Below, in pieces: positions 1-64,000 of a DNA stretch of 64,000 nt. This DNA is from Thermococcus cleftensis. GTDB taxonomy: Archaea; Methanobacteriota_B; Thermococci; Thermococcales; Thermococcaceae. Both the position numbers and the translations under genes were made by a program. The notes under the pieces were generated by a model. The model was not told the origin of the DNA and did no database searches. It was given only the letters and a program-made list of their open reading frames with translations. Position 1 is the first letter of the stretch. Each line of letters starts with the position of its first letter. The DNA is taken from contig NC_018015.1 of the NCBI RefSeq assembly GCF_000265525.1, positions 1,028,322 to 1,092,321 of the forward strand, read 5' to 3'.

Positions 1-1
1 T

Positions 2-85
2 TCCTCCTGTGGCTTTACCTACGCCCCGGAGAACGACTTCGAGAGGGTGATCGAGGAGTTCAGTGTGGAGGAGTTCGCGTTTTAG
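2..85 (+). CDS. C-terminal end of an unidentified protein
   Basis: Only the last 27 codons are inside the window. They read through the window edge without a stop and end at TAG in an acidic tail (…VIEEFSVEEFAF). Codon use is GC-rich and like the housekeeping genes further right. The fragment is too short to name a family. The next gene on the same strand begins about 140 bases downstream behind its own TATA-like sequence, so the two are probably not one operon. Confidence 0.6.
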   Translation, partial: SSCGFTYAPENDFERVIEEFSVEEFAF

Positions 86-221
86 GGGCTCAGGGTTTGT
101 TAAGATTTTTTGAGCATACACTGGTTGGTATAGTGTTTATTGCGTTGTAGTCAAAAAAAGTTCCCGTATTGAGTTAACCTTTAAAAACAATAGGGGATAG
201 TTAGACTCGATGGTGATTGTC

Positions 222-3200
222 ATGGCGATGACCGAAGGTAATGATGTTGTTGCTGAAGCTAGAGTCGTGGAGTCCCTTCTCGGGGGCCTTGAACCCGAGA
301 TCCGGACTAACAGTGCCATGGATGTGTTCAGGGAGATTTTTGAGCACTGGGGTTTTGAGAGTGAGGATGAAGAAGTTGAGAGGGAATACCTCGATGACTT
401 CGTTGATGAGAACACTGGAGAGTTAAAGGTAATCTCTGTGGCACGCTCTAGGGGCTTAAATTTCTACGTCATCTACGCTGAAACATGGAAGGACACTCTT
501 AAATACCGCCAAAAGCTCGTGAAAAACCTGCTGAACTTTACCTCATATTCCTCGGATATCTCGTTCGCAAACTTCATCATCATTCTGGATGTGATAGAGA
601 ACCCAAAGAGCAAGAAGCACAAGTACTGGAAGCTCATCATTCCAATCTACCAGAGAAAGCTTGAGAGCGCAAAGCTCAACGTCTACGTAATCGACCCCGA
701 GGAGAAGAAGTTCAGGACGCTGGCAACGAACATCTCGAAAGTTGCCCTGGAGCTCAGAAAGCACGATACGCTTTCCGCCAGCTTAATCAGGGATGCACTG
801 AACAATTACATGCTCGTTAAACCATTGGCCGAGGAGTTCTTCAGGGAGTACAAGAGGAGCTACTACGACCTTAAAAACTGGATTAAAACGAGATATGGTT
901 CAGAGCTAAGAGCCCTCTGCCCCGATGACTACCTCCTCACCGGTGAATCGATAGAAATACCAAAAGCCAAGAGGGAAGAAATATTCGTTGAGAGGGCCTC
1001 CAAAACCTTCGCCCACACGTTCTTCAACAGGCTGATGTTCGTCTACTTCCTCCAGAAGAAGGGCTGGATAGTTGACCTCAGTACCCTCAGGAAGGAACTC
1101 CAGGATGAGGTTGACCTCCGGAACTTCGTCAAGTGGCTCCACGACCAGTACGAGGAATACGGCGGTAACTTTTATGGGGATTACCTTAGGGTTCTCTTCC
1201 TCTACGCGATGAACCGTCCAAGAAGGGGCTACAGTCGTAAGGACATCGAGGACATCAACAAAGTGCCTTCCCCCATCGTCAGGGATGTCTTTCTCTACGG
1301 TGTCCCCTACTTCAACGGCGGACTCTTCAGCCCAGTTGAAATCGCAGGCGTAAACCTCGACGAGGTTATCACGGAGATAGACAACAAACTCATTACGGAG
1401 ATTGTGATGGGCTTCTTTGAGGTCTACAACTTCACCGTCACGGAGGAGACCCCCTACGAGGTTGAGGTTGCCGTTGACCCGGCCATGCTTGGCAAGATTT
1501 ACGAGTCGCTCATAGCCGAAGAGGAACAAATTGAAAGCGAGGAGGAGAGGCGGGCATCTGGAATATTCTACACTCCGAGGAGCGAAGTGGATTTCATGTG
1601 CAGGATGGCGGTCTATGAATACCTCGAAAGGAACACCAAGCTCGATAAAGGCCTCCTCAGGAGTTTCGTGTTCACCCCACCCTATAATTGGGATCCAAAG
1701 AGCCTCTCCTGGAATGAAATAGAGACCCTTGAGAGGGCCCTCAACGAGGTCAGGGTCGTTGACCCCGCGGCTGGAAGCGGTGCGTTTCTCGTTGGAATGT
1801 ACCACCTCCTCATAGAGCTCCACGAAAAGCTCACCGAGGACAGCAAGGTTACCTACAAGAAGAAGCTTGAAATCATCAGGGACAACATCTACGGCGTTGA
1901 CATAAAGGACTGGGCGATAAGGGTGGCAAAGCTCAGGCTGTGGTTGGCGCTCATCGAGGGTGAGGGAACTATCCCGAACGAGCCGATCCTGCCCAACCTT
2001 GAGACGAAGCTCGCGGTTGGGGATTCGCTCGCTCCGCCACACTTTGTCCTGAGGGTCGGTGGAAAGAAAAAGGTCATTGAAATACCTCTGGCTAAATTCA
2101 GAGAGAGCCTCAAACTCCTCTGGGCCAAGAAGGGTGCGAGTGAGGCGATAGTCGCTTACAAAGAGCTCGTGAGAAAGTACTACATGGGTGAAAAGATAGA
2201 CGGGAAGCCCGTTACTTTGAAGGACATCGAGATGGCCAAGTGGGGTGCGCTCCAGGAGTTCCTTGAGAGGGCCCTTGAGGAGGAGCTGAAGGCCAAGGAG
2301 AAGAAAGAGGTTAGGTTGCTCCTTGAGGCCGTCAAGAAAGAGGACTTTTCGGCCCTTGAGAAGCCGCCATTCATCTGGGAGCTTGATTTTCCAGATGTCA
2401 TGCTCGAGAAGAGGGGCTTCGACATCGTGATAGCGAACCCGCCGTATGTTAAATCAAAAAAGATTTACCCTGAATACCATGATTTGGTTGAATTTCAGAC
2501 ATTACCTTTAGACCTTCAGAAAAAATTGAAGAAAGAGTATAAAAACAATATTAAAAAGCACATGGAATTAGTAATCCGGGAAAAATTTGGCAAAGAGTTA
2601 TCGTTAAATCCGAATTCTGACCTGTATGTCTACTTTTTTGTCCAAGGTGTAAATCTACTAAACAAAGCCGGAACAATAGTATTCATCACTTCAAACTCTT
2701 GGATGGATAGTGAATACGGAAAGCCCCTCCAAGAATTCTTGCTTAGGGTTACTCACTTGAGGTATTTAATAGATTATTCTACTAGATCATTTGAGCAAGC
2801 AGAGGTTAATACATCCATAACAATTGCAACTAGAAAACCCAGAGAGCTCTTTAATACTGTGACAGATAACGCTGTCAAGTTTATACTGCTAAAAGTACCT
2901 TTTTCAAAGATTGCTTTAGACACTATTGGCACACTTTTTGACTCTCTTGAGTGTTCAGATGAATTTAATGTATTCAATACCAGATTATGTTTGTGGTCCA
3001 ATGAGGAGATTACAATTAGATGGATTTCGGAAGTAGACTTAGCAAAACTGGGAGGGGCAAAAATAGGAAAGAAAAACCCATTGCTCCAAGCATACAATAT
3101 CCACGGTAATTATCATGGAGTGAAATGGGGAACTCTCCTTGTAAGGGCCCCCAAAATAACCTACAGAATACTAGGAAACGATCGAGTATCATGGAAATAC

Positions 3201-4067
3201 TTGGAAAAGGATAACATTGCCAGGGTTTATGAGGGTAGACCTACTGGTGCTAACAATTTCTTTTATCTTCAGAAAGAGACAATACGTGAGTTTGGAATTG
3301 AGCCTCAATATTTAAGGCCCGCAATCATGAAAGCTAGAGAATTATCAAGGATCATTATTGAAGACAAGGACATTAAAAGGTTCCTACTTTGTGTCTCAAA
3401 GCCCAAAAGTACGCTCAAAGAAACCAATGTGTTGAAATACATAGAGTATGGTGAGAAGAAAAAAATCAATCAAAGGAGCACGTTCGCATCAAAAAAGATA
3501 TGGTACGCCTTGAATTGCAGAAAACCATCACCTTTAATTATGGCATGTGGAATTGGTTCGACCTTTATTTGTGCATACAATAAAGCGGAAGCATTGACTA
3601 GTAATAGTTTCGCGGAGATTGATGTTATATCTAAGGAAGATATTGTCCCACTGTGGGCATATTTTAACTCTACACTTGGGATATTCATGATTGAGCTCTA
3701 TGGAAAGGCTAATATGGGAGGTGGTATGTTAAAAGTTGATCCCAATGAATATCGACAAATTCCTGTACTGATGGTCAAGAATAATAAATTGGGTCAAATT
3801 TTAAATAAAATGGCCAACCGCGAAATCAAGTCCATCTTTGAGGAGCTCGGCCTTCCAAAGCCCAACAGAGACCTGAGCAACATTAACCCCGAGGACGTCT
3901 CCCTCGACAGGGTTATGCCTGACAGGCGCGAGCTTGACAGGGTCATCTTCGAGGCCCTTGGCCTGACGGAGGAGGAGCAGCTTGAGGTTTACAAAGCTGT
4001 GGTGGAGCTCGTGAAGGCGAGGCTGGTGAAGGCGAAGACGTTTTCGAAGAAGAAGGGGAAGAAGTGA
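222..4067 (+). CDS. Large adenine-specific DNA methyltransferase (Eco57I/DrmMI-like)
   Basis: Predicted N6-adenine DNA methyltransferase of about 1281 residues, of the large Eco57I/type IIG, BREX PglX or DISARM DrmMI type. A FYTP segment lies near residue 448, the SAM-binding motif I DPAAGSGAF near 514 and the catalytic NPPY near 739. The last third should be the target-recognition domain. The N-terminal 400 residues could hold a nuclease domain, but I cannot point to convincing catalytic residues. ATG at 222 is preferred over 210 because GGTGAT at 213-218 sits a normal distance upstream; a TATA-like CCTTTAAAA lies near 178. Bases about 2450-3805 are much richer in A+T than the flanks, which suggests an exchanged specificity domain. 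The TIR gene follows after 3 bases, so they are probably co-transcribed. Whether it is a restriction-modification, BREX-like or DISARM methylase cannot be settled by eye. Confidence 0.85.
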   Translation: MAMTEGNDVVAEARVVESLLGGLEPEIRTNSAMDVFREIFEHWGFESEDEEVEREYLDDFVDENTGELKVISVARSRGLNFYVIYAETWKDTLKYRQKLVKNLLNFTSYSSDISFANFIIILDVIENPKSKKHKYWKLIIPIYQRKLESAKLNVYVIDPEEKKFRTLATNISKVALELRKHDTLSASLIRDALNNYMLVKPLAEEFFREYKRSYYDLKNWIKTRYGSELRALCPDDYLLTGESIEIPKAKREEIFVERASKTFAHTFFNRLMFVYFLQKKGWIVDLSTLRKELQDEVDLRNFVKWLHDQYEEYGGNFYGDYLRVLFLYAMNRPRRGYSRKDIEDINKVPSPIVRDVFLYGVPYFNGGLFSPVEIAGVNLDEVITEIDNKLITEIVMGFFEVYNFTVTEETPYEVEVAVDPAMLGKIYESLIAEEEQIESEEERRASGIFYTPRSEVDFMCRMAVYEYLERNTKLDKGLLRSFVFTPPYNWDPKSLSWNEIETLERALNEVRVVDPAAGSGAFLVGMYHLLIELHEKLTEDSKVTYKKKLEIIRDNIYGVDIKDWAIRVAKLRLWLALIEGEGTIPNEPILPNLETKLAVGDSLAPPHFVLRVGGKKKVIEIPLAKFRESLKLLWAKKGASEAIVAYKELVRKYYMGEKIDGKPVTLKDIEMAKWGALQEFLERALEEELKAKEKKEVRLLLEAVKKEDFSALEKPPFIWELDFPDVMLEKRGFDIVIANPPYVKSKKIYPEYHDLVEFQTLPLDLQKKLKKEYKNNIKKHMELVIREKFGKELSLNPNSDLYVYFFVQGVNLLNKAGTIVFITSNSWMDSEYGKPLQEFLLRVTHLRYLIDYSTRSFEQAEVNTSITIATRKPRELFNTVTDNAVKFILLKVPFSKIALDTIGTLFDSLECSDEFNVFNTRLCLWSNEEITIRWISEVDLAKLGGAKIGKKNPLLQAYNIHGNYHGVKWGTLLVRAPKITYRILGNDRVSWKYLEKDNIARVYEGRPTGANNFFYLQKETIREFGIEPQYLRPAIMKARELSRIIIEDKDIKRFLLCVSKPKSTLKETNVLKYIEYGEKKKINQRSTFASKKIWYALNCRKPSPLIMACGIGSTFICAYNKAEALTSNSFAEIDVISKEDIVPLWAYFNSTLGIFMIELYGKANMGGGMLKVDPNEYRQIPVLMVKNNKLGQILNKMANREIKSIFEELGLPKPNRDLSNINPEDVSLDRVMPDRRELDRVIFEALGLTEEEQLEVYKAVVELVKARLVKAKTFSKKKGKK

Positions 4068-4070
4068 GGG

Positions 4071-4550
4071 GTGATTGAATTGTTGAGTGTTTTTATTAGC
4101 CATTCCTCCTCAGATTATGAAGTTATCACAAAGGTGAAAGAGACCTTAGAAGTTCAAGGATTCCATGTATACCTTGCAGAGGAAGACGTTAGGGCTGGTA
4201 CTTATCTTCCCGCCAAGATAGAAGAGGCCATCAGACGATGTGATGTTGTTCTCGCAATATTGACAAGTAAAGCTTCAAAGTCGGCATGGGTTCAACAGGA
4301 ATTGGGATATGCAAAAGCTATTGGAAAACTGATAATTCCCCTGGTAGAGGAGGGGGTTAATGTTACTGGCTTTTTAACCGGTGTTGAATACATAAGATTT
4401 GATCCGAGAAACTTAGAGCCAGCACTCCAAAAGATTAAGGAATACTTAACTAGACTAAAAGAGTCAAAGGAATTCAAGGAGATGCTTGGGGTGCTAATTT
4501 TGATTGCCTTGGGAGCTTTTGCAGCCTATTATTTGACTCACAAAAAATAA
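4071..4550 (+). CDS. TIR-domain protein with C-terminal membrane anchor
   Basis: TIR domain at residues 6-120: VFISHSSSDYEV at the start and SKSAWVQQELG in the middle. The glutamate at about residue 77 matches the catalytic Glu of NAD-consuming TIR enzymes. The last 20 residues (about 139-156) are a hydrophobic helix followed by His-Lys-Lys, a likely tail anchor. Known prokaryotic defence TIRs deplete NAD or make signal nucleotides; here that role is inferred. The gene starts 3 bases after the methyltransferase stop and looks like the second gene of that operon. The start is uncertain: GTG at 4071 is given, but GGGTGATT at about 4069-4076 would also serve TTG at 4080 or 4083, just before the domain. 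Confidence 0.85.
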   Translation: MIELLSVFISHSSSDYEVITKVKETLEVQGFHVYLAEEDVRAGTYLPAKIEEAIRRCDVVLAILTSKASKSAWVQQELGYAKAIGKLIIPLVEEGVNVTGFLTGVEYIRFDPRNLEPALQKIKEYLTRLKESKEFKEMLGVLILIALGAFAAYYLTHKK

Positions 4551-4574
4551 TTTTAAACAAAGAAGGGAGTGTTC

Positions 4575-5238
4575 ATGCACGAGCTCGACAAGGCAATATT
4601 TGAAGTCTTTACGGGCTCGGGAGGGACTATCGCGGCGAATCTAAGGCCATACCTTAGTCTAGTTCTTGAGGTTTATGGGGCATTCGAGATTATTCACAGG
4701 TTTATCCAATGGAGGAAGAGAGAAGAAAGGAAACGGAAACTTAAAAGATCCCTTGCACTCACGTTCCAGAAAAAGCTCGACAAGGCTCGTAATGATCTTG
4801 AAAAACTGGCAGATGATGTCGCATATGCATTTGGGGGCACTGTTTATGTACTCCATAGCGATACCACCTTTTGAACCAAAAGAAAAAGCTCAGAGAATAG
4901 TAAATCAAATTGAAAGAGATTACAAAGAGCTAACAAAAAGCATGTATGAACTTATGAAGCTTGTTAGAAGGCATAGGAACATGATTATCGATGCTCTTGA
5001 TTTGGATGAAACTCAGATTTTATTGTTGGACGGTTTAGCTACTGCGTTTAAAAATGAAACCCCAGATATTGAGTCTCTCACTGATTATCTACCTCTTATC
5101 GTAGAAGAGATGCAGAAGAATGAGAAGAAGAGGCAAATTTTTAGTCAAGAGTTAGGCAAGCAAATTGGGAAATTTAACTCCACTTATAGTTTAGTTACCA
5201 TAAATCACGCTCTGGGAATTAACCGGCAATACAAATAG
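4575..5238 (+). pseudogene. Unknown helical protein downstream of TIR, frameshifted
   Basis: Two overlapping reading frames, 4575-4874 and about 4838-5238, join into one protein of about 221 residues if one G is removed from the GGGGG run at 4833-4837. The join then reads …DVAYAFGALFMYSIAIPPFEP…. The N-terminal part has hydrophobic stretches and a basic segment near residues 48-62. The rest is charged and helical. I do not recognise the family. It lies 24 bases after the TIR gene on the same strand and is probably the third gene of the methyltransferase-TIR operon. The defect may be a real mutation, a phase-variable homopolymer or a sequencing error. GTG at 4569 is an alternative start. Confidence 0.6.
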
Positions 5239-5341
5239 TGCTTTAAAAAAGCCGCCAGACATGGGCTTAAAGAGTTCTCTCAGAAGTTTAATGAATGCCG
5301 TTTTGGTTAACTCCCACTCAGGTATCCCTTCAGCGTAATTT

Positions 5342-5896
5342 TCATAATGCCTTTTTAATACAATTGGCAACTGTGTTCTTGTGCACTCGAATAATATCTC
5401 CCAACTTGTCTCCACTATCATCTTCCAGTAGGTTTTCCACAAAGGAGTATTTGCGTTGGGCTTTTTGAACGTAGGCTTTTGATGAGAAGTTAACTTTTTC
5501 CGGGCTTTTAGGTGTTTTAATCTCCGGCTTCTCTCTCAAGTCGTAGTCAGCCGCGTTTCGTAAGGCTCTTAAGTACACCATAGAGTTATGGGCCTGTCTA
5601 ATCCTCACGTCGTTAATTTCTTCCTTGAGTGCTTCGAAGAAGGCTATGATGGTTGCGTGTGAGTTTTTACCCTCAAGCGCGACAATAAAATCATTAAAAT
5701 CCTTATCCCGCAAGGACTTAGGATACTTTTCCAGTCCCTTCTTTAAAACCTCCCTCAGCTGCAAAAAGGCGGAGTAATAATACCTTCCAACAGCGGTTCT
5801 GTTGATAGCATCGCGAGGAGGCGTACCGGAGTCCTCGTTTAAAGAACTCAGGTAGTCTCCAACTAACTTGAACCCTTTGGGGTCAAAGTCGGGCAT
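5342..5896 (-). CDS. HEPN-like protein
   Basis: A protein of 184 residues, third gene of a leftward operon. Residues 33-44 (RTAVGRYYYSAF) and 110-120 (RALRNAADYDL) resemble the two helices of HEPN proteins of the UPF0332 type. Many HEPN proteins are RNases or toxins in defence systems, but the canonical RX4-6H motif is not clear here, so nuclease activity is only a possibility. The start at 5896 is chosen because GGTGAGGGG lies immediately before that ATG; the frame opens further upstream without a good ribosome site. It starts 13 bases after the stop of the preceding gene and is probably translated with it. Confidence 0.65.
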   Translation of the reverse strand: MPDFDPKGFKLVGDYLSSLNEDSGTPPRDAINRTAVGRYYYSAFLQLREVLKKGLEKYPKSLRDKDFNDFIVALEGKNSHATIIAFFEALKEEINDVRIRQAHNSMVYLRALRNAADYDLREKPEIKTPKSPEKVNFSSKAYVQKAQRKYSFVENLLEDDSGDKLGDIIRVHKNTVANCIKKAL

Positions 5897-5909
5897 GTCC
5901 CCCTCACCG

Positions 5910-6449
5910 TCATTCAAACAGGGAATACACGAGTATCCTGTTGGACACCTTGGGGTCCGCTGATAGGAGCTGATACTCGAACTCTTCTGATAAGTCAACG
6001 GCTTCCTCGGAATCCCTGAACTTTGCTATTATTACAACATGGGGGTTGATACCCCCCTCCGGTGTTCCCGCAGTTACTTTTATTTCCCTGACTTCTGGCT
6101 TATTCAACCATTCAGGGAGAATCCTCCGGAGATAACCAATTATCAGCTCTTTGTGGGGTATCGGGGTCTCAAGTAGGGATTCGAGATCCACCTTAAGCTT
6201 TCCCGTCCACTCCTCTTGAAGGCCCGAAAGGAGCACCATCTCACGGAGGATTAGCAGTGCCCTCGCTATGTTTGATGAGAGTGCTGACAGAGCGTTTTCC
6301 AACACGCTTATTGCTTCCTCAGATACAGTTGGCATCTCTTCTGGCTCCTCTGAGGATAATGCCAGGCCGCTCTCGTAGTAGAAGATTGGCTGTCCGGCTC
6401 GAATGGTTCCCGCGAAGTACTGATTAGTTTCCTTGAGTGACATCGCCAT
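5910..6449 (-). CDS. Unknown protein, middle gene of leftward operon
   Basis: A 179-residue protein that I do not recognise. It has a helical middle (residues about 42-75) and a C-terminal beta-rich half with the segment GGINPHVVIIAKF. No signal peptide or membrane segment is visible. Its ATG overlaps the end of the preceding gene by 26 bases, with GGAGGTG seven bases upstream inside that gene, which points to translational coupling. Its place between two other small genes and among defence genes suggests a shared function, but none can be assigned. Confidence 0.65.
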   Translation of the reverse strand: MAMSLKETNQYFAGTIRAGQPIFYYESGLALSSEEPEEMPTVSEEAISVLENALSALSSNIARALLILREMVLLSGLQEEWTGKLKVDLESLLETPIPHKELIIGYLRRILPEWLNKPEVREIKVTAGTPEGGINPHVVIIAKFRDSEEAVDLSEEFEYQLLSADPKVSNRILVYSLFE

Positions 6450-7011
6450 CGCTGAGCACCTCCCCTATGGCGTTGTGGAGCTTCATTAAATCCCCTCTTG
6501 TCATAATAAAATTGATTGCAACAGGTTTCTTGTCCTTTAAGTGTTCGATTTTCAAGAGGTAGTACTTTAACTCCGCTCCATCCACGCTTATCTCCGCGGG
6601 GTGCACTTCAATAGCGTCAACTACAGGTAGGGTGTAAGCCCTTTTGAGCTTGGCTTTTACTCTGAGGTCAGGAACGTTGAGGGTCTCAAAGATTTTCTTC
6701 TCTATCTCACTTTCGGGCTCCTTTTCGTTGAAGACCATCTCTCCCAGTACCTTTAGTGTTTTCTTCATTGCTGCATTTAGGTAGCGTTTCTGCTCGTTCG
6801 TGTCAAGGCCCAGCTCTTTAAGGGAAGAGAGCACGTTGTTGCCCGGGATGGATATCGTGAGCTGGCCGTCTCTACCAACGGCAACCCTTGGCCTGTATTC
6901 CGAGAGAACTTTTTCAATGACTTTATTGATTAGCTCATCATCGAGCTTTGGCTTTTCACTCTCTGCTTTCGCCAGCAACTGGAGAATCTTAATAAGTTCA
7001 CTGTTCTCCAT
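6424..7011 (-). CDS. Unknown protein, first gene of leftward operon
   Basis: A 195-residue soluble protein with no family I can name. The N-terminal 60 residues are charged and helical. The C-terminal part (about 115-185) is beta-rich, with PAEISVDGAELKYYLLKIEHL, and ends with a helical segment. It leads a three-gene leftward operon (7011 to 5342) and is divergent from abiEi; the 111-base gap carries the abiEi inverted repeat and probably both promoters. No clear Shine-Dalgarno sequence precedes its ATG, so it may be leaderless. Confidence 0.65.
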   Translation of the reverse strand: MENSELIKILQLLAKAESEKPKLDDELINKVIEKVLSEYRPRVAVGRDGQLTISIPGNNVLSSLKELGLDTNEQKRYLNAAMKKTLKVLGEMVFNEKEPESEIEKKIFETLNVPDLRVKAKLKRAYTLPVVDAIEVHPAEISVDGAELKYYLLKIEHLKDKKPVAINFIMTRGDLMKLHNAIGEVLSDGDVTQGN

Positions 7012-7072
7012 AGAATGCCCCCACTTTTCATTGGGTTTTTGAACTTAAAAAAATTCCGTCTGGATATGTCAG

Positions 7073-7114
7073 TTTGACTAACAACCACTAACTTTTTATG
7101 GGTTGTTAGTCAAA
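7073..7114 (+). promoter_or_regulatory. Inverted-repeat operator over the abiE promoter
   Basis: TTTGACTAACAACC at 7073-7086 is repeated as its exact complement GGTTGTTAGTCAAA at 7101-7114, with a 14-base spacer. The spacer holds the TATA-like ACTTTTTATG at 7091-7100. The abiEi ATG lies 23 bases after the TATA element and has no ribosome site, so the mRNA is likely leaderless. AbiEi-type antitoxins are known to repress their own promoter by binding inverted repeats; here the repeat flanks the TATA box and would block TBP binding. Confidence 0.8.
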
Positions 7115-7122
7115 TTGAAACC

Positions 7123-7746
7123 ATGAAGCCCGTCATCCAGCTCCTACTCACGGAGTTCGGGGGAAAGGTAATAACCCGCGAAGAACTTGAAAGGCTCGCC
7201 TCGTACTTCAACGAGGACGTTGATTATCTGGTGAACTATCTCATCCAGTACGGCTACGTTATTCGTATCTTGCGGGGCCTCTACTACGTGAAAACACCGA
7301 TAGAGTTCTCAACCGGTGGCTCTCCTCCAATCTACAGGCTACTATCCCTCGGAATGGGTAAGATAACGAAGAATTGGTACTTCGGTCTCTTTACGGCCCT
7401 GGTCCTCAACGGCCTTACCCATGAAGGGTACACGACGGTCTTCATAATAAACGACAGACTCGCAAGACCAAGGCCTATTCAGGTGAATGGAACCCCAGTT
7501 AGGATAATCAGGAGCAGGAGGAACTTCTTTGACTTTGGAATAGTTGCCAGGGACTCACTAAAGTTCTCTGACCTCGAGAAGACCCTCCTTGACTTCCTGT
7601 ACTTCTCCAACTACGGCACCATACCCAAGAACCTCGCCCTAAGGGTTTGGAGAGAATACATAGATAATGCCAATACAGAAAAACTCCACCGGTATTCCGA
7701 AAGGTATCCCCGCTCAATAAGGAAGGTGGTTGAGAATGTTGGATGA
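7123..7746 (+). CDS. abiEi: AbiEi-like antitoxin/transcriptional regulator
   Basis: A 207-residue protein. Residues 1-60 form a winged helix with the pattern typical of AbiEi antitoxins (GGKVITREELERLA…YGYVIRILRGLYYV), followed by the C-terminal antitoxin domain. It should repress its own operon and neutralise the nucleotidyltransferase encoded next. The ATG lies just downstream of an inverted repeat with an internal TATA box. The end overlaps the abiEii start by 11 bases. Family assignment is good; function in this organism is inferred. Confidence 0.85.
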   Translation: MKPVIQLLLTEFGGKVITREELERLASYFNEDVDYLVNYLIQYGYVIRILRGLYYVKTPIEFSTGGSPPIYRLLSLGMGKITKNWYFGLFTALVLNGLTHEGYTTVFIINDRLARPRPIQVNGTPVRIIRSRRNFFDFGIVARDSLKFSDLEKTLLDFLYFSNYGTIPKNLALRVWREYIDNANTEKLHRYSERYPRSIRKVVENVG

Positions 7747-8752
7747 CTCGCTTCTTATGGAGATTCGCCTGAACGAGAGGAGAAGTTTTGCCAGGTTTGT
7801 CTCGAAGAAAACAGGGATAAAATCTGTTGATCTCGTGGAGTGGGATTACATAATCCACACTATCTTAAAGGAGCTTGAGAAAGATCCCACATTCAGGGAG
7901 AACTACGTTTTCAAAGGCGGAACCTGTCTCGTAAAGTGCCATCTCGGCTACTATCGCTTCAGCAGGGATTTAGACTTTGCATATAGGCACAGTGATGAGC
8001 TCAGGAATATGAGTAGGAGCAAGCTGAAGAAGTTCTTGAACGGGGAAACCGGCAGGATTGCTGAGACCCTGAAGTGCGTGGCCAAGGATTTTGGTCTTGA
8101 GTTTCAATACAAAGATCATAGCGACTTCAACAACCATCGTTACTTTAGCTTCCGAATCGGCCCAGGCTGGTTTAGGGAGATAGTTCTCTACTCACCCTTG
8201 GGAGAGAAGATAAAGGTGGAGGTAAACTACGCTGAGAGGCTTGCGTTCAGGCCAAAGACCCTGAAGGCGAACACCCTTCTGTCCTGGAAGGGAGTCAAAC
8301 TCACCCCGAGGGAGTATGAAAAGTACATTGAATTCCTCGGTAACTATTACCCACTCTCCCTCACTGCGTACTCCGACAGGGAGATTTTGGTGGAGAAAGT
8401 CAGGGCGCTGTTAACCCGAAAAGAGTTCAAACTCAGGGATCTCTATGACCTTTACAAGCTCAATCAGCGTGGCCTTAGGGTATCCAAGTACAAGAAGGAG
8501 ATAGTGAACAAAATACATGACTACCTTAACTTGAGCTCTCCGGCAAAGGAACATCTAGAGAGCTCCTTACAGTCCATTGATGAAGGCACCTTCCTCGAAA
8601 ACATTGAAGGTGAGATGGACAGGGACATCGGTCTGATCATCGAGCCCTTCGAAAGGGAAGAGTTTTTGAACTTCGTTGGAGAGTTAAAAGAGGAACTCAA
8701 GGGTATTGTTGATGATTTGAAGCACTTGGTAGAGGTGGAGAAAGATGGCTGA
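7736..8752 (+). CDS. abiEii: AbiEii-like nucleotidyltransferase toxin
   Basis: A 338-residue protein of the AbiEii/MenA nucleotidyltransferase family. The motif GGTCLVK is near residue 61 and the metal-binding FSRDLDF near 76-81; a later lysine-containing segment (EKVRALLTRKEFKLRDLYDLY) is typical of the family. Relatives transfer nucleotides to tRNA or other RNA and arrest growth in type IV toxin-antitoxin and phage-exclusion systems. ATG at 7736 is used; TTG at 7730 is possible. It overlaps abiEi at its start and the helicase gene at its end (8 bases), so toxin, antitoxin and helicase form one transcription unit. Confidence 0.88.
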   Translation: MLDDSLLMEIRLNERRSFARFVSKKTGIKSVDLVEWDYIIHTILKELEKDPTFRENYVFKGGTCLVKCHLGYYRFSRDLDFAYRHSDELRNMSRSKLKKFLNGETGRIAETLKCVAKDFGLEFQYKDHSDFNNHRYFSFRIGPGWFREIVLYSPLGEKIKVEVNYAERLAFRPKTLKANTLLSWKGVKLTPREYEKYIEFLGNYYPLSLTAYSDREILVEKVRALLTRKEFKLRDLYDLYKLNQRGLRVSKYKKEIVNKIHDYLNLSSPAKEHLESSLQSIDEGTFLENIEGEMDRDIGLIIEPFEREEFLNFVGELKEELKGIVDDLKHLVEVEKDG

Positions 8753-11700
8753 GTCGGCTATATCTCTTCTTGACAGGCACGGTCTCGTTGACAACCAGAG
8801 GGTTAGGCTGGTTGATGTTCTCAAGGAAGTGTTGACTTCAGGGGACTACAACCGGATAGACGTTGCCGTGGGTTTTCTCTTCATAAGTGGCATGAAAGAG
8901 ATTCAAAACGAGCTCGAGAAATTCTTCTCGAACGGGGGCAAGATGAGAATTGTAATAGGTAACCAAACGAACAGGGAAACCTTCGAGCAGCTCAGCATGG
9001 TTTACCACTCCCTTGAGGCCCTTCAAAAGATAAAACGCCGTGAAAAAAGCATGGAAACGAACCTTGACCAACAGAGCGAGGACATCGAAAAAAACGCCAA
9101 CTTCATGGAGCAGAGCGAGGAGAATGAGCAGTTCCTAAGGAGGCTTATGGACTGGGTTCGTAGTAACAAACTCGAGATTAAAATCTACGTCAAGGAGTTC
9201 ATGCACGCTAAAGCGTATCTCTTCTACCCTTCAAGGCCGTCCGTAACCCGGATGGGGCTCGTGGGCTCAAGCAACTTTACGCTGGCGGGTTTCTCCGGCA
9301 ATACCGAACTGAACGCCATCGTGCAGTCAACGCACTTCGAGAGCCTAAAAGAGTGGTATGATGAGATTTGGGAGGAGGCCCTTCCGTTCAACCCAAAGCT
9401 TCTCGAGATAATAGGAAACAGCTGGGCAGGCCAGGTTCCGGGCAACTTACCCTTGCCGTGGGAAGTACTGATCAGGGGCCTGTACGAGCTTTACAAAGAT
9501 GTCTTAGACAAAGACACGGGTTTTCTCTTGAGAAGGCTCGAAAACGTTCTCTACGACTTCCAGAAGGATGCAGTTAAGAGGGCAATATCAATAGTCAACA
9601 AATACAATGGGGTTCTGATAAGTGATGTTGTCGGTCTTGGGAAGAGCTACATAGGATTGGCACTTTTAGAACACTTCTCACTCTTGGATCTCTTGAATGG
9701 GCGTCCCAGGGAAGTTGCTGTGATAGTCCCTCCAAGTCTTGTTAGGTACTGGGAGGGGCTATTGAGGGAGTACAACATCCCCGGGAAGGTATTTTCCGCG
9801 GGCCTTTTGCCACGTAGAGAGCTTTCACCTGCCAAATACAAGGAAATGGAGAGCTATCTAAAGAACGTCGGAACTGTTTTGGTAGATGAGGCGCATCACT
9901 ACTCAAATCCCTCCACCAAATCCTACAAGAACCTTCAAGAACTAATTTCGGGTAAGAGGGTCATTCTCTTAACCGCAACGCCCTACCGGAAGAGATACAA
10001 GGATATGATAAGCCAAATTCGCCTGTTCCTTCCTGAGAGACGACACCCGTTTCCAATACATCCTCAGAACTGGGATGATTTAACGAAGGCCATTGAAAAC
10101 GGCGAACTGGACCCGTCTTACGTCTTCAGGGAGATTTTAATAAGGAGAACAAGGCACGACATCCTTAACCTCTATGGAGGAAAGGACAACTGCATTAAGG
10201 TCAAGAAAAATAAAAAACTGTGTTTCCCCGAGAGAAGGCTCTCCGTGTTGACTTACACTATCTCAGAGGTTTACCCGGAAGACATCTACGAGTTGCTTTT
10301 GAACGGCATTTCTTCCATGAACTACGCCAGGTTTGACCTTTACAGCTACGTCCTACCCCAGTTCCAGGATGCTGAGCCATACAGAAGCTTGTCCTCCGCG
10401 GGTAAAGGACTCCGGGGTATCATGAGGATTCTTTATCTGAAACGCTTGGAGAGTTCCTGGTATGCAATGTATCAGACCCTGAGAAGGGACCTGATCAAGA
10501 CGAAGAACTTCATCACTTTCGTCGAGAACGACTTCATCCCCGCTGGCGATGAGTTCGATGATGTGCTCTTGGGCAAGATTAACAGCGATAAAGAGGAGAG
10601 GGTTCTAGATGGGGAGGAGGTAAGGAAGTTCATTGAGAATTACAGGAGGGCTGGTAAAGTCACTTACAAAGCTGGTGCCTTTAGGGTCAGGAAATTGTTG
10701 GAAGATTTAAGGCACGATCTCAGGATTCTGGAGTCCATGGAATCTGCACTTAGGCCCCTTAAGGAGCAATTAGAAAGCAGTCCTAGGAGAGATCCCAAGC
10801 TCAGAAAGTTAGCTGATGAGATAGTGGAACTAAGAAATGAGGGCAAAAAGATCCTCGTTTTCAGTGAATTTGAAGAGACAGTTCAGTGGGTTTACAACGG
10901 GCTTAAAAGAACACTCCCTGAGGACATCTCGGAAAAGATGGAATACGTAAGCTCAAACACCAGGGGGATACCCAACAAGATAGTACGTTTTGCACCGCGG
11001 TCTAATGGCCTCGAGGATGAGATAGATGAATCCCAAGAGCTTCACGTTCTAATTGCAACTGACGTCCTCAGCGAAGGACTCAACCTTCAGGATGCCAACG
11101 TTGTAATAAACTACGATCTGCACTGGACGCCAATCAAGTTAATTCAGAGAATTGGTAGGGTTGATAGAATTGGAACTGAACATGATGAAATCCTGATCTA
11201 CAACTTCTTCCCCGAGAAGAAACTAGAGGAGAACCTGGGACTCCTCCAAAAAGTTGAGAGAAGAGTTCAGGAATTCAACAGGGCGTTGGGGACGGATGGG
11301 AAGATACTTCAAGAGGAAGAGGAATGGAACCCCTCAGCAATTAAAGCGATTTACGGGACCGAGAACATCGAGAAAATTGAAGAGGATGTAAGTGGTTCAC
11401 TGTTGTCAGTTACAACCTTTGCCGAAAAGCTCCTAAGAGAGTTTAAGGAGTCCAACGCGGAAAAGTTTGAGGAGATTACAAGGAGATACTCCATGAGGAG
11501 TATTGTCAGGTCCAACACGGAATATCCCGTGGCGTTTTTTGTCTGCAGCAATGGAGTGATATCCCAGTATTTTGTTTATCGTCTAGTTAACGGTGAATGG
11601 AAGGCCCAAAACGTTCCAATTGAACAGTTGCTCAAAGATACTGGTTTGAACGAAGATACACCTTCACTTAACAGCAACGAAGCTATGAAAATCTACCGCG

Positions 11701-12131
11701 GTGCAGCTAAAAAAGTTCTTTCGGACTTCCAGAAACTACTGAGGATCGCTGAGAGTGAACTGGAGTACACCACCCGGAGACCCTCCAAGATCCCGGCACA
11801 GGTCAGGATAATTCTCGGCAAACTTCAGGAGAAAATCGAAAAAACCAGGAGTCCCGGAGAGAAGGAGTCCCTGAGTCTGCTCTATGATCTTGTCTATTGG
11901 GGATACCTGAACAATGAGCCTTTCAGAAATGCGCTCTTAAAAGCCAACGTGAAGAAGACCACTTCAAGAGATAAGGTAGAAGAGCTCTGCTGGAATCTAG
12001 TCGAGCGCTTTGGGATAGCAGCAAGACGTAAAGCAGTTAAAGAGGAGATAACAAAGCGTAGAACTGAAGGGATTAAGCCTCACATAGTTGCGGGGCTGCT
12101 ATTTGTCCCAGATGGCAGCCGAGGTGAATAG
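8745..12131 (+). CDS. SNF2-type helicase with N-terminal PLD nuclease domain (DrmD-like)
   Basis: An 1128-residue fusion. Residues about 1-220 form a phospholipase D-like domain with HAK at 154-156 and GSSNFT near 175. A superfamily 2/SNF2 motor follows: motif I DVVGLGKSY near 294, DEAHH near 381, TATPYRKR near 408 and QRIGRVDRIG near 801. The C-terminal 300 residues are helical. Such helicases act in restriction-like defence; DISARM class 1 uses an SNF2 helicase called DrmD. The start overlaps abiEii by 8 bases, an unusual link between a toxin-antitoxin pair and a defence helicase. The partner could be the methyltransferase at 222-4067 or the drmABC genes at 16.7 kb. Only one HKD-like motif is obvious, so nuclease activity would need dimerisation. 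Confidence 0.85.
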   Translation: MAESAISLLDRHGLVDNQRVRLVDVLKEVLTSGDYNRIDVAVGFLFISGMKEIQNELEKFFSNGGKMRIVIGNQTNRETFEQLSMVYHSLEALQKIKRREKSMETNLDQQSEDIEKNANFMEQSEENEQFLRRLMDWVRSNKLEIKIYVKEFMHAKAYLFYPSRPSVTRMGLVGSSNFTLAGFSGNTELNAIVQSTHFESLKEWYDEIWEEALPFNPKLLEIIGNSWAGQVPGNLPLPWEVLIRGLYELYKDVLDKDTGFLLRRLENVLYDFQKDAVKRAISIVNKYNGVLISDVVGLGKSYIGLALLEHFSLLDLLNGRPREVAVIVPPSLVRYWEGLLREYNIPGKVFSAGLLPRRELSPAKYKEMESYLKNVGTVLVDEAHHYSNPSTKSYKNLQELISGKRVILLTATPYRKRYKDMISQIRLFLPERRHPFPIHPQNWDDLTKAIENGELDPSYVFREILIRRTRHDILNLYGGKDNCIKVKKNKKLCFPERRLSVLTYTISEVYPEDIYELLLNGISSMNYARFDLYSYVLPQFQDAEPYRSLSSAGKGLRGIMRILYLKRLESSWYAMYQTLRRDLIKTKNFITFVENDFIPAGDEFDDVLLGKINSDKEERVLDGEEVRKFIENYRRAGKVTYKAGAFRVRKLLEDLRHDLRILESMESALRPLKEQLESSPRRDPKLRKLADEIVELRNEGKKILVFSEFEETVQWVYNGLKRTLPEDISEKMEYVSSNTRGIPNKIVRFAPRSNGLEDEIDESQELHVLIATDVLSEGLNLQDANVVINYDLHWTPIKLIQRIGRVDRIGTEHDEILIYNFFPEKKLEENLGLLQKVERRVQEFNRALGTDGKILQEEEEWNPSAIKAIYGTENIEKIEEDVSGSLLSVTTFAEKLLREFKESNAEKFEEITRRYSMRSIVRSNTEYPVAFFVCSNGVISQYFVYRLVNGEWKAQNVPIEQLLKDTGLNEDTPSLNSNEAMKIYRGAAKKVLSDFQKLLRIAESELEYTTRRPSKIPAQVRIILGKLQEKIEKTRSPGEKESLSLLYDLVYWGYLNNEPFRNALLKANVKKTTSRDKVEELCWNLVERFGIAARRKAVKEEITKRRTEGIKPHIVAGLLFVPDGSRGE

Positions 12132-12192
12132 TGAATCATGTCCATCTCAAATTATTTAACGCGTTAGGATAAACTACAAACTGGTGATCACG

Positions 12193-12639
12193 ATGGAGGA
12201 GAAGGTCGTCGGTGTTACCTTTCCCGTCCCAAAGCCCTTCCTGGACAGGATACTCGAGGAAGGGAAGAGGGTCTTCGTGAAGCCCTCGACGCTGAGGGTG
12301 AAACCGGGAATGAAGGTTGTTTTCTACGCCTCCAGGGAGGGCCAGGCCTGGCTCGGGGAGGCGGAAGTTGAGGGCGTCGAGTTCCTCAACGGTATCGAGG
12401 AAATCATCGAGAAGTACGGGGATGAGTTGTTCCTCACAGCCAAGGAGCTCAGGGATTACGAGAGGGAAAGGGCGAAGTGGCACTCCCGCGGGAGGAGGCC
12501 GAGGCCCTGGATGGTGCTCAGGTTGAAAAACCTCAAGAAGTACCCGAAACCCGTTAAACCGCCGAGGTTCATTGCGGTATCGGGGAGGTACATAAAGGAG
12601 AGGGAATACAAGGAAATCCTAAGGAAGAGCGGGCTTTAG
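12193..12639 (+). CDS. DUF365 (PUA/ASCH-like) protein
   Basis: A 148-residue protein opening with [17 protein letters not shown], the typical start of the archaeal DUF365 family, whose fold resembles PUA/ASCH RNA-binding domains. The role is unknown, perhaps binding of RNA or modified nucleic acid. ATG at 12193 is chosen because GGTGATC lies just upstream; a GTG at 12184 is in frame. A TATA-like ATTATTTAA lies near 12153. It converges with the EVE-domain gene and overlaps its end by 4 bases. Codon use is GC-rich and host-like. Confidence 0.75.
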
Positions 12640-13067
12640 AGGAGGCTTTCAATGATTTTGTAATCCTCCTCTGGGATTTCTCTCATTGCTTTGCCCATTA
12701 AATGCCCGCTCCAGCGCTTCTTGTTCGTGATGAACTTCAGCTTTGGGATGAGGGGCTTGAAGTCGAGCTCACCGAGCTTTATGGGCTTGATTTTGACCCT
12801 GAGGGGGTAAGTCTCGTTTAGGTGTGGTGGACTCTTGAAGATTCTGCTTGAGTCTGTGTAAGGCTCGCTCACGACTTCAAAGATGCCGACGATCTTAGGC
12901 TCGAGAACTTCCTTGTTCTTCCTTTCCTGCTTGACGTAGAAGACGAGCTTGTCACCGGGTTTGACTTTGGCGATGGTGTTCTTGTGCCTCTTTGCCACGC
13001 CCCAGACGTTCTTCTTTCTGACAACCTCCCAGTTGTCGCGATTGGTGATGCAGAGCCAGTAGGTCAT
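12636..13067 (-). CDS. EVE-domain (UPF0310) protein
   Basis: A 143-residue protein starting MTYWLCITN, then [22 protein letters not shown] and ending [19 protein letters not shown], which is the EVE/UPF0310 layout. EVE domains belong to the PUA-like superfamily and bind modified bases; they are often fused or linked to McrB-like and other restriction modules. Its position among DNA-methylation genes fits a reader of modified DNA or RNA, but that is inference. GGTGAA precedes the ATG. It converges with DUF365, with a 4-base overlap of the ends. Confidence 0.85.
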
Positions 13068-13152
13068 GGGAGTTCACCGTTAACTTTTTTGAGAACGATG
13101 AGATAAACCTTCTGCTTCCCGTGGCAGGGTTCACGGGGATAGTCTTAAAGCC

Positions 13153-14304
13153 ATGACACCTTATCCCCCCTACGGGGATGGAAGCCGGGCTTTGACTTCT
13201 GTTGTCCCGCTTGATGAGAGGGTGAAAGGGTTGAAGACACATCACAGGGGAATGATCCGGGAGTATTCCCGGGTGTTTGGACGGTACGTCGGTTCCGAGG
13301 AGTACGAGCGTGACCTCGAGGAGAGGAAACGGCGGGAGGCGCTGTTCTCCGAGGTTCTGGCTGAGGAAAGGATAAAGAGGCTGAGCGAGTTTGAGCTGGG
13401 GGAGATAATCTCAGGTCTCTGGGCAACGAGGGTGTGGACTAACAAGGACTACCTCCTCCAGAGAATAATCTCGGACAACGGGATGGAGAAGATACGGAAG
13501 GAACTCTTTAACCTGCTTTATGGTGGGGCTCCCTTTGAGGAGCGTTTTGATAGGTTTATGGGGAGCATCAAGGGCCTTGGTCCTGCCTCTGTTACCGAGT
13601 TGCTCTGCCTCTTCAACCCGAGAGAGTACGGCATCTGGAACGACAAGGCCAGGAAGGCCCTGGGACTGCTGGGCTTTGACGACGAGCTTCCCCTCGGGAA
13701 GTACAGGATCTCGGGGGAGGAGTACGGGAGGTTCAACTCGGTCGCGAAGGAGATAGCCGCCGAACTCAGGAGTGAGGGCTTTGGGGACCCTGATCTGCTG
13801 TTCGTCGATTACTTTCTCTATGAGGTGTGGAGGCACGGACCCCTCGAGCCTGTCGGGGAGACGGTGGTTCCCCGGAACGTCGGGGAGTTCGACCACAACG
13901 AGATCAGAGACCACGTTCGCGACATCGGGCTGTGGCTGGGCTTTGATGCCGAGACTGAAAAGCTGATCGCCCCGGGTTCGAGGGTCGACGTGGTGTGGAG
14001 GGCCCGGATAGGCAACCTGGGAACGGTGGCTTACGTCTTTGAGATCCACAGGAACGGCTCGATAAAGAGCCTGATCCTCAACCTGCAGAAAGCCTCGAGG
14101 AGCTCGGTCGTTCAGAAGGTCATCGCGGTGTCCGATGGGGAGCAGCTGGCTAAGATCAGGAGGGAGGTTGAGGGCCTTCCTGAGAATTTCGTTCGTAAGC
14201 TGGTCTTCTGGGACGTTGCGGAGGTCGAGCGCACCTACGAGAAGCTGTCAGAGGTGGCCGGGGTGATCCAGGGGCTCGGCCTGATCTCCAGCGAATTCGA
14301 GTGA
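13153..14304 (+). CDS. Helix-hairpin-helix protein with possible PD-(D/E)XK domain
   Basis: A 383-residue protein. Residues 140-163 (GLGPASVTELLCLFNP then REYGIWN) form a helix-hairpin-helix like that of DNA glycosylases. Residues about 275-330 (VDVVW…YVFEIHRNGS…KVIAVSD) have the layout of a restriction-endonuclease fold, with Asp279 and Glu297, but His299 stands where the motif lysine is expected. A nuclease or DNA-damage protein is plausible but unproven. The start is uncertain: ATG at 13153 has no ribosome site, and TTG at 13231 (after GGTGA) is an alternative. The metallo-beta-lactamase gene follows 59 bases later. Confidence 0.65.
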   Translation: MTPYPPYGDGSRALTSVVPLDERVKGLKTHHRGMIREYSRVFGRYVGSEEYERDLEERKRREALFSEVLAEERIKRLSEFELGEIISGLWATRVWTNKDYLLQRIISDNGMEKIRKELFNLLYGGAPFEERFDRFMGSIKGLGPASVTELLCLFNPREYGIWNDKARKALGLLGFDDELPLGKYRISGEEYGRFNSVAKEIAAELRSEGFGDPDLLFVDYFLYEVWRHGPLEPVGETVVPRNVGEFDHNEIRDHVRDIGLWLGFDAETEKLIAPGSRVDVVWRARIGNLGTVAYVFEIHRNGSIKSLILNLQKASRSSVVQKVIAVSDGEQLAKIRREVEGLPENFVRKLVFWDVAEVERTYEKLSEVAGVIQGLGLISSEFE

Positions 14305-14363
14305 GCTGTCGGTTCCCAGGAAACCCTTATCTGGGTTGGGGTGTAATTCCTCTGGGGTTCGCT

Positions 14364-15917
14364 ATGAGGATAACCGTCTACGATGGGACGAGGACGATTG
14401 GGGGCTCAAAGATCCACGTATCCGGGGGAGAGAGCGGCCTCTTCCTCGACTTCGGGATGAACTTCGCGAAATACTCCCTCTACTACGAGGAGTTCATAAG
14501 CGAAAGGCCCTCGCGCGGGATCCACGACCTGTGGAGGCTCGGCCTGATACCGAAGCTCAACGTCTACCGTGCTGACTTAATACCCCCCGACCTTTCGGGA
14601 GAAGTGACCAGATATCCAAAAGTGCCAGTTAATGCCGTTCTCATAAGCCACGCCCACCTCGATCACGTGGGGAACGTTGCCCTCCTCGACGGGAATGTCC
14701 CCCTGGTCGGTTCTCCCACCACGATCGTGCTCCTGAAGGCCCTCAGGGACACCTCCCGCCAGGTGCACATGGGTATGGAGCTTCCCTACTACGCCCCCAA
14801 GAGCCCGAGCGGTGCCAACCCCTCCGTGCTGGAGGCGGACAGGGAGGTGAGACACTACCCGAGCAGGGATGTTATATTGACTGGGGAGCTCCCCGCGGAG
14901 GGTAGGGAGTTCCTGCACTGGAGGGCCAACGTCGAGCTGGCATCGGGCCGTGGCAGGGTCAAGCCCATACTGCCCGGAAGGGTCGAGACTCTCGACGAGG
15001 CCGACCTGGGGTTCGAGGTCAGGGCCTTTCCCGTGGACCACTCCATCTACGGTGCCAGCGCCTACATCGTGGAGAGCGACGTGGCGGTGGCCTACACCGG
15101 CGACTTCAGGTTCCACGGGAAGAATGGGGATCTCACGAGGCGGTTCCTGAGGGAGGCGAGGAACGCGGGGGTTCTCGTGACCGAGGGGACGAGGGTCGGA
15201 AGGGACGAGGGCTCCAATGTCTCGGAGGAGGACGTCTACAGGGCCGCCCTTCCCATCGTGGAAGATGCGAGGGGCCTCGTGATAGCGGATTTCTCGGCCA
15301 GGAACTTCGAGAGGCTCGAGAGCTTCAAGAGGATTGCCGAGAGGACCGGGAGAAAGCTCGTCGTCACCACAAAGGATGCCTACTTCCTCCACGCCCTGGG
15401 CCTCGTGGACGGGGAGGATCGCCTCACAGGCCTGGGGATCTACACCAGCTCAAAGACCAGACTCGAGAAGTGGGAGGAGTGGATACTCGGGGAGTACTAT
15501 GAGCTCAAGGTTACCCCCGGGGAGCTCAGGTCTGGGGGAGAAAGCTACGTCCTCTGCTTCTCCTTCCACGATATGCCGCATCTCCTCGACATCATGCCAA
15601 TGGGCGGAGTTTACATCTACTCCTCCAGCGAGGCCTTCGGTGAGGAGCAGGGGTTCAGCTTCCTGAGGCTCTGGAACTGGCTGAGCTACTTCGGCTTCGA
15701 GGTCCACGGGTTCAGCGTCGATGAAAACGGTAACCCCGTTTTCGACAAGGGCCTACACGCCTCGGGCCACGTCTCGAGGGAGGAGCTGGCGAGGGCCATC
15801 GACTACATCGACCCCGATCACATCGTCCCAGTCCACACCGAGAACCCCTGGTGGTTCAGGGAGAACTGGGGGGAGAGGGCTGTACTGCTGGAGGATGGAG
15901 AACACTGGGAGGTCTGA
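14364..15917 (+). CDS. RNase J-like metallo-beta-lactamase fold hydrolase
   Basis: A 517-residue protein with the zinc-binding motif HAHLDH at residues 96-101, a second histidine in FPVDHSIYGA, AYTGDFRFHG, and a terminal histidine in IVPVHTEN. These are the metal-ligand segments of the metallo-beta-lactamase/beta-CASP RNase J and CPSF families. The predicted role is an exo- or endoribonuclease, or possibly a DNase. ATG at 14364 is the first start at which the fold begins; the longer frame to 14301 overlaps the upstream gene and has no ribosome site. The next gene starts 2 bases after its stop. Confidence 0.8.
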   Translation: MRITVYDGTRTIGGSKIHVSGGESGLFLDFGMNFAKYSLYYEEFISERPSRGIHDLWRLGLIPKLNVYRADLIPPDLSGEVTRYPKVPVNAVLISHAHLDHVGNVALLDGNVPLVGSPTTIVLLKALRDTSRQVHMGMELPYYAPKSPSGANPSVLEADREVRHYPSRDVILTGELPAEGREFLHWRANVELASGRGRVKPILPGRVETLDEADLGFEVRAFPVDHSIYGASAYIVESDVAVAYTGDFRFHGKNGDLTRRFLREARNAGVLVTEGTRVGRDEGSNVSEEDVYRAALPIVEDARGLVIADFSARNFERLESFKRIAERTGRKLVVTTKDAYFLHALGLVDGEDRLTGLGIYTSSKTRLEKWEEWILGEYYELKVTPGELRSGGESYVLCFSFHDMPHLLDIMPMGGVYIYSSSEAFGEEQGFSFLRLWNWLSYFGFEVHGFSVDENGNPVFDKGLHASGHVSREELARAIDYIDPDHIVPVHTENPWWFRENWGERAVLLEDGEHWEV

Positions 15918-15919
15918 GG

Positions 15920-16246
15920 ATGGTTAGGATAGCCGTTTACGGGACGCTGAGAAGGGGGAAGCCCCTTCACGGCTACCTCCACGGGGCAAGGTTCCTCGGG
16001 GAGGAGTGGATAGAGGGTTACGAGCTTTACTTCGACGGCCTTCCTTACGCCGTCAAAGGGGCTGGACGGCTGAAGGTGGAGGTCTACGAGGTCGATGGGG
16101 AGGTCTTCGAGGACATCAACACCCTGGAGGTCGGCGCGGGCTACACCCCTGTCGAGGTGGAGACCGGGTTCGGGAGGGCCATCCTGTGGGAGGTTAGCTC
16201 GCCTAGGGGTTTTAGGGTGGAGAGCGGGGACTTCGACGATGTGTAG
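15920..16246 (+). CDS. Gamma-glutamylcyclotransferase-like (AIG2) protein
   Basis: A 108-residue protein with the family signature VYGTLRRGKPLH near residues 6-17, where the YGTL loop binds the gamma-glutamyl group, and a later NTLEVGAGYTPVEV region. The usual family length is about 110-150. It probably cyclises gamma-glutamyl peptides or acts on gamma-glutamylamines; the substrate is unknown. The start ATG comes 2 bases after the preceding stop, so it is co-transcribed with the metallo-beta-lactamase. It is the last host-like gene before the AT-rich island. Confidence 0.8.
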   Translation: MVRIAVYGTLRRGKPLHGYLHGARFLGEEWIEGYELYFDGLPYAVKGAGRLKVEVYEVDGEVFEDINTLEVGAGYTPVEVETGFGRAILWEVSSPRGFRVESGDFDDV

Positions 16247-16686
16247 GGGGCCATGGTAGCTCCCTCAGATTTGCAGATGCTGAGTCGAATACATCTGAAC
16301 TTACAAACCCGACCCACACCAGCCCCTAGCCACGAGACCACAACTACAAAGGCCATTCCGAAGAAAAAGCTCCCTAAGAAACCAGAAACTCCGTCCCAAA
16401 CACATGAGAAAGTTCTTTGCGCAGGAACAGGAGAAACGGCAACGCCACAATCAAAAAGCTCCTTATGGGTCACTCAATTAGATACGATATCAATGCTCTC
16501 CATTACTCCCATCACACGGTGGATGAGCTTCAGGATGCATATGATAAGATTTTCGAAAATTTGCGATTTATTTCTTTTTGATTTATTTATCCAGATCCTG
16601 GTTATTATTTTCAATCATGCTTTTTAGTAACTCTTAAAAGGATTGGTACCATCAATTTTACTGCTGGAGAGGGGGAGGTCGACAGT
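16247..16686. other. Gene-poor junction before the DISARM island
   Basis: About 440 bases with no gene that I can support. Base composition changes here from GC-rich host style to AT-rich. A frame on the minus strand (about 16240-16473) has a hydrophobic stretch, VVVVSWLGAGVG, and could be the remnant of a membrane-protein gene. Near the right end are a TATA-like CTTAAAAGG (about 16632-16640) and the ribosome site of drmA. I saw no copy of the tRNA-Gln 3' end here. Confidence 0.5.
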
Positions 16687-19600
16687 ATGGGAATGCGATC
16701 AGATCTCGTTGCTGATCTCGTTGCTGAGCTTCTTGGTCCAAGAGATGGCATCTATGAAGAACTCCCCAAAACAAGAAAGCCGACAACAGAGTACATAACG
16801 GGGATTCTTTCCCCAAGGACAATATTATCTGAAGAGATCATAGAGTATGCATCTACAGAAGGAATTTCAGGAACTGAGGAAGTTACCAGAGGAGCTGAGG
16901 ATGAGGAAGAGGATGGTGATGTAAGTCTTGGGTTCAACCCCATTCTGGATCCCAGATCTCCTCCCCGTTCGCTTGGCATCTCTTTTGCTATTAAACCATT
17001 AACCGGAAAAACTCCCATTCTTGCAATTTGTGTTACATGGGCGCGCTATTTCTGGGACGGGGGTAAAAACGTATGGAAAAGATTTCCTAGGGCTTCATGT
17101 CTGAAAGTTGAGCTTAAACCATGTGTGGAAGGAGCCCCATGCCCCCCTCAGGATTTTAAATTGCCAGAAAGCAAAGTTGCAGAGCTTTTGGGTATTACAG
17201 AGGATGAACTCCTGCTTCGAGTAATCACCAGAAGACGGGGAGAACAAGTCCACGTATCCATATTCCTTGTTAATGCGCTTCAGTTCAATAGGGATAGTTC
17301 AGATGGAATTGGGTTTGTTCAAACTCATATCTTCCAGCCACAGATTAGGGTTAGAATATTCAATGCTGAGCCTGTTCACACCACGTTTGGAAACGAATCT
17401 GATGTGGTTGATTTTGTTTATCGTAATCGCAAAGGGTATGCAAAGGGTCATATGTGCTCTGCAGTATGGTGCATACAGTCACCTGAGGAGTGTGTTGATC
17501 CAGAGTTTGAATTTCCGGGGGAGGCTCCTCCTCGACCGCCATTTAAGTGGATTGATTCGGAAACTGTGTTTGAAATTTACAAAAAAATTGCAGAAAAGGA
17601 AGGTATTCCTGAGCCTGAAAAAGCTGCAAAATCCTTGGTCAACCTATTTATTCCTCTTTCTCCACAGGATGGGGATTCATGGAAAAACTTCATGTTGATT
17701 CGTTCAGAATTTGTTCCGGTTTACGCCATCTCAGCACCTTCCTTTAGCTGGAGGGAGGAATTTGGAAGACCTCCTGTTCTTGAGGCGAGAAAGCTTGCTG
17801 AGATGTGGAACCCCTCCGAACTGAAAAATGCCCTTATGCCACTGTACAGAGGATACCTTAAATGGTTCAAAGATCAGGTAAAAGAGTACCTGAAGCTGAA
17901 AAAGGAGAGTGAAAAGCGTATTGGGCTCATTATGTTAAGGGAAATAGCCAATGTCATCGGGAGGATCCGGAGAGGAATACGTGTTCTTGAGACCGATGAA
18001 GATGCCAGGCTTTCATTCTGCTTTGCAAACAAGGCTATGGATCTCCAGTTTGGATGGCAGCATAAAGATAAACAAGGGGATGGACAACCATTGGTATGGA
18101 GACCTTACCAGCTGGCATTCCTTTTGATGAATATTGAGTCCATAACAAATCCAGATTCTCCAGATAGGGAAATCTGCGATCTTCTGTGGATACCAACTGG
18201 AGGGGGAAAGACTGAGGCATATCTTGGACTAGTGGCCTTCACACTGGCATACCGGCGCAGAAGAGCACTTTCTAGGATAGGGAAATCTGATATCGACACA
18301 AGCGGAGCTGGCACTGGTGTTATTTCAAGATACACGCTAAGGCTGCTTACAATTCAGCAGTTCAGAAGGGCACTTTCCATGATAACTGCCTGCGAGTACC
18401 TTAGAGTGTACGGACTTAAAGAAGGAAAACCTCCTGGATGGAGACCTAAAGGGTATCCCAATCAGGAAGATCAGTTTATCTGGGGAGGTACAAGATTCTC
18501 CATAGGTCTATGGGTAGGAGGCAATCTCACTCCTAACAGACTTGATAGCGTTCCAAGCAGGGATAAATCGGAAATTATTCCCGGTGCACTTGATATTCTT
18601 CTGGGAAAAGCCTCAGAAAAGGGTCGGGGTGAACCCGCACAGGTACTGCGTTGCCCCGCTTGTGGAAGCATACTTGCAATCCCTGCCGGCGGACTGGACG
18701 CAAAAGAACCGGTTCAGATCCATCTAACAATCCGATCTTCATCGTCAGCAGAAACTATCAACGAGATTCTAAAGAAGATAGCAGGCGGCAATATTGGAGA
18801 TACTGGTATTGAGTTGGTGTCAGTATTGGTCGAGGCTCTCCCATCTCCAGAATTTCATGTTATTACGTTTACAATTCGCAGTGATAGACCTATCACGACT
18901 GATCTCTGGGATGGTGCATGGGAAGTTATTAAAGAATTTCTGAACAAACACAATATCCACGTAACCCTGAGGGCAGCAAGACCTTCAAGACCGGGATATT
19001 TCCTGATATCAAGAGCGAGGAATAAATCCAAAAAATCCAGTGCCTTTCACGACTTTGAAATTTACTGCCCAAATCCAAAGTGTGAGCTTAATAATGCCCT
19101 CTGGGTTGAAGGTTATCCAAAGGGTAGCCATGATTCATTCGAATTCAGAATTAATGGTAAACGCATGTATCTCCATATTCCCGGAAATCTTGAATTCAGG
19201 ATGGTCCCTGATTTTACATGGGTCGAACGAATGGAAGGTATTACAATAAATCGGGAAACTTCAAGCGTTCTTTCCCACAGGATCCCAATACCCGCCCAGA
19301 CCGTTGATGAACAGATTTACAGATTGCCTCCTTCTTTTTTGATAGCTACCGTTGATAAATTTGCCCAGATTTCATTTAAGCCTGAAAGTGCGATTTTATT
19401 CGGGATAACCAATGCATTTAGCTCCACTGTTTCAAAATCGCAAAAAGATTTGATGGAAACTGAGAAGGGATTTGGCTACAGGAGAATGCGTCCAGAGAAA
19501 ATACGTGGTAACGGAAGGGTTAAAGTGCCACGTCTAGACCCCCCCGACTTGGTAATACAGGACGAGCTCCATCTGATCTCAGGTCCCCTTGGGAGCATGG

Positions 19601-20844
19601 TTGGAATCTACGAAGTGGCAGTTGATTATCTGACCGGGAATAGGGCAAAATATGTTGCATCGACAGCCACTGTAAAAGGGGCGCAAGAACATGTGGGGAC
19701 ATTATTCACACGCAAACTATCCATGTTCCCCCCTCATGGGATTGTTCCAGATGACAGATTCTTTGTAAAATACCGCCGTACACATCCCAGAGACGAAAGC
19801 AGACCCGGCAGGCTGTACGCCGGTGTGATCGCACCCGGTAGGGGTCCCCATACTCCACTCGTGAGAATATGGGCAAGGTTGCTTCAAAGCGTCTATGATC
19901 TAAAAGATAAATATCTTAAAGATGAGGACTACTTCTGGACGTTGGTGGGTTATTTTAACGCCATTCGTGAGCTAGCAGGCGCACGCAGCCTTTACAGACA
20001 GGATATCCCGTTACGCCTTAGGGATCTTCAACCGGACGAATCAAAACGCAGACCGATCAGGGACGATGACGTTGTCGAGCTTTCCAGCAGGAGAGATTCA
20101 ACAGAATTGCCCGCCCTGCTGAGAAAGCTTGAAAGAACGCATGCAGCCGATGCAATTTTTACAACAAGCATGTTTGGAACAGGAGTGGATATCGGGCGTC
20201 TTTCTCTGATGGTTGTTAACGGCCAGCCCAAGACGACCACCTCATACATACAGGCCACGGGTCGTGTGGGGAGAAGAAGAGCGGGTCTTATTGTTACCTT
20301 TTATCGGGCTACCCGTCCGAGAGATCTGAGTCATTACGAATTTTTTATTGGATATCACAGTGCTCTTGACAGGTATGTTGAACCCTCAACAGTGGCTCCT
20401 TTTTCACAGGGGACCATAGAACGAGCCTTGGGACCTGTTATGGTGGGAATATTGAGGAATCATCCGAATCCTAAAGTGCCATGGTGGCAGGATAGGAGTG
20501 CTCCCCTCATGGCTGATGAAAGAACCCGGGCACCCGAGATCATGGAGCTTATCCGAATATTCAGCGATCGTCTGAGAAAATTACCCGGATCAAGACAGCT
20601 TGTGGAGACCGATGAACTAAAGGAGATTGTTGAATCAAAGCTGGACAAGTGGAAGGAAGTGGCAAAAAAAGTTGATGGTGATCTTGAATACCATGAGTAC
20701 TTCCGAGCAACAAAGCCTGTTGTGCTTGGAACACCCGCACATGAGTACAAAAGAAAACCGGTAGTTTACCCCAACGCACCCAATTCCCTTAGAGATGTTG
20801 AGGAGACTGTAGGATTTCAGATTACTGATTTAAGGGGGAGATAA
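16687..20844 (+). CDS. drmA: DISARM protein DrmA, helicase
   Basis: A 1385-residue helicase-like ATPase, the core subunit of DISARM phage defence. Walker A PTGGGKTEAY begins at about residue 503, the DELH box at 959, SATVKG near 997, and the C-terminal helicase motif QATGRVGRR begins at 1189. The middle insert has two cysteine pairs (RCPACGS near 655 and YCPNPKCE near 794) that may bind zinc. The GTGVDIGRLSLMVVNG segment is typical of DrmA. GGGGGAGGT lies 6 bases before ATG 16687; ATG 16693 is also possible. It leads the island operon, with drmB starting 2 bases after its stop. DrmA and DrmB form a complex that loads on 5' single-stranded ends of incoming DNA in the studied system. Confidence 0.92.
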   Translation: MGMRSDLVADLVAELLGPRDGIYEELPKTRKPTTEYITGILSPRTILSEEIIEYASTEGISGTEEVTRGAEDEEEDGDVSLGFNPILDPRSPPRSLGISFAIKPLTGKTPILAICVTWARYFWDGGKNVWKRFPRASCLKVELKPCVEGAPCPPQDFKLPESKVAELLGITEDELLLRVITRRRGEQVHVSIFLVNALQFNRDSSDGIGFVQTHIFQPQIRVRIFNAEPVHTTFGNESDVVDFVYRNRKGYAKGHMCSAVWCIQSPEECVDPEFEFPGEAPPRPPFKWIDSETVFEIYKKIAEKEGIPEPEKAAKSLVNLFIPLSPQDGDSWKNFMLIRSEFVPVYAISAPSFSWREEFGRPPVLEARKLAEMWNPSELKNALMPLYRGYLKWFKDQVKEYLKLKKESEKRIGLIMLREIANVIGRIRRGIRVLETDEDARLSFCFANKAMDLQFGWQHKDKQGDGQPLVWRPYQLAFLLMNIESITNPDSPDREICDLLWIPTGGGKTEAYLGLVAFTLAYRRRRALSRIGKSDIDTSGAGTGVISRYTLRLLTIQQFRRALSMITACEYLRVYGLKEGKPPGWRPKGYPNQEDQFIWGGTRFSIGLWVGGNLTPNRLDSVPSRDKSEIIPGALDILLGKASEKGRGEPAQVLRCPACGSILAIPAGGLDAKEPVQIHLTIRSSSSAETINEILKKIAGGNIGDTGIELVSVLVEALPSPEFHVITFTIRSDRPITTDLWDGAWEVIKEFLNKHNIHVTLRAARPSRPGYFLISRARNKSKKSSAFHDFEIYCPNPKCELNNALWVEGYPKGSHDSFEFRINGKRMYLHIPGNLEFRMVPDFTWVERMEGITINRETSSVLSHRIPIPAQTVDEQIYRLPPSFLIATVDKFAQISFKPESAILFGITNAFSSTVSKSQKDLMETEKGFGYRRMRPEKIRGNGRVKVPRLDPPDLVIQDELHLISGPLGSMVGIYEVAVDYLTGNRAKYVASTATVKGAQEHVGTLFTRKLSMFPPHGIVPDDRFFVKYRRTHPRDESRPGRLYAGVIAPGRGPHTPLVRIWARLLQSVYDLKDKYLKDEDYFWTLVGYFNAIRELAGARSLYRQDIPLRLRDLQPDESKRRPIRDDDVVELSSRRDSTELPALLRKLERTHAADAIFTTSMFGTGVDIGRLSLMVVNGQPKTTTSYIQATGRVGRRRAGLIVTFYRATRPRDLSHYEFFIGYHSALDRYVEPSTVAPFSQGTIERALGPVMVGILRNHPNPKVPWWQDRSAPLMADERTRAPEIMELIRIFSDRLRKLPGSRQLVETDELKEIVESKLDKWKEVAKKVDGDLEYHEYFRATKPVVLGTPAHEYKRKPVVYPNAPNSLRDVEETVGFQITDLRGR

Positions 20845-20846
20845 CT

Positions 20847-22760
20847 ATGAGCAGGGTTCAGCATATTAGAAGGTCTCAATTTATCACAACGTTTGGGCCG
20901 GGCGCGATTATTGAGACAACAGAAGGACCGAGAATTGTGCTCAGCCCGAATATTGGACTGTTTCATGAATGGAACAAAAACAAAGGAATAACCCCCGAAA
21001 AGCTTGAAATCTCTCATGAAAGAATGTCAAAAGGGTATCTAAATGGTGCAAGAGTGTTCCAGCTACCTTCGAATGCAGAGCTTGATCTTCGTCCTGAATA
21101 TGCACTTTACAGAACGGATCCGTTCCCTCGCTGGTCAATATGCACAAAGCATGGAATTCTCTACCATCAGAGCCACGGATGTCCCAAATGCAGGGAGGAA
21201 CTTAAAAAGAAGGGTTATTCAAAGGATGAAATAGAAAAAAGACTTCAGGAACAGGGGAGAAAACAGGCAATCCGTTTCATACTTGCATGTCCAAAGGGCC
21301 ATATTGGTGACATAAACTGGGCATATGAAGTCCATGGACCAAATTCCTCATGTAATCATACTTCTTGGTTTTACTGGAAACGTGAAGGACCCGCTCTCTC
21401 AGATGTCACGATAGAATGCCCGGAATGCCGGGCTAAGGTAAATCTTGGAGTGATCTACAAAAAACCGCACAGGTGTCCAGGCACATACTTGGAACGAAGA
21501 GAACGCTTGGGAGATGTGATGGGGTGCAATGAACATGCATATGCAATACAGCGTCAGGCTTCAAATCTCTATGTTCCAGAAATTGCCACCTTGTTTACGG
21601 TTCCCCCGCGTGCAACGACACTGCATAGGATATTCATGAGGGGGGAGATTAGGAGTTCGTTAAAAAAAGTTCTTAAACTAAAACCAGATATCCTAGATAA
21701 TAGAGACGAGTTTATTGAGATTTTCAAAGAGGATCTAACAGCCGATGAAATAGCTGAAATTGAATCATATGACTGGGAAGACGCAAAAAGCATAATTCTT
21801 GAAGTTGCAGGTAATAATACAGAGGTGCCAAACAGCCCTTACGAACTGTTTAAAGAGGAATTTGACTCTTTTATGAATGCTTCCAGAAAAGGATTTCCCC
21901 CGCTAACTTCCAATATCGGAAAGGAACGTGTGCTATTTTATGTCAATCGCAACAAGATCCGTCGTATTTCTGATGAAAATGGCGTGACGTTCAGGGTTGC
22001 ACCTGTAGATAAGCTTCACACTGTCATGGTTTTAAAGGGGTACAGAAGATTCATCGGAAAACCTGGTGGTGGAGTTGATACCTCAACCATAGATGCAAAA
22101 CTGGTATCAGTCTCGTTCAATGATGGAAAGGACGAATGGTATCCAGGAGTCCAGTTATTTGGGGAGGGCATATTCATTACGTTTGACGATGAGCGGCAAC
22201 TGTGGGAATATCCGAATCGGAGACCAGATCTGAGAAAGCATTACGATGAATGGTTTAGAGCATTTAGCTCTGGAGGCCATGGATACAGAGAATACCTCTT
22301 TAAGGATCCTGCGAAAAGATTTGAGCTTCATCCGGCATTTGTGTTTTGGCACACACTTTCTCATCTCCTGATACGTGCTATCTCTGTTGATTCGGGATAT
22401 TCTGCAGCATCAATAAGGGAAAGGGTTTACATAAAGGTGGATGATCCCCAGCATCCAGTAGGAGGGATAGTCCTGTACACATCTCAGCCCAACACTGATG
22501 GAACCTTGGGGGGTCTTGTATCACTGGTTCGCAGGTTTGAGAAAATCCTGAAGGAAGCATATGACTCGCTTTACTCTTGTTCAAATGATCCCCTGTGTCT
22601 GGAACAGGAGTTTAAATTCACTCCGAGCAAGCCTGCTTCTGTTAACGGAGCAGCCTGTTATGCATGTACTCTAATATCAGAGACCTCCTGCGAGCATAGA
22701 AACATGTGGCTTGATAGACATCTTTTGATGGAGTGGATGGAGGGGCTTCACCGTGAGTAG
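20847..22760 (+). CDS. drmB: DISARM protein DrmB (DUF1998)
   Basis: A 637-residue protein. It opens with RRSQFITTFGPGAIIET, typical of DrmB, has cysteine-rich segments (HGCPKCRE, IECPECRA) that could hold zinc, and ends with the DUF1998 domain: FWHTLSHLLIRAI near residue 502 and a Cys-rich end (YSCSNDPLCLEQ, ACYACTLISETSCEH). DrmB partners DrmA in DNA recognition. AAGGGGGAG lies before the ATG. The end overlaps drmC by 8 bases. Codon use is AT-rich like drmA and unlike the chromosome on either side. Confidence 0.92.
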   Translation: MSRVQHIRRSQFITTFGPGAIIETTEGPRIVLSPNIGLFHEWNKNKGITPEKLEISHERMSKGYLNGARVFQLPSNAELDLRPEYALYRTDPFPRWSICTKHGILYHQSHGCPKCREELKKKGYSKDEIEKRLQEQGRKQAIRFILACPKGHIGDINWAYEVHGPNSSCNHTSWFYWKREGPALSDVTIECPECRAKVNLGVIYKKPHRCPGTYLERRERLGDVMGCNEHAYAIQRQASNLYVPEIATLFTVPPRATTLHRIFMRGEIRSSLKKVLKLKPDILDNRDEFIEIFKEDLTADEIAEIESYDWEDAKSIILEVAGNNTEVPNSPYELFKEEFDSFMNASRKGFPPLTSNIGKERVLFYVNRNKIRRISDENGVTFRVAPVDKLHTVMVLKGYRRFIGKPGGGVDTSTIDAKLVSVSFNDGKDEWYPGVQLFGEGIFITFDDERQLWEYPNRRPDLRKHYDEWFRAFSSGGHGYREYLFKDPAKRFELHPAFVFWHTLSHLLIRAISVDSGYSAASIRERVYIKVDDPQHPVGGIVLYTSQPNTDGTLGGLVSLVRRFEKILKEAYDSLYSCSNDPLCLEQEFKFTPSKPASVNGAACYACTLISETSCEHRNMWLDRHLLMEWMEGLHRE

Positions 22761-23220
22761 GAATGTAAAAATTCTGACAACAGGGAATCATCTCAAATCT
22801 AGGAATTTCAGGAATATTGAGACAGTGATTCAAGAGCTTTTTGATGATGCTCATGAACAGATACATCTTGTTACATATGTGATTACAGATAATACCATGT
22901 GGCTAATTGACATGATTGAAAAAAGTCTCCGCAGAGGAAGGTTTGTGAAATTGATAGTAAACGAATTGAACCCTTCTTTGAAGGTAACCCAAAAACTTTT
23001 CCAGCTGAAAAAACACTATGAGAATTTTATCTTGGTCGAATTCAGCAAAAAATATCCCGGAGAAACAATTCATGCAAAGACTATTGTGGTTGATCGCAGA
23101 AAGGCAGTAATCGGATCAATGAATTTCACATGGGGAGGAATGGTTGGAAATCATGAGATAGGCGTTCTTATCGAGGGGCCGGAAATTGAAGATCTTGCCT
23201 ATGCCCTCGATATGCTTTAA
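22753..23220 (+). CDS. drmC: DISARM protein DrmC, PLD-family
   Basis: A 155-residue phospholipase D-like protein with one HKD motif: His107, Lys109 and Asp114 in HAKTIVVD, followed by GSMNFTWGG. Single-motif PLD proteins work as dimers. In DISARM, DrmC is accessory and not needed for protection in the studied class. It starts at GTG 22753 inside the end of drmB, with GGAGGGG upstream, so translation is coupled. The 38-base gap to drmMII contains that gene's ribosome site. Confidence 0.88.
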   Translation: MSRNVKILTTGNHLKSRNFRNIETVIQELFDDAHEQIHLVTYVITDNTMWLIDMIEKSLRRGRFVKLIVNELNPSLKVTQKLFQLKKHYENFILVEFSKKYPGETIHAKTIVVDRRKAVIGSMNFTWGGMVGNHEIGVLIEGPEIEDLAYALDML

Positions 23221-23258
23221 AAGCCGTCGATAAATTACAGCTGGGAGGAGAGCATACG

Positions 23259-24596
23259 ATGAAATCACGGTACAGCTACAGTTTCATAGATCTATTCGGT
23301 GCACCGGGGGGATTCTCTCTTGGTATGGTGCTGGCCGGATTAGTGCCCCAAGCAGCCGTTGATATTGACCCCCACGGGATAAGAACGTACAACTACAACT
23401 TCAGGGAAGCAATGGGATTTGACACCACCGGCCTGAAAGAAGACCTCAGAAAGCTGCCCCCTGAAGTTATTTCGAAGGAGTCAGGTGTCCAAAAAGGTGA
23501 TATTGATGTAGTTGTGGGAGGTCCGCCCTGTCAGGGTTTTTCCATTGCGGGACGGGTAAAAATAGCAAATCTCGCAAGAAACGGGAAAAAGAAGGATGTA
23601 AAAAATCACCATCCCAGATTCATAGACGATCCCCGAAACATACTTTATCGAGAATTCGTTAGGATAGTTGACTATTTCCAGCCAAAAATCGTCATAATGG
23701 AGAATGTGCCGGGGATGATGAGCCACAGAGACGGGGAAACTGTGAGGGAGATAGTTGATGACTTCAGAAGGATTGGATACATTGTTCCTGGATGGGAAAC
23801 GGGAAACAATCCAAGAATACTCAATGCCGCCGATTTTGGCGTGCCCCAGACAAGAAGACGTATTTTCTTTGTTGGAATCCACCAAGATGAAAAATCACTT
23901 ATTGACGAGTTCAAATGGCCCATCCCCACACATAAAGACCCTGAACAGCCTCCCAAGAAAAATCTGATTGATTACATTTCCGGAGATCTCCATCCCAAGT
24001 ATCCATACGTAACCGTTGGACAGGCCATCGGAGATCTTCCGGAACCGGTAGTCGCGAATAGATCGGGAATGGAAGATTACCCTATGTTCCATATTATCCA
24101 TCCCTTTTCTAGATATCAGGAATGGGCCCGGAAAAAAACCTCATTCTGGGATGGAATGGTTCATAATCATATTTCTCGTCCTCACACCGAACGGGATAGA
24201 TTGACCTTTGAGCACATGGAGGAGGGAGATTCATGGAAAGACCTTCCCCAGCACATAAAGGCCTTTTATGGGTATCGTGATGACATCTTCAGGGATAAAT
24301 TCAAAAAACTCATATGGGATCGTCCTTCATGGACAATAACCGCCCATCTACAGAAGGACGGGTACAGATACATACATCCTGTTAAACCGAGAACCCTAAC
24401 CCCCAGAGAGGCGGCAAGGCTCCAGAGTTTCCCTGACTGGTTCGTCTTTAAAGGTCCCAGAACTGCACAGTACAGGCAGATAGGAAACGCTGTTCCCCCG
24501 TTTCTTGCGGCCGCACTCGGTCTGGCAATAATTGCAACTTTTGAGGGATGGGGGGTGAAAAAACTTTGGAAACGCCAGATGAAAATACTGAGTTAA
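23259..24596 (+). CDS. drmMII: DISARM cytosine-C5 DNA methyltransferase DrmMII
   Basis: A 445-residue m5C methyltransferase. Motif I FIDLFGAPGGFSLGM starts at residue 7, the catalytic PPCQGFS has Cys91, ENVPGM is near 148, QTRRRIFF near 198 and RQIGNAVPP near the end. The target domain lies between about 250 and 370; its recognition sequence cannot be read from sequence alone. In class 2 DISARM this enzyme marks host DNA. GGGAGGAG precedes ATG 23259. The last 49 bases overlap the downstream glycosylase gene in another frame, which ties the two in translation. Confidence 0.92.
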   Translation: MKSRYSYSFIDLFGAPGGFSLGMVLAGLVPQAAVDIDPHGIRTYNYNFREAMGFDTTGLKEDLRKLPPEVISKESGVQKGDIDVVVGGPPCQGFSIAGRVKIANLARNGKKKDVKNHHPRFIDDPRNILYREFVRIVDYFQPKIVIMENVPGMMSHRDGETVREIVDDFRRIGYIVPGWETGNNPRILNAADFGVPQTRRRIFFVGIHQDEKSLIDEFKWPIPTHKDPEQPPKKNLIDYISGDLHPKYPYVTVGQAIGDLPEPVVANRSGMEDYPMFHIIHPFSRYQEWARKKTSFWDGMVHNHISRPHTERDRLTFEHMEEGDSWKDLPQHIKAFYGYRDDIFRDKFKKLIWDRPSWTITAHLQKDGYRYIHPVKPRTLTPREAARLQSFPDWFVFKGPRTAQYRQIGNAVPPFLAAALGLAIIATFEGWGVKKLWKRQMKILS

Positions 24597-25225
24597 TTGA
24601 GTTTTTTGTTAATTCCCTGCTATCTTGGTATTATCAGAACGGACGGAACTTTCCGTGGCGTGAGACAAGGGATCCCTATCGAATACTTGTCGCTGAGCTC
24701 ATGCTCCAGCGCACCAAGGCTTCCCAAGTTGTACCGGTTTATCTTGAATTCATAAAAGAATTTCCGGATGTATTATCCCTTTCAAGGGCATCCCCGGAGA
24801 GAATTAGAGAATATTTCTCGAGACTCGGGCTGGAATGGAGGGCAGAAAAAGTTCTGGCTTTGGCAAAGATTCTTGCCGAAAAATATGAAGGCAGGATCCC
24901 ATGTGATAGAAAGGAACTGTTATCTCTTCCTGGCATAGGACAGTACATTTCCGCCGCTGTTCTGAGCTTTGCATGTGATGTACCCGTTGCGGTGGTTGAT
25001 TCCAATGTTGTGAGAGTTCTCAGTCGCTATTTTGGGGTAACACCCAAAGGAGAAGGAAGACGTGATAGAAAAATACTTGGACTTGCTTCAAAGATTCTAC
25101 CAAAGCACTCCCATAGAGAGTACAATTTTGCAATAATAGACTTTGCTGCTCTGATATGTACTCCCAAAAAACCAAAATGCAAAAGGTGCCCATTACGTGA
25201 AAAGTGTTCCAATAAGTTATTATGA
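24548..25225 (+). CDS. MIG-type T/G-mismatch DNA glycosylase
   Basis: A 225-residue HhH-GPD glycosylase with a [4Fe-4S] cluster (Cys204, 211, 214, 220). The hairpin LPGIGQYISAAV puts Tyr133 where bifunctional EndoIII has its lysine and MutY a serine; the MIG thymine glycosylase of Methanothermobacter has Tyr there. Asp151 (VVDSNVVRV) is the catalytic aspartate. The ending EYNFAIIDFAALICTPKKPKC is also MIG-like. The likely job is removing T opposite G after deamination of 5-methylcytosine made by DrmMII. MutY-type A/G activity is the main alternative. The start overlaps drmMII by 49 bases. TTG at 24566, after GGGGTGA, is an alternative start. Confidence 0.85.
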   Translation: MGGEKTLETPDENTELIEFFVNSLLSWYYQNGRNFPWRETRDPYRILVAELMLQRTKASQVVPVYLEFIKEFPDVLSLSRASPERIREYFSRLGLEWRAEKVLALAKILAEKYEGRIPCDRKELLSLPGIGQYISAAVLSFACDVPVAVVDSNVVRVLSRYFGVTPKGEGRRDRKILGLASKILPKHSHREYNFAIIDFAALICTPKKPKCKRCPLREKCSNKLL

Positions 25226-25372
25226 TGAACATCTACCAAAACCAAAATAGTTTCATTTGAATCCTTCCCAGAAATATTTTACGTGTATTCACTCAGCACA
25301 TGTTTTGTCACCATCATGTTCAACTATGTTTAAAACGCTATTTTTCAAGTTGAAAGACGGTGGGACCCATGA

Positions 25373-26644
25373 ATGCGTAGGAAGGGTTTAATCAGGCTGG
25401 AATACCAACCTGAGGAGCTTCAGTACCTTATCTCAAGCAACGACGTTGAGGAAATGCTCGCAGACTATGCATCAAGTCACAGTATCTCGGAGACATAAAG
25501 AGCTTGAAAGGTTTGTGTGGCAGTTCCTGAGATTTGTAAAGACCGGGAAACTTGAATCAGGGAATGGAATAAAAGCCCCTACCAAGAGAGAAGAGTATGT
25601 TGTTTCACGAAGAGTTTTGGTGGAATATGTAAGGGCCCTAATTGGGGCAGGGTACTCAAACTCATCAATGACAAAAAGACTGCAAGCAGTAATTTTGCTG
25701 CTGAGAAGGATGGGAGTTTCGGAAGTGCTGATAGACGTGCTGAGAGACCCGTTGCGGAAAGTAAACGCGGCAAGAAAAATTGAGCAGGAAGAAAATACCC
25801 CGGATTTAACACTCGAAGACGCTAGGGAGTTCTTTAAAAGGCTGGAACGGCTGTTTCATCTCGGTAGATTGAAAGAAAAACAGTATGCAAAGGCACTGGC
25901 GTTTGCACTGCTGCTCTTCAGCACTGGCAGAAGAGTCAGTGAAATTGTGCAGATCAGAGTGGACGACATCGACTTCGAGACACACAGCATCAAACTATCC
26001 TCCGACCGGACAAAGGAGGGCAAACTGCTGGGAATAGAGGGTCATAAAACAGTATTCATGACCAGAGAGACAGAATATGCGGTGAAATACTATCTAGAAC
26101 TCAGTGGAGATGAAATCAGAAGGCGGGGTGGATATCTCTTCATGCAACCGGGCAAGAGGAGCTTGAAGGATACGTTCCTGCACAAGATAGCGAAGAAAAG
26201 CAGAAATCTGGAGGGCCTTGGGGCAAATTTGAATTTCATTACCAGCGATGGACTTCACAGATTCAAAATCAAGTACTTCAGAAAGCTCTTCATACAGGGG
26301 TGGGAGAGGAGGGCCGAAGAGAATGGAATGAACAATGAGAAGGTGTTTGGGGCGGTCAGAAAGCTAACCGGACACAGGCCATCAAATGATGTCCACAGAA
26401 CCAACTACGCCAGAATAAGCGTGCAGGAGCTCTGGAAGTACTACAGAGAGCTTTACTACGACATCAGTGTGCTCACGGAAGAGCAGAAGAGAATGATAGG
26501 GATATTACCAAGAAAAACAGCCTCTAAACCCATAATCTCTGCAGGAAGCTTCAACAGGCCTTCAAACACAAATATCGCCATCAACCGGAAGATGGCATTA
26601 ACGGCTCCAGTTCACAGTCCAGAGTACATGGGTCTCTTAAATTG
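25373..26644 (+). pseudogene. Tyrosine recombinase/integrase, frameshifted near N-terminus
   Basis: An archaeal tyrosine recombinase. Catalytic-type residues are Arg in STGRRVSEI, HRFK at the HxxR position (Lys for the second Arg), GHRPSNDVHRTNY and a C-terminal Tyr. The open frame from TTG 25446 has no good ribosome site. A separate frame from ATG 25373, behind GGTGGG, encodes RKGLIRLEYQPEELQYLI and then hits a stop at 25496-25498. A one-base shift near 25487 joins them into about 423 residues (…SSHSI-RRHKELERF…). It sits 214 bases from the tRNA-Gln 3' end and probably brought in the island. It may now be inactive, or the shift may be a sequencing error. Confidence 0.7.
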
Positions 26645-26647
26645 ACA

Positions 26648-26662
26648 TCTTTTTGCTTTTTT
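26648..26662 (+). terminator. T-rich terminator after integrase
   Basis: Three runs of T (ATCTTTTTGCTTTTTTCC, then TTATTTTTG) follow the integrase stop by a few bases. T tracts are the usual intrinsic terminators in Thermococcales. Confidence 0.45.
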
Positions 26663-26857
26663 CCGTTATTTTTGGGAGAATAAATATTCACAGAGTATTT
26701 TACTGGCCACGGAGACAGGACGGGTCACAATAATCGGCTCACGGTTCGATATTTGATTGGTGAAAAATTAAACATGTGTTTTTATCTGAAATTCCAGTTA
26801 ATCCAGCAGGTCCAATGTCGGGAGTTCTCAGGGTTTCAGAGAAATTGCAGGGCTGTA

Positions 26858-26933
26858 TGGTAGCCCCGCCGGGATTCGAACCCGGGTCGCGGGATCCAAA
26901 GTCCCGCATGCTTGGCCGCTACACCACGGGGCT
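26858..26933 (-). tRNA. tRNA-Gln (anticodon UUG)
   Basis: Reading the minus strand from 26933, the acceptor stem AGCCCCG pairs with CGGGGCT. The anticodon stem CGGGA/TCCCG encloses the loop CTTTGGA with anticodon TTG, and the T arm GTTCGAATC is present. The discriminator base is A and the CCA end is encoded (26858-26860). No intron is seen. The island lies beyond its 3' end, the usual integration side for archaeal elements. Confidence 0.95.
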
Positions 26934-27004
26934 GCCCGATAGAAAAGCCGAGTCTCAGCTTATAAATCTTAAGTCCTGTTTGCGGTAGAAAAGTGAGAAA
27001 AGGC

Positions 27005-28220
<1,216 letters not shown>

Positions 28221-28290
28221 GAAGATGCCTTAGGTGGCTGAACCAATAAGCTTTTTTATCGCCTGGAGAGATTTCCGTGGAGGTGATGGA

Positions 28291-29466
28291 ATGCGGAAGC
28301 TCGCGGTTCTGATTCTCACGGTTCTTCTCATCGCCCCCGCGGTGGGACTCGCGTCGGCCGCCGATGACCCCCAGCCTCTCTTTGACATCGACTTCGTCAT
28401 CAAGGCCTCCCCCGCGCAGGTGAACGGCTCGGAGGTGTGGCTGGCCACCTTCAAGGTTCACGCCGTCCTGAAGGACCCTGCCTACAGGGCTTACTTCGAG
28501 GGTCTGGCCGCCAACAACAGCACGATGGCGGAGGAGGAGTTCAGGGACTTCGTCCGCCAGCTGATTTACGAGAACCTCAAGGACAACTTTGAAAAGCGCT
28601 TCGAGGCCGCGAACATCTCGAGCACGATATACCTGCCCGAGGGTGGTCCGGTTCGCGTTCTCGACAACTGGTCTGCTTCTGTTACATTTGTGGTTTCCAA
28701 CTTCCTCGTGAGCGACGATGGGAAGGTCCTCAGGTGTCCCCTCTCCGGCCCGATGGACTTCGTCTTCAAGGGACACGTATTCGACTACAGCTGGAAAAAG
28801 ATGACCCTGATACTGCCCAAGGACTATGAGGTGAAGAACCTGGCTCCGAAACCCGACGACTTCACCGATGGTGTGGCCATATGGACAGACGGTGATTATA
28901 TACCGCTGATCGAGCTTTACACCCCGGTTTACACCTTCGTCAGGTTCCTGAACTCGACCCACAAGACGATAGAGATGATGTATGATCCGGGCGAGGGGTA
29001 CGTTCAGTTCAACGCGACCTTCACCGGGGCAAACGCCAGTGAGAGCACCCTGAACTACCTAATCAAGAGCTTCCGGGGCACGATGGACATCATCAGCATC
29101 GATTCCCTGCAGAAGAACGGTAGCATCGTGGTGATTGGAATCGCCAGGCCGGAGGTATCTTACAGGGAAACCTCCAACGAGAAGATCTGGCAGGCTGTTT
29201 TGAAGCTCCCCGGGAGGTTTGATGAGATCCATGTGTACGGTGGTACCTACCAGCTCGCACCGGATAACACGGTCATCATAACCGTGACGGAGAAAAAGCA
29301 GAACTATCTGCCCTACCTCTGGGGTGGGCTGGTGCTGGCGCTGGTGGCTGGAATTGTGGTCTACAAGAAGCGTCGCTCGTCTGGAGGGCCAGCTGGGGAC
29401 GGAGAAGGAACGTCCCCCGAAACTGGGGGAGAATCCGCTCCGGAGGAGGAAAGCGGGGGTGAGTGA
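28291..29466 (+). CDS. Secreted membrane-anchored protein of unknown function
   Basis: A 391-residue protein with a signal peptide (residues 1-23, LAVLILTVLLIAPAVGLASA), an extracellular domain of about 310 residues with N-glycosylation sites, one C-terminal membrane helix (YLWGGLVLALVAGIVVY), and a Gly/Glu-rich cytoplasmic tail. It recalls euryarchaeal surface proteins with unknown ligands. GGAGGTGAT precedes ATG 28291. TATA-like TTTTTTAT lies in the 70-base gap shared with coaD. The acyl-CoA synthetase gene starts immediately after its stop. Confidence 0.75.
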   Translation: MRKLAVLILTVLLIAPAVGLASAADDPQPLFDIDFVIKASPAQVNGSEVWLATFKVHAVLKDPAYRAYFEGLAANNSTMAEEEFRDFVRQLIYENLKDNFEKRFEAANISSTIYLPEGGPVRVLDNWSASVTFVVSNFLVSDDGKVLRCPLSGPMDFVFKGHVFDYSWKKMTLILPKDYEVKNLAPKPDDFTDGVAIWTDGDYIPLIELYTPVYTFVRFLNSTHKTIEMMYDPGEGYVQFNATFTGANASESTLNYLIKSFRGTMDIISIDSLQKNGSIVVIGIARPEVSYRETSNEKIWQAVLKLPGRFDEIHVYGGTYQLAPDNTVIITVTEKKQNYLPYLWGGLVLALVAGIVVYKKRRSSGGPAGDGEGTSPETGGESAPEEESGGE

Positions 29467-32585
<3,119 letters not shown>

Positions 32586-32602
<17 letters not shown>

Positions 32603-33422
32603 TTCTCATCGTGTACTTGGGGTACACCTCGTTGGTGAAGCGCACGAACTTGGCCCGCCTTGGAGAGAGCTTTATCCTTATGTCTGTCTCCGGTTCGAGG
32701 TAGGTGTAGAACTGACCGTCGATGGCGAGGATTATCTCCCTCGTTACCGCCAGGTTTCTAACGTCTATCGTGCTGTATGAGGGCACTATCATCGGCCTTG
32801 AGCTCAGCGCTATCGGTGCAAGGGGGGCTATCACTATGACGTCCAGCCTGGGGTCCACGAAGGGGCCGCCCGCGCTCATGGCGTAGCCCGTCGAGCCAGT
32901 CGGCGTCGAGATTATCAGACCGTCGGCCCTTATCTCGTCCGCCAGGCCGCCGTCGATGTAGTACCTCAGGTGGATTATCTTGCCGGGAATTCCCGTCAGC
33001 ACCGCGGCCTCGTTGAGGGCATCGGGAACCCTGTTCTCACCGTCGAGATAAGTTCTCAGCTTTATGCGCTCGTCTATGTGGTAATCGCCCTCTATGAGCT
33101 TGCTTAGTGCAAAAAAGGCTTCATGGGGCTCAACCTCGGTGAGAAAGCCGAGAGTGCCCATGTTTATCCCAAGTATCGGTATCTCTTTCCTTGTTCTATG
33201 TTCAACCCTAAGTATCGTTCCGTCCCCGCCTATGACCACTATGAAGTCCACGTCGAAGTCCTCGAGCGGGAGGACGTCCTCTTCCCTGAACTCCCTCAGG
33301 TGCTCGTAGGTTTCCCTGTCCACGAAGACCTCGTAACCGCTGACCTTGAGGAAGTCGTACACGCGGTAGGCCAGCTTTAAGGCCTCCATCTTGTCCCTTC
33401 TCGCCACGACGCCGAACTTCAT
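32586..33422 (-). CDS. nadK: NAD kinase
   Basis: A 278-residue NAD/polyphosphate kinase with the GGDGT motif ([10 protein letters not shown]) near residue 64, [24 protein letters not shown] and [16 protein letters not shown]. It makes NADP from NAD. Archaeal enzymes of this group often accept polyphosphate as well as ATP; I cannot tell here. Its ATG overlaps the stop of the upstream membrane-protein gene (ATGA), so it is the end of a leftward operon. Confidence 0.95.
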
Positions 33423-34501
33423 AATCCCTCACGCCTGGAGGCTTTTTCAAGCTCAGCGTCCTCGTCGAGGACTCGCCGGTCGGGGGCTGGGAGGGCCAGA
33501 TCTCCCCCCTCCGGCTTGAAACCCGCGGTGACGAAGGAGCCTATGACCGTTGGGCCCCAGTAGGAGATGAGCCTCTCCAGGAGAACCCCGGTGACCGAGT
33601 ACTGAGGGTCTATGCCGAGGGCTATGAACACCGCCGTGTTCACGGCTTCTATTATTCCAGCCCCTCCAGGAACGACGGCGAACATGCCAACGACCATCGA
33701 GACGACCAGGACAACGGTTATGGCTATCGGTTCTATCGGGTGCTTTATGGCCAGGAAGATGAGGTAGTAGCGGAGTATTGTGAGAGTCCAGTAGACGAAG
33801 GAGTAGAAAACAGCCATCAGCGTGGCCGACTTGCTCTTTGCAAGTATCTTGAAGTCATGCTGGAATCGGGGTATTGTGACCTCGTCTATCTTCTTAAAAC
33901 TTTCAATGCGCTTCTCGGCGCCCTTTGGTGATATCCTGGCGTACTGGCGGTATATCCACCAGATGGCCGAGTGGGCTTTTTTCTCGCTCATCAGCAGCCC
34001 GATGACGAGGGCGGAGAAGCCTATCATGATGACGTCCAGGATTATAATTAAGACCGTCAGGCCGGTTTCTCCAAGGCTGTACACGTAGAGGGTCGCGAAG
34101 AGCATCATCACGCCTATCGGGACGAGGTCGAGCATTCGGTCCATCATGACGCTGGCCGTCATCGGACCGTAGGGCTCTTTCGTCTCCCTGGAGAGGTAAT
34201 AGACCCTTATGAACTCCCCCAGTCCCTTGGCCCCAGGGCTTATGTTGTTGAAGAACATACCCACGAATATCGCCTTGAAGACCTTGAGGAGGGGAGCGCT
34301 TATGCCAAGGCCCTTCAGCAGGACTTTCCACCTCATCGCCCAGGCGAGGAGGGTGACGAGGTAAACCACTATTGCTAGGAGGAAGTACTCTATGTCGGAG
34401 TTCCTGAGTATGTCCGCTATTCCCTGCGCCCCGGCCCAGTTTATCAGGGCGCCAATTACTATAAGCGCACCGGCGAAGAAGGCGATCCTCTTTTTGTCCA
34501 T
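33419..34501 (-). CDS. Flippase-like integral membrane protein (LPG synthase TM family)
   Basis: A 360-residue protein with about eight membrane helices, of the lysylphosphatidylglycerol synthase TM/UPF0104 family. The family segment [21 protein letters not shown] occurs near residue 91, and [12 protein letters not shown] near 275. Members are thought to move lipids or lipid-linked sugars. It is a paralog of the next gene upstream (34542-35567), likely a tandem duplication. The tail is polar and charged. It overlaps nadK by 4 bases. Confidence 0.85.
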
Positions 34502-34541
34502 CTCCCAACACCGCTGACATTGAACTACTTCTGCATCGAAT

Positions 34542-35567
34542 TTATACCTTTCCCTCCCTCCGCTCCTCGCTGACTTTTATGCCGAAATGGGTCATCACCC
34601 CGGCCCCTATAACCGTCGGCGCCCAGTAGGAGATGAGTCTCTCGAGGAGGGTCGCGGTTACGGCTATGTCCTTGTCTATGCCCAGGAGAACGTAGACCGC
34701 CGAGTTTATGGCCTCTATTATCCCGGCTCCCCCGGGTATTATCATGAACATTCCGACAACTATACCTATCATCTGGACGACCATCACATCGAGGAGCTGG
34801 ATAGGGCTGTTTATGCTGAGGAAGATGAAGTAGGAGCGGAGCAGGACGAGGAACCAGAAGGCGAAGGAGTAGAACAGGGAGAGGAAGAATGCCTTCTTGT
34901 GTTTAATGAGGAGCTTGAAGTTCTCCTGGAACTGGGGCACGCTTACCTCCACCGCGTGGACGAACTTCTCCTCGTACTTGGCTGCCTTCTTGGGCATTAT
35001 CCTGCCGAACTGGCGGTAGAACCAGTAGAGTATTCCCTTCGTCTTCCTCTCGCTCAGCAGTATTCCGACGGTGGCGAGGGTTATGGCGGCGAAGAAGATG
35101 TCCAGGAGGAACAGTGTCAGGGTAAGCGAGAAGGAGCCGAGCCGGTAAACGTGGGCCGTCGCGAGGAGGAGCATCACCACGACCGGAATGACGTCCATTA
35201 TCCTGTCCATCATTATGGTGGCGAAGACGTGGCCGTAGGGCTCGCCGGTCTTCTTGGAGATGTAATACATTCTGACGGGCTCGCCACCCCCCCTTGCCCC
35301 CGGCGTTACGTTGTTTATGAAAACGCCCACGAAGAGCCCCGCGACTATCGTCCTGAAGGGGGCGTTTATGCCGAGGCTGTTGAGCAAAACCCGCCAGCGG
35401 AGGGCCCACATCAAGACCGCGGCTACGTAGGCCAGAACAGCCAGGAGGAAGTAGTCCAGCCTGGCCGTCCGGAGTATCTCGATGACGTCCTCTACGCCAG
35501 CCCACCAAAGGAGCAGGATTATTATCACCAGTCCAAGCCCGAGGAGGGAGTACTTCTTCCAGTCCAT
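34542..35567 (-). CDS. Flippase-like integral membrane protein, paralog
   Basis: A 341-residue paralog of the downstream gene, with the same multi-helix layout and the family segments NNVTPGARGGGEPVRMYYISK and [15 protein letters not shown]. It starts 2 bases after the stop of the RNA methyltransferase gene, with its ribosome site GGTGTAG inside that gene's end, so the set is one leftward operon. Substrate unknown; lipid or polyprenyl-linked carrier flipping is the family-based guess. Confidence 0.85.
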   Translation of the reverse strand: MDWKKYSLLGLGLVIIILLLWWAGVEDVIEILRTARLDYFLLAVLAYVAAVLMWALRWRVLLNSLGINAPFRTIVAGLFVGVFINNVTPGARGGGEPVRMYYISKKTGEPYGHVFATIMMDRIMDVIPVVVMLLLATAHVYRLGSFSLTLTLFLLDIFFAAITLATVGILLSERKTKGILYWFYRQFGRIMPKKAAKYEEKFVHAVEVSVPQFQENFKLLIKHKKAFFLSLFYSFAFWFLVLLRSYFIFLSINSPIQLLDVMVVQMIGIVVGMFMIIPGGAGIIEAINSAVYVLLGIDKDIAVTATLLERLISYWAPTVIGAGVMTHFGIKVSEERREGKV

Positions 35568-35569
35568 CG

Positions 35570-36727
35570 CTACACCTTCCTAAATCGGGCTATGAAGAAG
35601 CCCTGGGTCAGGTGCCTGTTGGGGTAGAAGCGCTGAACCTCGTCAATTCCCATACCGCTCGAACCTATGAATAGGCTCTGCTCTTCGAGCTTTAAACCTT
35701 TGCTCATGACGTACTTTACGTTGGCCTCGTTCTCCTCGTAGCTGAGGGTGCAGGTCGAGTAGACCAGAACGCCGCCCCTCCGGAGGGACTTTATGGCGGC
35801 GTTTATGAAGTGCCTCTGGTAGCGTGCGGTGGCCTCGATGTCCTTTGGCGTCCTGCTCTCCCACAGCTTCGGTCTTATTCCCAAAGCGGTGCACGGTGCG
35901 TCGAGCAGTATCTTGTCCGCCTCGATTCCCAGCTCGGGGAGCCTCCTGGAGTCCATGTGTATTGGCTTGACGTTTTTAACCCCAAGCCTCTCCAGCTCCC
36001 CCTCCATCTTTTTCAACCTGTTCTTGGACTTGTCCATCGCTATTATCTCGCCCCTGTTCTGCATCAGCTGGGCGATGTGGCTGGTCTTTCCTCCGGGAGC
36101 GGCCGCCATATCCACGATAAGCTCCTCCTCGCCCGGCTCCAGAACGTGCGCGACCACCATTGACGGTAAGCTCTGGGCGTAGAAGAGGCCCTCCTTAAAG
36201 CTCTCAAGCTCGCTGAGGCTCGGAAGCCTGAACTTTGGCAGGGTGACCTCCACCGCCAGGCCCCTCGTCGAGACCACCATCTCCTTGGCGCTCATTCTGG
36301 CGATGCCTATCCCGACGAGCAGTCCCCTCGGGTCCCTTATCTCGACCTCGTCGCCGGGCTTGATTTTCTTGTCCGCCTGCAGAACCCCTGGCGCGTAGAG
36401 CATCGCCCCCTGGTAGACGCTCTCCGCCGCGAACTTGTTGGCCCTCACCACCGGAAGGCCCGGTTCGTGGTCATCGGGAAAGTTGGGGCCTTCTCTCTCG
36501 AAGTATATCCCCTCCTTGAGGTAGGGGCTTCTCTTCGGCTTTAGCCCCTCCCTCCTGAGGATTCGCATGAGCTTCTCCCTGCTCGTCTTGAGGGTGTTAA
36601 CGCGAATGTAGTACTTCTCCACCGGCGTCCTGAGCGAGGCCATTATCTCCTCGGCCTCTTTACCAAAGAGCTTTCGGTAATACTCCCTCAGCTCCGCCGG
36701 GAAGGCCTCCTCGTAGCTTTGGGCCAT
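35570..36727 (-). CDS. tRNA m5C methyltransferase, NSUN6-like
   Basis: A 385-residue RNA cytosine-C5 methyltransferase of the NOL1/NOP2/Sun family. A PUA domain lies near residues 90-165 (GVLQADKKIKPGDEVEIRD). The SAM motif is VDMAAAPGGKTSHIAQ. The two catalytic cysteine motifs are LDAPCTALG and YSTCTLSYEENE. The PUA insertion and length match archaeal NSUN6-type enzymes that modify C72 of tRNA acceptor stems. The start at 36727 follows GAGGTG; a GTG two codons upstream is possible. Confidence 0.88.
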   Translation of the reverse strand: MAQSYEEAFPAELREYYRKLFGKEAEEIMASLRTPVEKYYIRVNTLKTSREKLMRILRREGLKPKRSPYLKEGIYFEREGPNFPDDHEPGLPVVRANKFAAESVYQGAMLYAPGVLQADKKIKPGDEVEIRDPRGLLVGIGIARMSAKEMVVSTRGLAVEVTLPKFRLPSLSELESFKEGLFYAQSLPSMVVAHVLEPGEEELIVDMAAAPGGKTSHIAQLMQNRGEIIAMDKSKNRLKKMEGELERLGVKNVKPIHMDSRRLPELGIEADKILLDAPCTALGIRPKLWESRTPKDIEATARYQRHFINAAIKSLRRGGVLVYSTCTLSYEENEANVKYVMSKGLKLEEQSLFIGSSGMGIDEVQRFYPNRHLTQGFFIARFRKV

Positions 36728-36736
36728 AGCCACACC

Positions 36737-37255
36737 TCAGAGGTCGAATATTTCGAAGCGCTTCCCGATGTCTATGAGCCTCAGGAGGCCCTTCTTCAGC
36801 GCCCCGACGCTTCCAAAGTTCGCCTCGAACTGGAAAACCTTCTCGTCGCTCTTCTCGATCCTCTCAAGTATCTCGGTCGGGGAAACCCTCCCGTCGCGCC
36901 TCCAGTTGTAGACGTCGCTCAGGAAGTCCTCGCTCCCGTAGATGAAGCTCCTGGGGAAGAGCTCGAGGAAGAGGCCGACGAAGTTCTCGCTTATTCTCTC
37001 CCTGGGAACTGCCACGACGAGGTAGTAGCTCTCAGGCGTTGCGCCCACCTCTATCTGGGGCTTTACCTCAAAAGCTGGGTGGGGGTAGTTCATGGGCCTC
37101 CACTCGCCGTCGAGGAATACGTAGGCCCCGAAGACCTCCTCCACGTCCTCTACCTTGAATCCCTTCTCCGGCAGCTCGCGCTTGAGCTCATCGTTGAGCG
37201 TGAAAATGCCCTCCCACATCGCGTTGAGGAACTCGTGAATCTCTCTGACGTTCAT
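36737..37255 (-). CDS. Hypothetical Thermococcales protein
   Basis: A 172-residue soluble protein (MNVREIHEFLNAMWEGIF…) of no family that I can name. It is rich in charged and aromatic residues, with PHPAFEVKPQIEVGATPESYYLVVAVPRE in the middle. GGTGA lies 5 bases before ATG 37255. It is separated from the m5C methyltransferase start by 9 bases and is probably in the same operon. Confidence 0.75.
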   Translation of the reverse strand: MNVREIHEFLNAMWEGIFTLNDELKRELPEKGFKVEDVEEVFGAYVFLDGEWRPMNYPHPAFEVKPQIEVGATPESYYLVVAVPRERISENFVGLFLELFPRSFIYGSEDFLSDVYNWRRDGRVSPTEILERIEKSDEKVFQFEANFGSVGALKKGLLRLIDIGKRFEIFDL

Positions 37256-37297
37256 GGCTCTCACCAAAGGGGAAAGAGGAGGGGCCCTTAAAAACCT

Positions 37298-38203
37298 TCA
37301 TCTGAGCATGTCCTCGAGGAGCCGGTTCAGCTCACCCATTATGTCAGTCTTCACGGTCTCCTCGTAGCTGACCAGCTTAACGTGGTAGTCCTGGTTCATT
37401 ACCCTGATGTCCAGGAACACGTCCGCCCTGACTTTGCTCACCTCGCCGCTCTTGATGTGCTCGGCCCAGACCTTGGGGAGCGAGTCCTCTTCAATGTAGG
37501 TCTCAACGTCCAGCGTCGCGTAGCCGTTGGCCGGGATCACCACCACCCGGGCCGTCCTTCCGTCGCCTATCTTGATCTCGTTGGCGTAGACGTCGAAGCT
37601 CACGTTGCCGATTGGAATTGGGAAGGCGTTGGGGTTGTGGAACTTCATGTGGGCTATCAGCCTGGCCCTTCCGTTCTCCTCCCCTGCCCAGTCGAACCTC
37701 GTTTCAACGAGCGCTGGAGTTTTCACCAGCCCCCCGGCCAGGTCCTTGCTCTCGGCGGTGAAGTTCAGGTACGCCAGGACGTTCTCGCTTATCCCCTGCT
37801 CTATATCGGTCTTGATGGGGATTATTCCGAGCAGCCGGCCCTGGAGGAGTATCGCCACCGTGCCGCTCTGCCCGTTGTTCATGTAGTTCACGAGGGAGCG
37901 CACGAGGTTGTAGTTGTCTATTGCAAGGACGAAGCTCACATCAGTCTCTGTCGCCCCGTACTCGAACCTGGTCACCCTAGCCACTGGAATGCCGGTGAAC
38001 TCTATCCTCAGCTCTTCTATAGACGCGGGGACGAGGAGGGGCTTGCTCAGCTTTGCCTCCACCCATATCTCCGTCGTCTTCTCGTTCACGTAGCCCCACT
38101 GGGCGCTAACGCGGGGGCTGAGGGTGTAGGCCGCGTAGGCGACGTAGCCCACCCAGACGATGAAGATTAACGCCAGTCCGAGGAGGAGGTACTTGAGGTT
38201 CAT
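37298..38203 (-). CDS. Membrane-anchored LEA14/WHy-like protein
   Basis: A 301-residue protein with one N-terminal membrane helix (residues 5-27) and two repeats of an extracellular beta domain. The second (MKFHNPNAFPIPIGNVSFDVYANEIKIGDG) has the NPN and polar pattern of LEA14/WHy domains. It is anchored to the cell surface and of unknown function. GGTGAGAG lies just before ATG 38203. It follows the CARDB-like protein gene after 49 bases on the same strand. Confidence 0.75.
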   Translation of the reverse strand: MNLKYLLLGLALIFIVWVGYVAYAAYTLSPRVSAQWGYVNEKTTEIWVEAKLSKPLLVPASIEELRIEFTGIPVARVTRFEYGATETDVSFVLAIDNYNLVRSLVNYMNNGQSGTVAILLQGRLLGIIPIKTDIEQGISENVLAYLNFTAESKDLAGGLVKTPALVETRFDWAGEENGRARLIAHMKFHNPNAFPIPIGNVSFDVYANEIKIGDGRTARVVVIPANGYATLDVETYIEEDSLPKVWAEHIKSGEVSKVRADVFLDIRVMNQDYHVKLVSYEETVKTDIMGELNRLLEDMLR

Positions 38204-38252
38204 TTCTCTCACCTTTGGATTTCTATATCCAAAGCCCGTTTAAAGCTACCGC

Positions 38253-40628
38253 TCACTTTCCTCTTCCCCGCAGGTACGTGTAGAGCACCACCACGACGAC
38301 GAGCGCGCCGATTGCGATGGCGAGATTTCTCAGGTTGCTCTCCGTCTTCGTGTTCTCTCCCACGGTTATCCTCACTGTCTCCTCGAAGACGTAGACGTTG
38401 TCGTCGCCCTGGCTCGGGTCCCCAACGGCCCTTATCCTGAGGCCTATGCTGTACTCTTTGGGGATCGCACTCCTGTCTATCTTGAGGACTATCACCCCCT
38501 GCCCCCTCTCGCCCGGTCCGAGGTCGCCGACGTAGTCGGTTCTCTTGTCCAGGGTGAAGGGCTGGTCGGCCTTGACGACGCCCTCTACCATGACGCTCGT
38601 CGCTTTCTCGCCGCCCGTGTTTTTCAGGGTGATGTACACATTGACGGTCTCGCCCTGGAGCGGCTCAGGCTCGACGGTGACCTTTTCCACCTCTATCCTC
38701 GGCCTCGCACCCACTATTACCGGCACCGTGAGGGTCACGTTTTTCTTCACTCCAAGCTCGTTGGTGTAGGTGACCAGGAGCGGTATCTCGTAGGTGCCGG
38801 CGCTGGCGTTCTCGGCGACGTTCACCCTGAAGGAGCCCTGGGCTGAATCACCTTTTCCGAGGCTCCCGAGGCCTATCATCTGCTCGCTCGAGTCGCTGAG
38901 GCTGAAGGGCCACTCCGGCAGGGGCTTCACCACCACGGTTCTCGCCGTCCCGGTTCCAACGTTGTCCACCTGGAAGCTCACCTCGACGTTGTCCGTGCCC
39001 GGAAGGACTCTGCTCGGCGAGGTCGAGGCCTTCGAGAGCATCAGCTCCGCCTTACCGGTTATCTCAATCCCGACGAGCCTTTCGTCCGTTATCTCCTTCC
39101 CGTCCGGCTCGCTCAGGTACTTCAGCTCTATTCTAAGGGGATAGATTCCGTTGGCGAGCTTCTCGTTGGCCTTCACCGTGAACTCCAGGGTCACGTTCTG
39201 TCCCGGCATAAGCTCTGCCGCGTACTTCACGTTGTCCTCCCCCACGGGCAGGAAGGCCTCGATGCTCTGCTTCGCCAGCTGGTGCATCAGCCCGTTGAGG
39301 TAGTCCTGGAGGTTCTGGCTGAGCTGCTCGCTCCCCTGTACCGGAAGCTGGGAGAGGGCGGATAAATCCACGTTGCTGACTTCCCCCTGAACCGGCACCT
39401 GGTAGGAGTTTATCCTGAGGCTCAGGGCCTTCACCGGCTCGGCACCCTCGTTCACCAGGGTGAAGCGGACCTTGAACCTGTCCCCGGGGCTTATCTCCCC
39501 TGGCTCGGTCTCGACCCGGGTTATCTCGACGAAGCCTTCTCTGCTCTTCTTGACGGTGAGGGCGACGAAGTTGTAGGTCTGGAGCATCTTCATGTTGGCA
39601 CCCAACCCGGTGAAGTAGGCCACCCCGACGTAGAGGGGGTAGGTTCCGGTGTCGGCGTTGGGGTTTATCTTGATCCTGAAGGTCAGGGTGGCGTTGTCCT
39701 TGCCCTCCAGGTACTCGATGTACTGAACCGCGCTCCCCTCGGGGTAGAAGACGCTCTGGGACAGGCCGCTCTGGCTGAGGGCCATGGAAACCGCGCTCGC
39801 TATGGAGGAGCTGTCGTTGAAGCTCATCGGCGTTGGGGTGACGAAGACGTTCAGGTAGCGCACCTTCATTGCTCCCTCGTTCCTCAGGTGAACCTTAACC
39901 GTGACCGTCTCGCCCGGCTGGACCGTCTGGGGAACTTCGACACTGGTCACGACGAGGCCCGGCAGGGTTGAGGTTCTCCACTCCGGCGGCCCGCTGACGC
40001 TTACCCTCACGCCGTTGGGGTATATCTCGTTCACGGTCACGTATGCCTTCTCTCCATCGACGTCCAGCTCAACCGTCTCCCCCTCCCTCACAGGGGTCAC
40101 GTCGGGGTAGGTCACCTCCATCAGGACGTCCTCCTCGCTCAGGCCCAGCTCCGGGTGGGTCTGGATAGTCCTCACCACGGCCTCCCCGATTTCCCTCGGC
40201 GGGGCGGTGTTCAGCCACTGGTAGAAGCCGTAGGCGTTGGCGAGCAAGCATGCGTCGAAGGCGGGTGTGTTGTTCACGTACTCGGCGCACTCCGTCAGAT
40301 CGTAGCCCTGGGTCTCGGCCAGGGCGAGGAGGAAGGTCGGGTCGAGCAGGAGGAACTGTATCTTCCTCGGATCGGGAACCAGCATCGTCTTGTACTCGGC
40401 GTTCAGTATCTTGCCGTCCTTCATTATCACGAGCATCGCGTAGTACTCACCGTTTCCGTAGTCCTTCACGGTGTCGGCGAGCGTTATCAGCAGCGGGCCC
40501 ACCAGGACGGCCTCGCCTTTGCTGAGGTAACCCTCGAAGAGAGGGCTAACAGTTTCAGATGCGGAGACAATTCCTCCAAAGGTCCCAAAGATGAGTAGGG
40601 CCGTAATCAGGAATCCAGAGCACTTCAC
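38253..40628 (-). CDS. Secreted S-layer-like protein with CARDB/NEW3 domains
   Basis: A 791-residue protein with a signal peptide (1-23), then several Ig-like CARDB/NEW3 repeats (COG1361 type: VQPGETVTVKVHLRNEGAMKV, ISPGDRFKVRFTLVNEGAEP, LPGTDNVEVSFQVDNVGTG, LQGETVNVYITLKNTGGEKA), and a C-terminal membrane helix. It starts at GTG 40628 behind GGAGGTGG and overlaps the RND exporter gene by 4 bases. It may be an external partner of that exporter. Confidence 0.85.
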   Translation of the reverse strand: MKCSGFLITALLIFGTFGGIVSASETVSPLFEGYLSKGEAVLVGPLLITLADTVKDYGNGEYYAMLVIMKDGKILNAEYKTMLVPDPRKIQFLLLDPTFLLALAETQGYDLTECAEYVNNTPAFDACLLANAYGFYQWLNTAPPREIGEAVVRTIQTHPELGLSEEDVLMEVTYPDVTPVREGETVELDVDGEKAYVTVNEIYPNGVRVSVSGPPEWRTSTLPGLVVTSVEVPQTVQPGETVTVKVHLRNEGAMKVRYLNVFVTPTPMSFNDSSSIASAVSMALSQSGLSQSVFYPEGSAVQYIEYLEGKDNATLTFRIKINPNADTGTYPLYVGVAYFTGLGANMKMLQTYNFVALTVKKSREGFVEITRVETEPGEISPGDRFKVRFTLVNEGAEPVKALSLRINSYQVPVQGEVSNVDLSALSQLPVQGSEQLSQNLQDYLNGLMHQLAKQSIEAFLPVGEDNVKYAAELMPGQNVTLEFTVKANEKLANGIYPLRIELKYLSEPDGKEITDERLVGIEITGKAELMLSKASTSPSRVLPGTDNVEVSFQVDNVGTGTARTVVVKPLPEWPFSLSDSSEQMIGLGSLGKGDSAQGSFRVNVAENASAGTYEIPLLVTYTNELGVKKNVTLTVPVIVGARPRIEVEKVTVEPEPLQGETVNVYITLKNTGGEKATSVMVEGVVKADQPFTLDKRTDYVGDLGPGERGQGVIVLKIDRSAIPKEYSIGLRIRAVGDPSQGDDNVYVFEETVRITVGENTKTESNLRNLAIAIGALVVVVVLYTYLRGRGK

Positions 40629-42892
40629 GGTGAACCACCTCCCGTTTTCTTTCCGTAGAATATTTGAAGCAGGGCGGGCGTGACGAGGTAAGCCGAGGTC
40701 ATCGAGGCGAATATTCCAAAGGCCAGGGTGAGGCCGAAGTCGTGTATCGTCGGAAGCTCGCCGGCGAGAAGGGCCAGGAAGCCGCCTGCGGTGGTGAGGG
40801 CACCTGCCAGGATTCCTGGCCCCACGCTCCCCACGGCCGTCACTATGGGCTTCGGGTTGCCTTCATTCATCTCCTCCATGAAGCGGTGGGTGAGGTGCAT
40901 TCCGTAATCGACGCCCAGGCCCACTATCATCGAGATGACTCCAGCTAAGCTCTGGGTGAAGGGTATCCCGGCCAGCCCCATGAAGCCCACCGTCCAGAGG
41001 GCGCCGAGGAACATCGGGGTTATCATCGCCACCGAAACCCTGATGCGCCGGAAGAGGAGGAGGACGATGAGCACCACGAAGACCGTTCCGTAGGTGGATA
41101 TGCGGTTTATCTCGACGTTGGTGAGCTGGTCGAGGACGTAGTTGAGGTAGAGGTCCCCGGTCAGGGAAAGCTCAACCCCCGGCGGGAACTGGGTTTCCTG
41201 GGCGAGTTTGGTTTCCTCCTCGAAGTACCTCATTATCCTTCTGAAGTCGTCCATGCTCGTGCCGCCGAAGTCGCCCGTGAACTTGATTATCGCCATGGAG
41301 TAGTCGCCCGAGACCATGGACGGCCCCTGGTACTCGGAGAGGGCCTCGCTTATCTTCTCCCTGTCGTTGGGTATGTAGCCGTACTTCTCGTAAACGATGT
41401 CCGCCGGGCTCTGGGAGCCGAACACACCGTTGTAGTAGGAGTCCGCCTTCACCAGGTTCTCGAAGCGGTACATGGCCCTCACTACCGCGGGGTTTCTCAC
41501 GTCGTCCGCCCTCACCAGGACGTAAAGCTCGTCCTGGCCGCCGAACTCGGTTCTCACGTCCATTAGGGCCTCTATCTCGGGCATTCCTGGGGGAATGAAC
41601 TTCTCCAGCCTCACCTCCGTCGTGACCTGGGTGACCCCGTAGGCGAAGAGCAGTGTAATCAGGAAAACCGCGCCGAGAAACGCCCCGGGCCTGGCCTTTA
41701 TGGCTTCCCCAAGGGAGGTGAAGAACCTTCCAATTGCTCCCGTTCCGGAGCGTACCTCCGGGCGGACGTGGTGTCCCTTGAGCCTCATCATAACGTCCTC
41801 TTCCAGGATTATCACGGCCGGCGTGATTACCACCGCGTTCAGGGCGGCCAAGCTTAGACCGAGTATTAGAGTGGTCGCGAGGTTGTGGAGCATTGGGAGG
41901 CTCGAGAGGTACATCGCCGCAAAGCCCGCTATCGTCGTCAGCGCCGCGCCCAGGAGGGCCTTTCCGGTCTCCGCCACAGCCTCGGCCGCGGCCTCCTCAA
42001 CGTCCTTGCCATTGCGCCTCTCCTCGTAGTACCTGTTGGTCACGTGTATGCCGTAGTCGATGCCCATTCCGACGAGCATGGCCCCTATCGTGGTGGTTGC
42101 CAGGTCGAGGGGAATGCCGGCCAGCCCCATGAAGCCCAGCGTCATAACGACCCCGAAGACGAGGGGGATAAGGGGAATCAGGGCCTTGACCGGGGAGCGG
42201 TAGAAGTAGAGAAGGAGTGCTATGACGAGGAGGAACGATATCGCCATCGTCTTGTTGAGGTCGCGCTGGAGGAGCTGGAGAATGCGGTAGGTTATGCCTA
42301 TGTTACCGGTCTGAATTACCTCGACGTTCTGCGGAAACTTGACGCTCTCTATGTCCTCCTGCACCCCCTGGTAGACCCTCACGAGGGTCTCGGTCTTCTT
42401 CTCCCTGTTTATCGTCACCACTATCATTGTCATCGTGTAGTCCCTGCTGACGAGGGAGTACCTCTGTTCCTCGGGGAGCATGTCGAGGACGAACTTCGCC
42501 TCCTCCTCGCTCCGCGGAAGCCTTCCGAGAACCTTCATGTAGATGTCCGCTATGCTCATCGTGTCCGTCACGTACTCCCTCCGCCTGAGCCTCTGTTCGA
42601 GTTCGTATATGGCCTCTATCACCTTGGGGTCCCTGACGTCGTAAACGCCGCCCGGCTCGATGGAGTCTATCTTAACCACTATCAGCGTGCTGTCGCCGCT
42701 CTGGAACTCATTCTGAAGGGCGTTGTAGTCCTTTATGGCTGGATCGCCCTCTGGGAGCATCGAGCTGAGATCACTCTCGAACCTGAGGCTCTGGATTCCG
42801 TAGGCTGAAACGATGAGCAGAAACAGGGCTACCAGCGCGAAGGCCACGCGGTACCTCACTATGATCCTCGCCGCTTTCCTCAGGAGGTCCAT
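40625..42892 (-). CDS. RND/MMPL-family exporter
   Basis: A 755-residue transporter with two repeats, each with six membrane helices and a large outer loop. The signature GMGIDYGIHVTNRYYEE and its second copy GLGVDYGMHLTHRFMEE mark the MMPL/hopanoid-type RND group. It probably exports lipids or hydrophobic compounds using the ion gradient. ATG 42892 follows GGTGAGATC. The operator palindrome lies 11-34 bases upstream, and the divergent gene codes for a GbsR/MarR-type regulator, so control by that protein is likely. Confidence 0.9.
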   Translation of the reverse strand: MDLLRKAARIIVRYRVAFALVALFLLIVSAYGIQSLRFESDLSSMLPEGDPAIKDYNALQNEFQSGDSTLIVVKIDSIEPGGVYDVRDPKVIEAIYELEQRLRRREYVTDTMSIADIYMKVLGRLPRSEEEAKFVLDMLPEEQRYSLVSRDYTMTMIVVTINREKKTETLVRVYQGVQEDIESVKFPQNVEVIQTGNIGITYRILQLLQRDLNKTMAISFLLVIALLLYFYRSPVKALIPLIPLVFGVVMTLGFMGLAGIPLDLATTTIGAMLVGMGIDYGIHVTNRYYEERRNGKDVEEAAAEAVAETGKALLGAALTTIAGFAAMYLSSLPMLHNLATTLILGLSLAALNAVVITPAVIILEEDVMMRLKGHHVRPEVRSGTGAIGRFFTSLGEAIKARPGAFLGAVFLITLLFAYGVTQVTTEVRLEKFIPPGMPEIEALMDVRTEFGGQDELYVLVRADDVRNPAVVRAMYRFENLVKADSYYNGVFGSQSPADIVYEKYGYIPNDREKISEALSEYQGPSMVSGDYSMAIIKFTGDFGGTSMDDFRRIMRYFEEETKLAQETQFPPGVELSLTGDLYLNYVLDQLTNVEINRISTYGTVFVVLIVLLLFRRIRVSVAMITPMFLGALWTVGFMGLAGIPFTQSLAGVISMIVGLGVDYGMHLTHRFMEEMNEGNPKPIVTAVGSVGPGILAGALTTAGGFLALLAGELPTIHDFGLTLAFGIFASMTSAYLVTPALLQIFYGKKTGGGSP

Positions 42893-42902
42893 GATCTCAC
42901 CC

Positions 42903-42926
42903 AACTTTCGGAAATTTCCGAAAGTT
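42903..42926. promoter_or_regulatory. 24-bp perfect palindrome, likely operator
   Basis: The half-site AACTTTCGGAAA is followed at once by its exact complement. A third partial copy, CCGAAACTTTAA, lies at 42935-42946, overlapping TATA-like sequences for both directions. The site is between the divergent RND exporter and GbsR-like genes and is the natural binding site for the regulator. Confidence 0.8.
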
Positions 42927-43009
42927 TTAAATATCCGAAACTTTAAAAACCTTGTGCACGGTGAAGGACTAACCCCCCTTCGTCGATGGCTGAAATTGGG
43001 GTGTGCGCG

Positions 43010-43528
43010 ATGGGTGTTGAGGAGGCGAAGAGGATAGTGATGAACCACTTCGCAGGGGCCGCGAGGAGGTTCGGCTTCAGCGAGCTGTACGGCTACATCT
43101 ACGGTGCCCTTTTCCTTGCCAGGGAGCCGATGAGCCTGGCTGAGATAGCCGAGAGAACCGGCTACTCACTCTCCCACGTCAGCAGTGCCCTTAAGGCCAT
43201 GGAGAGCCTCGGCTTCGTCGTGAGGGTGAAGAAGCCCGGCGACAAGAGGGCCTACTACAGGGCCACAAGGCTCCTCAAGGACTGGCGTCAGGCCGCCTAC
43301 TACAACCGTGTTCTCGAGGACGTGGAGCAGATGAAGACCAACCTCATGAAGGCCCTGGCCGAGCTGGAGGGCGAGGAGGGGGAGGAAGTTGAGTTCATAC
43401 GGGAGAGCATAGAGTTCGCCCTGAAGAGGAACGAGCTGGCCGAGAGGATAATCCGATACCTCCTGAGCCACGACGACGAGGAGGTTCTGGAGAGACTGGT
43501 GGAGTGCCTCGAGTCCGAAAAGCGGTAG
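43010..43528 (+). CDS. GbsR/MarR-type HTH regulator
   Basis: A 172-residue DNA-binding protein. Residues about 25-90 form a winged helix (MSLAEIAERTGYSLSHVSSALKAMESLGFVVRVKKPGDKRAYY), with a C-terminal helical dimer region. The layout matches GbsR-type members of the MarR superfamily. It probably represses the divergent RND exporter and itself through the palindrome at 42903-42926. ATG 43010 is chosen because the fold begins there; the frame extends to 42986. carS follows after 39 bases and may be transcribed with it. Confidence 0.85.
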   Translation: MGVEEAKRIVMNHFAGAARRFGFSELYGYIYGALFLAREPMSLAEIAERTGYSLSHVSSALKAMESLGFVVRVKKPGDKRAYYRATRLLKDWRQAAYYNRVLEDVEQMKTNLMKALAELEGEEGEEVEFIRESIEFALKRNELAERIIRYLLSHDDEEVLERLVECLESEKR

Positions 43529-43567
43529 CTTTAAAACCGCCGGTTTGTACTCCAGACGGGTGGAATA

Positions 43568-44083
43568 ATGGGTTCGCTCTCATCTCTCCTCTGGGCCTTC
43601 TGGTACATACTGCCCGCCTACGTCGCCAACGCCTCCCCGGTTCTCGTGGGGGGAGGCAGGCCCATAGACGGCGGAAGAACCTGGAAGGACGGGCGCAGGA
43701 TCCTGGGCGACGGAAAGACCTGGCGCGGCTTCATCGGTGGCGTTGCCATTGGAACAATCACGGGACTGGTTCAGTACTTCATCACCCCAGACTTCTACGG
43801 CGACCTTGGGACGGCGGTTCTCCTCGCATTTCTGCTCTCCCTCGGTGCCCTCCTTGGCGACCTCATCGGGAGTTTCTTCAAGAGAAGGGCAAACCTTCCG
43901 CGCGGCGCTCCGGCCATAGGCCTCGACCAGCTGGGGTTTCTCATAGCGGCCCTCGCCCTGGCCTATCCAGTCAAAACGCTCGACTCGGGCCAGATAATCT
44001 TCCTCCTGGTCGTCTCGCCCTTCGTCCACTGGGGTGCCAACTACTTCGCCTACAAGATGGGCTGGAAGAGCGTGCCGTGGTAA
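43568..44083 (+). CDS. carS: CDP-archaeol synthase CarS
   Basis: A 171-residue membrane enzyme with about five helices. LPAYVANASPVLVGGGRPID and DGKTWRGFIGGVAIG near residues 47-60 are CarS/CdsA-like motifs; DLIGSFFKRR follows. It transfers CTP onto unsaturated archaetidic acid for polar lipid synthesis. A T-rich tract and TATA-like sequence precede the next gene. Confidence 0.93.
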   Translation: MGSLSSLLWAFWYILPAYVANASPVLVGGGRPIDGGRTWKDGRRILGDGKTWRGFIGGVAIGTITGLVQYFITPDFYGDLGTAVLLAFLLSLGALLGDLIGSFFKRRANLPRGAPAIGLDQLGFLIAALALAYPVKTLDSGQIIFLLVVSPFVHWGANYFAYKMGWKSVPW

Positions 44084-44139
44084 CGCTTTCGCCCAGCAAG
44101 CCTTTTTAACCTCTCCTCCAACTTTTCTCGGTGGTCGAG

Positions 44140-44406
44140 ATGAGGGTTACCGTTCGCTACTTCGCCCGCTACCGCTCCCTGGTCGGAAAGGGCGAGGAGG
44201 AGATCGAGATCCCAGAGGGGACAACGGTTCGCGAGCTGATAGAGATGCTCAAGGAGAGGCACCCGGTTCTCAGGAACGAGGTCTTCGCGGAGGAGGACGA
44301 CCTGGCCGACGTGAACGTCTCGCGCAACGGCCGCTACGTCCGCTTCGATGAAGTTCTGAGGGACGGCGACATAGTGGCGATATTCCCCCCGGTGAGCGGT
44401 GGTTGA
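44140..44406 (+). CDS. moaD: MoaD/ThiS-like ubiquitin-fold sulfur carrier
   Basis: An 88-residue beta-grasp protein ending in Gly-Gly (FPPVSGG), the site of adenylation and thiocarboxylation. MRVTVRYFARYRSLVGK is the usual MoaD opening. It supplies sulfur for molybdopterin or tungstopterin and may also serve as a SAMP-type modifier. ATG 44140 follows GGTGGTCGAG. The E1-like gene starts 1 base after its stop, so carrier and activator are coupled; moaE lies 1.6 kb further on. Confidence 0.85.
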   Translation: MRVTVRYFARYRSLVGKGEEEIEIPEGTTVRELIEMLKERHPVLRNEVFAEEDDLADVNVSRNGRYVRFDEVLRDGDIVAIFPPVSGG

Positions 44407-44407
44407 G

Positions 44408-45106
44408 ATGCTGAGCGAGAAGGAAATCGAGCGCTACGACAGGCAGATAATGATCTTCGGGAGGGAAGGCCAGGAGAAGCTTAAAAGCTCAAAGGTGGCC
44501 GTTGTTGGAGTCGGCGGTCTCGGAAGTCCCGTTGCCTACTACCTCGCCGCCGCTGGAATCGGAACGCTCCTTTTGATAGACGAGCAGGAACCTGAGCTGA
44601 GCAACTTAAACCGACAGATACTCCACTGGGAGGAGGATCTGGGGAAGAACCCGAAGCCCCTGTCGGCAAAGTGGAAGCTGGAGCGCTTCAACCCGGACGT
44701 GAGGGTAGAGACCTTCGTTGGCAGGCTCACCGAGGAGAACATCGATGAGGTGCTCGAGGGCGTTGATGTAATCGTGGACTGCCTCGACAACTTTGAAACT
44801 CGCTTCCTGCTCGACGACTACTCCCGTAGGAAGAGGGTTCCCCTCGTCCACGGCGCCGTGGAGGGCACCTTCGGCCAGGTGACCACGATAGTCCCCGGTG
44901 TGACGAAGAGCCTCCGCGAGATTTTCCCGGGAGTTAGGGGAAAGAGGGGGAAGTTCCCCATAATAGGTGCAACCGCTGGTGTAGTCGGCTCGATTCAGGC
45001 CATGGAGGTCATCAAGCTCCTCACCGGAATCGGCGAGCCGCTCCTCAACAGGCTCCTCATAGTGGACCTCGCCTACAACACCTTCGACGTCGTCGAGCTT
45101 AAGTAG
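44408..45106 (+). CDS. moeB: MoeB/UbaA-like E1 adenylyltransferase
   Basis: A 232-residue ThiF-family enzyme. The ATP motif VVGVGGLGSPVAYYLAAAGIG is near residue 38, NLNRQILH near 67 and DCLDNFETR near 125. It activates the C-terminal glycine of the MoaD-like carrier. It lacks the zinc-binding CxxC pairs and the usual loop cysteine of MoeB, so it may only adenylate. The end overlaps the convergent lipoprotein gene by 8 bases. Confidence 0.85.
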   Translation: MLSEKEIERYDRQIMIFGREGQEKLKSSKVAVVGVGGLGSPVAYYLAAAGIGTLLLIDEQEPELSNLNRQILHWEEDLGKNPKPLSAKWKLERFNPDVRVETFVGRLTEENIDEVLEGVDVIVDCLDNFETRFLLDDYSRRKRVPLVHGAVEGTFGQVTTIVPGVTKSLREIFPGVRGKRGKFPIIGATAGVVGSIQAMEVIKLLTGIGEPLLNRLLIVDLAYNTFDVVELK

Positions 45107-45959
45107 GCGGGTTCACTTTCCTCTTCTCGTTTATGGAGGTCACCTTGAAGGTCTCGTCCCAGGTTCCGGCCTGGGTTATTGTCATCTTTCCGAGCACTGG
45201 GTCGTCCACTTCCGCCGTCGAGCTGACCGAGAAGCTCAGCCTTCCGCCTACCAGCCTTCCGTCCCTGAACCACAGCTCCAGTTTCCCGTCTCTAACCACC
45301 ACGTCGGTGTTCTCTGAGACCGCGAAGTAAAGCGCGGCCAGGGGTTTCAGCTTGTAGTCCGGAACGAGGTAGGTCAGCCTGATAACCTCCCCGCCCTCCA
45401 CGGAGTCCGGCTTCTCCCCCAGGTACTCCCTGGCCAGGCCAACCACGCTGTACCTCCAGAGCACCTCGCTGACGGTCGGATCCTCCGACGTCACCCAGCC
45501 CACGGGGGTCTGTATGTAGGTGACGTTGTTCACCACTATTCTAGAGGCGTTGGTTCTGGCTCCGTCCTGAAGGCTCAGGGTTGTGGAGTTTATCCAGGCG
45601 CTCCAGGAATCAAAGTCGATGTAGCCCCTCTCGATTATCCTGAGACTCACGTTGTCGTTCTGGGAGGTGCCGTTGCCCTCTATCGTGACGGTCATGTTCA
45701 GGGTGGCGTTGCTCAGGTAGGTGAACTGCTTTATCCCCAGGACGTTCTCGAGGAGTCCGTTTAGGTCGAGTTCCGGGGGTGTGAAGGTGGTTGTCGTCGT
45801 TTCGGTGGGACTCGATGAGGTTGTGGTTTCCAGGTTTGGGGTCGTCGTTGGAGTCGAAATCTGGCCCTCAGTTGTCGTCGGGGCCTGGCCGTTGCCGCCC
45901 AGACAGCCCGCGGTGGCTATGACCAGAAGAACGATGAGCAGGAAGGCGTATCTCCTCAT
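45099..45959 (-). CDS. Predicted surface lipoprotein
   Basis: A 286-residue protein with a signal peptide and a lipobox-like ATAGCLGG near residues 16-23. A Thr/Ser/Pro-rich linker (residues about 25-62) follows, then a beta-rich domain with many N-glycosylation sites. It recalls LppX/LolA-like Thermococcales lipoproteins, with no function assigned. The start at 45959 follows GGTGAGG. It converges with moeB and is divergent from moaE. Confidence 0.8.
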   Translation of the reverse strand: MRRYAFLLIVLLVIATAGCLGGNGQAPTTTEGQISTPTTTPNLETTTSSSPTETTTTTFTPPELDLNGLLENVLGIKQFTYLSNATLNMTVTIEGNGTSQNDNVSLRIIERGYIDFDSWSAWINSTTLSLQDGARTNASRIVVNNVTYIQTPVGWVTSEDPTVSEVLWRYSVVGLAREYLGEKPDSVEGGEVIRLTYLVPDYKLKPLAALYFAVSENTDVVVRDGKLELWFRDGRLVGGRLSFSVSSTAEVDDPVLGKMTITQAGTWDETFKVTSINEKRKVNPPT

Positions 45960-46054
45960 TTTCCTCACCCCCTGAGGCTGGGCTTGAAACCACTTAAACC
46001 TTTCCACCGCTCCGTTTTTAATCCCTCATGCCGTATTTCGTGGGGGGTGGTGAG

Positions 46055-46483
46055 ATGAAGGTAAGGCTCACGAAGGAACCCTTCGACCTCAACGAGGCCC
46101 TTCGCTATCTCCTGGTTCCCGAGGCAGGAGGTTACGTCTTCTTCCTCGGCAAGGTCAGGAACGAGAACCACGGGAGGAAGGTAAAGAAGCTCATCTACGA
46201 GGCTTATCCGGAGATGGCGGAGGCCGAGATGGAGAGGATACGGAGGGAGGCCCTCGAGAGGTTCCCCATTCTCGACATGCTGATATGGCACCGCCACGGG
46301 GAGCTCGAGGTCGGTGAGGACACGATACTGATAATAGCCAGTGGGAAGCACAGGAAGGAGGCCTTCGATGCCTGCATCTGGGCCATCGATGAGGTGAAGA
46401 GGCGCGTTCCGGTATGGAAGAGGGAAGTCACCGACGAGGGGACCTTCTGGATAGAGGGTGATCGCCTGGTTCCCGGTGATTGA
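46055..46483 (+). CDS. moaE: Molybdopterin synthase large subunit MoaE
   Basis: A 142-residue MoaE. Key segments are GGYVFFLGKVRNENHGRKV, LEYEAYPEMAEAEM-like LIYEAYPEMAEAEM, WHRHGELEVGEDTILI, and PVWKREV with the active-site lysine near residue 122. With MoaD it adds sulfur to precursor Z. In these organisms the product mostly serves tungsten enzymes. ATG 46055 follows GGTGGTGAG. A T tract at about 46490-46496 may terminate the transcript. Confidence 0.92.
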   Translation: MKVRLTKEPFDLNEALRYLLVPEAGGYVFFLGKVRNENHGRKVKKLIYEAYPEMAEAEMERIRREALERFPILDMLIWHRHGELEVGEDTILIIASGKHRKEAFDACIWAIDEVKRRVPVWKREVTDEGTFWIEGDRLVPGD

Positions 46484-46534
46484 CTTTCCATTTTTTGCAG
46501 ACTATTCCCAGTGGTGTGCAAAATCCGAATAGAA

Positions 46535-46547
46535 AAAGTATATATAC
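46535..46547 (+). promoter_or_regulatory. TATA box of the SPASM-domain gene
   Basis: AAAGTATATATAC, a strong archaeal TATA element preceded by purines (BRE-like GAATAGAA), lies about 35 bases before the ATG at 46580. Confidence 0.7.
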
Positions 46548-46579
46548 GATTTTGCCCCATTCTCCTCCGGTGGTGCCCG

Positions 46580-47512
46580 ATGGAGAAGGTGGTCTACGAT
46601 ACCGCTCATTCGTTCGGCATTGATTTCTCCCCGGGGGTTGCCTCTGTCGCCAAGCCGCCCTGGAGCAACGCCCCCCACAGGGGCAGGCTCGAGAGGCTAA
46701 TACTTCAGCTCGGTGCGGGAAAGGGCAGTTTTTCCGAGGTAACCGGAATCCCCCGCTCTATAGGCTGCATTGGAAACAACTCCTTCATTCTCCGCCGCGA
46801 GCCGATGAGCGTCGAGCGCGTTAGGGAGCTGATAAGGGAGTTCAAGGAGGCTGGGGGAAGGGAGCTCTGGCTCACCAACTACGACAGCGTTGAGTACCTG
46901 GTGTCGATGGCATCGTACGCCGTCGAAATCGGCGTTCCCGAGGTCTACGCCGTGGTCCTGCTCGAGGATTTAGATGAAATAACCCCCGTGGAGGGTGTAC
47001 GATTCATCGCGGAGCTCGAGTACAGCGAGGAGAACGTCCAGCTGCTTGAGGCACAGGGCTGGCTTCACGGTGCCATCATCATGGTAAGGGGTTCCGACCT
47101 GGACGAGCTCAAGGGTCTCAAGACCGCCTTTCAGGGGGAGGTGTACATCGACGTCCTCTTCCCCGGCTCCGCCAGGAGGCTCGACTTCAACGTCATCGAG
47201 ATGAGGCGCATAACGAGCCAGACCACCGAGAAGTACCACGACTGCCTTGCAGGAACCCTTGCCATAACGGCCGACGGCTACGCCCTTCCGTGCCCCCTCC
47301 TCAGGAACCACATCGTGGCCGATGCCAAGGAGGTTGGAATAAAGGCCATACTGCGGAAGAAGCGCCTCAAGGAGTTCTGGAAGATGACGAAGGATAAAGT
47401 GCAGGCCTGCAGTATGTGTCCCTTTAAGTACGTCTGCCACGACTGCAGGGCCCTTGAGTACCAGGCAACCGGGGAGATAGATGGCCTGGAGTACTGCCAA
47501 ATCGTCCTTTGA
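46580..47512 (+). CDS. SPASM-domain protein with degenerate radical SAM barrel
   Basis: A 310-residue protein. The C-terminal part has a SPASM iron-sulfur layout: Cys-x10-Gly-x4-Cys (CLAGTLAITADGYALPC) and then CSMCPFKYVCHDC, plus a late Cys. The N-terminal part looks like a radical SAM barrel, but the place of the CxxxCxxC motif (SIGCIGNNSFI) has only one cysteine. It may be a scaffold, an electron carrier or a substrate-binding derivative of peptide-maturing radical SAM enzymes. GGTGGTGC lies before ATG 46580. The convergent HTH gene ends 2 bases after its stop. Confidence 0.7.
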   Translation: MEKVVYDTAHSFGIDFSPGVASVAKPPWSNAPHRGRLERLILQLGAGKGSFSEVTGIPRSIGCIGNNSFILRREPMSVERVRELIREFKEAGGRELWLTNYDSVEYLVSMASYAVEIGVPEVYAVVLLEDLDEITPVEGVRFIAELEYSEENVQLLEAQGWLHGAIIMVRGSDLDELKGLKTAFQGEVYIDVLFPGSARRLDFNVIEMRRITSQTTEKYHDCLAGTLAITADGYALPCPLLRNHIVADAKEVGIKAILRKKRLKEFWKMTKDKVQACSMCPFKYVCHDCRALEYQATGEIDGLEYCQIVL

Positions 47513-47514
47513 GT

Positions 47515-48432
47515 TCAGAAGTCCAGTATGGAGTGGTACCCGCTCCCGTCCTTTTTAACCATTCTCTGATGCCTGTTCTTCAGGTTCCTGTCGTTCATCT
47601 CCTTGAAGGCCGGCTCGAAGTACTCTATCAGGAGCTTCTCGACGTAGTTACTGAACTCCAGAACCTTGCTCCCTAAGTCCTCCTTGGAGGAGAAGAACCA
47701 CTCCAAGAGGTACCCGTACCCTGGCAGGACGCCGACGGATATCTCGTACTCCCTGAACCTCTCCAGAACCTCTTCATTGAGCTCCCTGGTGAGCCCGATG
47801 ACTCCCCTGTCGTGGACGTTCATGTCTATGAGCGGGGTGAAGCCGAGCACTATCTCCTCCTCGAGGAGCCTGTTTATCATGTATCTGGCTGTGGGGCGGC
47901 TCTTCCCGAGCCTCCTTGCTATCTCGGTTATTGGTGTCCGGGCGTCCCACTTCAGGATATCGAGCAGAATGGCGTAGTCGTAGCTCAGGTACCACCTTCC
48001 AAAGTTGTCGTCGCCGCTGTAGGGGTAAGCCCTCGCCTCGTAGTACTCGTAGTCGTCCGAGTACTTGGAGAGCATCTCATCTATCCTATCCTTCTGGTCG
48101 TCTGGCGCGTGGAACGTGATGGAGAGGCCGTTCTTGAAGCCGAAGGCTGGATTGACGTAGGTTACGAAGGGGTTCTGGGTCATTCGGACGGCCGTTTCCA
48201 TCAGCCTGTCGGGAGAAACGCTGAGAAACGCGACGAAGCTCCTGAGTCCGAGCTTTTTTATGTTTATTATGCAGCCCACGGTGAGATACTTTCCGTAGTA
48301 CTTGTCGTAGAGTCTCTTGAGCCTGTAATAGTCTATCCCCTCGCTCTCGGCTATCTTCTTGAGGCTCTCCAGGGGATATTTGTTCAGGATTTCAGCCAGG
48401 AACTCCAGCTCCTCCATCATGGGGTCGACCAT
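47515..48432 (-). CDS. Two-HTH transcriptional regulator (Lrp/AsnC-like)
   Basis: A 305-residue protein with two winged-helix segments. One is near residue 20 (LESLKKIAESEGIDYYRLKRLY). The other is near 160 (DARTPITEIARRLGKSRPTARYMINRLLEEEIV). RAM-like domains follow each, so it looks like a tandem Lrp/AsnC protein. It is divergent from the DUF355 gene with TATA-like sequences between. GAGGTGAA precedes its ATG. Confidence 0.75.
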   Translation of the reverse strand: MVDPMMEELEFLAEILNKYPLESLKKIAESEGIDYYRLKRLYDKYYGKYLTVGCIINIKKLGLRSFVAFLSVSPDRLMETAVRMTQNPFVTYVNPAFGFKNGLSITFHAPDDQKDRIDEMLSKYSDDYEYYEARAYPYSGDDNFGRWYLSYDYAILLDILKWDARTPITEIARRLGKSRPTARYMINRLLEEEIVLGFTPLIDMNVHDRGVIGLTRELNEEVLERFREYEISVGVLPGYGYLLEWFFSSKEDLGSKVLEFSNYVEKLLIEYFEPAFKEMNDRNLKNRHQRMVKKDGSGYHSILDF

Positions 48433-48503
48433 TTCACCTCACCGCTCCGATGGACGGGAAAAGGTTATATCGTTCCGGTTATTAAATCCTTCCGGTGGTG
48501 GCC

Positions 48504-48992
48504 ATGGTGAAGATAGAGGTCGTCGATATCGAAAAGCCCGAGGGCGTCGAGGTGATAATCGGTCAGGGTAACTTCTCGATATTCACGGTCGATGATCTGG
48601 CCAAGACCCTCCTCACGACTGTTCCAGGCATAAAGTTCGGCATAGCGATGAACGAGGCCAAGCCCCAGCTCACCCGCTTCACCGGCAACGATGAGGAGCT
48701 AGAAAAGCTGGCCGCCAGGAACGCGGTGAAGATTGGCGCGGGCCACGTCTTCGTGGTGCTCATGCGCAATGCTTTCCCGATAAACGTGCTCAACGCCGTC
48801 AAGAACCACCCCGCCGTGGCCATGGTCTACGGGGCCAGCGAGAACCCCTTCCAGGTCATAGTCGCCGAGACCGACCTCGGAAGGAGTGTCATAGGCATAG
48901 TGGACGGCAAGGCCGCGAAGGAGATTGAAACGGAGGAGCAGAAGAAGGAGCGCAGGGAGCTGGTGGAGAGGATAGGGTATAAGATAGACTGA
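48504..48992 (+). CDS. Adenosine-specific kinase-like protein (DUF355)
   Basis: A 162-residue member of the DUF355/COG1839 family. [30 protein letters not shown] near residue 25 and [23 protein letters not shown] near 108 are characteristic. A homolog was reported as adenosine-specific kinase; the physiological role is unsettled. ATG 48504 follows GGTGGTGGCC. The XTP phosphatase gene follows 47 bases later with its own TTTTTACC promoter-like sequence. Confidence 0.85.
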
Positions 48993-49039
48993 ACCGGCAA
49001 CCTTTTTACCTCCCGTTTCCCTCTTCTCCCGGTGGTTCT

Positions 49040-49594
49040 ATGAGGCTGGCGTTCATAACTTCCAATCCCGGAAAGGTGGAGGAGGCTAGGAAGTACTTTG
49101 AACCGCTGGGCGTTGAGGTGTATCAGCTTAAGGTCGATTATCCCGAGATACAGGCAGATACGCTCGAGGAGGTTGCCGAGTACGGGGCCAGGTGGCTCGC
49201 GGAGAGGCTCGACGGCCCGTTCTTCCTCGACGACTCCGGCCTCTTCATCGACGCCCTCAACGGCTTTCCGGGTGTTTACTCGGCCTACGTTTACAGGACC
49301 CTGGGCGTGGACGGGATACTGAAGCTGATGGAGGGTGTGGAGGACAGGAGGGCCCACTTCAGGAGCGTGATAGCTTACTGGGACAATGAGCTGTACCTCT
49401 TCACCGGCCGCGTGGAGGGAGAGATAACCCGCGAGAAGCGCGGTACGATGGGCTTTGGCTTCGACCCCATATTCAAGCCGACGGGTTTCGAGGAAACTTT
49501 CGCCGAAATGACAACCGAGGAGAAGAACAGAATATCACATCGTGGAAGGGCTTTAAAGGCTTTTGCAGAGTGGCTAAAGGAAAACCTTAAATAA
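49040..49594 (+). CDS. XTP/dITP diphosphatase (RdgB/HAM1)
   Basis: A 184-residue house-cleaning pyrophosphatase. SNPGKVEEA near residue 6, [19 protein letters not shown] near 66, GRVEGEI, and [12 protein letters not shown] with SHRGRAL are the family motifs. It hydrolyses deaminated purine triphosphates (XTP, ITP), which form readily at high temperature. GGTGG lies 5 bases upstream of ATG 49040. Confidence 0.93.
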
Positions 49595-49649
49595 GCCTTC
49601 TATCCCAAACTTAACAGCAACTATTGAACAGGTGACGAAGGGGGTCACG

Positions 49650-50102
49650 ATGGTAAGCTCTCTCGATGCCACCGATTTGAAGCTGCTGGAGGAGCTCAAG
49701 GAGAACGCGAGGGAGAACATAGCATCGCTCAGCAAGAAGCTGGGCATACCGAGGACCACCGTCCACTACCGCATCAAAAAGCTCGTGGAGGAGGGTGTCA
49801 TAGAGAAGTTCACGGTCAAGCCCAACTACAAGAAGCTCAACCTCGGCACGACGGCCTTTATCCTGGCCCGCTACGAGCAGGACTCCGGGCTGAGCCAGCG
49901 CGAGGTGGCCGAGAGGATAGCGGCCCTCGAGGGCGTCTACGAGGTCCACATAATAGCCGGTGAGTGGGACCTGCTCATAAAGGTCCGCGCCCCCAGCTCG
50001 GAGGAGGTTGGGAAGATAGTCGTGGACAGGCTCAGGGAGATAAAGGGCGTCGGACAGACGGTCACGATGGTGTCCTTCGTTACGGTTAAGGAGGAGCTGT
50101 GA
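49650..50102 (+). CDS. Lrp/AsnC-family regulator
   Basis: A 150-residue feast/famine regulator. A winged helix (residues 8-60, NIASLSKKLGIPRTTVHYRIKKL) precedes a RAM domain (about 65-145, VYEVHIIAGEWDLLIKVRA) that binds amino acids and forms octamers. ATG 49650 follows GGGGTC. The upstream T-rich AACCTTAAATAAG lies within the end of the previous gene and could be a promoter. Confidence 0.9.
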   Translation: MVSSLDATDLKLLEELKENARENIASLSKKLGIPRTTVHYRIKKLVEEGVIEKFTVKPNYKKLNLGTTAFILARYEQDSGLSQREVAERIAALEGVYEVHIIAGEWDLLIKVRAPSSEEVGKIVVDRLREIKGVGQTVTMVSFVTVKEEL

Positions 50103-50150
50103 AGGCCGGGGCGATGATATAAATTGAAAGTAATTGGAGAGTGCCTTCAG

Positions 50151-50407
50151 CTACCAGCTTTTTCTCTTTGTTATCAGCAGAGGGGCCAACGTTAATCCAG
50201 TCAGCAATCACTGTAGGCGTATCCTATGCTGACGGAGGCGATTCTGGAGTTGTTCAATGGGTCAAGTGGTGGTTCTCTTCTACATCTGCCCAATACTTTA
50301 ACGAAGTACATTTCCCTGCTGGTGTTTATGTGCTCCCAGACGTTCACCGCAGTGACAGGGGGAAGGAGGAGCAAAAGGAAAAGAATCACCAAACCAAGTC
50401 TTTTCAC
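50151..50407 (-). pseudogene. Remnant of CGP-CTERM surface protein with internal deletion
   Basis: The first 68 codons encode a signal peptide (KRLGLVILFLLLLLPPVTA) and a short segment like the N-terminus of the protein at 53219-53898 (WEHINTS…YFVKVLG…PLNNS). After a stop, another frame gives LLTGLTLAPLLITKRKSW up to 50151, which matches the membrane part of a CGP-CTERM tail. So the middle of the gene has been deleted, including the Cys-Gly-Pro, and the rest put out of frame. GTG start at 50407 behind GGGGTGA. Confidence 0.65.
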
Positions 50408-50413
50408 GCTATG

Positions 50414-50620
50414 TCACCCCTCTTCTGGCGTTTTGATGAGGAACCTCATATAGTAGCCAACGCCGGTGTACGGGCCAGCCTTTGGAATATAGTCTACCGG
50501 CAGTGCTGAATCGGGGACCCCGTCAAAGTCTAAGTCATGGTACAGGCCGGCATCATTGTGTAAATAGTCACAACCTGAGATGTAACCAGTTGTGAGAATT
50601 CTAATCCCCAGCCCAGTCAT
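50414..50620 (-). CDS. Small protein ending in the PYTGVGYY motif
   Basis: A 68-residue ORF that overlaps the end of the preceding gene by 20 bases. The segment HDLDFDGVPDSALPVDY resembles a calcium-binding loop. It ends in AGPYTGVGYYMRFLIKTPEEG. The motif GPYTGVGYY is shared with the C-terminus of the metallopeptidase (54949) and with a second small ORF (53901-54008). The end holds the ribosome site of the next gene. It may be a separate small protein or the shifted C-terminus of its upstream neighbour. I know no such family. Confidence 0.5.
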   Translation of the reverse strand: MTGLGIRILTTGYISGCDYLHNDAGLYHDLDFDGVPDSALPVDYIPKAGPYTGVGYYMRFLIKTPEEG

Positions 50621-51580
50621 AGTTGATGTCCTCGCATTCGTAATCTTCGAAGCCTTTACAGAAACCTTCCCTCATAATGTCAATCCAGTAGTGGGTCACC
50701 ATGTAATCTTCTTTAATCATGGTTTCGGCTTGATGCACATCACTAGGCCCGGGGCTTGTAATGGTGAGGGAAGTTGGTTCGCCCTCGGTTTTTGGTACGA
50801 TTCCTTCCACCTCCGCTTGCCAATATTCCGCAAGTATTCTATCGTGAGTTTCATTGTGTGGAACTATCTGAACTACAACGCCATAACTTTTCTCGTCTGG
50901 AAGAACTAGGACTCCCGTAATCGGTTCGAATTTGAACCTTGAACTCAGATGTTTATCGTGCACTGGTATGTTTATAACTAGGAACTGTGAACGGAGAGCC
51001 CTAATCTCTTTGGCTCTCATTGTTGTGTTTGTTGTTATATCCGGTGGGTCAAGATTTGAGAGGAAGTACGAGACTCCATTGTGGGATTTCAAAATTTTCC
51101 AGCTTGCGTTTCTTTCCAGCATTTCAGGTGTAATCGCGAATTTTGAGTAATCAAATGGGGTTGGCTGGGTTATCTTGACGATTTTCCACGCTTCTTTGTT
51201 GGTGGGATACTTTAAGATAGCCGCCTCAATCCACATGAGCTCTTTTTTCTGTTTTGAGTACAGGACAAAAATCCAAGATGGCGCTTTGTAGTCAAGGGTA
51301 GTTTTGGTTGGAACTTTTGAGCAGGTTATGAATTCTTCGTTTATGGTCTTCTGGGGATTCTCACAGGGTATCTGTAGTCAACTCCTTGAACCGCTAGGAT
51401 TGAAGCGTTCTCGTCCCAGCTTTTTATTTCGTCCTGTACAATGTTTGTATACGCTTCAAATGCTGTAAGTTCGAAGGAAGTTTCAGGGTTTTCCTGTGAA
51501 TGCATTTTGAAATAGACAAGACTTACGGTAGCGAAGATAATAAAGAAAAGAAGGGCGATTTTTGGACTCTTGGGAATCAT
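50601..51580 (-). pseudogene. Membrane-anchored surface protein, frameshifted
   Basis: Two frames join to about 327 residues. The first runs from ATG 51580 (GGAGGTGA upstream), with a membrane anchor IALLFFIIFATVSLVYF. It shifts frame at the GGG run 51366-51368, where one missing base joins …GVDYRYP to CENPQKTINEEF…. The second frame then carries SWIFVLYSKQKKELMWIEAAIL and ITGVLVLPDEK. These match FIFYSEQKGELIKVDAYIV and YGGVLILPDRK of the protein at 54005-54952, so the two are paralogs. The last codons are overlapped by the PYTGVGYY ORF. It may be a true mutation or a sequencing error. Confidence 0.65.
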
Positions 51581-51605
51581 GTGTTGTTTCACCTCCACCT
51601 TGACA

Positions 51606-52556
51606 TTAACTCTGAGTTCCATAACATTTGGCTGTTGATAGATTACCGATTCTAACCGTACACTCCTTGATATTGAGCCCCGACCCACTCGGTCTTGTGA
51701 GCCTGAAACCCTTGATGGTCTCTAATGTTATCACGTATTTTTCTATTCCACTGCGGTGCCAGCCTTCTCTTATCTTTTCAAACGTGGCAATAACGCTACT
51801 ATTGAGCTTGAATGTTGTTAATCCGGGAGGAATACCCGCCTTGGTTGATACCTTTACCCCTCCTGGATAGTTGACTATAATCGTGCCGTTGGGAAGTCTA
51901 TACAAAACCGCTCTTATCGGAATCAGGATTCCCTCATCAATAGAAGTGTGCTTCGTATCCCAAACTGTGACCTCCATAACCGTAAGGTTCTCCGCTAGTT
52001 TGGGAGAGCCGATATCGGCAGCTTCATGCCATCCCCCCAGGAACAGGATTGCATGAGTAGTGTTGGGAACTCCCTGGAGCCTCTCTGGAAGGACTTTGAA
52101 TGAAGAATAATCCATGGGAGTCCCCTTGGATGTTTCCAGCACATCCCATTTTTTAGTCGTGTTTGTGACGTAAACAGTTAACAGCAGGAGCTCCTTTTTT
52201 GAGGGGGAGTAGAATGTGAACAGGTGGAGGTGTGAACGGCCGTTGTTGAATTTGGATTCCTGAACTATCTCTAATGGTGGCTTGTAGAGCCCTCCATCTG
52301 TGGGTTCCCATTTCCCCGCGGAAGGCTCTATAAATTCTGCTTCGATTAGAACGGCATCAGCACTCCAGTTCTCTGTGCATGGCTTTGCAAATAATAAGTA
52401 TGCATCATAGGGAGAAAGTTCTTGGGGAATACTTGAAGACTTGTTATCCTGGGAAACACCTGGGGGCCGGCTGTGTTGGGCTGAAACAATAAGCATAATC
52501 GCCAGGACTACAAAAGCTAAAAGGAACAAATATTGTATTAGTGACCTTTTTGGCAT
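51606..52556 (-). CDS. Membrane-anchored surface protein of the same family
   Basis: A 316-residue protein with an N-terminal membrane helix (YLFLLAFVVLAIMLIVSA) and an outer domain. LFTFYSPSKKELLLLTVYV and GTPMDYSSFKVLPERL parallel segments of the proteins at 54005 and 50601, so it is a third, more distant paralog. Many N-glycosylation sites are present. The function is unknown. ATG 52556 follows GTGGTGACC. No PYTGVGYY sequence follows this copy. Confidence 0.7.
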   Translation of the reverse strand: MPKRSLIQYLFLLAFVVLAIMLIVSAQHSRPPGVSQDNKSSSIPQELSPYDAYLLFAKPCTENWSADAVLIEAEFIEPSAGKWEPTDGGLYKPPLEIVQESKFNNGRSHLHLFTFYSPSKKELLLLTVYVTNTTKKWDVLETSKGTPMDYSSFKVLPERLQGVPNTTHAILFLGGWHEAADIGSPKLAENLTVMEVTVWDTKHTSIDEGILIPIRAVLYRLPNGTIIVNYPGGVKVSTKAGIPPGLTTFKLNSSVIATFEKIREGWHRSGIEKYVITLETIKGFRLTRPSGSGLNIKECTVRIGNLSTAKCYGTQS

Positions 52557-52580
52557 TGTGGTCACCACTAGTTTGGCTTA

Positions 52581-53222
52581 TTAACTTACCTTTTCCCGTC
52601 TTATCAGCAGGGGAATTAACGCCAACCCAACTAGCAAAGCTGGCCCGCAGGTTTGTTTGTTTTCTGGTTTCTGGGTGGTTGTGTTTGTCTTGGTGTACCT
52701 CATGTCCATGCCGCAGTCGGCGAATGTTTTAGGTTCGACTTTGCAAGTGGTGTTACACGTCATATCTAAGAACATTGGGCATTTGCCTAGGAAACAGTCA
52801 TCACAATGAAACTCCATCTCAAGTCCATTCTCCGTGATCCTTCCAGTCATCCGAGTATACTGCTTAGGGAGTGTTGAACCTAAGAATTTGTAGGAAGTTA
52901 GGTTCTTGATGGTTTCGTTTACCGCGCTCCAGTTGATGTTGTTGATTGTGAATGGTGTTGAATTCCTGGCTGGGATGAGTTTTTGCCTGCTCTTGTTTCC
53001 GGTTATTGTGATTTTGATGTCTGAAGTCTCGTTGTGGGGTTTTATGATGGTTAAGTTATCGACCATGAACCATTTTTGGGGCGTGCAGTTTGAGTGGCAT
53101 TCGAAAGTTACCAACTTCACCGTCTCATTGCCCGGCAGGTGGTTGAACAGGTTAACCTTTCCAGCTGAAGCCAAAGGAAGGAAAAGGAGGAAGAGCAAGG
53201 CCAGGGATAAACCCTTCTTCAC
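52581..53222 (-). CDS. CGP-CTERM surface protein
   Basis: A 213-residue protein. The signal peptide is LSLALLFLLFLPLASA. A cysteine-rich outer part follows (CHSNC, CDDCFLGKC, CNTTCKVEP), then a Thr-rich linker. The tail TCGPALLVGLALIPLLIRREK has the Cys-Gly-Pro, hydrophobic helix and basic end of the Thermococcales CGP-CTERM sorting signal. The cysteine is thought to be lipidated after processing. It starts at GTG 53222, which overlaps the stop of the upstream paralog (GTGA), with GGAGGTGG upstream. Confidence 0.8.
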   Translation of the reverse strand: MKKGLSLALLFLLFLPLASAGKVNLFNHLPGNETVKLVTFECHSNCTPQKWFMVDNLTIIKPHNETSDIKITITGNKSRQKLIPARNSTPFTINNINWSAVNETIKNLTSYKFLGSTLPKQYTRMTGRITENGLEMEFHCDDCFLGKCPMFLDMTCNTTCKVEPKTFADCGMDMRYTKTNTTTQKPENKQTCGPALLVGLALIPLLIRREKVS

Positions 53223-53898
53223 GACCCACGCCACCTCCCGGCCAATATAGGGATTAATACTAATCCGACCAGTAATCCTGGTCCGCAGAGTTTTTCTTTT
53301 GTCGTGCTCGTTGTCGTATCTTTTGGCCCCCATGGAGGGGTTATTACCTTAAAAACTGGTTTTCCCCACTGACAGGTTACATTGTTTTCTTCGCTCTGGC
53401 ATTCGAAGATGATGTACTGCTCGCACTCGCCACAATCCCCACCATGAAGGACAACCTTGAACTTGCTTGCTGAGAGTGTGACTTCCCATCTGGTTATTGT
53501 GCTGTTCCAGTAGCCCTTATGCCAGTGTTTCCCGCTAACGTTTGGCAGGTAATTCACAACGCCCCACTGGTATTCTTTGAGGATCTTTGAGAGGTTCCAG
53601 TCTGTTATGTTGAAAGGTTTTGGGTTTCCGTGTTTGAGGAAGAAGCCTTCCTTCCATTTTCCTCCTTCGTAATATTTGTTGAATGTATGAGTTTCATTGT
53701 ATTTGTGGCCTATGTTAATCCAGGTTATTGAAGATCGTTAAAGGGATTCCACGGTGGAACTCCAGTAAGACTGTACCCCTCAATGTTGACGTAGTAAATG
53801 GGCTTATCAATCAAACCGTCCCATACACTTGCTCCGCTGGCGGGTGGGATGAAGAGTAAAAGGATAAAGGCAAAAGCCAAAAGGGCTATCTTTTTCAT
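53219..53898 (-). pseudogene. CGP-CTERM surface protein, frameshifted
   Basis: The N-terminal part from ATG 53898 has a signal peptide (KKIALLAFAFILLLFIPPASGA) and runs to a stop at 53725. The rest continues in another frame to 53219 and ends in the CGP-CTERM tail CGPGLLVGLVLIPILAG. Adding one T near 53731 joins them (…PFNDLSITWINIGHKYNET…), giving about 227 residues. An N-terminal match to the remnant at 50151-50407 supports the join. GGAGG lies 8 bases before the ATG, inside the preceding small ORF. It is either broken or has a sequencing error. Confidence 0.65.
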
Positions 53899-53900
53899 CC

Positions 53901-54008
53901 TCATCGCCTCCATTGTATGATCATATAATAGCCTACTCCGGTGTACGGGCAGGCTTCAACATCCAAGGATGTTGTGGATCTGAGTATTCCCCTTTGCCCG
54001 CCCATCAT
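53901..54008 (-). CDS. Small ORF ending in the PYTGVGYY motif
   Basis: A 35-residue ORF whose ATG overlaps the stop of the preceding gene (ATGATGG). It contains ACPYTGVGYYMIIQWRR at the end, the same motif found after the 50601-51580 gene and at the end of the metallopeptidase. The last codons contain the GGAGG of the next gene. Conservation of the motif in three places supports translation, but it could also be the frame-shifted end of its neighbour. Confidence 0.45.
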   Translation of the reverse strand: MMGGQRGILRSTTSLDVEACPYTGVGYYMIIQWRR

Positions 54009-54952
54009 CTCGTCCTGCACGCCCCTTTTATGTCCTCATCATTCACTTCAAACTCACAGTCTAGGGTTTCTATCTTTATCGTACCGTTTTCCAGTTTGTA
54101 GTATGCGTAAGGCTGCCCGAGGATCAATTTAAGCTCTGAAAACTCTGGGGATGTCAGCCTTTCGATTACAGTCGAGACACTCTGGGAGTAGCTTTCCAGC
54201 GATGTGGGTTTGCATGGGAGCGGTGGGACGTATCCCCTTAACACTGCCCCGGGGTAAACCACGGTAACAATGTCCCTTGTTTGATTGAACTGGGTCCTGA
54301 TGATTATGGTTGGTGATTTCAAATCCCCGATTTTTCTGTCCGGAAGTATTAGAACTCCCCCGTATACTGTCGGGCTCTTGGATTCTGCCAGAATCAGCCG
54401 TTTGAATTCCGTGAAATTGGTTGCAGTAATGTTGAGAGGTCTAAGGCTGAACTTCCATTGGTTTCTAAAGAGTATGTAAACCCCCGGTTTGCTGGTATGG
54501 TTTTCTGGGGGATTCGAGAGACTTGTGTCGAGACTGGAGTAGTTGAGAGGAGTCCCGTATGTTTTGGAAACAACCTGCCATCTTTTTTGCCCGCCTTCCC
54601 CTACGATGTACGCATCCACTTTTATGAGCTCGCCTTTTTGCTCTGAATAAAAGATGAACGTCCATTGTGGTGCCCTTCCATCGCCAAACGTTGAATCATT
54701 GCAAATACAGGGTGATGACATTGGGTGAAGGTCGCAAAGAATGTGCTGGCAGTGTTCGGAACCGTAGACAAGGATGAGCTCTGCATCGTCCGTCCATTTC
54801 TCCACCAATGGTTTAACCTTTGATGTGTAAATTTCGGTAGGGTACACTGGTTTGAGCGTGATTTCTGTTTTTTCTGGGCCATGGGTTAGGTAGTATCCAC
54901 CGATTATTGCTGAGAAAATGAGGAGTAACAAAACAAGAGCAACTCGATTCAT
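54005..54952 (-). CDS. Membrane-anchored surface protein
   Basis: A 315-residue protein with an N-terminal membrane helix (VALVLLLLIFSAIIGGYYL) and an outer domain containing cysteines (CQHILCDLHPMSSPCIC), FIFYSEQKGELIKVDAYIV and VYGGVLILPDRKIG. It is paralogous to 50601-51580 and more distantly to 51606-52556. It starts within the end of the metallopeptidase gene (4-base overlap; GGAGGTGA upstream), so the cluster is one leftward operon. Family unknown. Confidence 0.75.
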   Translation of the reverse strand: MNRVALVLLLLIFSAIIGGYYLTHGPEKTEITLKPVYPTEIYTSKVKPLVEKWTDDAELILVYGSEHCQHILCDLHPMSSPCICNDSTFGDGRAPQWTFIFYSEQKGELIKVDAYIVGEGGQKRWQVVSKTYGTPLNYSSLDTSLSNPPENHTSKPGVYILFRNQWKFSLRPLNITATNFTEFKRLILAESKSPTVYGGVLILPDRKIGDLKSPTIIIRTQFNQTRDIVTVVYPGAVLRGYVPPLPCKPTSLESYSQSVSTVIERLTSPEFSELKLILGQPYAYYKLENGTIKIETLDCEFEVNDEDIKGACRTR

Positions 54953-57900
54953 GGGTTCACCTCCGCCCTTAGATAGTATCCCACTCCAGTGTAAGGACCA
55001 GTAAAAGGTGTGTATGTTTTGATAGTCTCGATAGTTAAGTTCCCAATACTTATGTGCAATGGTAATCTTTGCAAGTTTGGAATTATCACTTTTTCAAAGA
55101 TATCATGCTCCCAATCTCTTGTATAGTTCAAACCCATTTCAGGATATTTCAAAAGAATGACTAATGATGTCCATGAAGAGTGTCCCATCCATCTATACCA
55201 TTGCCATGTAGTGTAATTTTCCCATCCAATGCCAATTTTAGTTTTAAGTTCATTGTTGAATTCAAGATAGCTATTATAGTAGCTTATCTCGGAATATTTG
55301 TTTCCATCGTACATTATGGTTTTGGGTATTTTTTCTAGTTCTATGTTAAGTTCGCTCTGTACATTGCTGTAGTGGATACCCTGCCATGTCATGTACTCGT
55401 CCCCGAGCATAAACAGATAATGTCCAAGTTCATGTCCTAACATTCTCCAATACGTTTTGTCAGTAGGTCCTACTAAGTTGCTTTCATTATTTTGTCCACT
55501 TGGATCGTATTTCCGTGGGACTTTTATTACTGGGGATGTCTCCCCAACATAATGTTTGAGCCAATAGCCGCCACCAGCATTTGTATTTGGCCAATATTTG
55601 TGTGATGTGTTCAGGACAATATCGTTAGAAACCTGTATATCTGCACTGTCCCACGCCCTCTTTGAGGTGTAGATGGTTAATCCCGATATTATTGCGTACC
55701 CGTCGGTGTAATCGTAGATTACTTGGCTTGCCTTTTGGAAACTCTTTATGAACGCTTTGATTTCATCTTCACTGGCATTCCACTCGATGGATATATTTAA
55801 GTGAACACCCAGAACATCTCTCAGCGCGGGATCCTTCCCGATGAACAGCTCCACACTGTTTGGAACGCCATCTCCATCATAGTCGCCGTAGGCGTCCCTC
55901 TCGATCAGTCCCCTGTAGAGGTCTGGGTCGTCAATGCCAAAACCGTCCGAGGGATCGAACCTCTCCGCGATTCCCTGTTTATTCAGTTCCCTGTTCAGCT
56001 CAAGCTCCCTGTAAAATGGAATTCCATCGGCGTCGTTCGTCTTGATGAGGAACCATATTTCTGCATCGTCCTCATCAACGTCCTCCGATGTTGCAACGAC
56101 ATCAAAGGCCAGTGAACTTGCTTCAGTTGTGGTCTCTGAGCTTGAAACTGCCTCCGTGCTGAGGCTCTCGACACTATCCATTCCCCTCCTGAAAATGAGC
56201 GTTGCCTCGTACCTGGCCTTCTTTCCGATTTCGGGCGTTGTGTTGGTTGGGGTGTTGCTCACCTTGGCGCCTTTGTCTGCTTCTCTTGTGGACATTGCGC
56301 TCACGTCATCGCTCAACTTCATCCTCCTCACTTCGGCGTTCCGCTTGTTGATGATGAGGACCCTCTTTTGGGTTCTGTTGGGGAGTGCGAGGGTGAAGAG
56401 CACGGCTTCTTCAGGATTTGTGTATTGATAGAAGGTTCCGCTCTGGTAGTCCTTGAGTTCTAGAGATTCTATTCCGTCCCAGCCCTGAACGTCCGTGATG
56501 TTTACAACGCTTAAATCATAGCCGAGGGCCTCAAGCTCGTCGTAGTACTTGGAGAAAGGTTCGGCATCGTATTCTCCGCCGTTTGTGTAGTCCTCCGTGG
56601 AGTCATCTGCTCCGCTCAGGTGGCCGTAACCGAAGTAATCTTTGTGGTCGTTTATGTAATCGTCGCCCCACCACGTGCCGTTCTTAAGGCTGAAGAAGAG
56701 CCTGGCGACTTTTCCGTTCTCGTCGTCTCCTGGCCGGGGTGAGATGTCCATAATCTCATCTTCAGACACTAAGTCTCTGTCCACCAGTTTGAGGTCTACT
56801 TCGACTGTCTCAACGTCATCGGGTGGGTTGAACTTTAGAACCGCCACGGCCTCTTTCTGAATGTTCTCGAAGATGTCGTTAGTCAGCATTACCATGTTCT
56901 CGACGTCCCGGGTGTTGTCTGGAAGGTCTTCTTTTAGGGTTTGTGTGATTGAGCCGGCTTTGAAGGTGGCCTCAATGCGGAAGTCAACATCCCAGGTTAG
57001 GTCGTAGTTTTCGGCTGGGTCTAGGGTCCTCGCTCTGAAGAGGTACAGCTCAATTACGGCATCCCTCAACGGGTCAACGTCTTTGGGGTCAATTACCCCA
57101 TCCCCATCGGTATCCTTGCTGTACGGGTTTGTACCGTATTCTTGCTCTAAGGCGTTGCACCATCCGTCTCTATCGCTGTCGGTGACTACTGTTATCACCT
57201 TCGTTATGGTTTCTCCAGTCATTCCGTATTGATCTATTGGTGTAAACTCCAGGGTGACGTTCTCACGGCAGTTGGTGTGGTTGTATATGGGTGCGAGGGG
57301 GAATTCATGTGTGACACCAGGGGATAGGTCACTGCGAGTGAAGCTGAATCTTCCAATAACGTTCACCTTAACGTCTACTAAGTCCCCCTCGGAATCGTGA
57401 ACTTGGATCGTTCCATTACTCCACTCGTTTGCGTACACCCATGAAGGTAGCTGGACACTTTCTATCCTCGGGGGTGTGTTGGGCCTGAAGTACAGCGTGC
57501 TTGCCCACTGGGAGTAGAGTAGTGTTCCAGACTCATCATAAAGCTTTATCTCCACTTTGTGGAATTCTTTTTCGGGGTTGCTCCACTGTAGGTCAAACCC
57601 CCACTCTTCATAAACGTAGCTGGTTACGGTGTCTACCTCAACGCCATCAACGAAGAGCTTCAGAATGATGTCCTTTCTCTCTCCAGCTGGATTGACGACA
57701 TCAACGTGGAACTCCGCAGGATAACCCTCGACTAGGTCGTTGTGGGTTACTTCCGTTATATAGGGCTCTGAGGCCGAGACTGTGAACGTTATGGACTTTG
57801 AAGAAACTTCTCCACCGTACTGTGGAACAAACTTGACGGTCAGAACGTGACTTCCAGACGTTGCTTTCCAAACGTCATACATTCTGTAGTACCATACATG

Positions 57901-58872
57901 GTACTTCCACACGGTTTCCGTGGAGCTTTTCACGAGTTTCCCGTCTATGTAAACTTCTATCGTCCCAGTTCCATCGAGGGCACCCCTGTTGTCTAGGATT
58001 ATTGTTAGATCCATGTAATCGCCCTCTCTGATTGGATTTGGATAGTAAGATACTCCCTCCACGGTTATCTCGGGCGATGCCGAATAGGAGTACATGCCTG
58101 CAAAATACCCCTTGTCATCGATGAGATAAACCGTATCCCCATCGTTGTTTAGGATGGCGTTGTCGGGGGAGCTGGCAACTGGTATTCTAACAACTGCTTC
58201 AGGGGGTATATTAACGGAAACCATAATCACGTGGTCTTTTCCATACGAATCTACACAGTCGTCCCTTGGGATTATGTTGTCTATCCAGCAACTCGGGTTG
58301 TTGTAAGCGTATTCATCCATTATATACCAACCCAGCAGACTCACAGGTGAAAGGCCGGGGTTGTGGAGAAGAACGTATTCCCCGCTTCCATCGTTGGTAA
58401 GGTAGTCAACGTCTTCAATGTGGACGGCGTGGGATATAGTTAGAGGTTCAACAGTGAAGGCCTCTTCCAGGGATTCCTCCGATGTCTTTCCGTCTTTCAT
58501 CTGGTGCACTAGGTGGAGAGCCTGTCTGGGATTTCTCCAGCGGTATGTTCTTATGGCGACGGGGTTCATTCCGTCGTACCACCAGATTTCGAATATTAAA
58601 TCGGTCCCGTTCCATCTGGTATTTTTGATTTTCATTGCATCAGAAACAGTTATTTCGCCGTTGAGAGTTCCGTTTAGCATGGCCTCTATGAGGGTTAGCA
58701 GTGCTTCCTTTTCTTCTTTCGTTGCGTTAGGTAGTACCTTTAGGTAGCCCTCGAAGAACGGGTTGATAACGCCCCCTCTGTAGCGATGCGTTTCTTTTAC
58801 TGAGGCTCCCGTTGGGAGTCCTCCAAGAATCAGCAATATTCCCAATAGTAGTGCACATACTCTTTTATCCAT
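54949..58872 (-). CDS. Large secreted metallopeptidase with Ig-like and calcium-binding repeats
   Basis: A protein of about 1307 residues with a signal peptide (DKRVCALLLGILLILGGLPTGAS). A lamin-tail-like domain follows (about 140-260, GSGEYVLLHNPGLSPVSLLGWYI), then CARDB-like domains and type-3 thrombospondin/calcium loops (DSDRDGW, DTDGDGVIDPKD near 564-599). A C-terminal zinc-peptidase signature, GHELGHYLFMLGDEY, lies near residue 1147. The HELGH histidines and glutamate are intact. It ends in GPYTGVGYYLRAEVNP, a motif repeated in two small ORFs downstream. It probably digests peptides or modifies the cell surface. ATG 58872 follows GGGTGACAG, with a TATA-like AAGTATAAT near 58905. Confidence 0.82.
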   Translation of the reverse strand: MDKRVCALLLGILLILGGLPTGASVKETHRYRGGVINPFFEGYLKVLPNATKEEKEALLTLIEAMLNGTLNGEITVSDAMKIKNTRWNGTDLIFEIWWYDGMNPVAIRTYRWRNPRQALHLVHQMKDGKTSEESLEEAFTVEPLTISHAVHIEDVDYLTNDGSGEYVLLHNPGLSPVSLLGWYIMDEYAYNNPSCWIDNIIPRDDCVDSYGKDHVIMVSVNIPPEAVVRIPVASSPDNAILNNDGDTVYLIDDKGYFAGMYSYSASPEITVEGVSYYPNPIREGDYMDLTIILDNRGALDGTGTIEVYIDGKLVKSSTETVWKYHVWYYRMYDVWKATSGSHVLTVKFVPQYGGEVSSKSITFTVSASEPYITEVTHNDLVEGYPAEFHVDVVNPAGERKDIILKLFVDGVEVDTVTSYVYEEWGFDLQWSNPEKEFHKVEIKLYDESGTLLYSQWASTLYFRPNTPPRIESVQLPSWVYANEWSNGTIQVHDSEGDLVDVKVNVIGRFSFTRSDLSPGVTHEFPLAPIYNHTNCRENVTLEFTPIDQYGMTGETITKVITVVTDSDRDGWCNALEQEYGTNPYSKDTDGDGVIDPKDVDPLRDAVIELYLFRARTLDPAENYDLTWDVDFRIEATFKAGSITQTLKEDLPDNTRDVENMVMLTNDIFENIQKEAVAVLKFNPPDDVETVEVDLKLVDRDLVSEDEIMDISPRPGDDENGKVARLFFSLKNGTWWGDDYINDHKDYFGYGHLSGADDSTEDYTNGGEYDAEPFSKYYDELEALGYDLSVVNITDVQGWDGIESLELKDYQSGTFYQYTNPEEAVLFTLALPNRTQKRVLIINKRNAEVRRMKLSDDVSAMSTREADKGAKVSNTPTNTTPEIGKKARYEATLIFRRGMDSVESLSTEAVSSSETTTEASSLAFDVVATSEDVDEDDAEIWFLIKTNDADGIPFYRELELNRELNKQGIAERFDPSDGFGIDDPDLYRGLIERDAYGDYDGDGVPNSVELFIGKDPALRDVLGVHLNISIEWNASEDEIKAFIKSFQKASQVIYDYTDGYAIISGLTIYTSKRAWDSADIQVSNDIVLNTSHKYWPNTNAGGGYWLKHYVGETSPVIKVPRKYDPSGQNNESNLVGPTDKTYWRMLGHELGHYLFMLGDEYMTWQGIHYSNVQSELNIELEKIPKTIMYDGNKYSEISYYNSYLEFNNELKTKIGIGWENYTTWQWYRWMGHSSWTSLVILLKYPEMGLNYTRDWEHDIFEKVIIPNLQRLPLHISIGNLTIETIKTYTPFTGPYTGVGYYLRAEVNP

Positions 58873-59113
58873 CGCTGTCACCCGACAATTTGAATTTGGG
58901 CAATTATACTTAAGCAAGAAGAGTACAAAAGCTTTTCGAGTGGTTTAAAATTTTATCACCTCTGATGATTATATCTGGGAAAGTCTGCCTTTTAGAACAC
59001 CGTATCTGGAGAATTGAGTTATGGTTAATGTCATCACCACAAAAGGATAGATGCATGGGCTGGGATCACACCTTTTCAAATCAGAAAAAGTGAGTGGGTT
59101 CCGTTCAATATCC

Positions 59114-59944
59114 TCACATCACACAGCACTCGTAGATTATCTCCACCTCCCTCACCGTTTTTGCCCACTCGATGACTTTCCTCGGCGGGTTCGTCAGCCT
59201 GTCGATGCCGGCCAGAACCGCCCCCCTGTCAAAGTCAAGCCTCCACCGTCCCGGGGGCCTCATACAGCCTATGCTCAGCTCCCCGTCGAAGCGCTCCCTC
59301 GCGTACCTGACCACCTTCAGGCTCTCCTCCACCGAAGGCTTCGGGACGTTCTCCATCTCGGTTCCCTTCGTTGGAATGAGCACGTCCAGCACGAGGACGT
59401 CTATGGGGTACTCCACCAGCAGGTCTATGGCCCTGAACTCCCAGCTTATCCTTCCAAAGTCGAGGCCTATCGTTATGTGAGGCGCCACCCTCACCCCGGT
59501 TTCCGTGAGCAGGTCGAGGATTTTGAGATAGTCCTTGACGGTCTTGTCTATCCTGTAAACTCGCCTTATCACGTCGTCATCGCCCACGAAGTCGAGGGAG
59601 ACAACATCGACGTACCTGACCCACTCCAGATCGCTCTCGTCTATGAACCCGACGTGGGCGTTGAGCTTTAGGTTCGTCCTTCTCTTTATCTCCCTCAGTT
59701 CGTCAGCGTACCTATCCAGAGGCACCTTGAGCCTTGAGTCCATTCCGCCGCTCAGCAGGCAGCCGGTGTAGCCTTCCCTCTCGAGACCGAGGCAGTAATC
59801 GACCAGCTCTTTTCTCGTCGGCTTCCTCATTCTCTCGAGGTAGTGCTTCCCGCAGTGGGCACAGTTCAGCGAGCAGTAGTTTCCCGTGAGCGAGATTGAA
59901 GGGAATTTGATGCCGGGAATGTAGATTTTGAGTTTTTTGGGCAT
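59114..59944 (-). CDS. Radical SAM protein (COG1856-like)
   Basis: A 276-residue radical SAM protein with the cluster motif CSLNCAHC at about residues 24-31, GGMDSRLKVPL, and IGLDFGRI. It resembles the uncharacterised biotin-synthase-like COG1856 group. The reaction is unknown. A Cys pair (ECC) closes the protein. The start at 59944 follows GGGAGGG. The first codons (KLKIYIPGIKFPS) are duplicated about 165 bases upstream at 60110-60151. Confidence 0.8.
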   Translation of the reverse strand: MPKKLKIYIPGIKFPSISLTGNYCSLNCAHCGKHYLERMRKPTRKELVDYCLGLEREGYTGCLLSGGMDSRLKVPLDRYADELREIKRRTNLKLNAHVGFIDESDLEWVRYVDVVSLDFVGDDDVIRRVYRIDKTVKDYLKILDLLTETGVRVAPHITIGLDFGRISWEFRAIDLLVEYPIDVLVLDVLIPTKGTEMENVPKPSVEESLKVVRYARERFDGELSIGCMRPPGRWRLDFDRGAVLAGIDRLTNPPRKVIEWAKTVREVEIIYECCVM

Positions 59945-59967
59945 TCAGTTCCCTCCCTGGGGGTTGT

Positions 59968-60104
59968 AGGGGGCGAAGCCCCCTCCGGTGTTTAAAAGAG
60001 GAGGAAGGGTCTGGGAAACGTAGTTTCCCGGTTTATGTGGGGCGAAGCCCCACGTTCGGGGGGAGGGGGTTGGCAAGGACGCGGGGGGTGAAACCCCCCG
60101 GTCC
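59968..60104. repeat. Array of four tight hairpins with three-base loops
   Basis: Four perfect inverted repeats occur in 137 bases, each with a 3-base loop: AGGGGGC-GAA-GCCCCCT (59968-59984), GGGAAAC-GTA-GTTTCCC (60013-60029), GTGGGGC-GAA-GCCCCAC (60037-60053) and CGGGGGGT-GAA-ACCCCCCG (60082-60100). The last extends by GGAC/GTCC with a one-base bulge. The array lies between the real start of the radical SAM gene and a copy of its 5' end. It could be a mobile hairpin element of the REP/MITE sort. It is not a CRISPR array: the stems differ and there are no constant repeats. Confidence 0.75.
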
Positions 60105-60109
60105 TGCGA

Positions 60110-60151
60110 GGGGAATTTGATGCCCGGGATGTAGATTTTGAGCTTTTTCAT
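60110..60151 (-). repeat. Duplicate of the 5' end of the radical SAM gene
   Basis: Minus-strand bases 60151-60110 encode MKKLKIYIPGIKFP, nearly identical at the DNA level to the start of the gene at 59944. A further shorter piece (AGATTTTGAGCTTTTTT, near 60185-60201) repeats the same start, and CATTCAGT follows both the true start and this piece. These are remnants of duplication, not a gene. The apparent ORF 59945-60151 only joins the copy to the hairpin array. Confidence 0.7.
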
Positions 60152-60219
60152 TTAACTCACCTCAGAAAGGGGTCGTGGAGGGCGAAGATTTTGAGCTTTT
60201 TTCGTTCTGTCATTCAGTC

Positions 60220-60876
60220 TCACTCCCGCCTTGGAAGTCCGCCCTCCCTCTTAAAACCCTGACTGGACGTTTCTGTTTCATCGAAGGTCAGGAGGAACCT
60301 GAGGTAGAACAGCTTTCCGAGTACCGCGAGAACCGTGAATGAACCAAGTATGGGCGCCGCCAGAATCGCGAGGAGCCACGTAACCTCCTCCGCGCTTGAT
60401 AGGGCAGGGAGAAACGGCACGGCCGCCATGAGGAACAGCACGATTGAGTTAAGCCTGGACATCCAGAGGCTCATCTTCAGCCCCTTGATCTTCCAGAGGA
60501 CGCTGTTCCTTATCCCGACTGCGATGTAGTTTATCCCGGCCCCAACGAGTGCCACCACCGACGTCACCACGAACTCCTGCGGGCCGAAGGGGAAGATGTT
60601 CTTTATGACGGCGGAATAGGTGTAGAAGGCCGAGGCGAGCATGAGAACCCACGAGAGGGCCCTGAGGAGGTAGGCAATGGTGAACCTCTTCACTGCCCAC
60701 CGTCCCAGCCTCCTGCTCACAAGCTCTGTCATGCCGATGTAATAGAGGATAGTCGAGGCCCCGAGGCAGGCTATGGAGGCGTTGTAGGACTTTGAAGCCA
60801 GGAGTACCGCGGGCAGGAGGAACAGCTCCGCCAGAATCAGTAGCGGTCGGGGCCTTAGGAGCTTCTCCAGTCCCAT
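60220..60876 (-). CDS. Integral membrane protein of unknown function
   Basis: A 218-residue protein with about six membrane helices (ILAELFLLPAVLLA, ACLGASTILYYIGM, LLRALSWVLMLASAFYTY, FVVTSVVALVGAGINYIAV, SIVLFLMAAVPFLPAL, WLLAILAAPILGSFTVLAVLG) and a charged C-terminal tail. I do not recognise the family. ATG 60876 follows GGTGGAG. It starts 26 bases after the enolase stop and is probably co-transcribed with it. Confidence 0.72.
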   Translation of the reverse strand: MGLEKLLRPRPLLILAELFLLPAVLLASKSYNASIACLGASTILYYIGMTELVSRRLGRWAVKRFTIAYLLRALSWVLMLASAFYTYSAVIKNIFPFGPQEFVVTSVVALVGAGINYIAVGIRNSVLWKIKGLKMSLWMSRLNSIVLFLMAAVPFLPALSSAEEVTWLLAILAAPILGSFTVLAVLGKLFYLRFLLTFDETETSSQGFKREGGLPRRE

Positions 60877-60902
60877 CTGCTCCACCAAATTAAGGAAAGG
60901 GG

Positions 60903-62195
60903 TCAGAGGAAGGGGTTGCGGAACTTCCTGCCCGGATAGACCGCTATCCCCTCCAGCTCCTCCTCGATCCTGATGAGCTGGTTGTACTTGGCGTTCCTGT
61001 CGCTCCTTGCCGGGGCGCCGGTCTTGATCTGGCCGGCGTTGAGGGCAACCGCGAGGTCCGCTATGGTGCTGTCCTCGGTCTCGCCGGAGCGGTGGGAGAC
61101 GACGACGCCGTAGCCCGCCCTAAAAGCCGTGTATGCGGCATCGATGGCCTCGCTCAGCGTTCCAATCTGGTTCACCTTGAGGAGCAGAGCGTTGGCCGCG
61201 CCCATCTCGATGCCCTTCCTTATCCTCTTCGGGTTGGTGACGAAGAGGTCGTCGCCGACTATCTGTATCTTGCTTCCCAGCTCCTTTGTTATGAGAACGA
61301 ATCCTTCCCAGTCCTCCTCGTGGAACGGGTCCTCGATGGAGACTATCGGGTAGCTCGAGACCAGCTCGCGGTAGAGCTCGAGGAGCTCCCCCCTGTCGTA
61401 CTCCTTCCCACCGACGACGTACTTGCCCTTGTCCGGGTGGAAGAACTCGCTGGAGGCGGCGTCGAGGGCGAAGGCTATCTCGTCGCCTGGCTTGTAACCG
61501 GCTTCCTCGATGGCCTTTATGAGAACCTCGAGCGGCTCGGTGGCTTCCTTCATCGGTGGGGCGAAGCCGCCCTCGTCACCGACGTTCACGGCGTTCTTTC
61601 CGTACTTCTCGGCTATGACCTTCTTGAGGACGTGGTAAGTCTCGCTGACCCACCTTATCGCCTCGCGGAAGCTGCTGGCTCCTACGGGCATTATCATGAA
61701 CTCCTGGAAGTCGAGCTCGTTGCCGGCGTGAACGCCACCGTTGATGACGTTGCTCATCGGGACCGGCATGACGTAGGCGTTGGTTCCGCCTATGTACTGG
61801 TAAAGCGGAAGGCCGAGCGCGTTGGCGGCAGCCTTCGCGACGGCGAGGGAAACGCCGAGGATCGCGTTGGCCCCGAGGTTGCTCTTGTTCTCGGTTCCGT
61901 CGAGCTCGAGCATGAGGCTGTCTATGTCCCTCTGCCAGGTGACGTCCATTCCTATGATTTCCGGCGCGATTATCTTGTTCACGTTCTCGACGGCCCTTCT
62001 AACGCCCTTGCCGAGGTAGCGCTTTCCGCCGTCGCGGAGCTCAAGGGCCTCGTGGGTGCCGGTTGAGGCACCGCTCGGAACAGCCGCTCTTCCCATGCTT
62101 ATCGGTGTGTAAACCTCGACCTCGACCGTTGGGTTTCCCCTGCTGTCGAGTATCTCCCTGGCAACGACTCCGGTTATCTCAAAGGGGTTCTCCAT
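60903..62195 (-). CDS. eno: Enolase
   Basis: A 430-residue phosphopyruvate hydratase. [18 protein letters not shown] is at the start. [25 protein letters not shown] with the catalytic Glu, [29 protein letters not shown] and [19 protein letters not shown] carry the metal and active-site residues. It converts 2-phosphoglycerate to phosphoenolpyruvate. ATG 62195 follows GGTGATTGAG; the upstream frame to 62231 is not supported. Confidence 0.97.
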
Positions 62196-62284
62196 CTCAA
62201 TCACCTCGGGTGATATTTTTCGGGAGGGCATATAAAGGTTTTAGCCGGCGCTTAGCTTTTAAACCTCCCCCCGAACCTTCTCAC

Positions 62285-62593
62285 ATGGACTGGAAAAGGA
62301 AGCTTCGCGAGGAAGGCTACATCGAGCTTGAGGGTTTCAGGGTAGAACTTACCCTTGACAACACCTTCATGGACCTGGATTACATTCCGAGGATAATAGT
62401 GTACGACGAGGAGACGGGGAGGTGGCACGTGCTCCGGAATCCTATTCCAAAGGGAAAAACGCTAGAGGAGAGCTGGGACAACGCGGTTGGTGTACTGGAG
62501 AGGATAGCCAGCGGGGAGGAAGAGCCCGTTTTTGGGGAGGAGGGTGTTGGGGAGAGGTTTCTCCGTGCCTTGGGGGATCTGGTGGAGAGATAA
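62285..62593 (+). CDS. Small hypothetical Thermococcales protein
   Basis: A 102-residue acidic protein (MDWKRKLREEGYIELEGFRVELTLDNTF…) with no signal peptide or membrane segment. Family not recognised; the pattern of beta strands and a C-terminal helix suggests a small alpha/beta fold. It is divergent from eno. TTTTAAACC lies about 27 bases before the ATG, and there is little room for a ribosome site, so the mRNA may be leaderless. Confidence 0.75.
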   Translation: MDWKRKLREEGYIELEGFRVELTLDNTFMDLDYIPRIIVYDEETGRWHVLRNPIPKGKTLEESWDNAVGVLERIASGEEEPVFGEEGVGERFLRALGDLVER

Positions 62594-62817
62594 TTTTCGT
62601 TTAAATTCCTGATCCCTTAGACGGAGAGTGAGGCTTTCCTTGCGGTGCCCTCTTGGAATTTTTACCAAGACTCCGAAACTTCTACTCGTTGCTGGAGATG
62701 TGTCCAAAAATTGTTTAGATTTCAAAACAGGATCCGCATATTTTCCGAAGACCTACGCATTTTTGGGGAGAAAAACTCTAAATACATTGGTGCGGAGTAG
62801 TCACGGGGTGATGGAAA

Positions 62818-63495
62818 GTGGTTGATCGCATCGATGTTGCCAGGTACATTGACCACACCAATCTCAAGCCATACGCGACTAAAGATGATATAATCAAGCT
62901 CTGCGACGAGGCGATAGAGTACAACTTCTACGCTGTCTGCGTCAATCCTTACCGTGTCAGACTCGCGAAAGAGTATCTGAAGGAGAAGAAGGCCGACGTC
63001 AAGGTCGCCAGCGTCATAGGCTTCCCCCTCGGGGCGACGCCGACCGAGGTGAAGGTCTTCGAGGCGAAGAGGGCACTTGAGGACGGTGCCGACGAGCTGG
63101 ACATGGTCATCAACATCGGCGCGCTCAAGGATAGGGACTACGACTACGTCAAGAGGGATATAGAGGAAGTCGTCAAGGTCGCCCATGAGAAAGGCGCCAA
63201 GGTCAAGGTCATAATCGAGACCTGCTACCTCACCGAGGAGGAGAAGGTGAAGGCCTGCGAGCTGGCAAAGGAGGCCGGGGCTGACTTCGTGAAAACTTCA
63301 ACCGGCTTCGGAACCGGCGGGGCAACTGTGGAGGACGTCAGGCTCATGAGGAAGGTGGTCGGCCCGGAGATGGGCGTTAAGGCCGCTGGAGGAATTAGAA
63401 CCTACGAGCAGGCCCTGGCGATGATAGAGGCCGGGGCGACGAGGATAGGCACGTCGAGCGGGGTAAAGATCGTGGAGGGGTCCCGTGATGGATGA
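62818..63495 (+). CDS. deoC: Deoxyribose-phosphate aldolase
   Basis: A 225-residue Deo[16 protein letters not shown] is at the start, and [14 protein letters not shown] and [12 protein letters not shown] follow. The Schiff-base lysine is in [18 protein letters not shown], and [13 protein letters not shown] follows. It joins acetaldehyde and glyceraldehyde 3-phosphate reversibly. The start is GTG 62818 behind GGGGTGATGG. The gene overlaps the next by 8 bases. In Thermococcales, DeoC is one of the enzymes encoded beside DUF1884 shell proteins. Confidence 0.95.
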
Positions 63496-63772
63496 GCTGA
63501 GGGACCTTCTCAATAAGGCGGTGGAGGAGCTCAGGGAAGAGGGTCTCGAACCGGACATACTTCTCGTTGGTCCCCGCTTCATAGAGTATGCCGTTGAACT
63601 GCTCCGCGAGTGCAGGTTCAAGATATACAAGATAGAGGAGCTCGGTTATGACGCCGTCATAGCCGACTCCACGTACCTCGGCCAGATGAAGCGCGCTTCA
63701 AGGAGGATATCCATAGAACCGCTCCTCGTCGAGAACGAGATGTGGGAAGAAATAAAGAACCTGGAGATTTAG
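63488..63772 (+). CDS. DUF1884, family 4 encapsulin-like A-domain protein
   Basis: A 94-residue protein ([39 protein letters not shown]…). It resembles the archaeal DUF1884 family, of which Pyrococcus PF0899 is a structural example with the A-domain fold of HK97 phage capsids. Such proteins were proposed as family 4 encapsulins that pair with enzymes such as DeoC. ATG 63488 lies inside the end of deoC with GGAGGGG upstream, so the two are translationally coupled. Assembly of a shell here is inferred, not shown. Confidence 0.75.
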
Positions 63773-63999
63773 ACGAGGTCCTCGACCTCTGGGTACCTCT
63801 TCTTTATCACCCTCGCGAGGGCGGTGCCAACGATAACACCCGTAACCGCCTGGAGCATGTTCACCGGAACCTCTGTGAGCGCCGCGGGGACGCCGAACAT
63901 GTAGGCCTCGAAGGCAAAGTAGCCGGAGACCATTATTATTCCGCCGACGAGACCGGCTATGACCAGGGTGGAAACGTTGTCGCTCCTCCTGGCGAGGTA
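63769..63999 (-). CDS. ECF transporter S component (RibU-like), C-terminal part
   Basis: The last 76 residues of a gene that continues beyond the window. It has two membrane helices (TLVIAGLVGGIIMVSGYFAFEA and LQAVTGVIVGTALARV) and the segment FGVPAALTEVPVNMLQ, typical of ECF S components of the riboflavin (RibU) type. The stop overlaps the end of the DUF1884 gene by 4 bases in the convergent direction. Confidence 0.75.
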   Translation of the reverse strand, partial: YLARRSDNVSTLVIAGLVGGIIMVSGYFAFEAYMFGVPAALTEVPVNMLQAVTGVIVGTALARVIKKRYPEVEDLV

Positions 64000-64000
64000 T

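Follow-up and report, generated by a model that had tools for sequence, protein, structure and literature searches.

The DISARM operon of the archaeon Thermococcus cleftensis carries, overlapping the end of its methyltransferase gene drmMII, a gene for a DNA glycosylase that we assign to the MIG type, and MIG-like genes recur in DISARM loci of the long DrmA type (DrmAL) from unrelated phyla. We consider it likely that in DrmAL-type DISARM this enzyme acts as a T:G repair accessory to the 5-methylcytosine (5mC) predicted to be made by DrmMII. Moreover, DrmAL-type DISARM probably represents a distinct cross-domain class of which a T:G repair enzyme is a regular component, a role filled by unrelated enzymes (MIG, an EndoIII-like domain fused to the methyltransferase, and Vsr).

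DISARM, MIG, and the pairing of MIG with m5C methyltransferases are each already known separately. The literature searched, which did not include the original DISARM paper, yielded no description of a glycosylase as part of DISARM, and the word ‘glycosylase’ is absent from a 2025 survey of YprA-family systems. The pairing of a marking enzyme with a predicted repair enzyme recurs in related defense systems of archaea and bacteria, and in both heat-loving and ordinary species. If the proposed role is correct, defense systems that mark self with 5mC commonly must carry repair of their own mutagenic mark, and what the self-mark costs in mutations would account for a recurrent component added to one branch of a widespread antiviral system. 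Epigenetic immunity would then have a cost open to experimental test, and a MIG-like gene or Vsr beside drmMII would serve as a practical marker for finding and classifying DrmAL-type DISARM.

The DISARM operon and its genomic setting

The window – the 64,000-nucleotide stretch of the 1.95 Mb T. cleftensis genome that was analyzed – contains a complete drmA-drmB-drmC-drmMII operon followed by an HhH-GPD glycosylase gene that overlaps drmMII, as identified with PADLOC and NCBIfam models (Table 1). With the ATG at 24548 as start codon the overlap is 49 bases, and the gene order and overlap originally noted are borne out. If translation instead began at a TTG at 24566, which is preceded by a better ribosome-binding site (GGGGGGTGA), the overlap would shrink to 31 bases. 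Searches with PADLOC, NCBIfam and locus models found no drmD, drmE or drmMI within the operon; a PLD-SNF2 helicase gene at 8745-12131, which lies 4.5 kb upstream, gives only a weak match to DrmD models. Because drmD and drmE are missing, we refer to the operon as DrmAL-type DISARM and not as class 1 or class 2.

Table 1. Features of the DISARM operon and adjoining genes in the T. cleftensis window
Feature	Position	Strand	Basis
drmA, long type (DrmAL), SF2/YprA-family helicase	16687..20844	+	NCBIfam NF038326 (DISARM_DrmAL) 1414 bits, cut-off 999; PADLOC DrmA 1571 bits
drmB, DUF1998, DrmA partner, adjoins drmA	20847..22760	+	PADLOC DrmB 734 bits; NF038324 504 bits, cut-off 240
drmC, PLD-like nuclease, short form without N-terminal part	22753..23220	+	PADLOC DrmC 160 bits; NCBIfam DrmC_I 80 of 133, under cut-off
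drmMII, DNA cytosine-5 methyltransferase, motifs PPCQ, ENV, QxRxR	23259..24596	+	PADLOC DrmMII 849 bits; TIGR00675 dcm
MIG-type HhH-GPD DNA glycosylase, 4Fe-4S motif, predicted T:G (U:G) specificity	24548..25225	+	1KEA best PDB match; residues; tree; pLDDT 91.5
Tyrosine recombinase/integrase adjoining the operon, probable mobility agent	25446..26645	+	XerA-like NF040815 match, under cut-off
tRNA-Gln(TTG), possible integration site	26858..26933	-	ARAGORN

The G+C content is 44-46% over 16-26 kb of the window, compared with about 55-60% for most of the sequence on either side, and together with the tyrosine integrase and the tRNA-Gln gene this indicates that the operon was probably imported. A repeat search found no attachment-site repeat of the tRNA-Gln within the window. 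Another stretch of low G+C (44-46%), at 50000-58900, encodes several predicted secreted or membrane proteins, one of them 1322 residues long with a metalloprotease-like HELGH motif. Upstream of the operon is a defense island (210-12131) with an Eco57I-type methylase/restriction gene, a TIR-domain protein, an AbiEii nucleotidyltransferase and its probable partner, and the PLD-SNF2 helicase (PADLOC C3a139). Between the two defense clusters there is a convergent pair (12184-13067) of a DUF365 gene and an EVE-domain gene, the latter with the fold of modified-base readers.

Assignment of the glycosylase

The glycosylase is 225 residues long and has no C-terminal 8-oxoG domain. Its closest solved relative by sequence is Mig.MthI (1KEA; 3.5e-46, 37% identity), ahead of all MutY structures, and 1KEA is also the best Foldseek match to the predicted fold (AlphaFold2, pLDDT 91.5). 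The features of MIG – an HhH-GPD core, the 4Fe-4S cysteines, and Glu42/Tyr126/Asp144 in Mig.MthI numbering – are all present, with Glu50 and a C-X6-C-X2-C-X5-C cluster motif conserved in the window protein along with Tyr133 and Asp151. The last two residues, of which Tyr133 occupies the position of the catalytic Lys of EndoIII, had been put forward as the MIG pattern. They are indeed in place, but Tyr at this position does not part MIG from MutY because six of seven MutY proteins have it too; most MutY carry both residues, and we rejected the Tyr/Asp pattern as proof of MIG.

Four other positions are discriminating: where Mig.MthI has F27, R47, A50 and L187, MutY has L, Q, V and Q, respectively (PMC2714593). 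The window glycosylase has F, R, A and F, of which three are identical to Mig.MthI and the fourth, Phe187, is conservative (hydrophobic and not Gln), whereas the MutY proteins compared have L, Q and V in 7/7 and Q at position 187 in 6/7. Across the 18 MIG-like proteins linked to DISARM, position 27 is always F or Y, 47 is always R, and 187 is always one of the hydrophobic residues L, F or Y; most have A at position 50, but five have V or S. Counting against a MIG identity are the V or S at position 50 in these five homologs and, in the window protein, the Phe in place of Leu at 187 and a Gln at position 46, as in MutY. In the tree, MutY forms one clade (support 100/100) containing none of the MIG-like DISARM proteins; the same tree does not resolve the order of the MIG-like branches near Mig.MthI.

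An A/G- or A/8-oxoG-specific relative of MutY, linked to the operon by chance, would share Tyr133 and Asp151, and the best NCBIfam model is in fact mutY, although the score of 193 bits falls short of the 286.5 cut-off. However, the MutY signature residues and the C-terminal 8-oxoG domain are absent and the protein lies outside the MutY clade, which makes such a relative scarcely credible. Family models easily mistake DrmAL-type glycosylases for A/G-specific MutY. Sequence, active-site residues and predicted fold together argue for the MIG-type enzyme that was originally predicted, distinct from both MutY and EndoIII, and the tree sets it apart from MutY; the clustering with MutY that would have spoken against it was not found in either residues or tree. 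T:G activity would be expected from this assignment. The residues do not themselves prove activity, because E. coli MutY altered to resemble Mig.MthI at two positions remained inactive on T/G (PMC2714593).

Recurrence of the linkage in DISARM loci

DISARM loci were gathered by DrmA only – 80 loci of named genomes plus further DrmAL loci from six phyla – and the sample was thus not picked for the glycosylase. Annotation with purpose-built models and NCBIfam checks yielded 26 DrmAL loci, including L054 and the fragment L063, both of which were assigned to DrmAL by similarity with no curated-model score. Hosts include Archaeoglobales, Methanosarcina, Chloroflexota, Chthonomonas, Hydrogenothermus, Desulfallas and Schekmanbacteria. 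A C5-cytosine methyltransferase gene is present in 22 of the 26 loci (PF00145 was confirmed for nine of these proteins besides that of the window), and is accompanied by a MIG-like gene in 17, an EndoIII-like gene in two (L059 and L065), Vsr in one (L180), and none of these in two (L061 and L177). The usual order in the MIG-like loci is methyltransferase-glycosylase-drmA-drmB-drmC.

The exceptions vary in form. In L059 (Desulfallas sp. Bu1-1) the EndoIII-like domain is fused to the m5C methyltransferase in one 678-residue protein (coordinates 16376-18412) inside the DISARM operon, and in L065 the EndoIII-like glycosylase adjoins the methyltransferase. In L180 a Vsr with a conserved active-site motif occupies the slot of the window glycosylase (A-B-C-m5C-X), and the methyltransferase there is 47% identical to that of L056, whose neighbor is MIG-like. 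L061 and L177 have an m5C gene with neither glycosylase nor Vsr, although the m5C gene of L061 may be part of a neighboring restriction system; a repair enzyme is thus not indispensable.

DISARM loci with the other DrmA type differ: of the 23 whose visible stretch includes an m5C gene, eight have Vsr and a single one, L085, has a MIG-like gene, which lies 5 kb off on the opposite strand. The difference in MIG-like genes (17/22 versus 1/23) gives a Fisher p of 4e-7, which is indicative since the test ignores shared ancestry. Vsr lies directly beside drmC or the m5C gene in many of the short-DrmA-type loci (L066-L132; for example L091, L096, L105, L117 and L123), and is apparently an undescribed recurrent neighbor there. 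In L071 (10559-12577) the DISARM methyltransferase ends in a fused HhH-GPD-like domain from which the catalytic Asp/Tyr have been lost, and this locus also has Vsr.

Among 94 Thermococcaceae genomes there is only one other DrmAL operon (G102), which has the same gene order and a glycosylase 86% identical to that of the window. The glycosylase linkage is beyond chance on the basis of this operon and the 17 DrmAL loci, and the concern that it might be unique to one genome does not hold, as it recurs in unrelated phyla. These 94 genomes contain 25 C5 methyltransferase genes, and only four have a MIG-like neighbor: those of the DISARM operons in the window and in G102, one in a G065 locus of restriction type, and one at a second T. 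cleftensis locus. Six further Thermococcaceae m5C loci have no MIG-like gene within about 6 kb. The low frequency of MIG-like neighbors shows that the pairing is not automatic.

A different explanation is that the glycosylase gene travels as a passenger of the methyltransferase gene: DISARM would have acquired an m5C-MIG pair of the Mig.MthI type from type II restriction, and the presence of the glycosylase would mean nothing for DISARM as such. MIG-like genes do adjoin m5C genes in ordinary restriction systems, including the mig of pFV1, plasmids of Thermus and Caldicellulosiruptor, the G065 locus and the second T. cleftensis locus, and the pairwise distances of glycosylase and DrmA correlate weakly (0.24, p 0.08, not significant), compared with 0.95 for drmA and drmB. 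However, the DrmAL methyltransferases fall into several distant lineages and yet one glycosylase clade (14 rows, 99/98) persists with them, the glycosylase and methyltransferase distances are uncorrelated (0.05, p 0.31), the two genes stand at opposite operon ends in L182, and the pairing is as infrequent in Thermococcaceae as described above. We regard a passenger as rather unlikely, and it does not contradict a repair function; the operon parts are exchangeable yet retained together. No co-evolution of the glycosylase with either DrmA or the methyltransferase is claimed, as neither correlation is significant. Nor do we propose that MIG-like genes were recruited into DISARM several times independently, because the AU test does not reject monophyly for the 18 DISARM-linked MIG-like proteins (p 0.47); a monophyletic group is recovered weakly (87/77) once the long-branched L044 is removed.

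L044 itself (T. cleftensis C1:1434000-1440500) has at 461-3768 a second cytosine methyltransferase, a further gene and a MIG-like glycosylase without the iron-sulfur cysteines, and probably represents type II restriction equipped with a dedicated repair enzyme. In L182 (8391-11756; G1119, a reverse-gyrase genome) the drmA frame is split, with in-frame TGA codons that were read through by the search, and the operon may be decaying.

The operon had been proposed as a thermophilic version of DISARM; on this view, rapid 5mC deamination in the heat would be the reason for retaining the gene. Reverse gyrase is a marker of hyperthermophiles, and was used as the proxy for temperature. Seven of the DrmAL genomes with the glycosylase encode it (G000, G102, G117, G124, G287, G1119 and G1231), and every m5C-bearing DrmAL locus in a reverse-gyrase genome (seven of seven) includes a MIG-like gene. 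However, ten genomes with MIG-like DrmAL loci do not have reverse gyrase, including Methanosarcina sp. 2.H.T.1A.6 and a Chthonomonas relative, although these ten may include moderate thermophiles. The proportions (7/7 versus 10/15 of the other m5C-bearing DrmAL loci) do not differ significantly in a test that ignores shared ancestry (Fisher p 0.13), and Vsr, which is frequent in mesophiles, occurs in the same DISARM contexts. A thermophile-specific variant is thus improbable, and thermophily as the driver is unsupported with this marker.

Proposed repair of the self-mark, and comparison with known systems

5-methylcytosine can deaminate to T, giving a T:G mismatch that uracil-DNA repair misses. 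We propose that DrmMII would mark host DNA with 5mC and that DrmAB, being less active on methylated DNA, would spare the marked host. Where a 5mC made by DrmMII has deaminated, the MIG-type enzyme, a predicted monofunctional glycosylase, would excise T from the T:G pair, and host AP endonuclease, polymerase and ligase would then restore C. Overlap of the two genes may provide for their co-expression. Excision of T at the deaminated self-mark would make the glycosylase an accessory to self-marking.

Vsr cleaves DNA at T:G mismatches, and its presence in the glycosylase slot of L180 suggests that the slot itself points to T:G repair; two unrelated folds, MIG and Vsr, have in common this slot and a T:G mismatch as known or predicted substrate. 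Three lines appear to converge on such repair, namely the known pairings of Mig.MthI and Vsr, the Vsr slot of L180, and the fusion in L059. The coupling of the glycosylase to an m5C methyltransferase is upheld by the DrmAL loci, and the idea of host marking paired with repair gains support from the recurrent linkage, the Vsr replacement and the fusion.

Alternatively, the glycosylase could be a defense effector, excising bases from viral DNA as an R.PabI-like restriction glycosylase or as an enzyme against modified viral bases, with AP-site cleavage destroying the virus. Restriction glycosylases do exist (PMC10273834), and PADLOC labels glycosylases of the MIG-like kind ‘Type II nicking endonuclease’. 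However, PADLOC gives Vsr the same description, so the label does not indicate restriction and we rejected it as evidence. Moreover, the glycosylase has no added recognition domain, it resembles a mismatch glycosylase in both residues and fold, and replacement by Vsr would be unexpected for a base-excising effector. An effector role is very improbable, and the glycosylase is most probably not antiviral in itself but, as proposed, a repair accessory.

DISARM reportedly has, in the account of Ofir et al. from 2018, a drmA/drmB/drmC core with drmMII. The same composition is described by Bravo et al. 2022 (PMC9142583). The window has all of the core genes and an m5C methyltransferase, with DrmA and DrmB over their family cut-offs; it differs in being without drmD, drmE and drmMI, in the long type of its DrmA, and in the additional T:G-type glycosylase gene that is usual in the DrmAL type. 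The glycosylase shares the HhH-GPD fold and 4Fe-4S cluster with MutY and EndoIII, but is without the MutY signature residues and 8-oxoG domain, and has Tyr where EndoIII has its catalytic Lys.

Precedents for repair coupled to m5C are Mig.MthI/M.MthTI in restriction systems and Vsr/Dcm in orphan methylation. The E. coli Dcm-Vsr pair and the V-genes of restriction systems are similar to the window in having an m5C methyltransferase followed by an overlapping T:G repair gene (20 bases for vsr/dcm), although the two enzymes differ in fold, Vsr being a nicking endonuclease and Mig a glycosylase. Mig.MthI/M.MthTI of pFV1 (Methanothermobacter) has the same glycosylase subfamily and the same linkage to a C5 methyltransferase. 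Mig.MthI, however, is part of a restriction-modification system of the NgoPII type, and its gene is read in the direction leading away from the methyltransferase gene, whereas the window gene overlaps the methyltransferase gene inside a DISARM operon.
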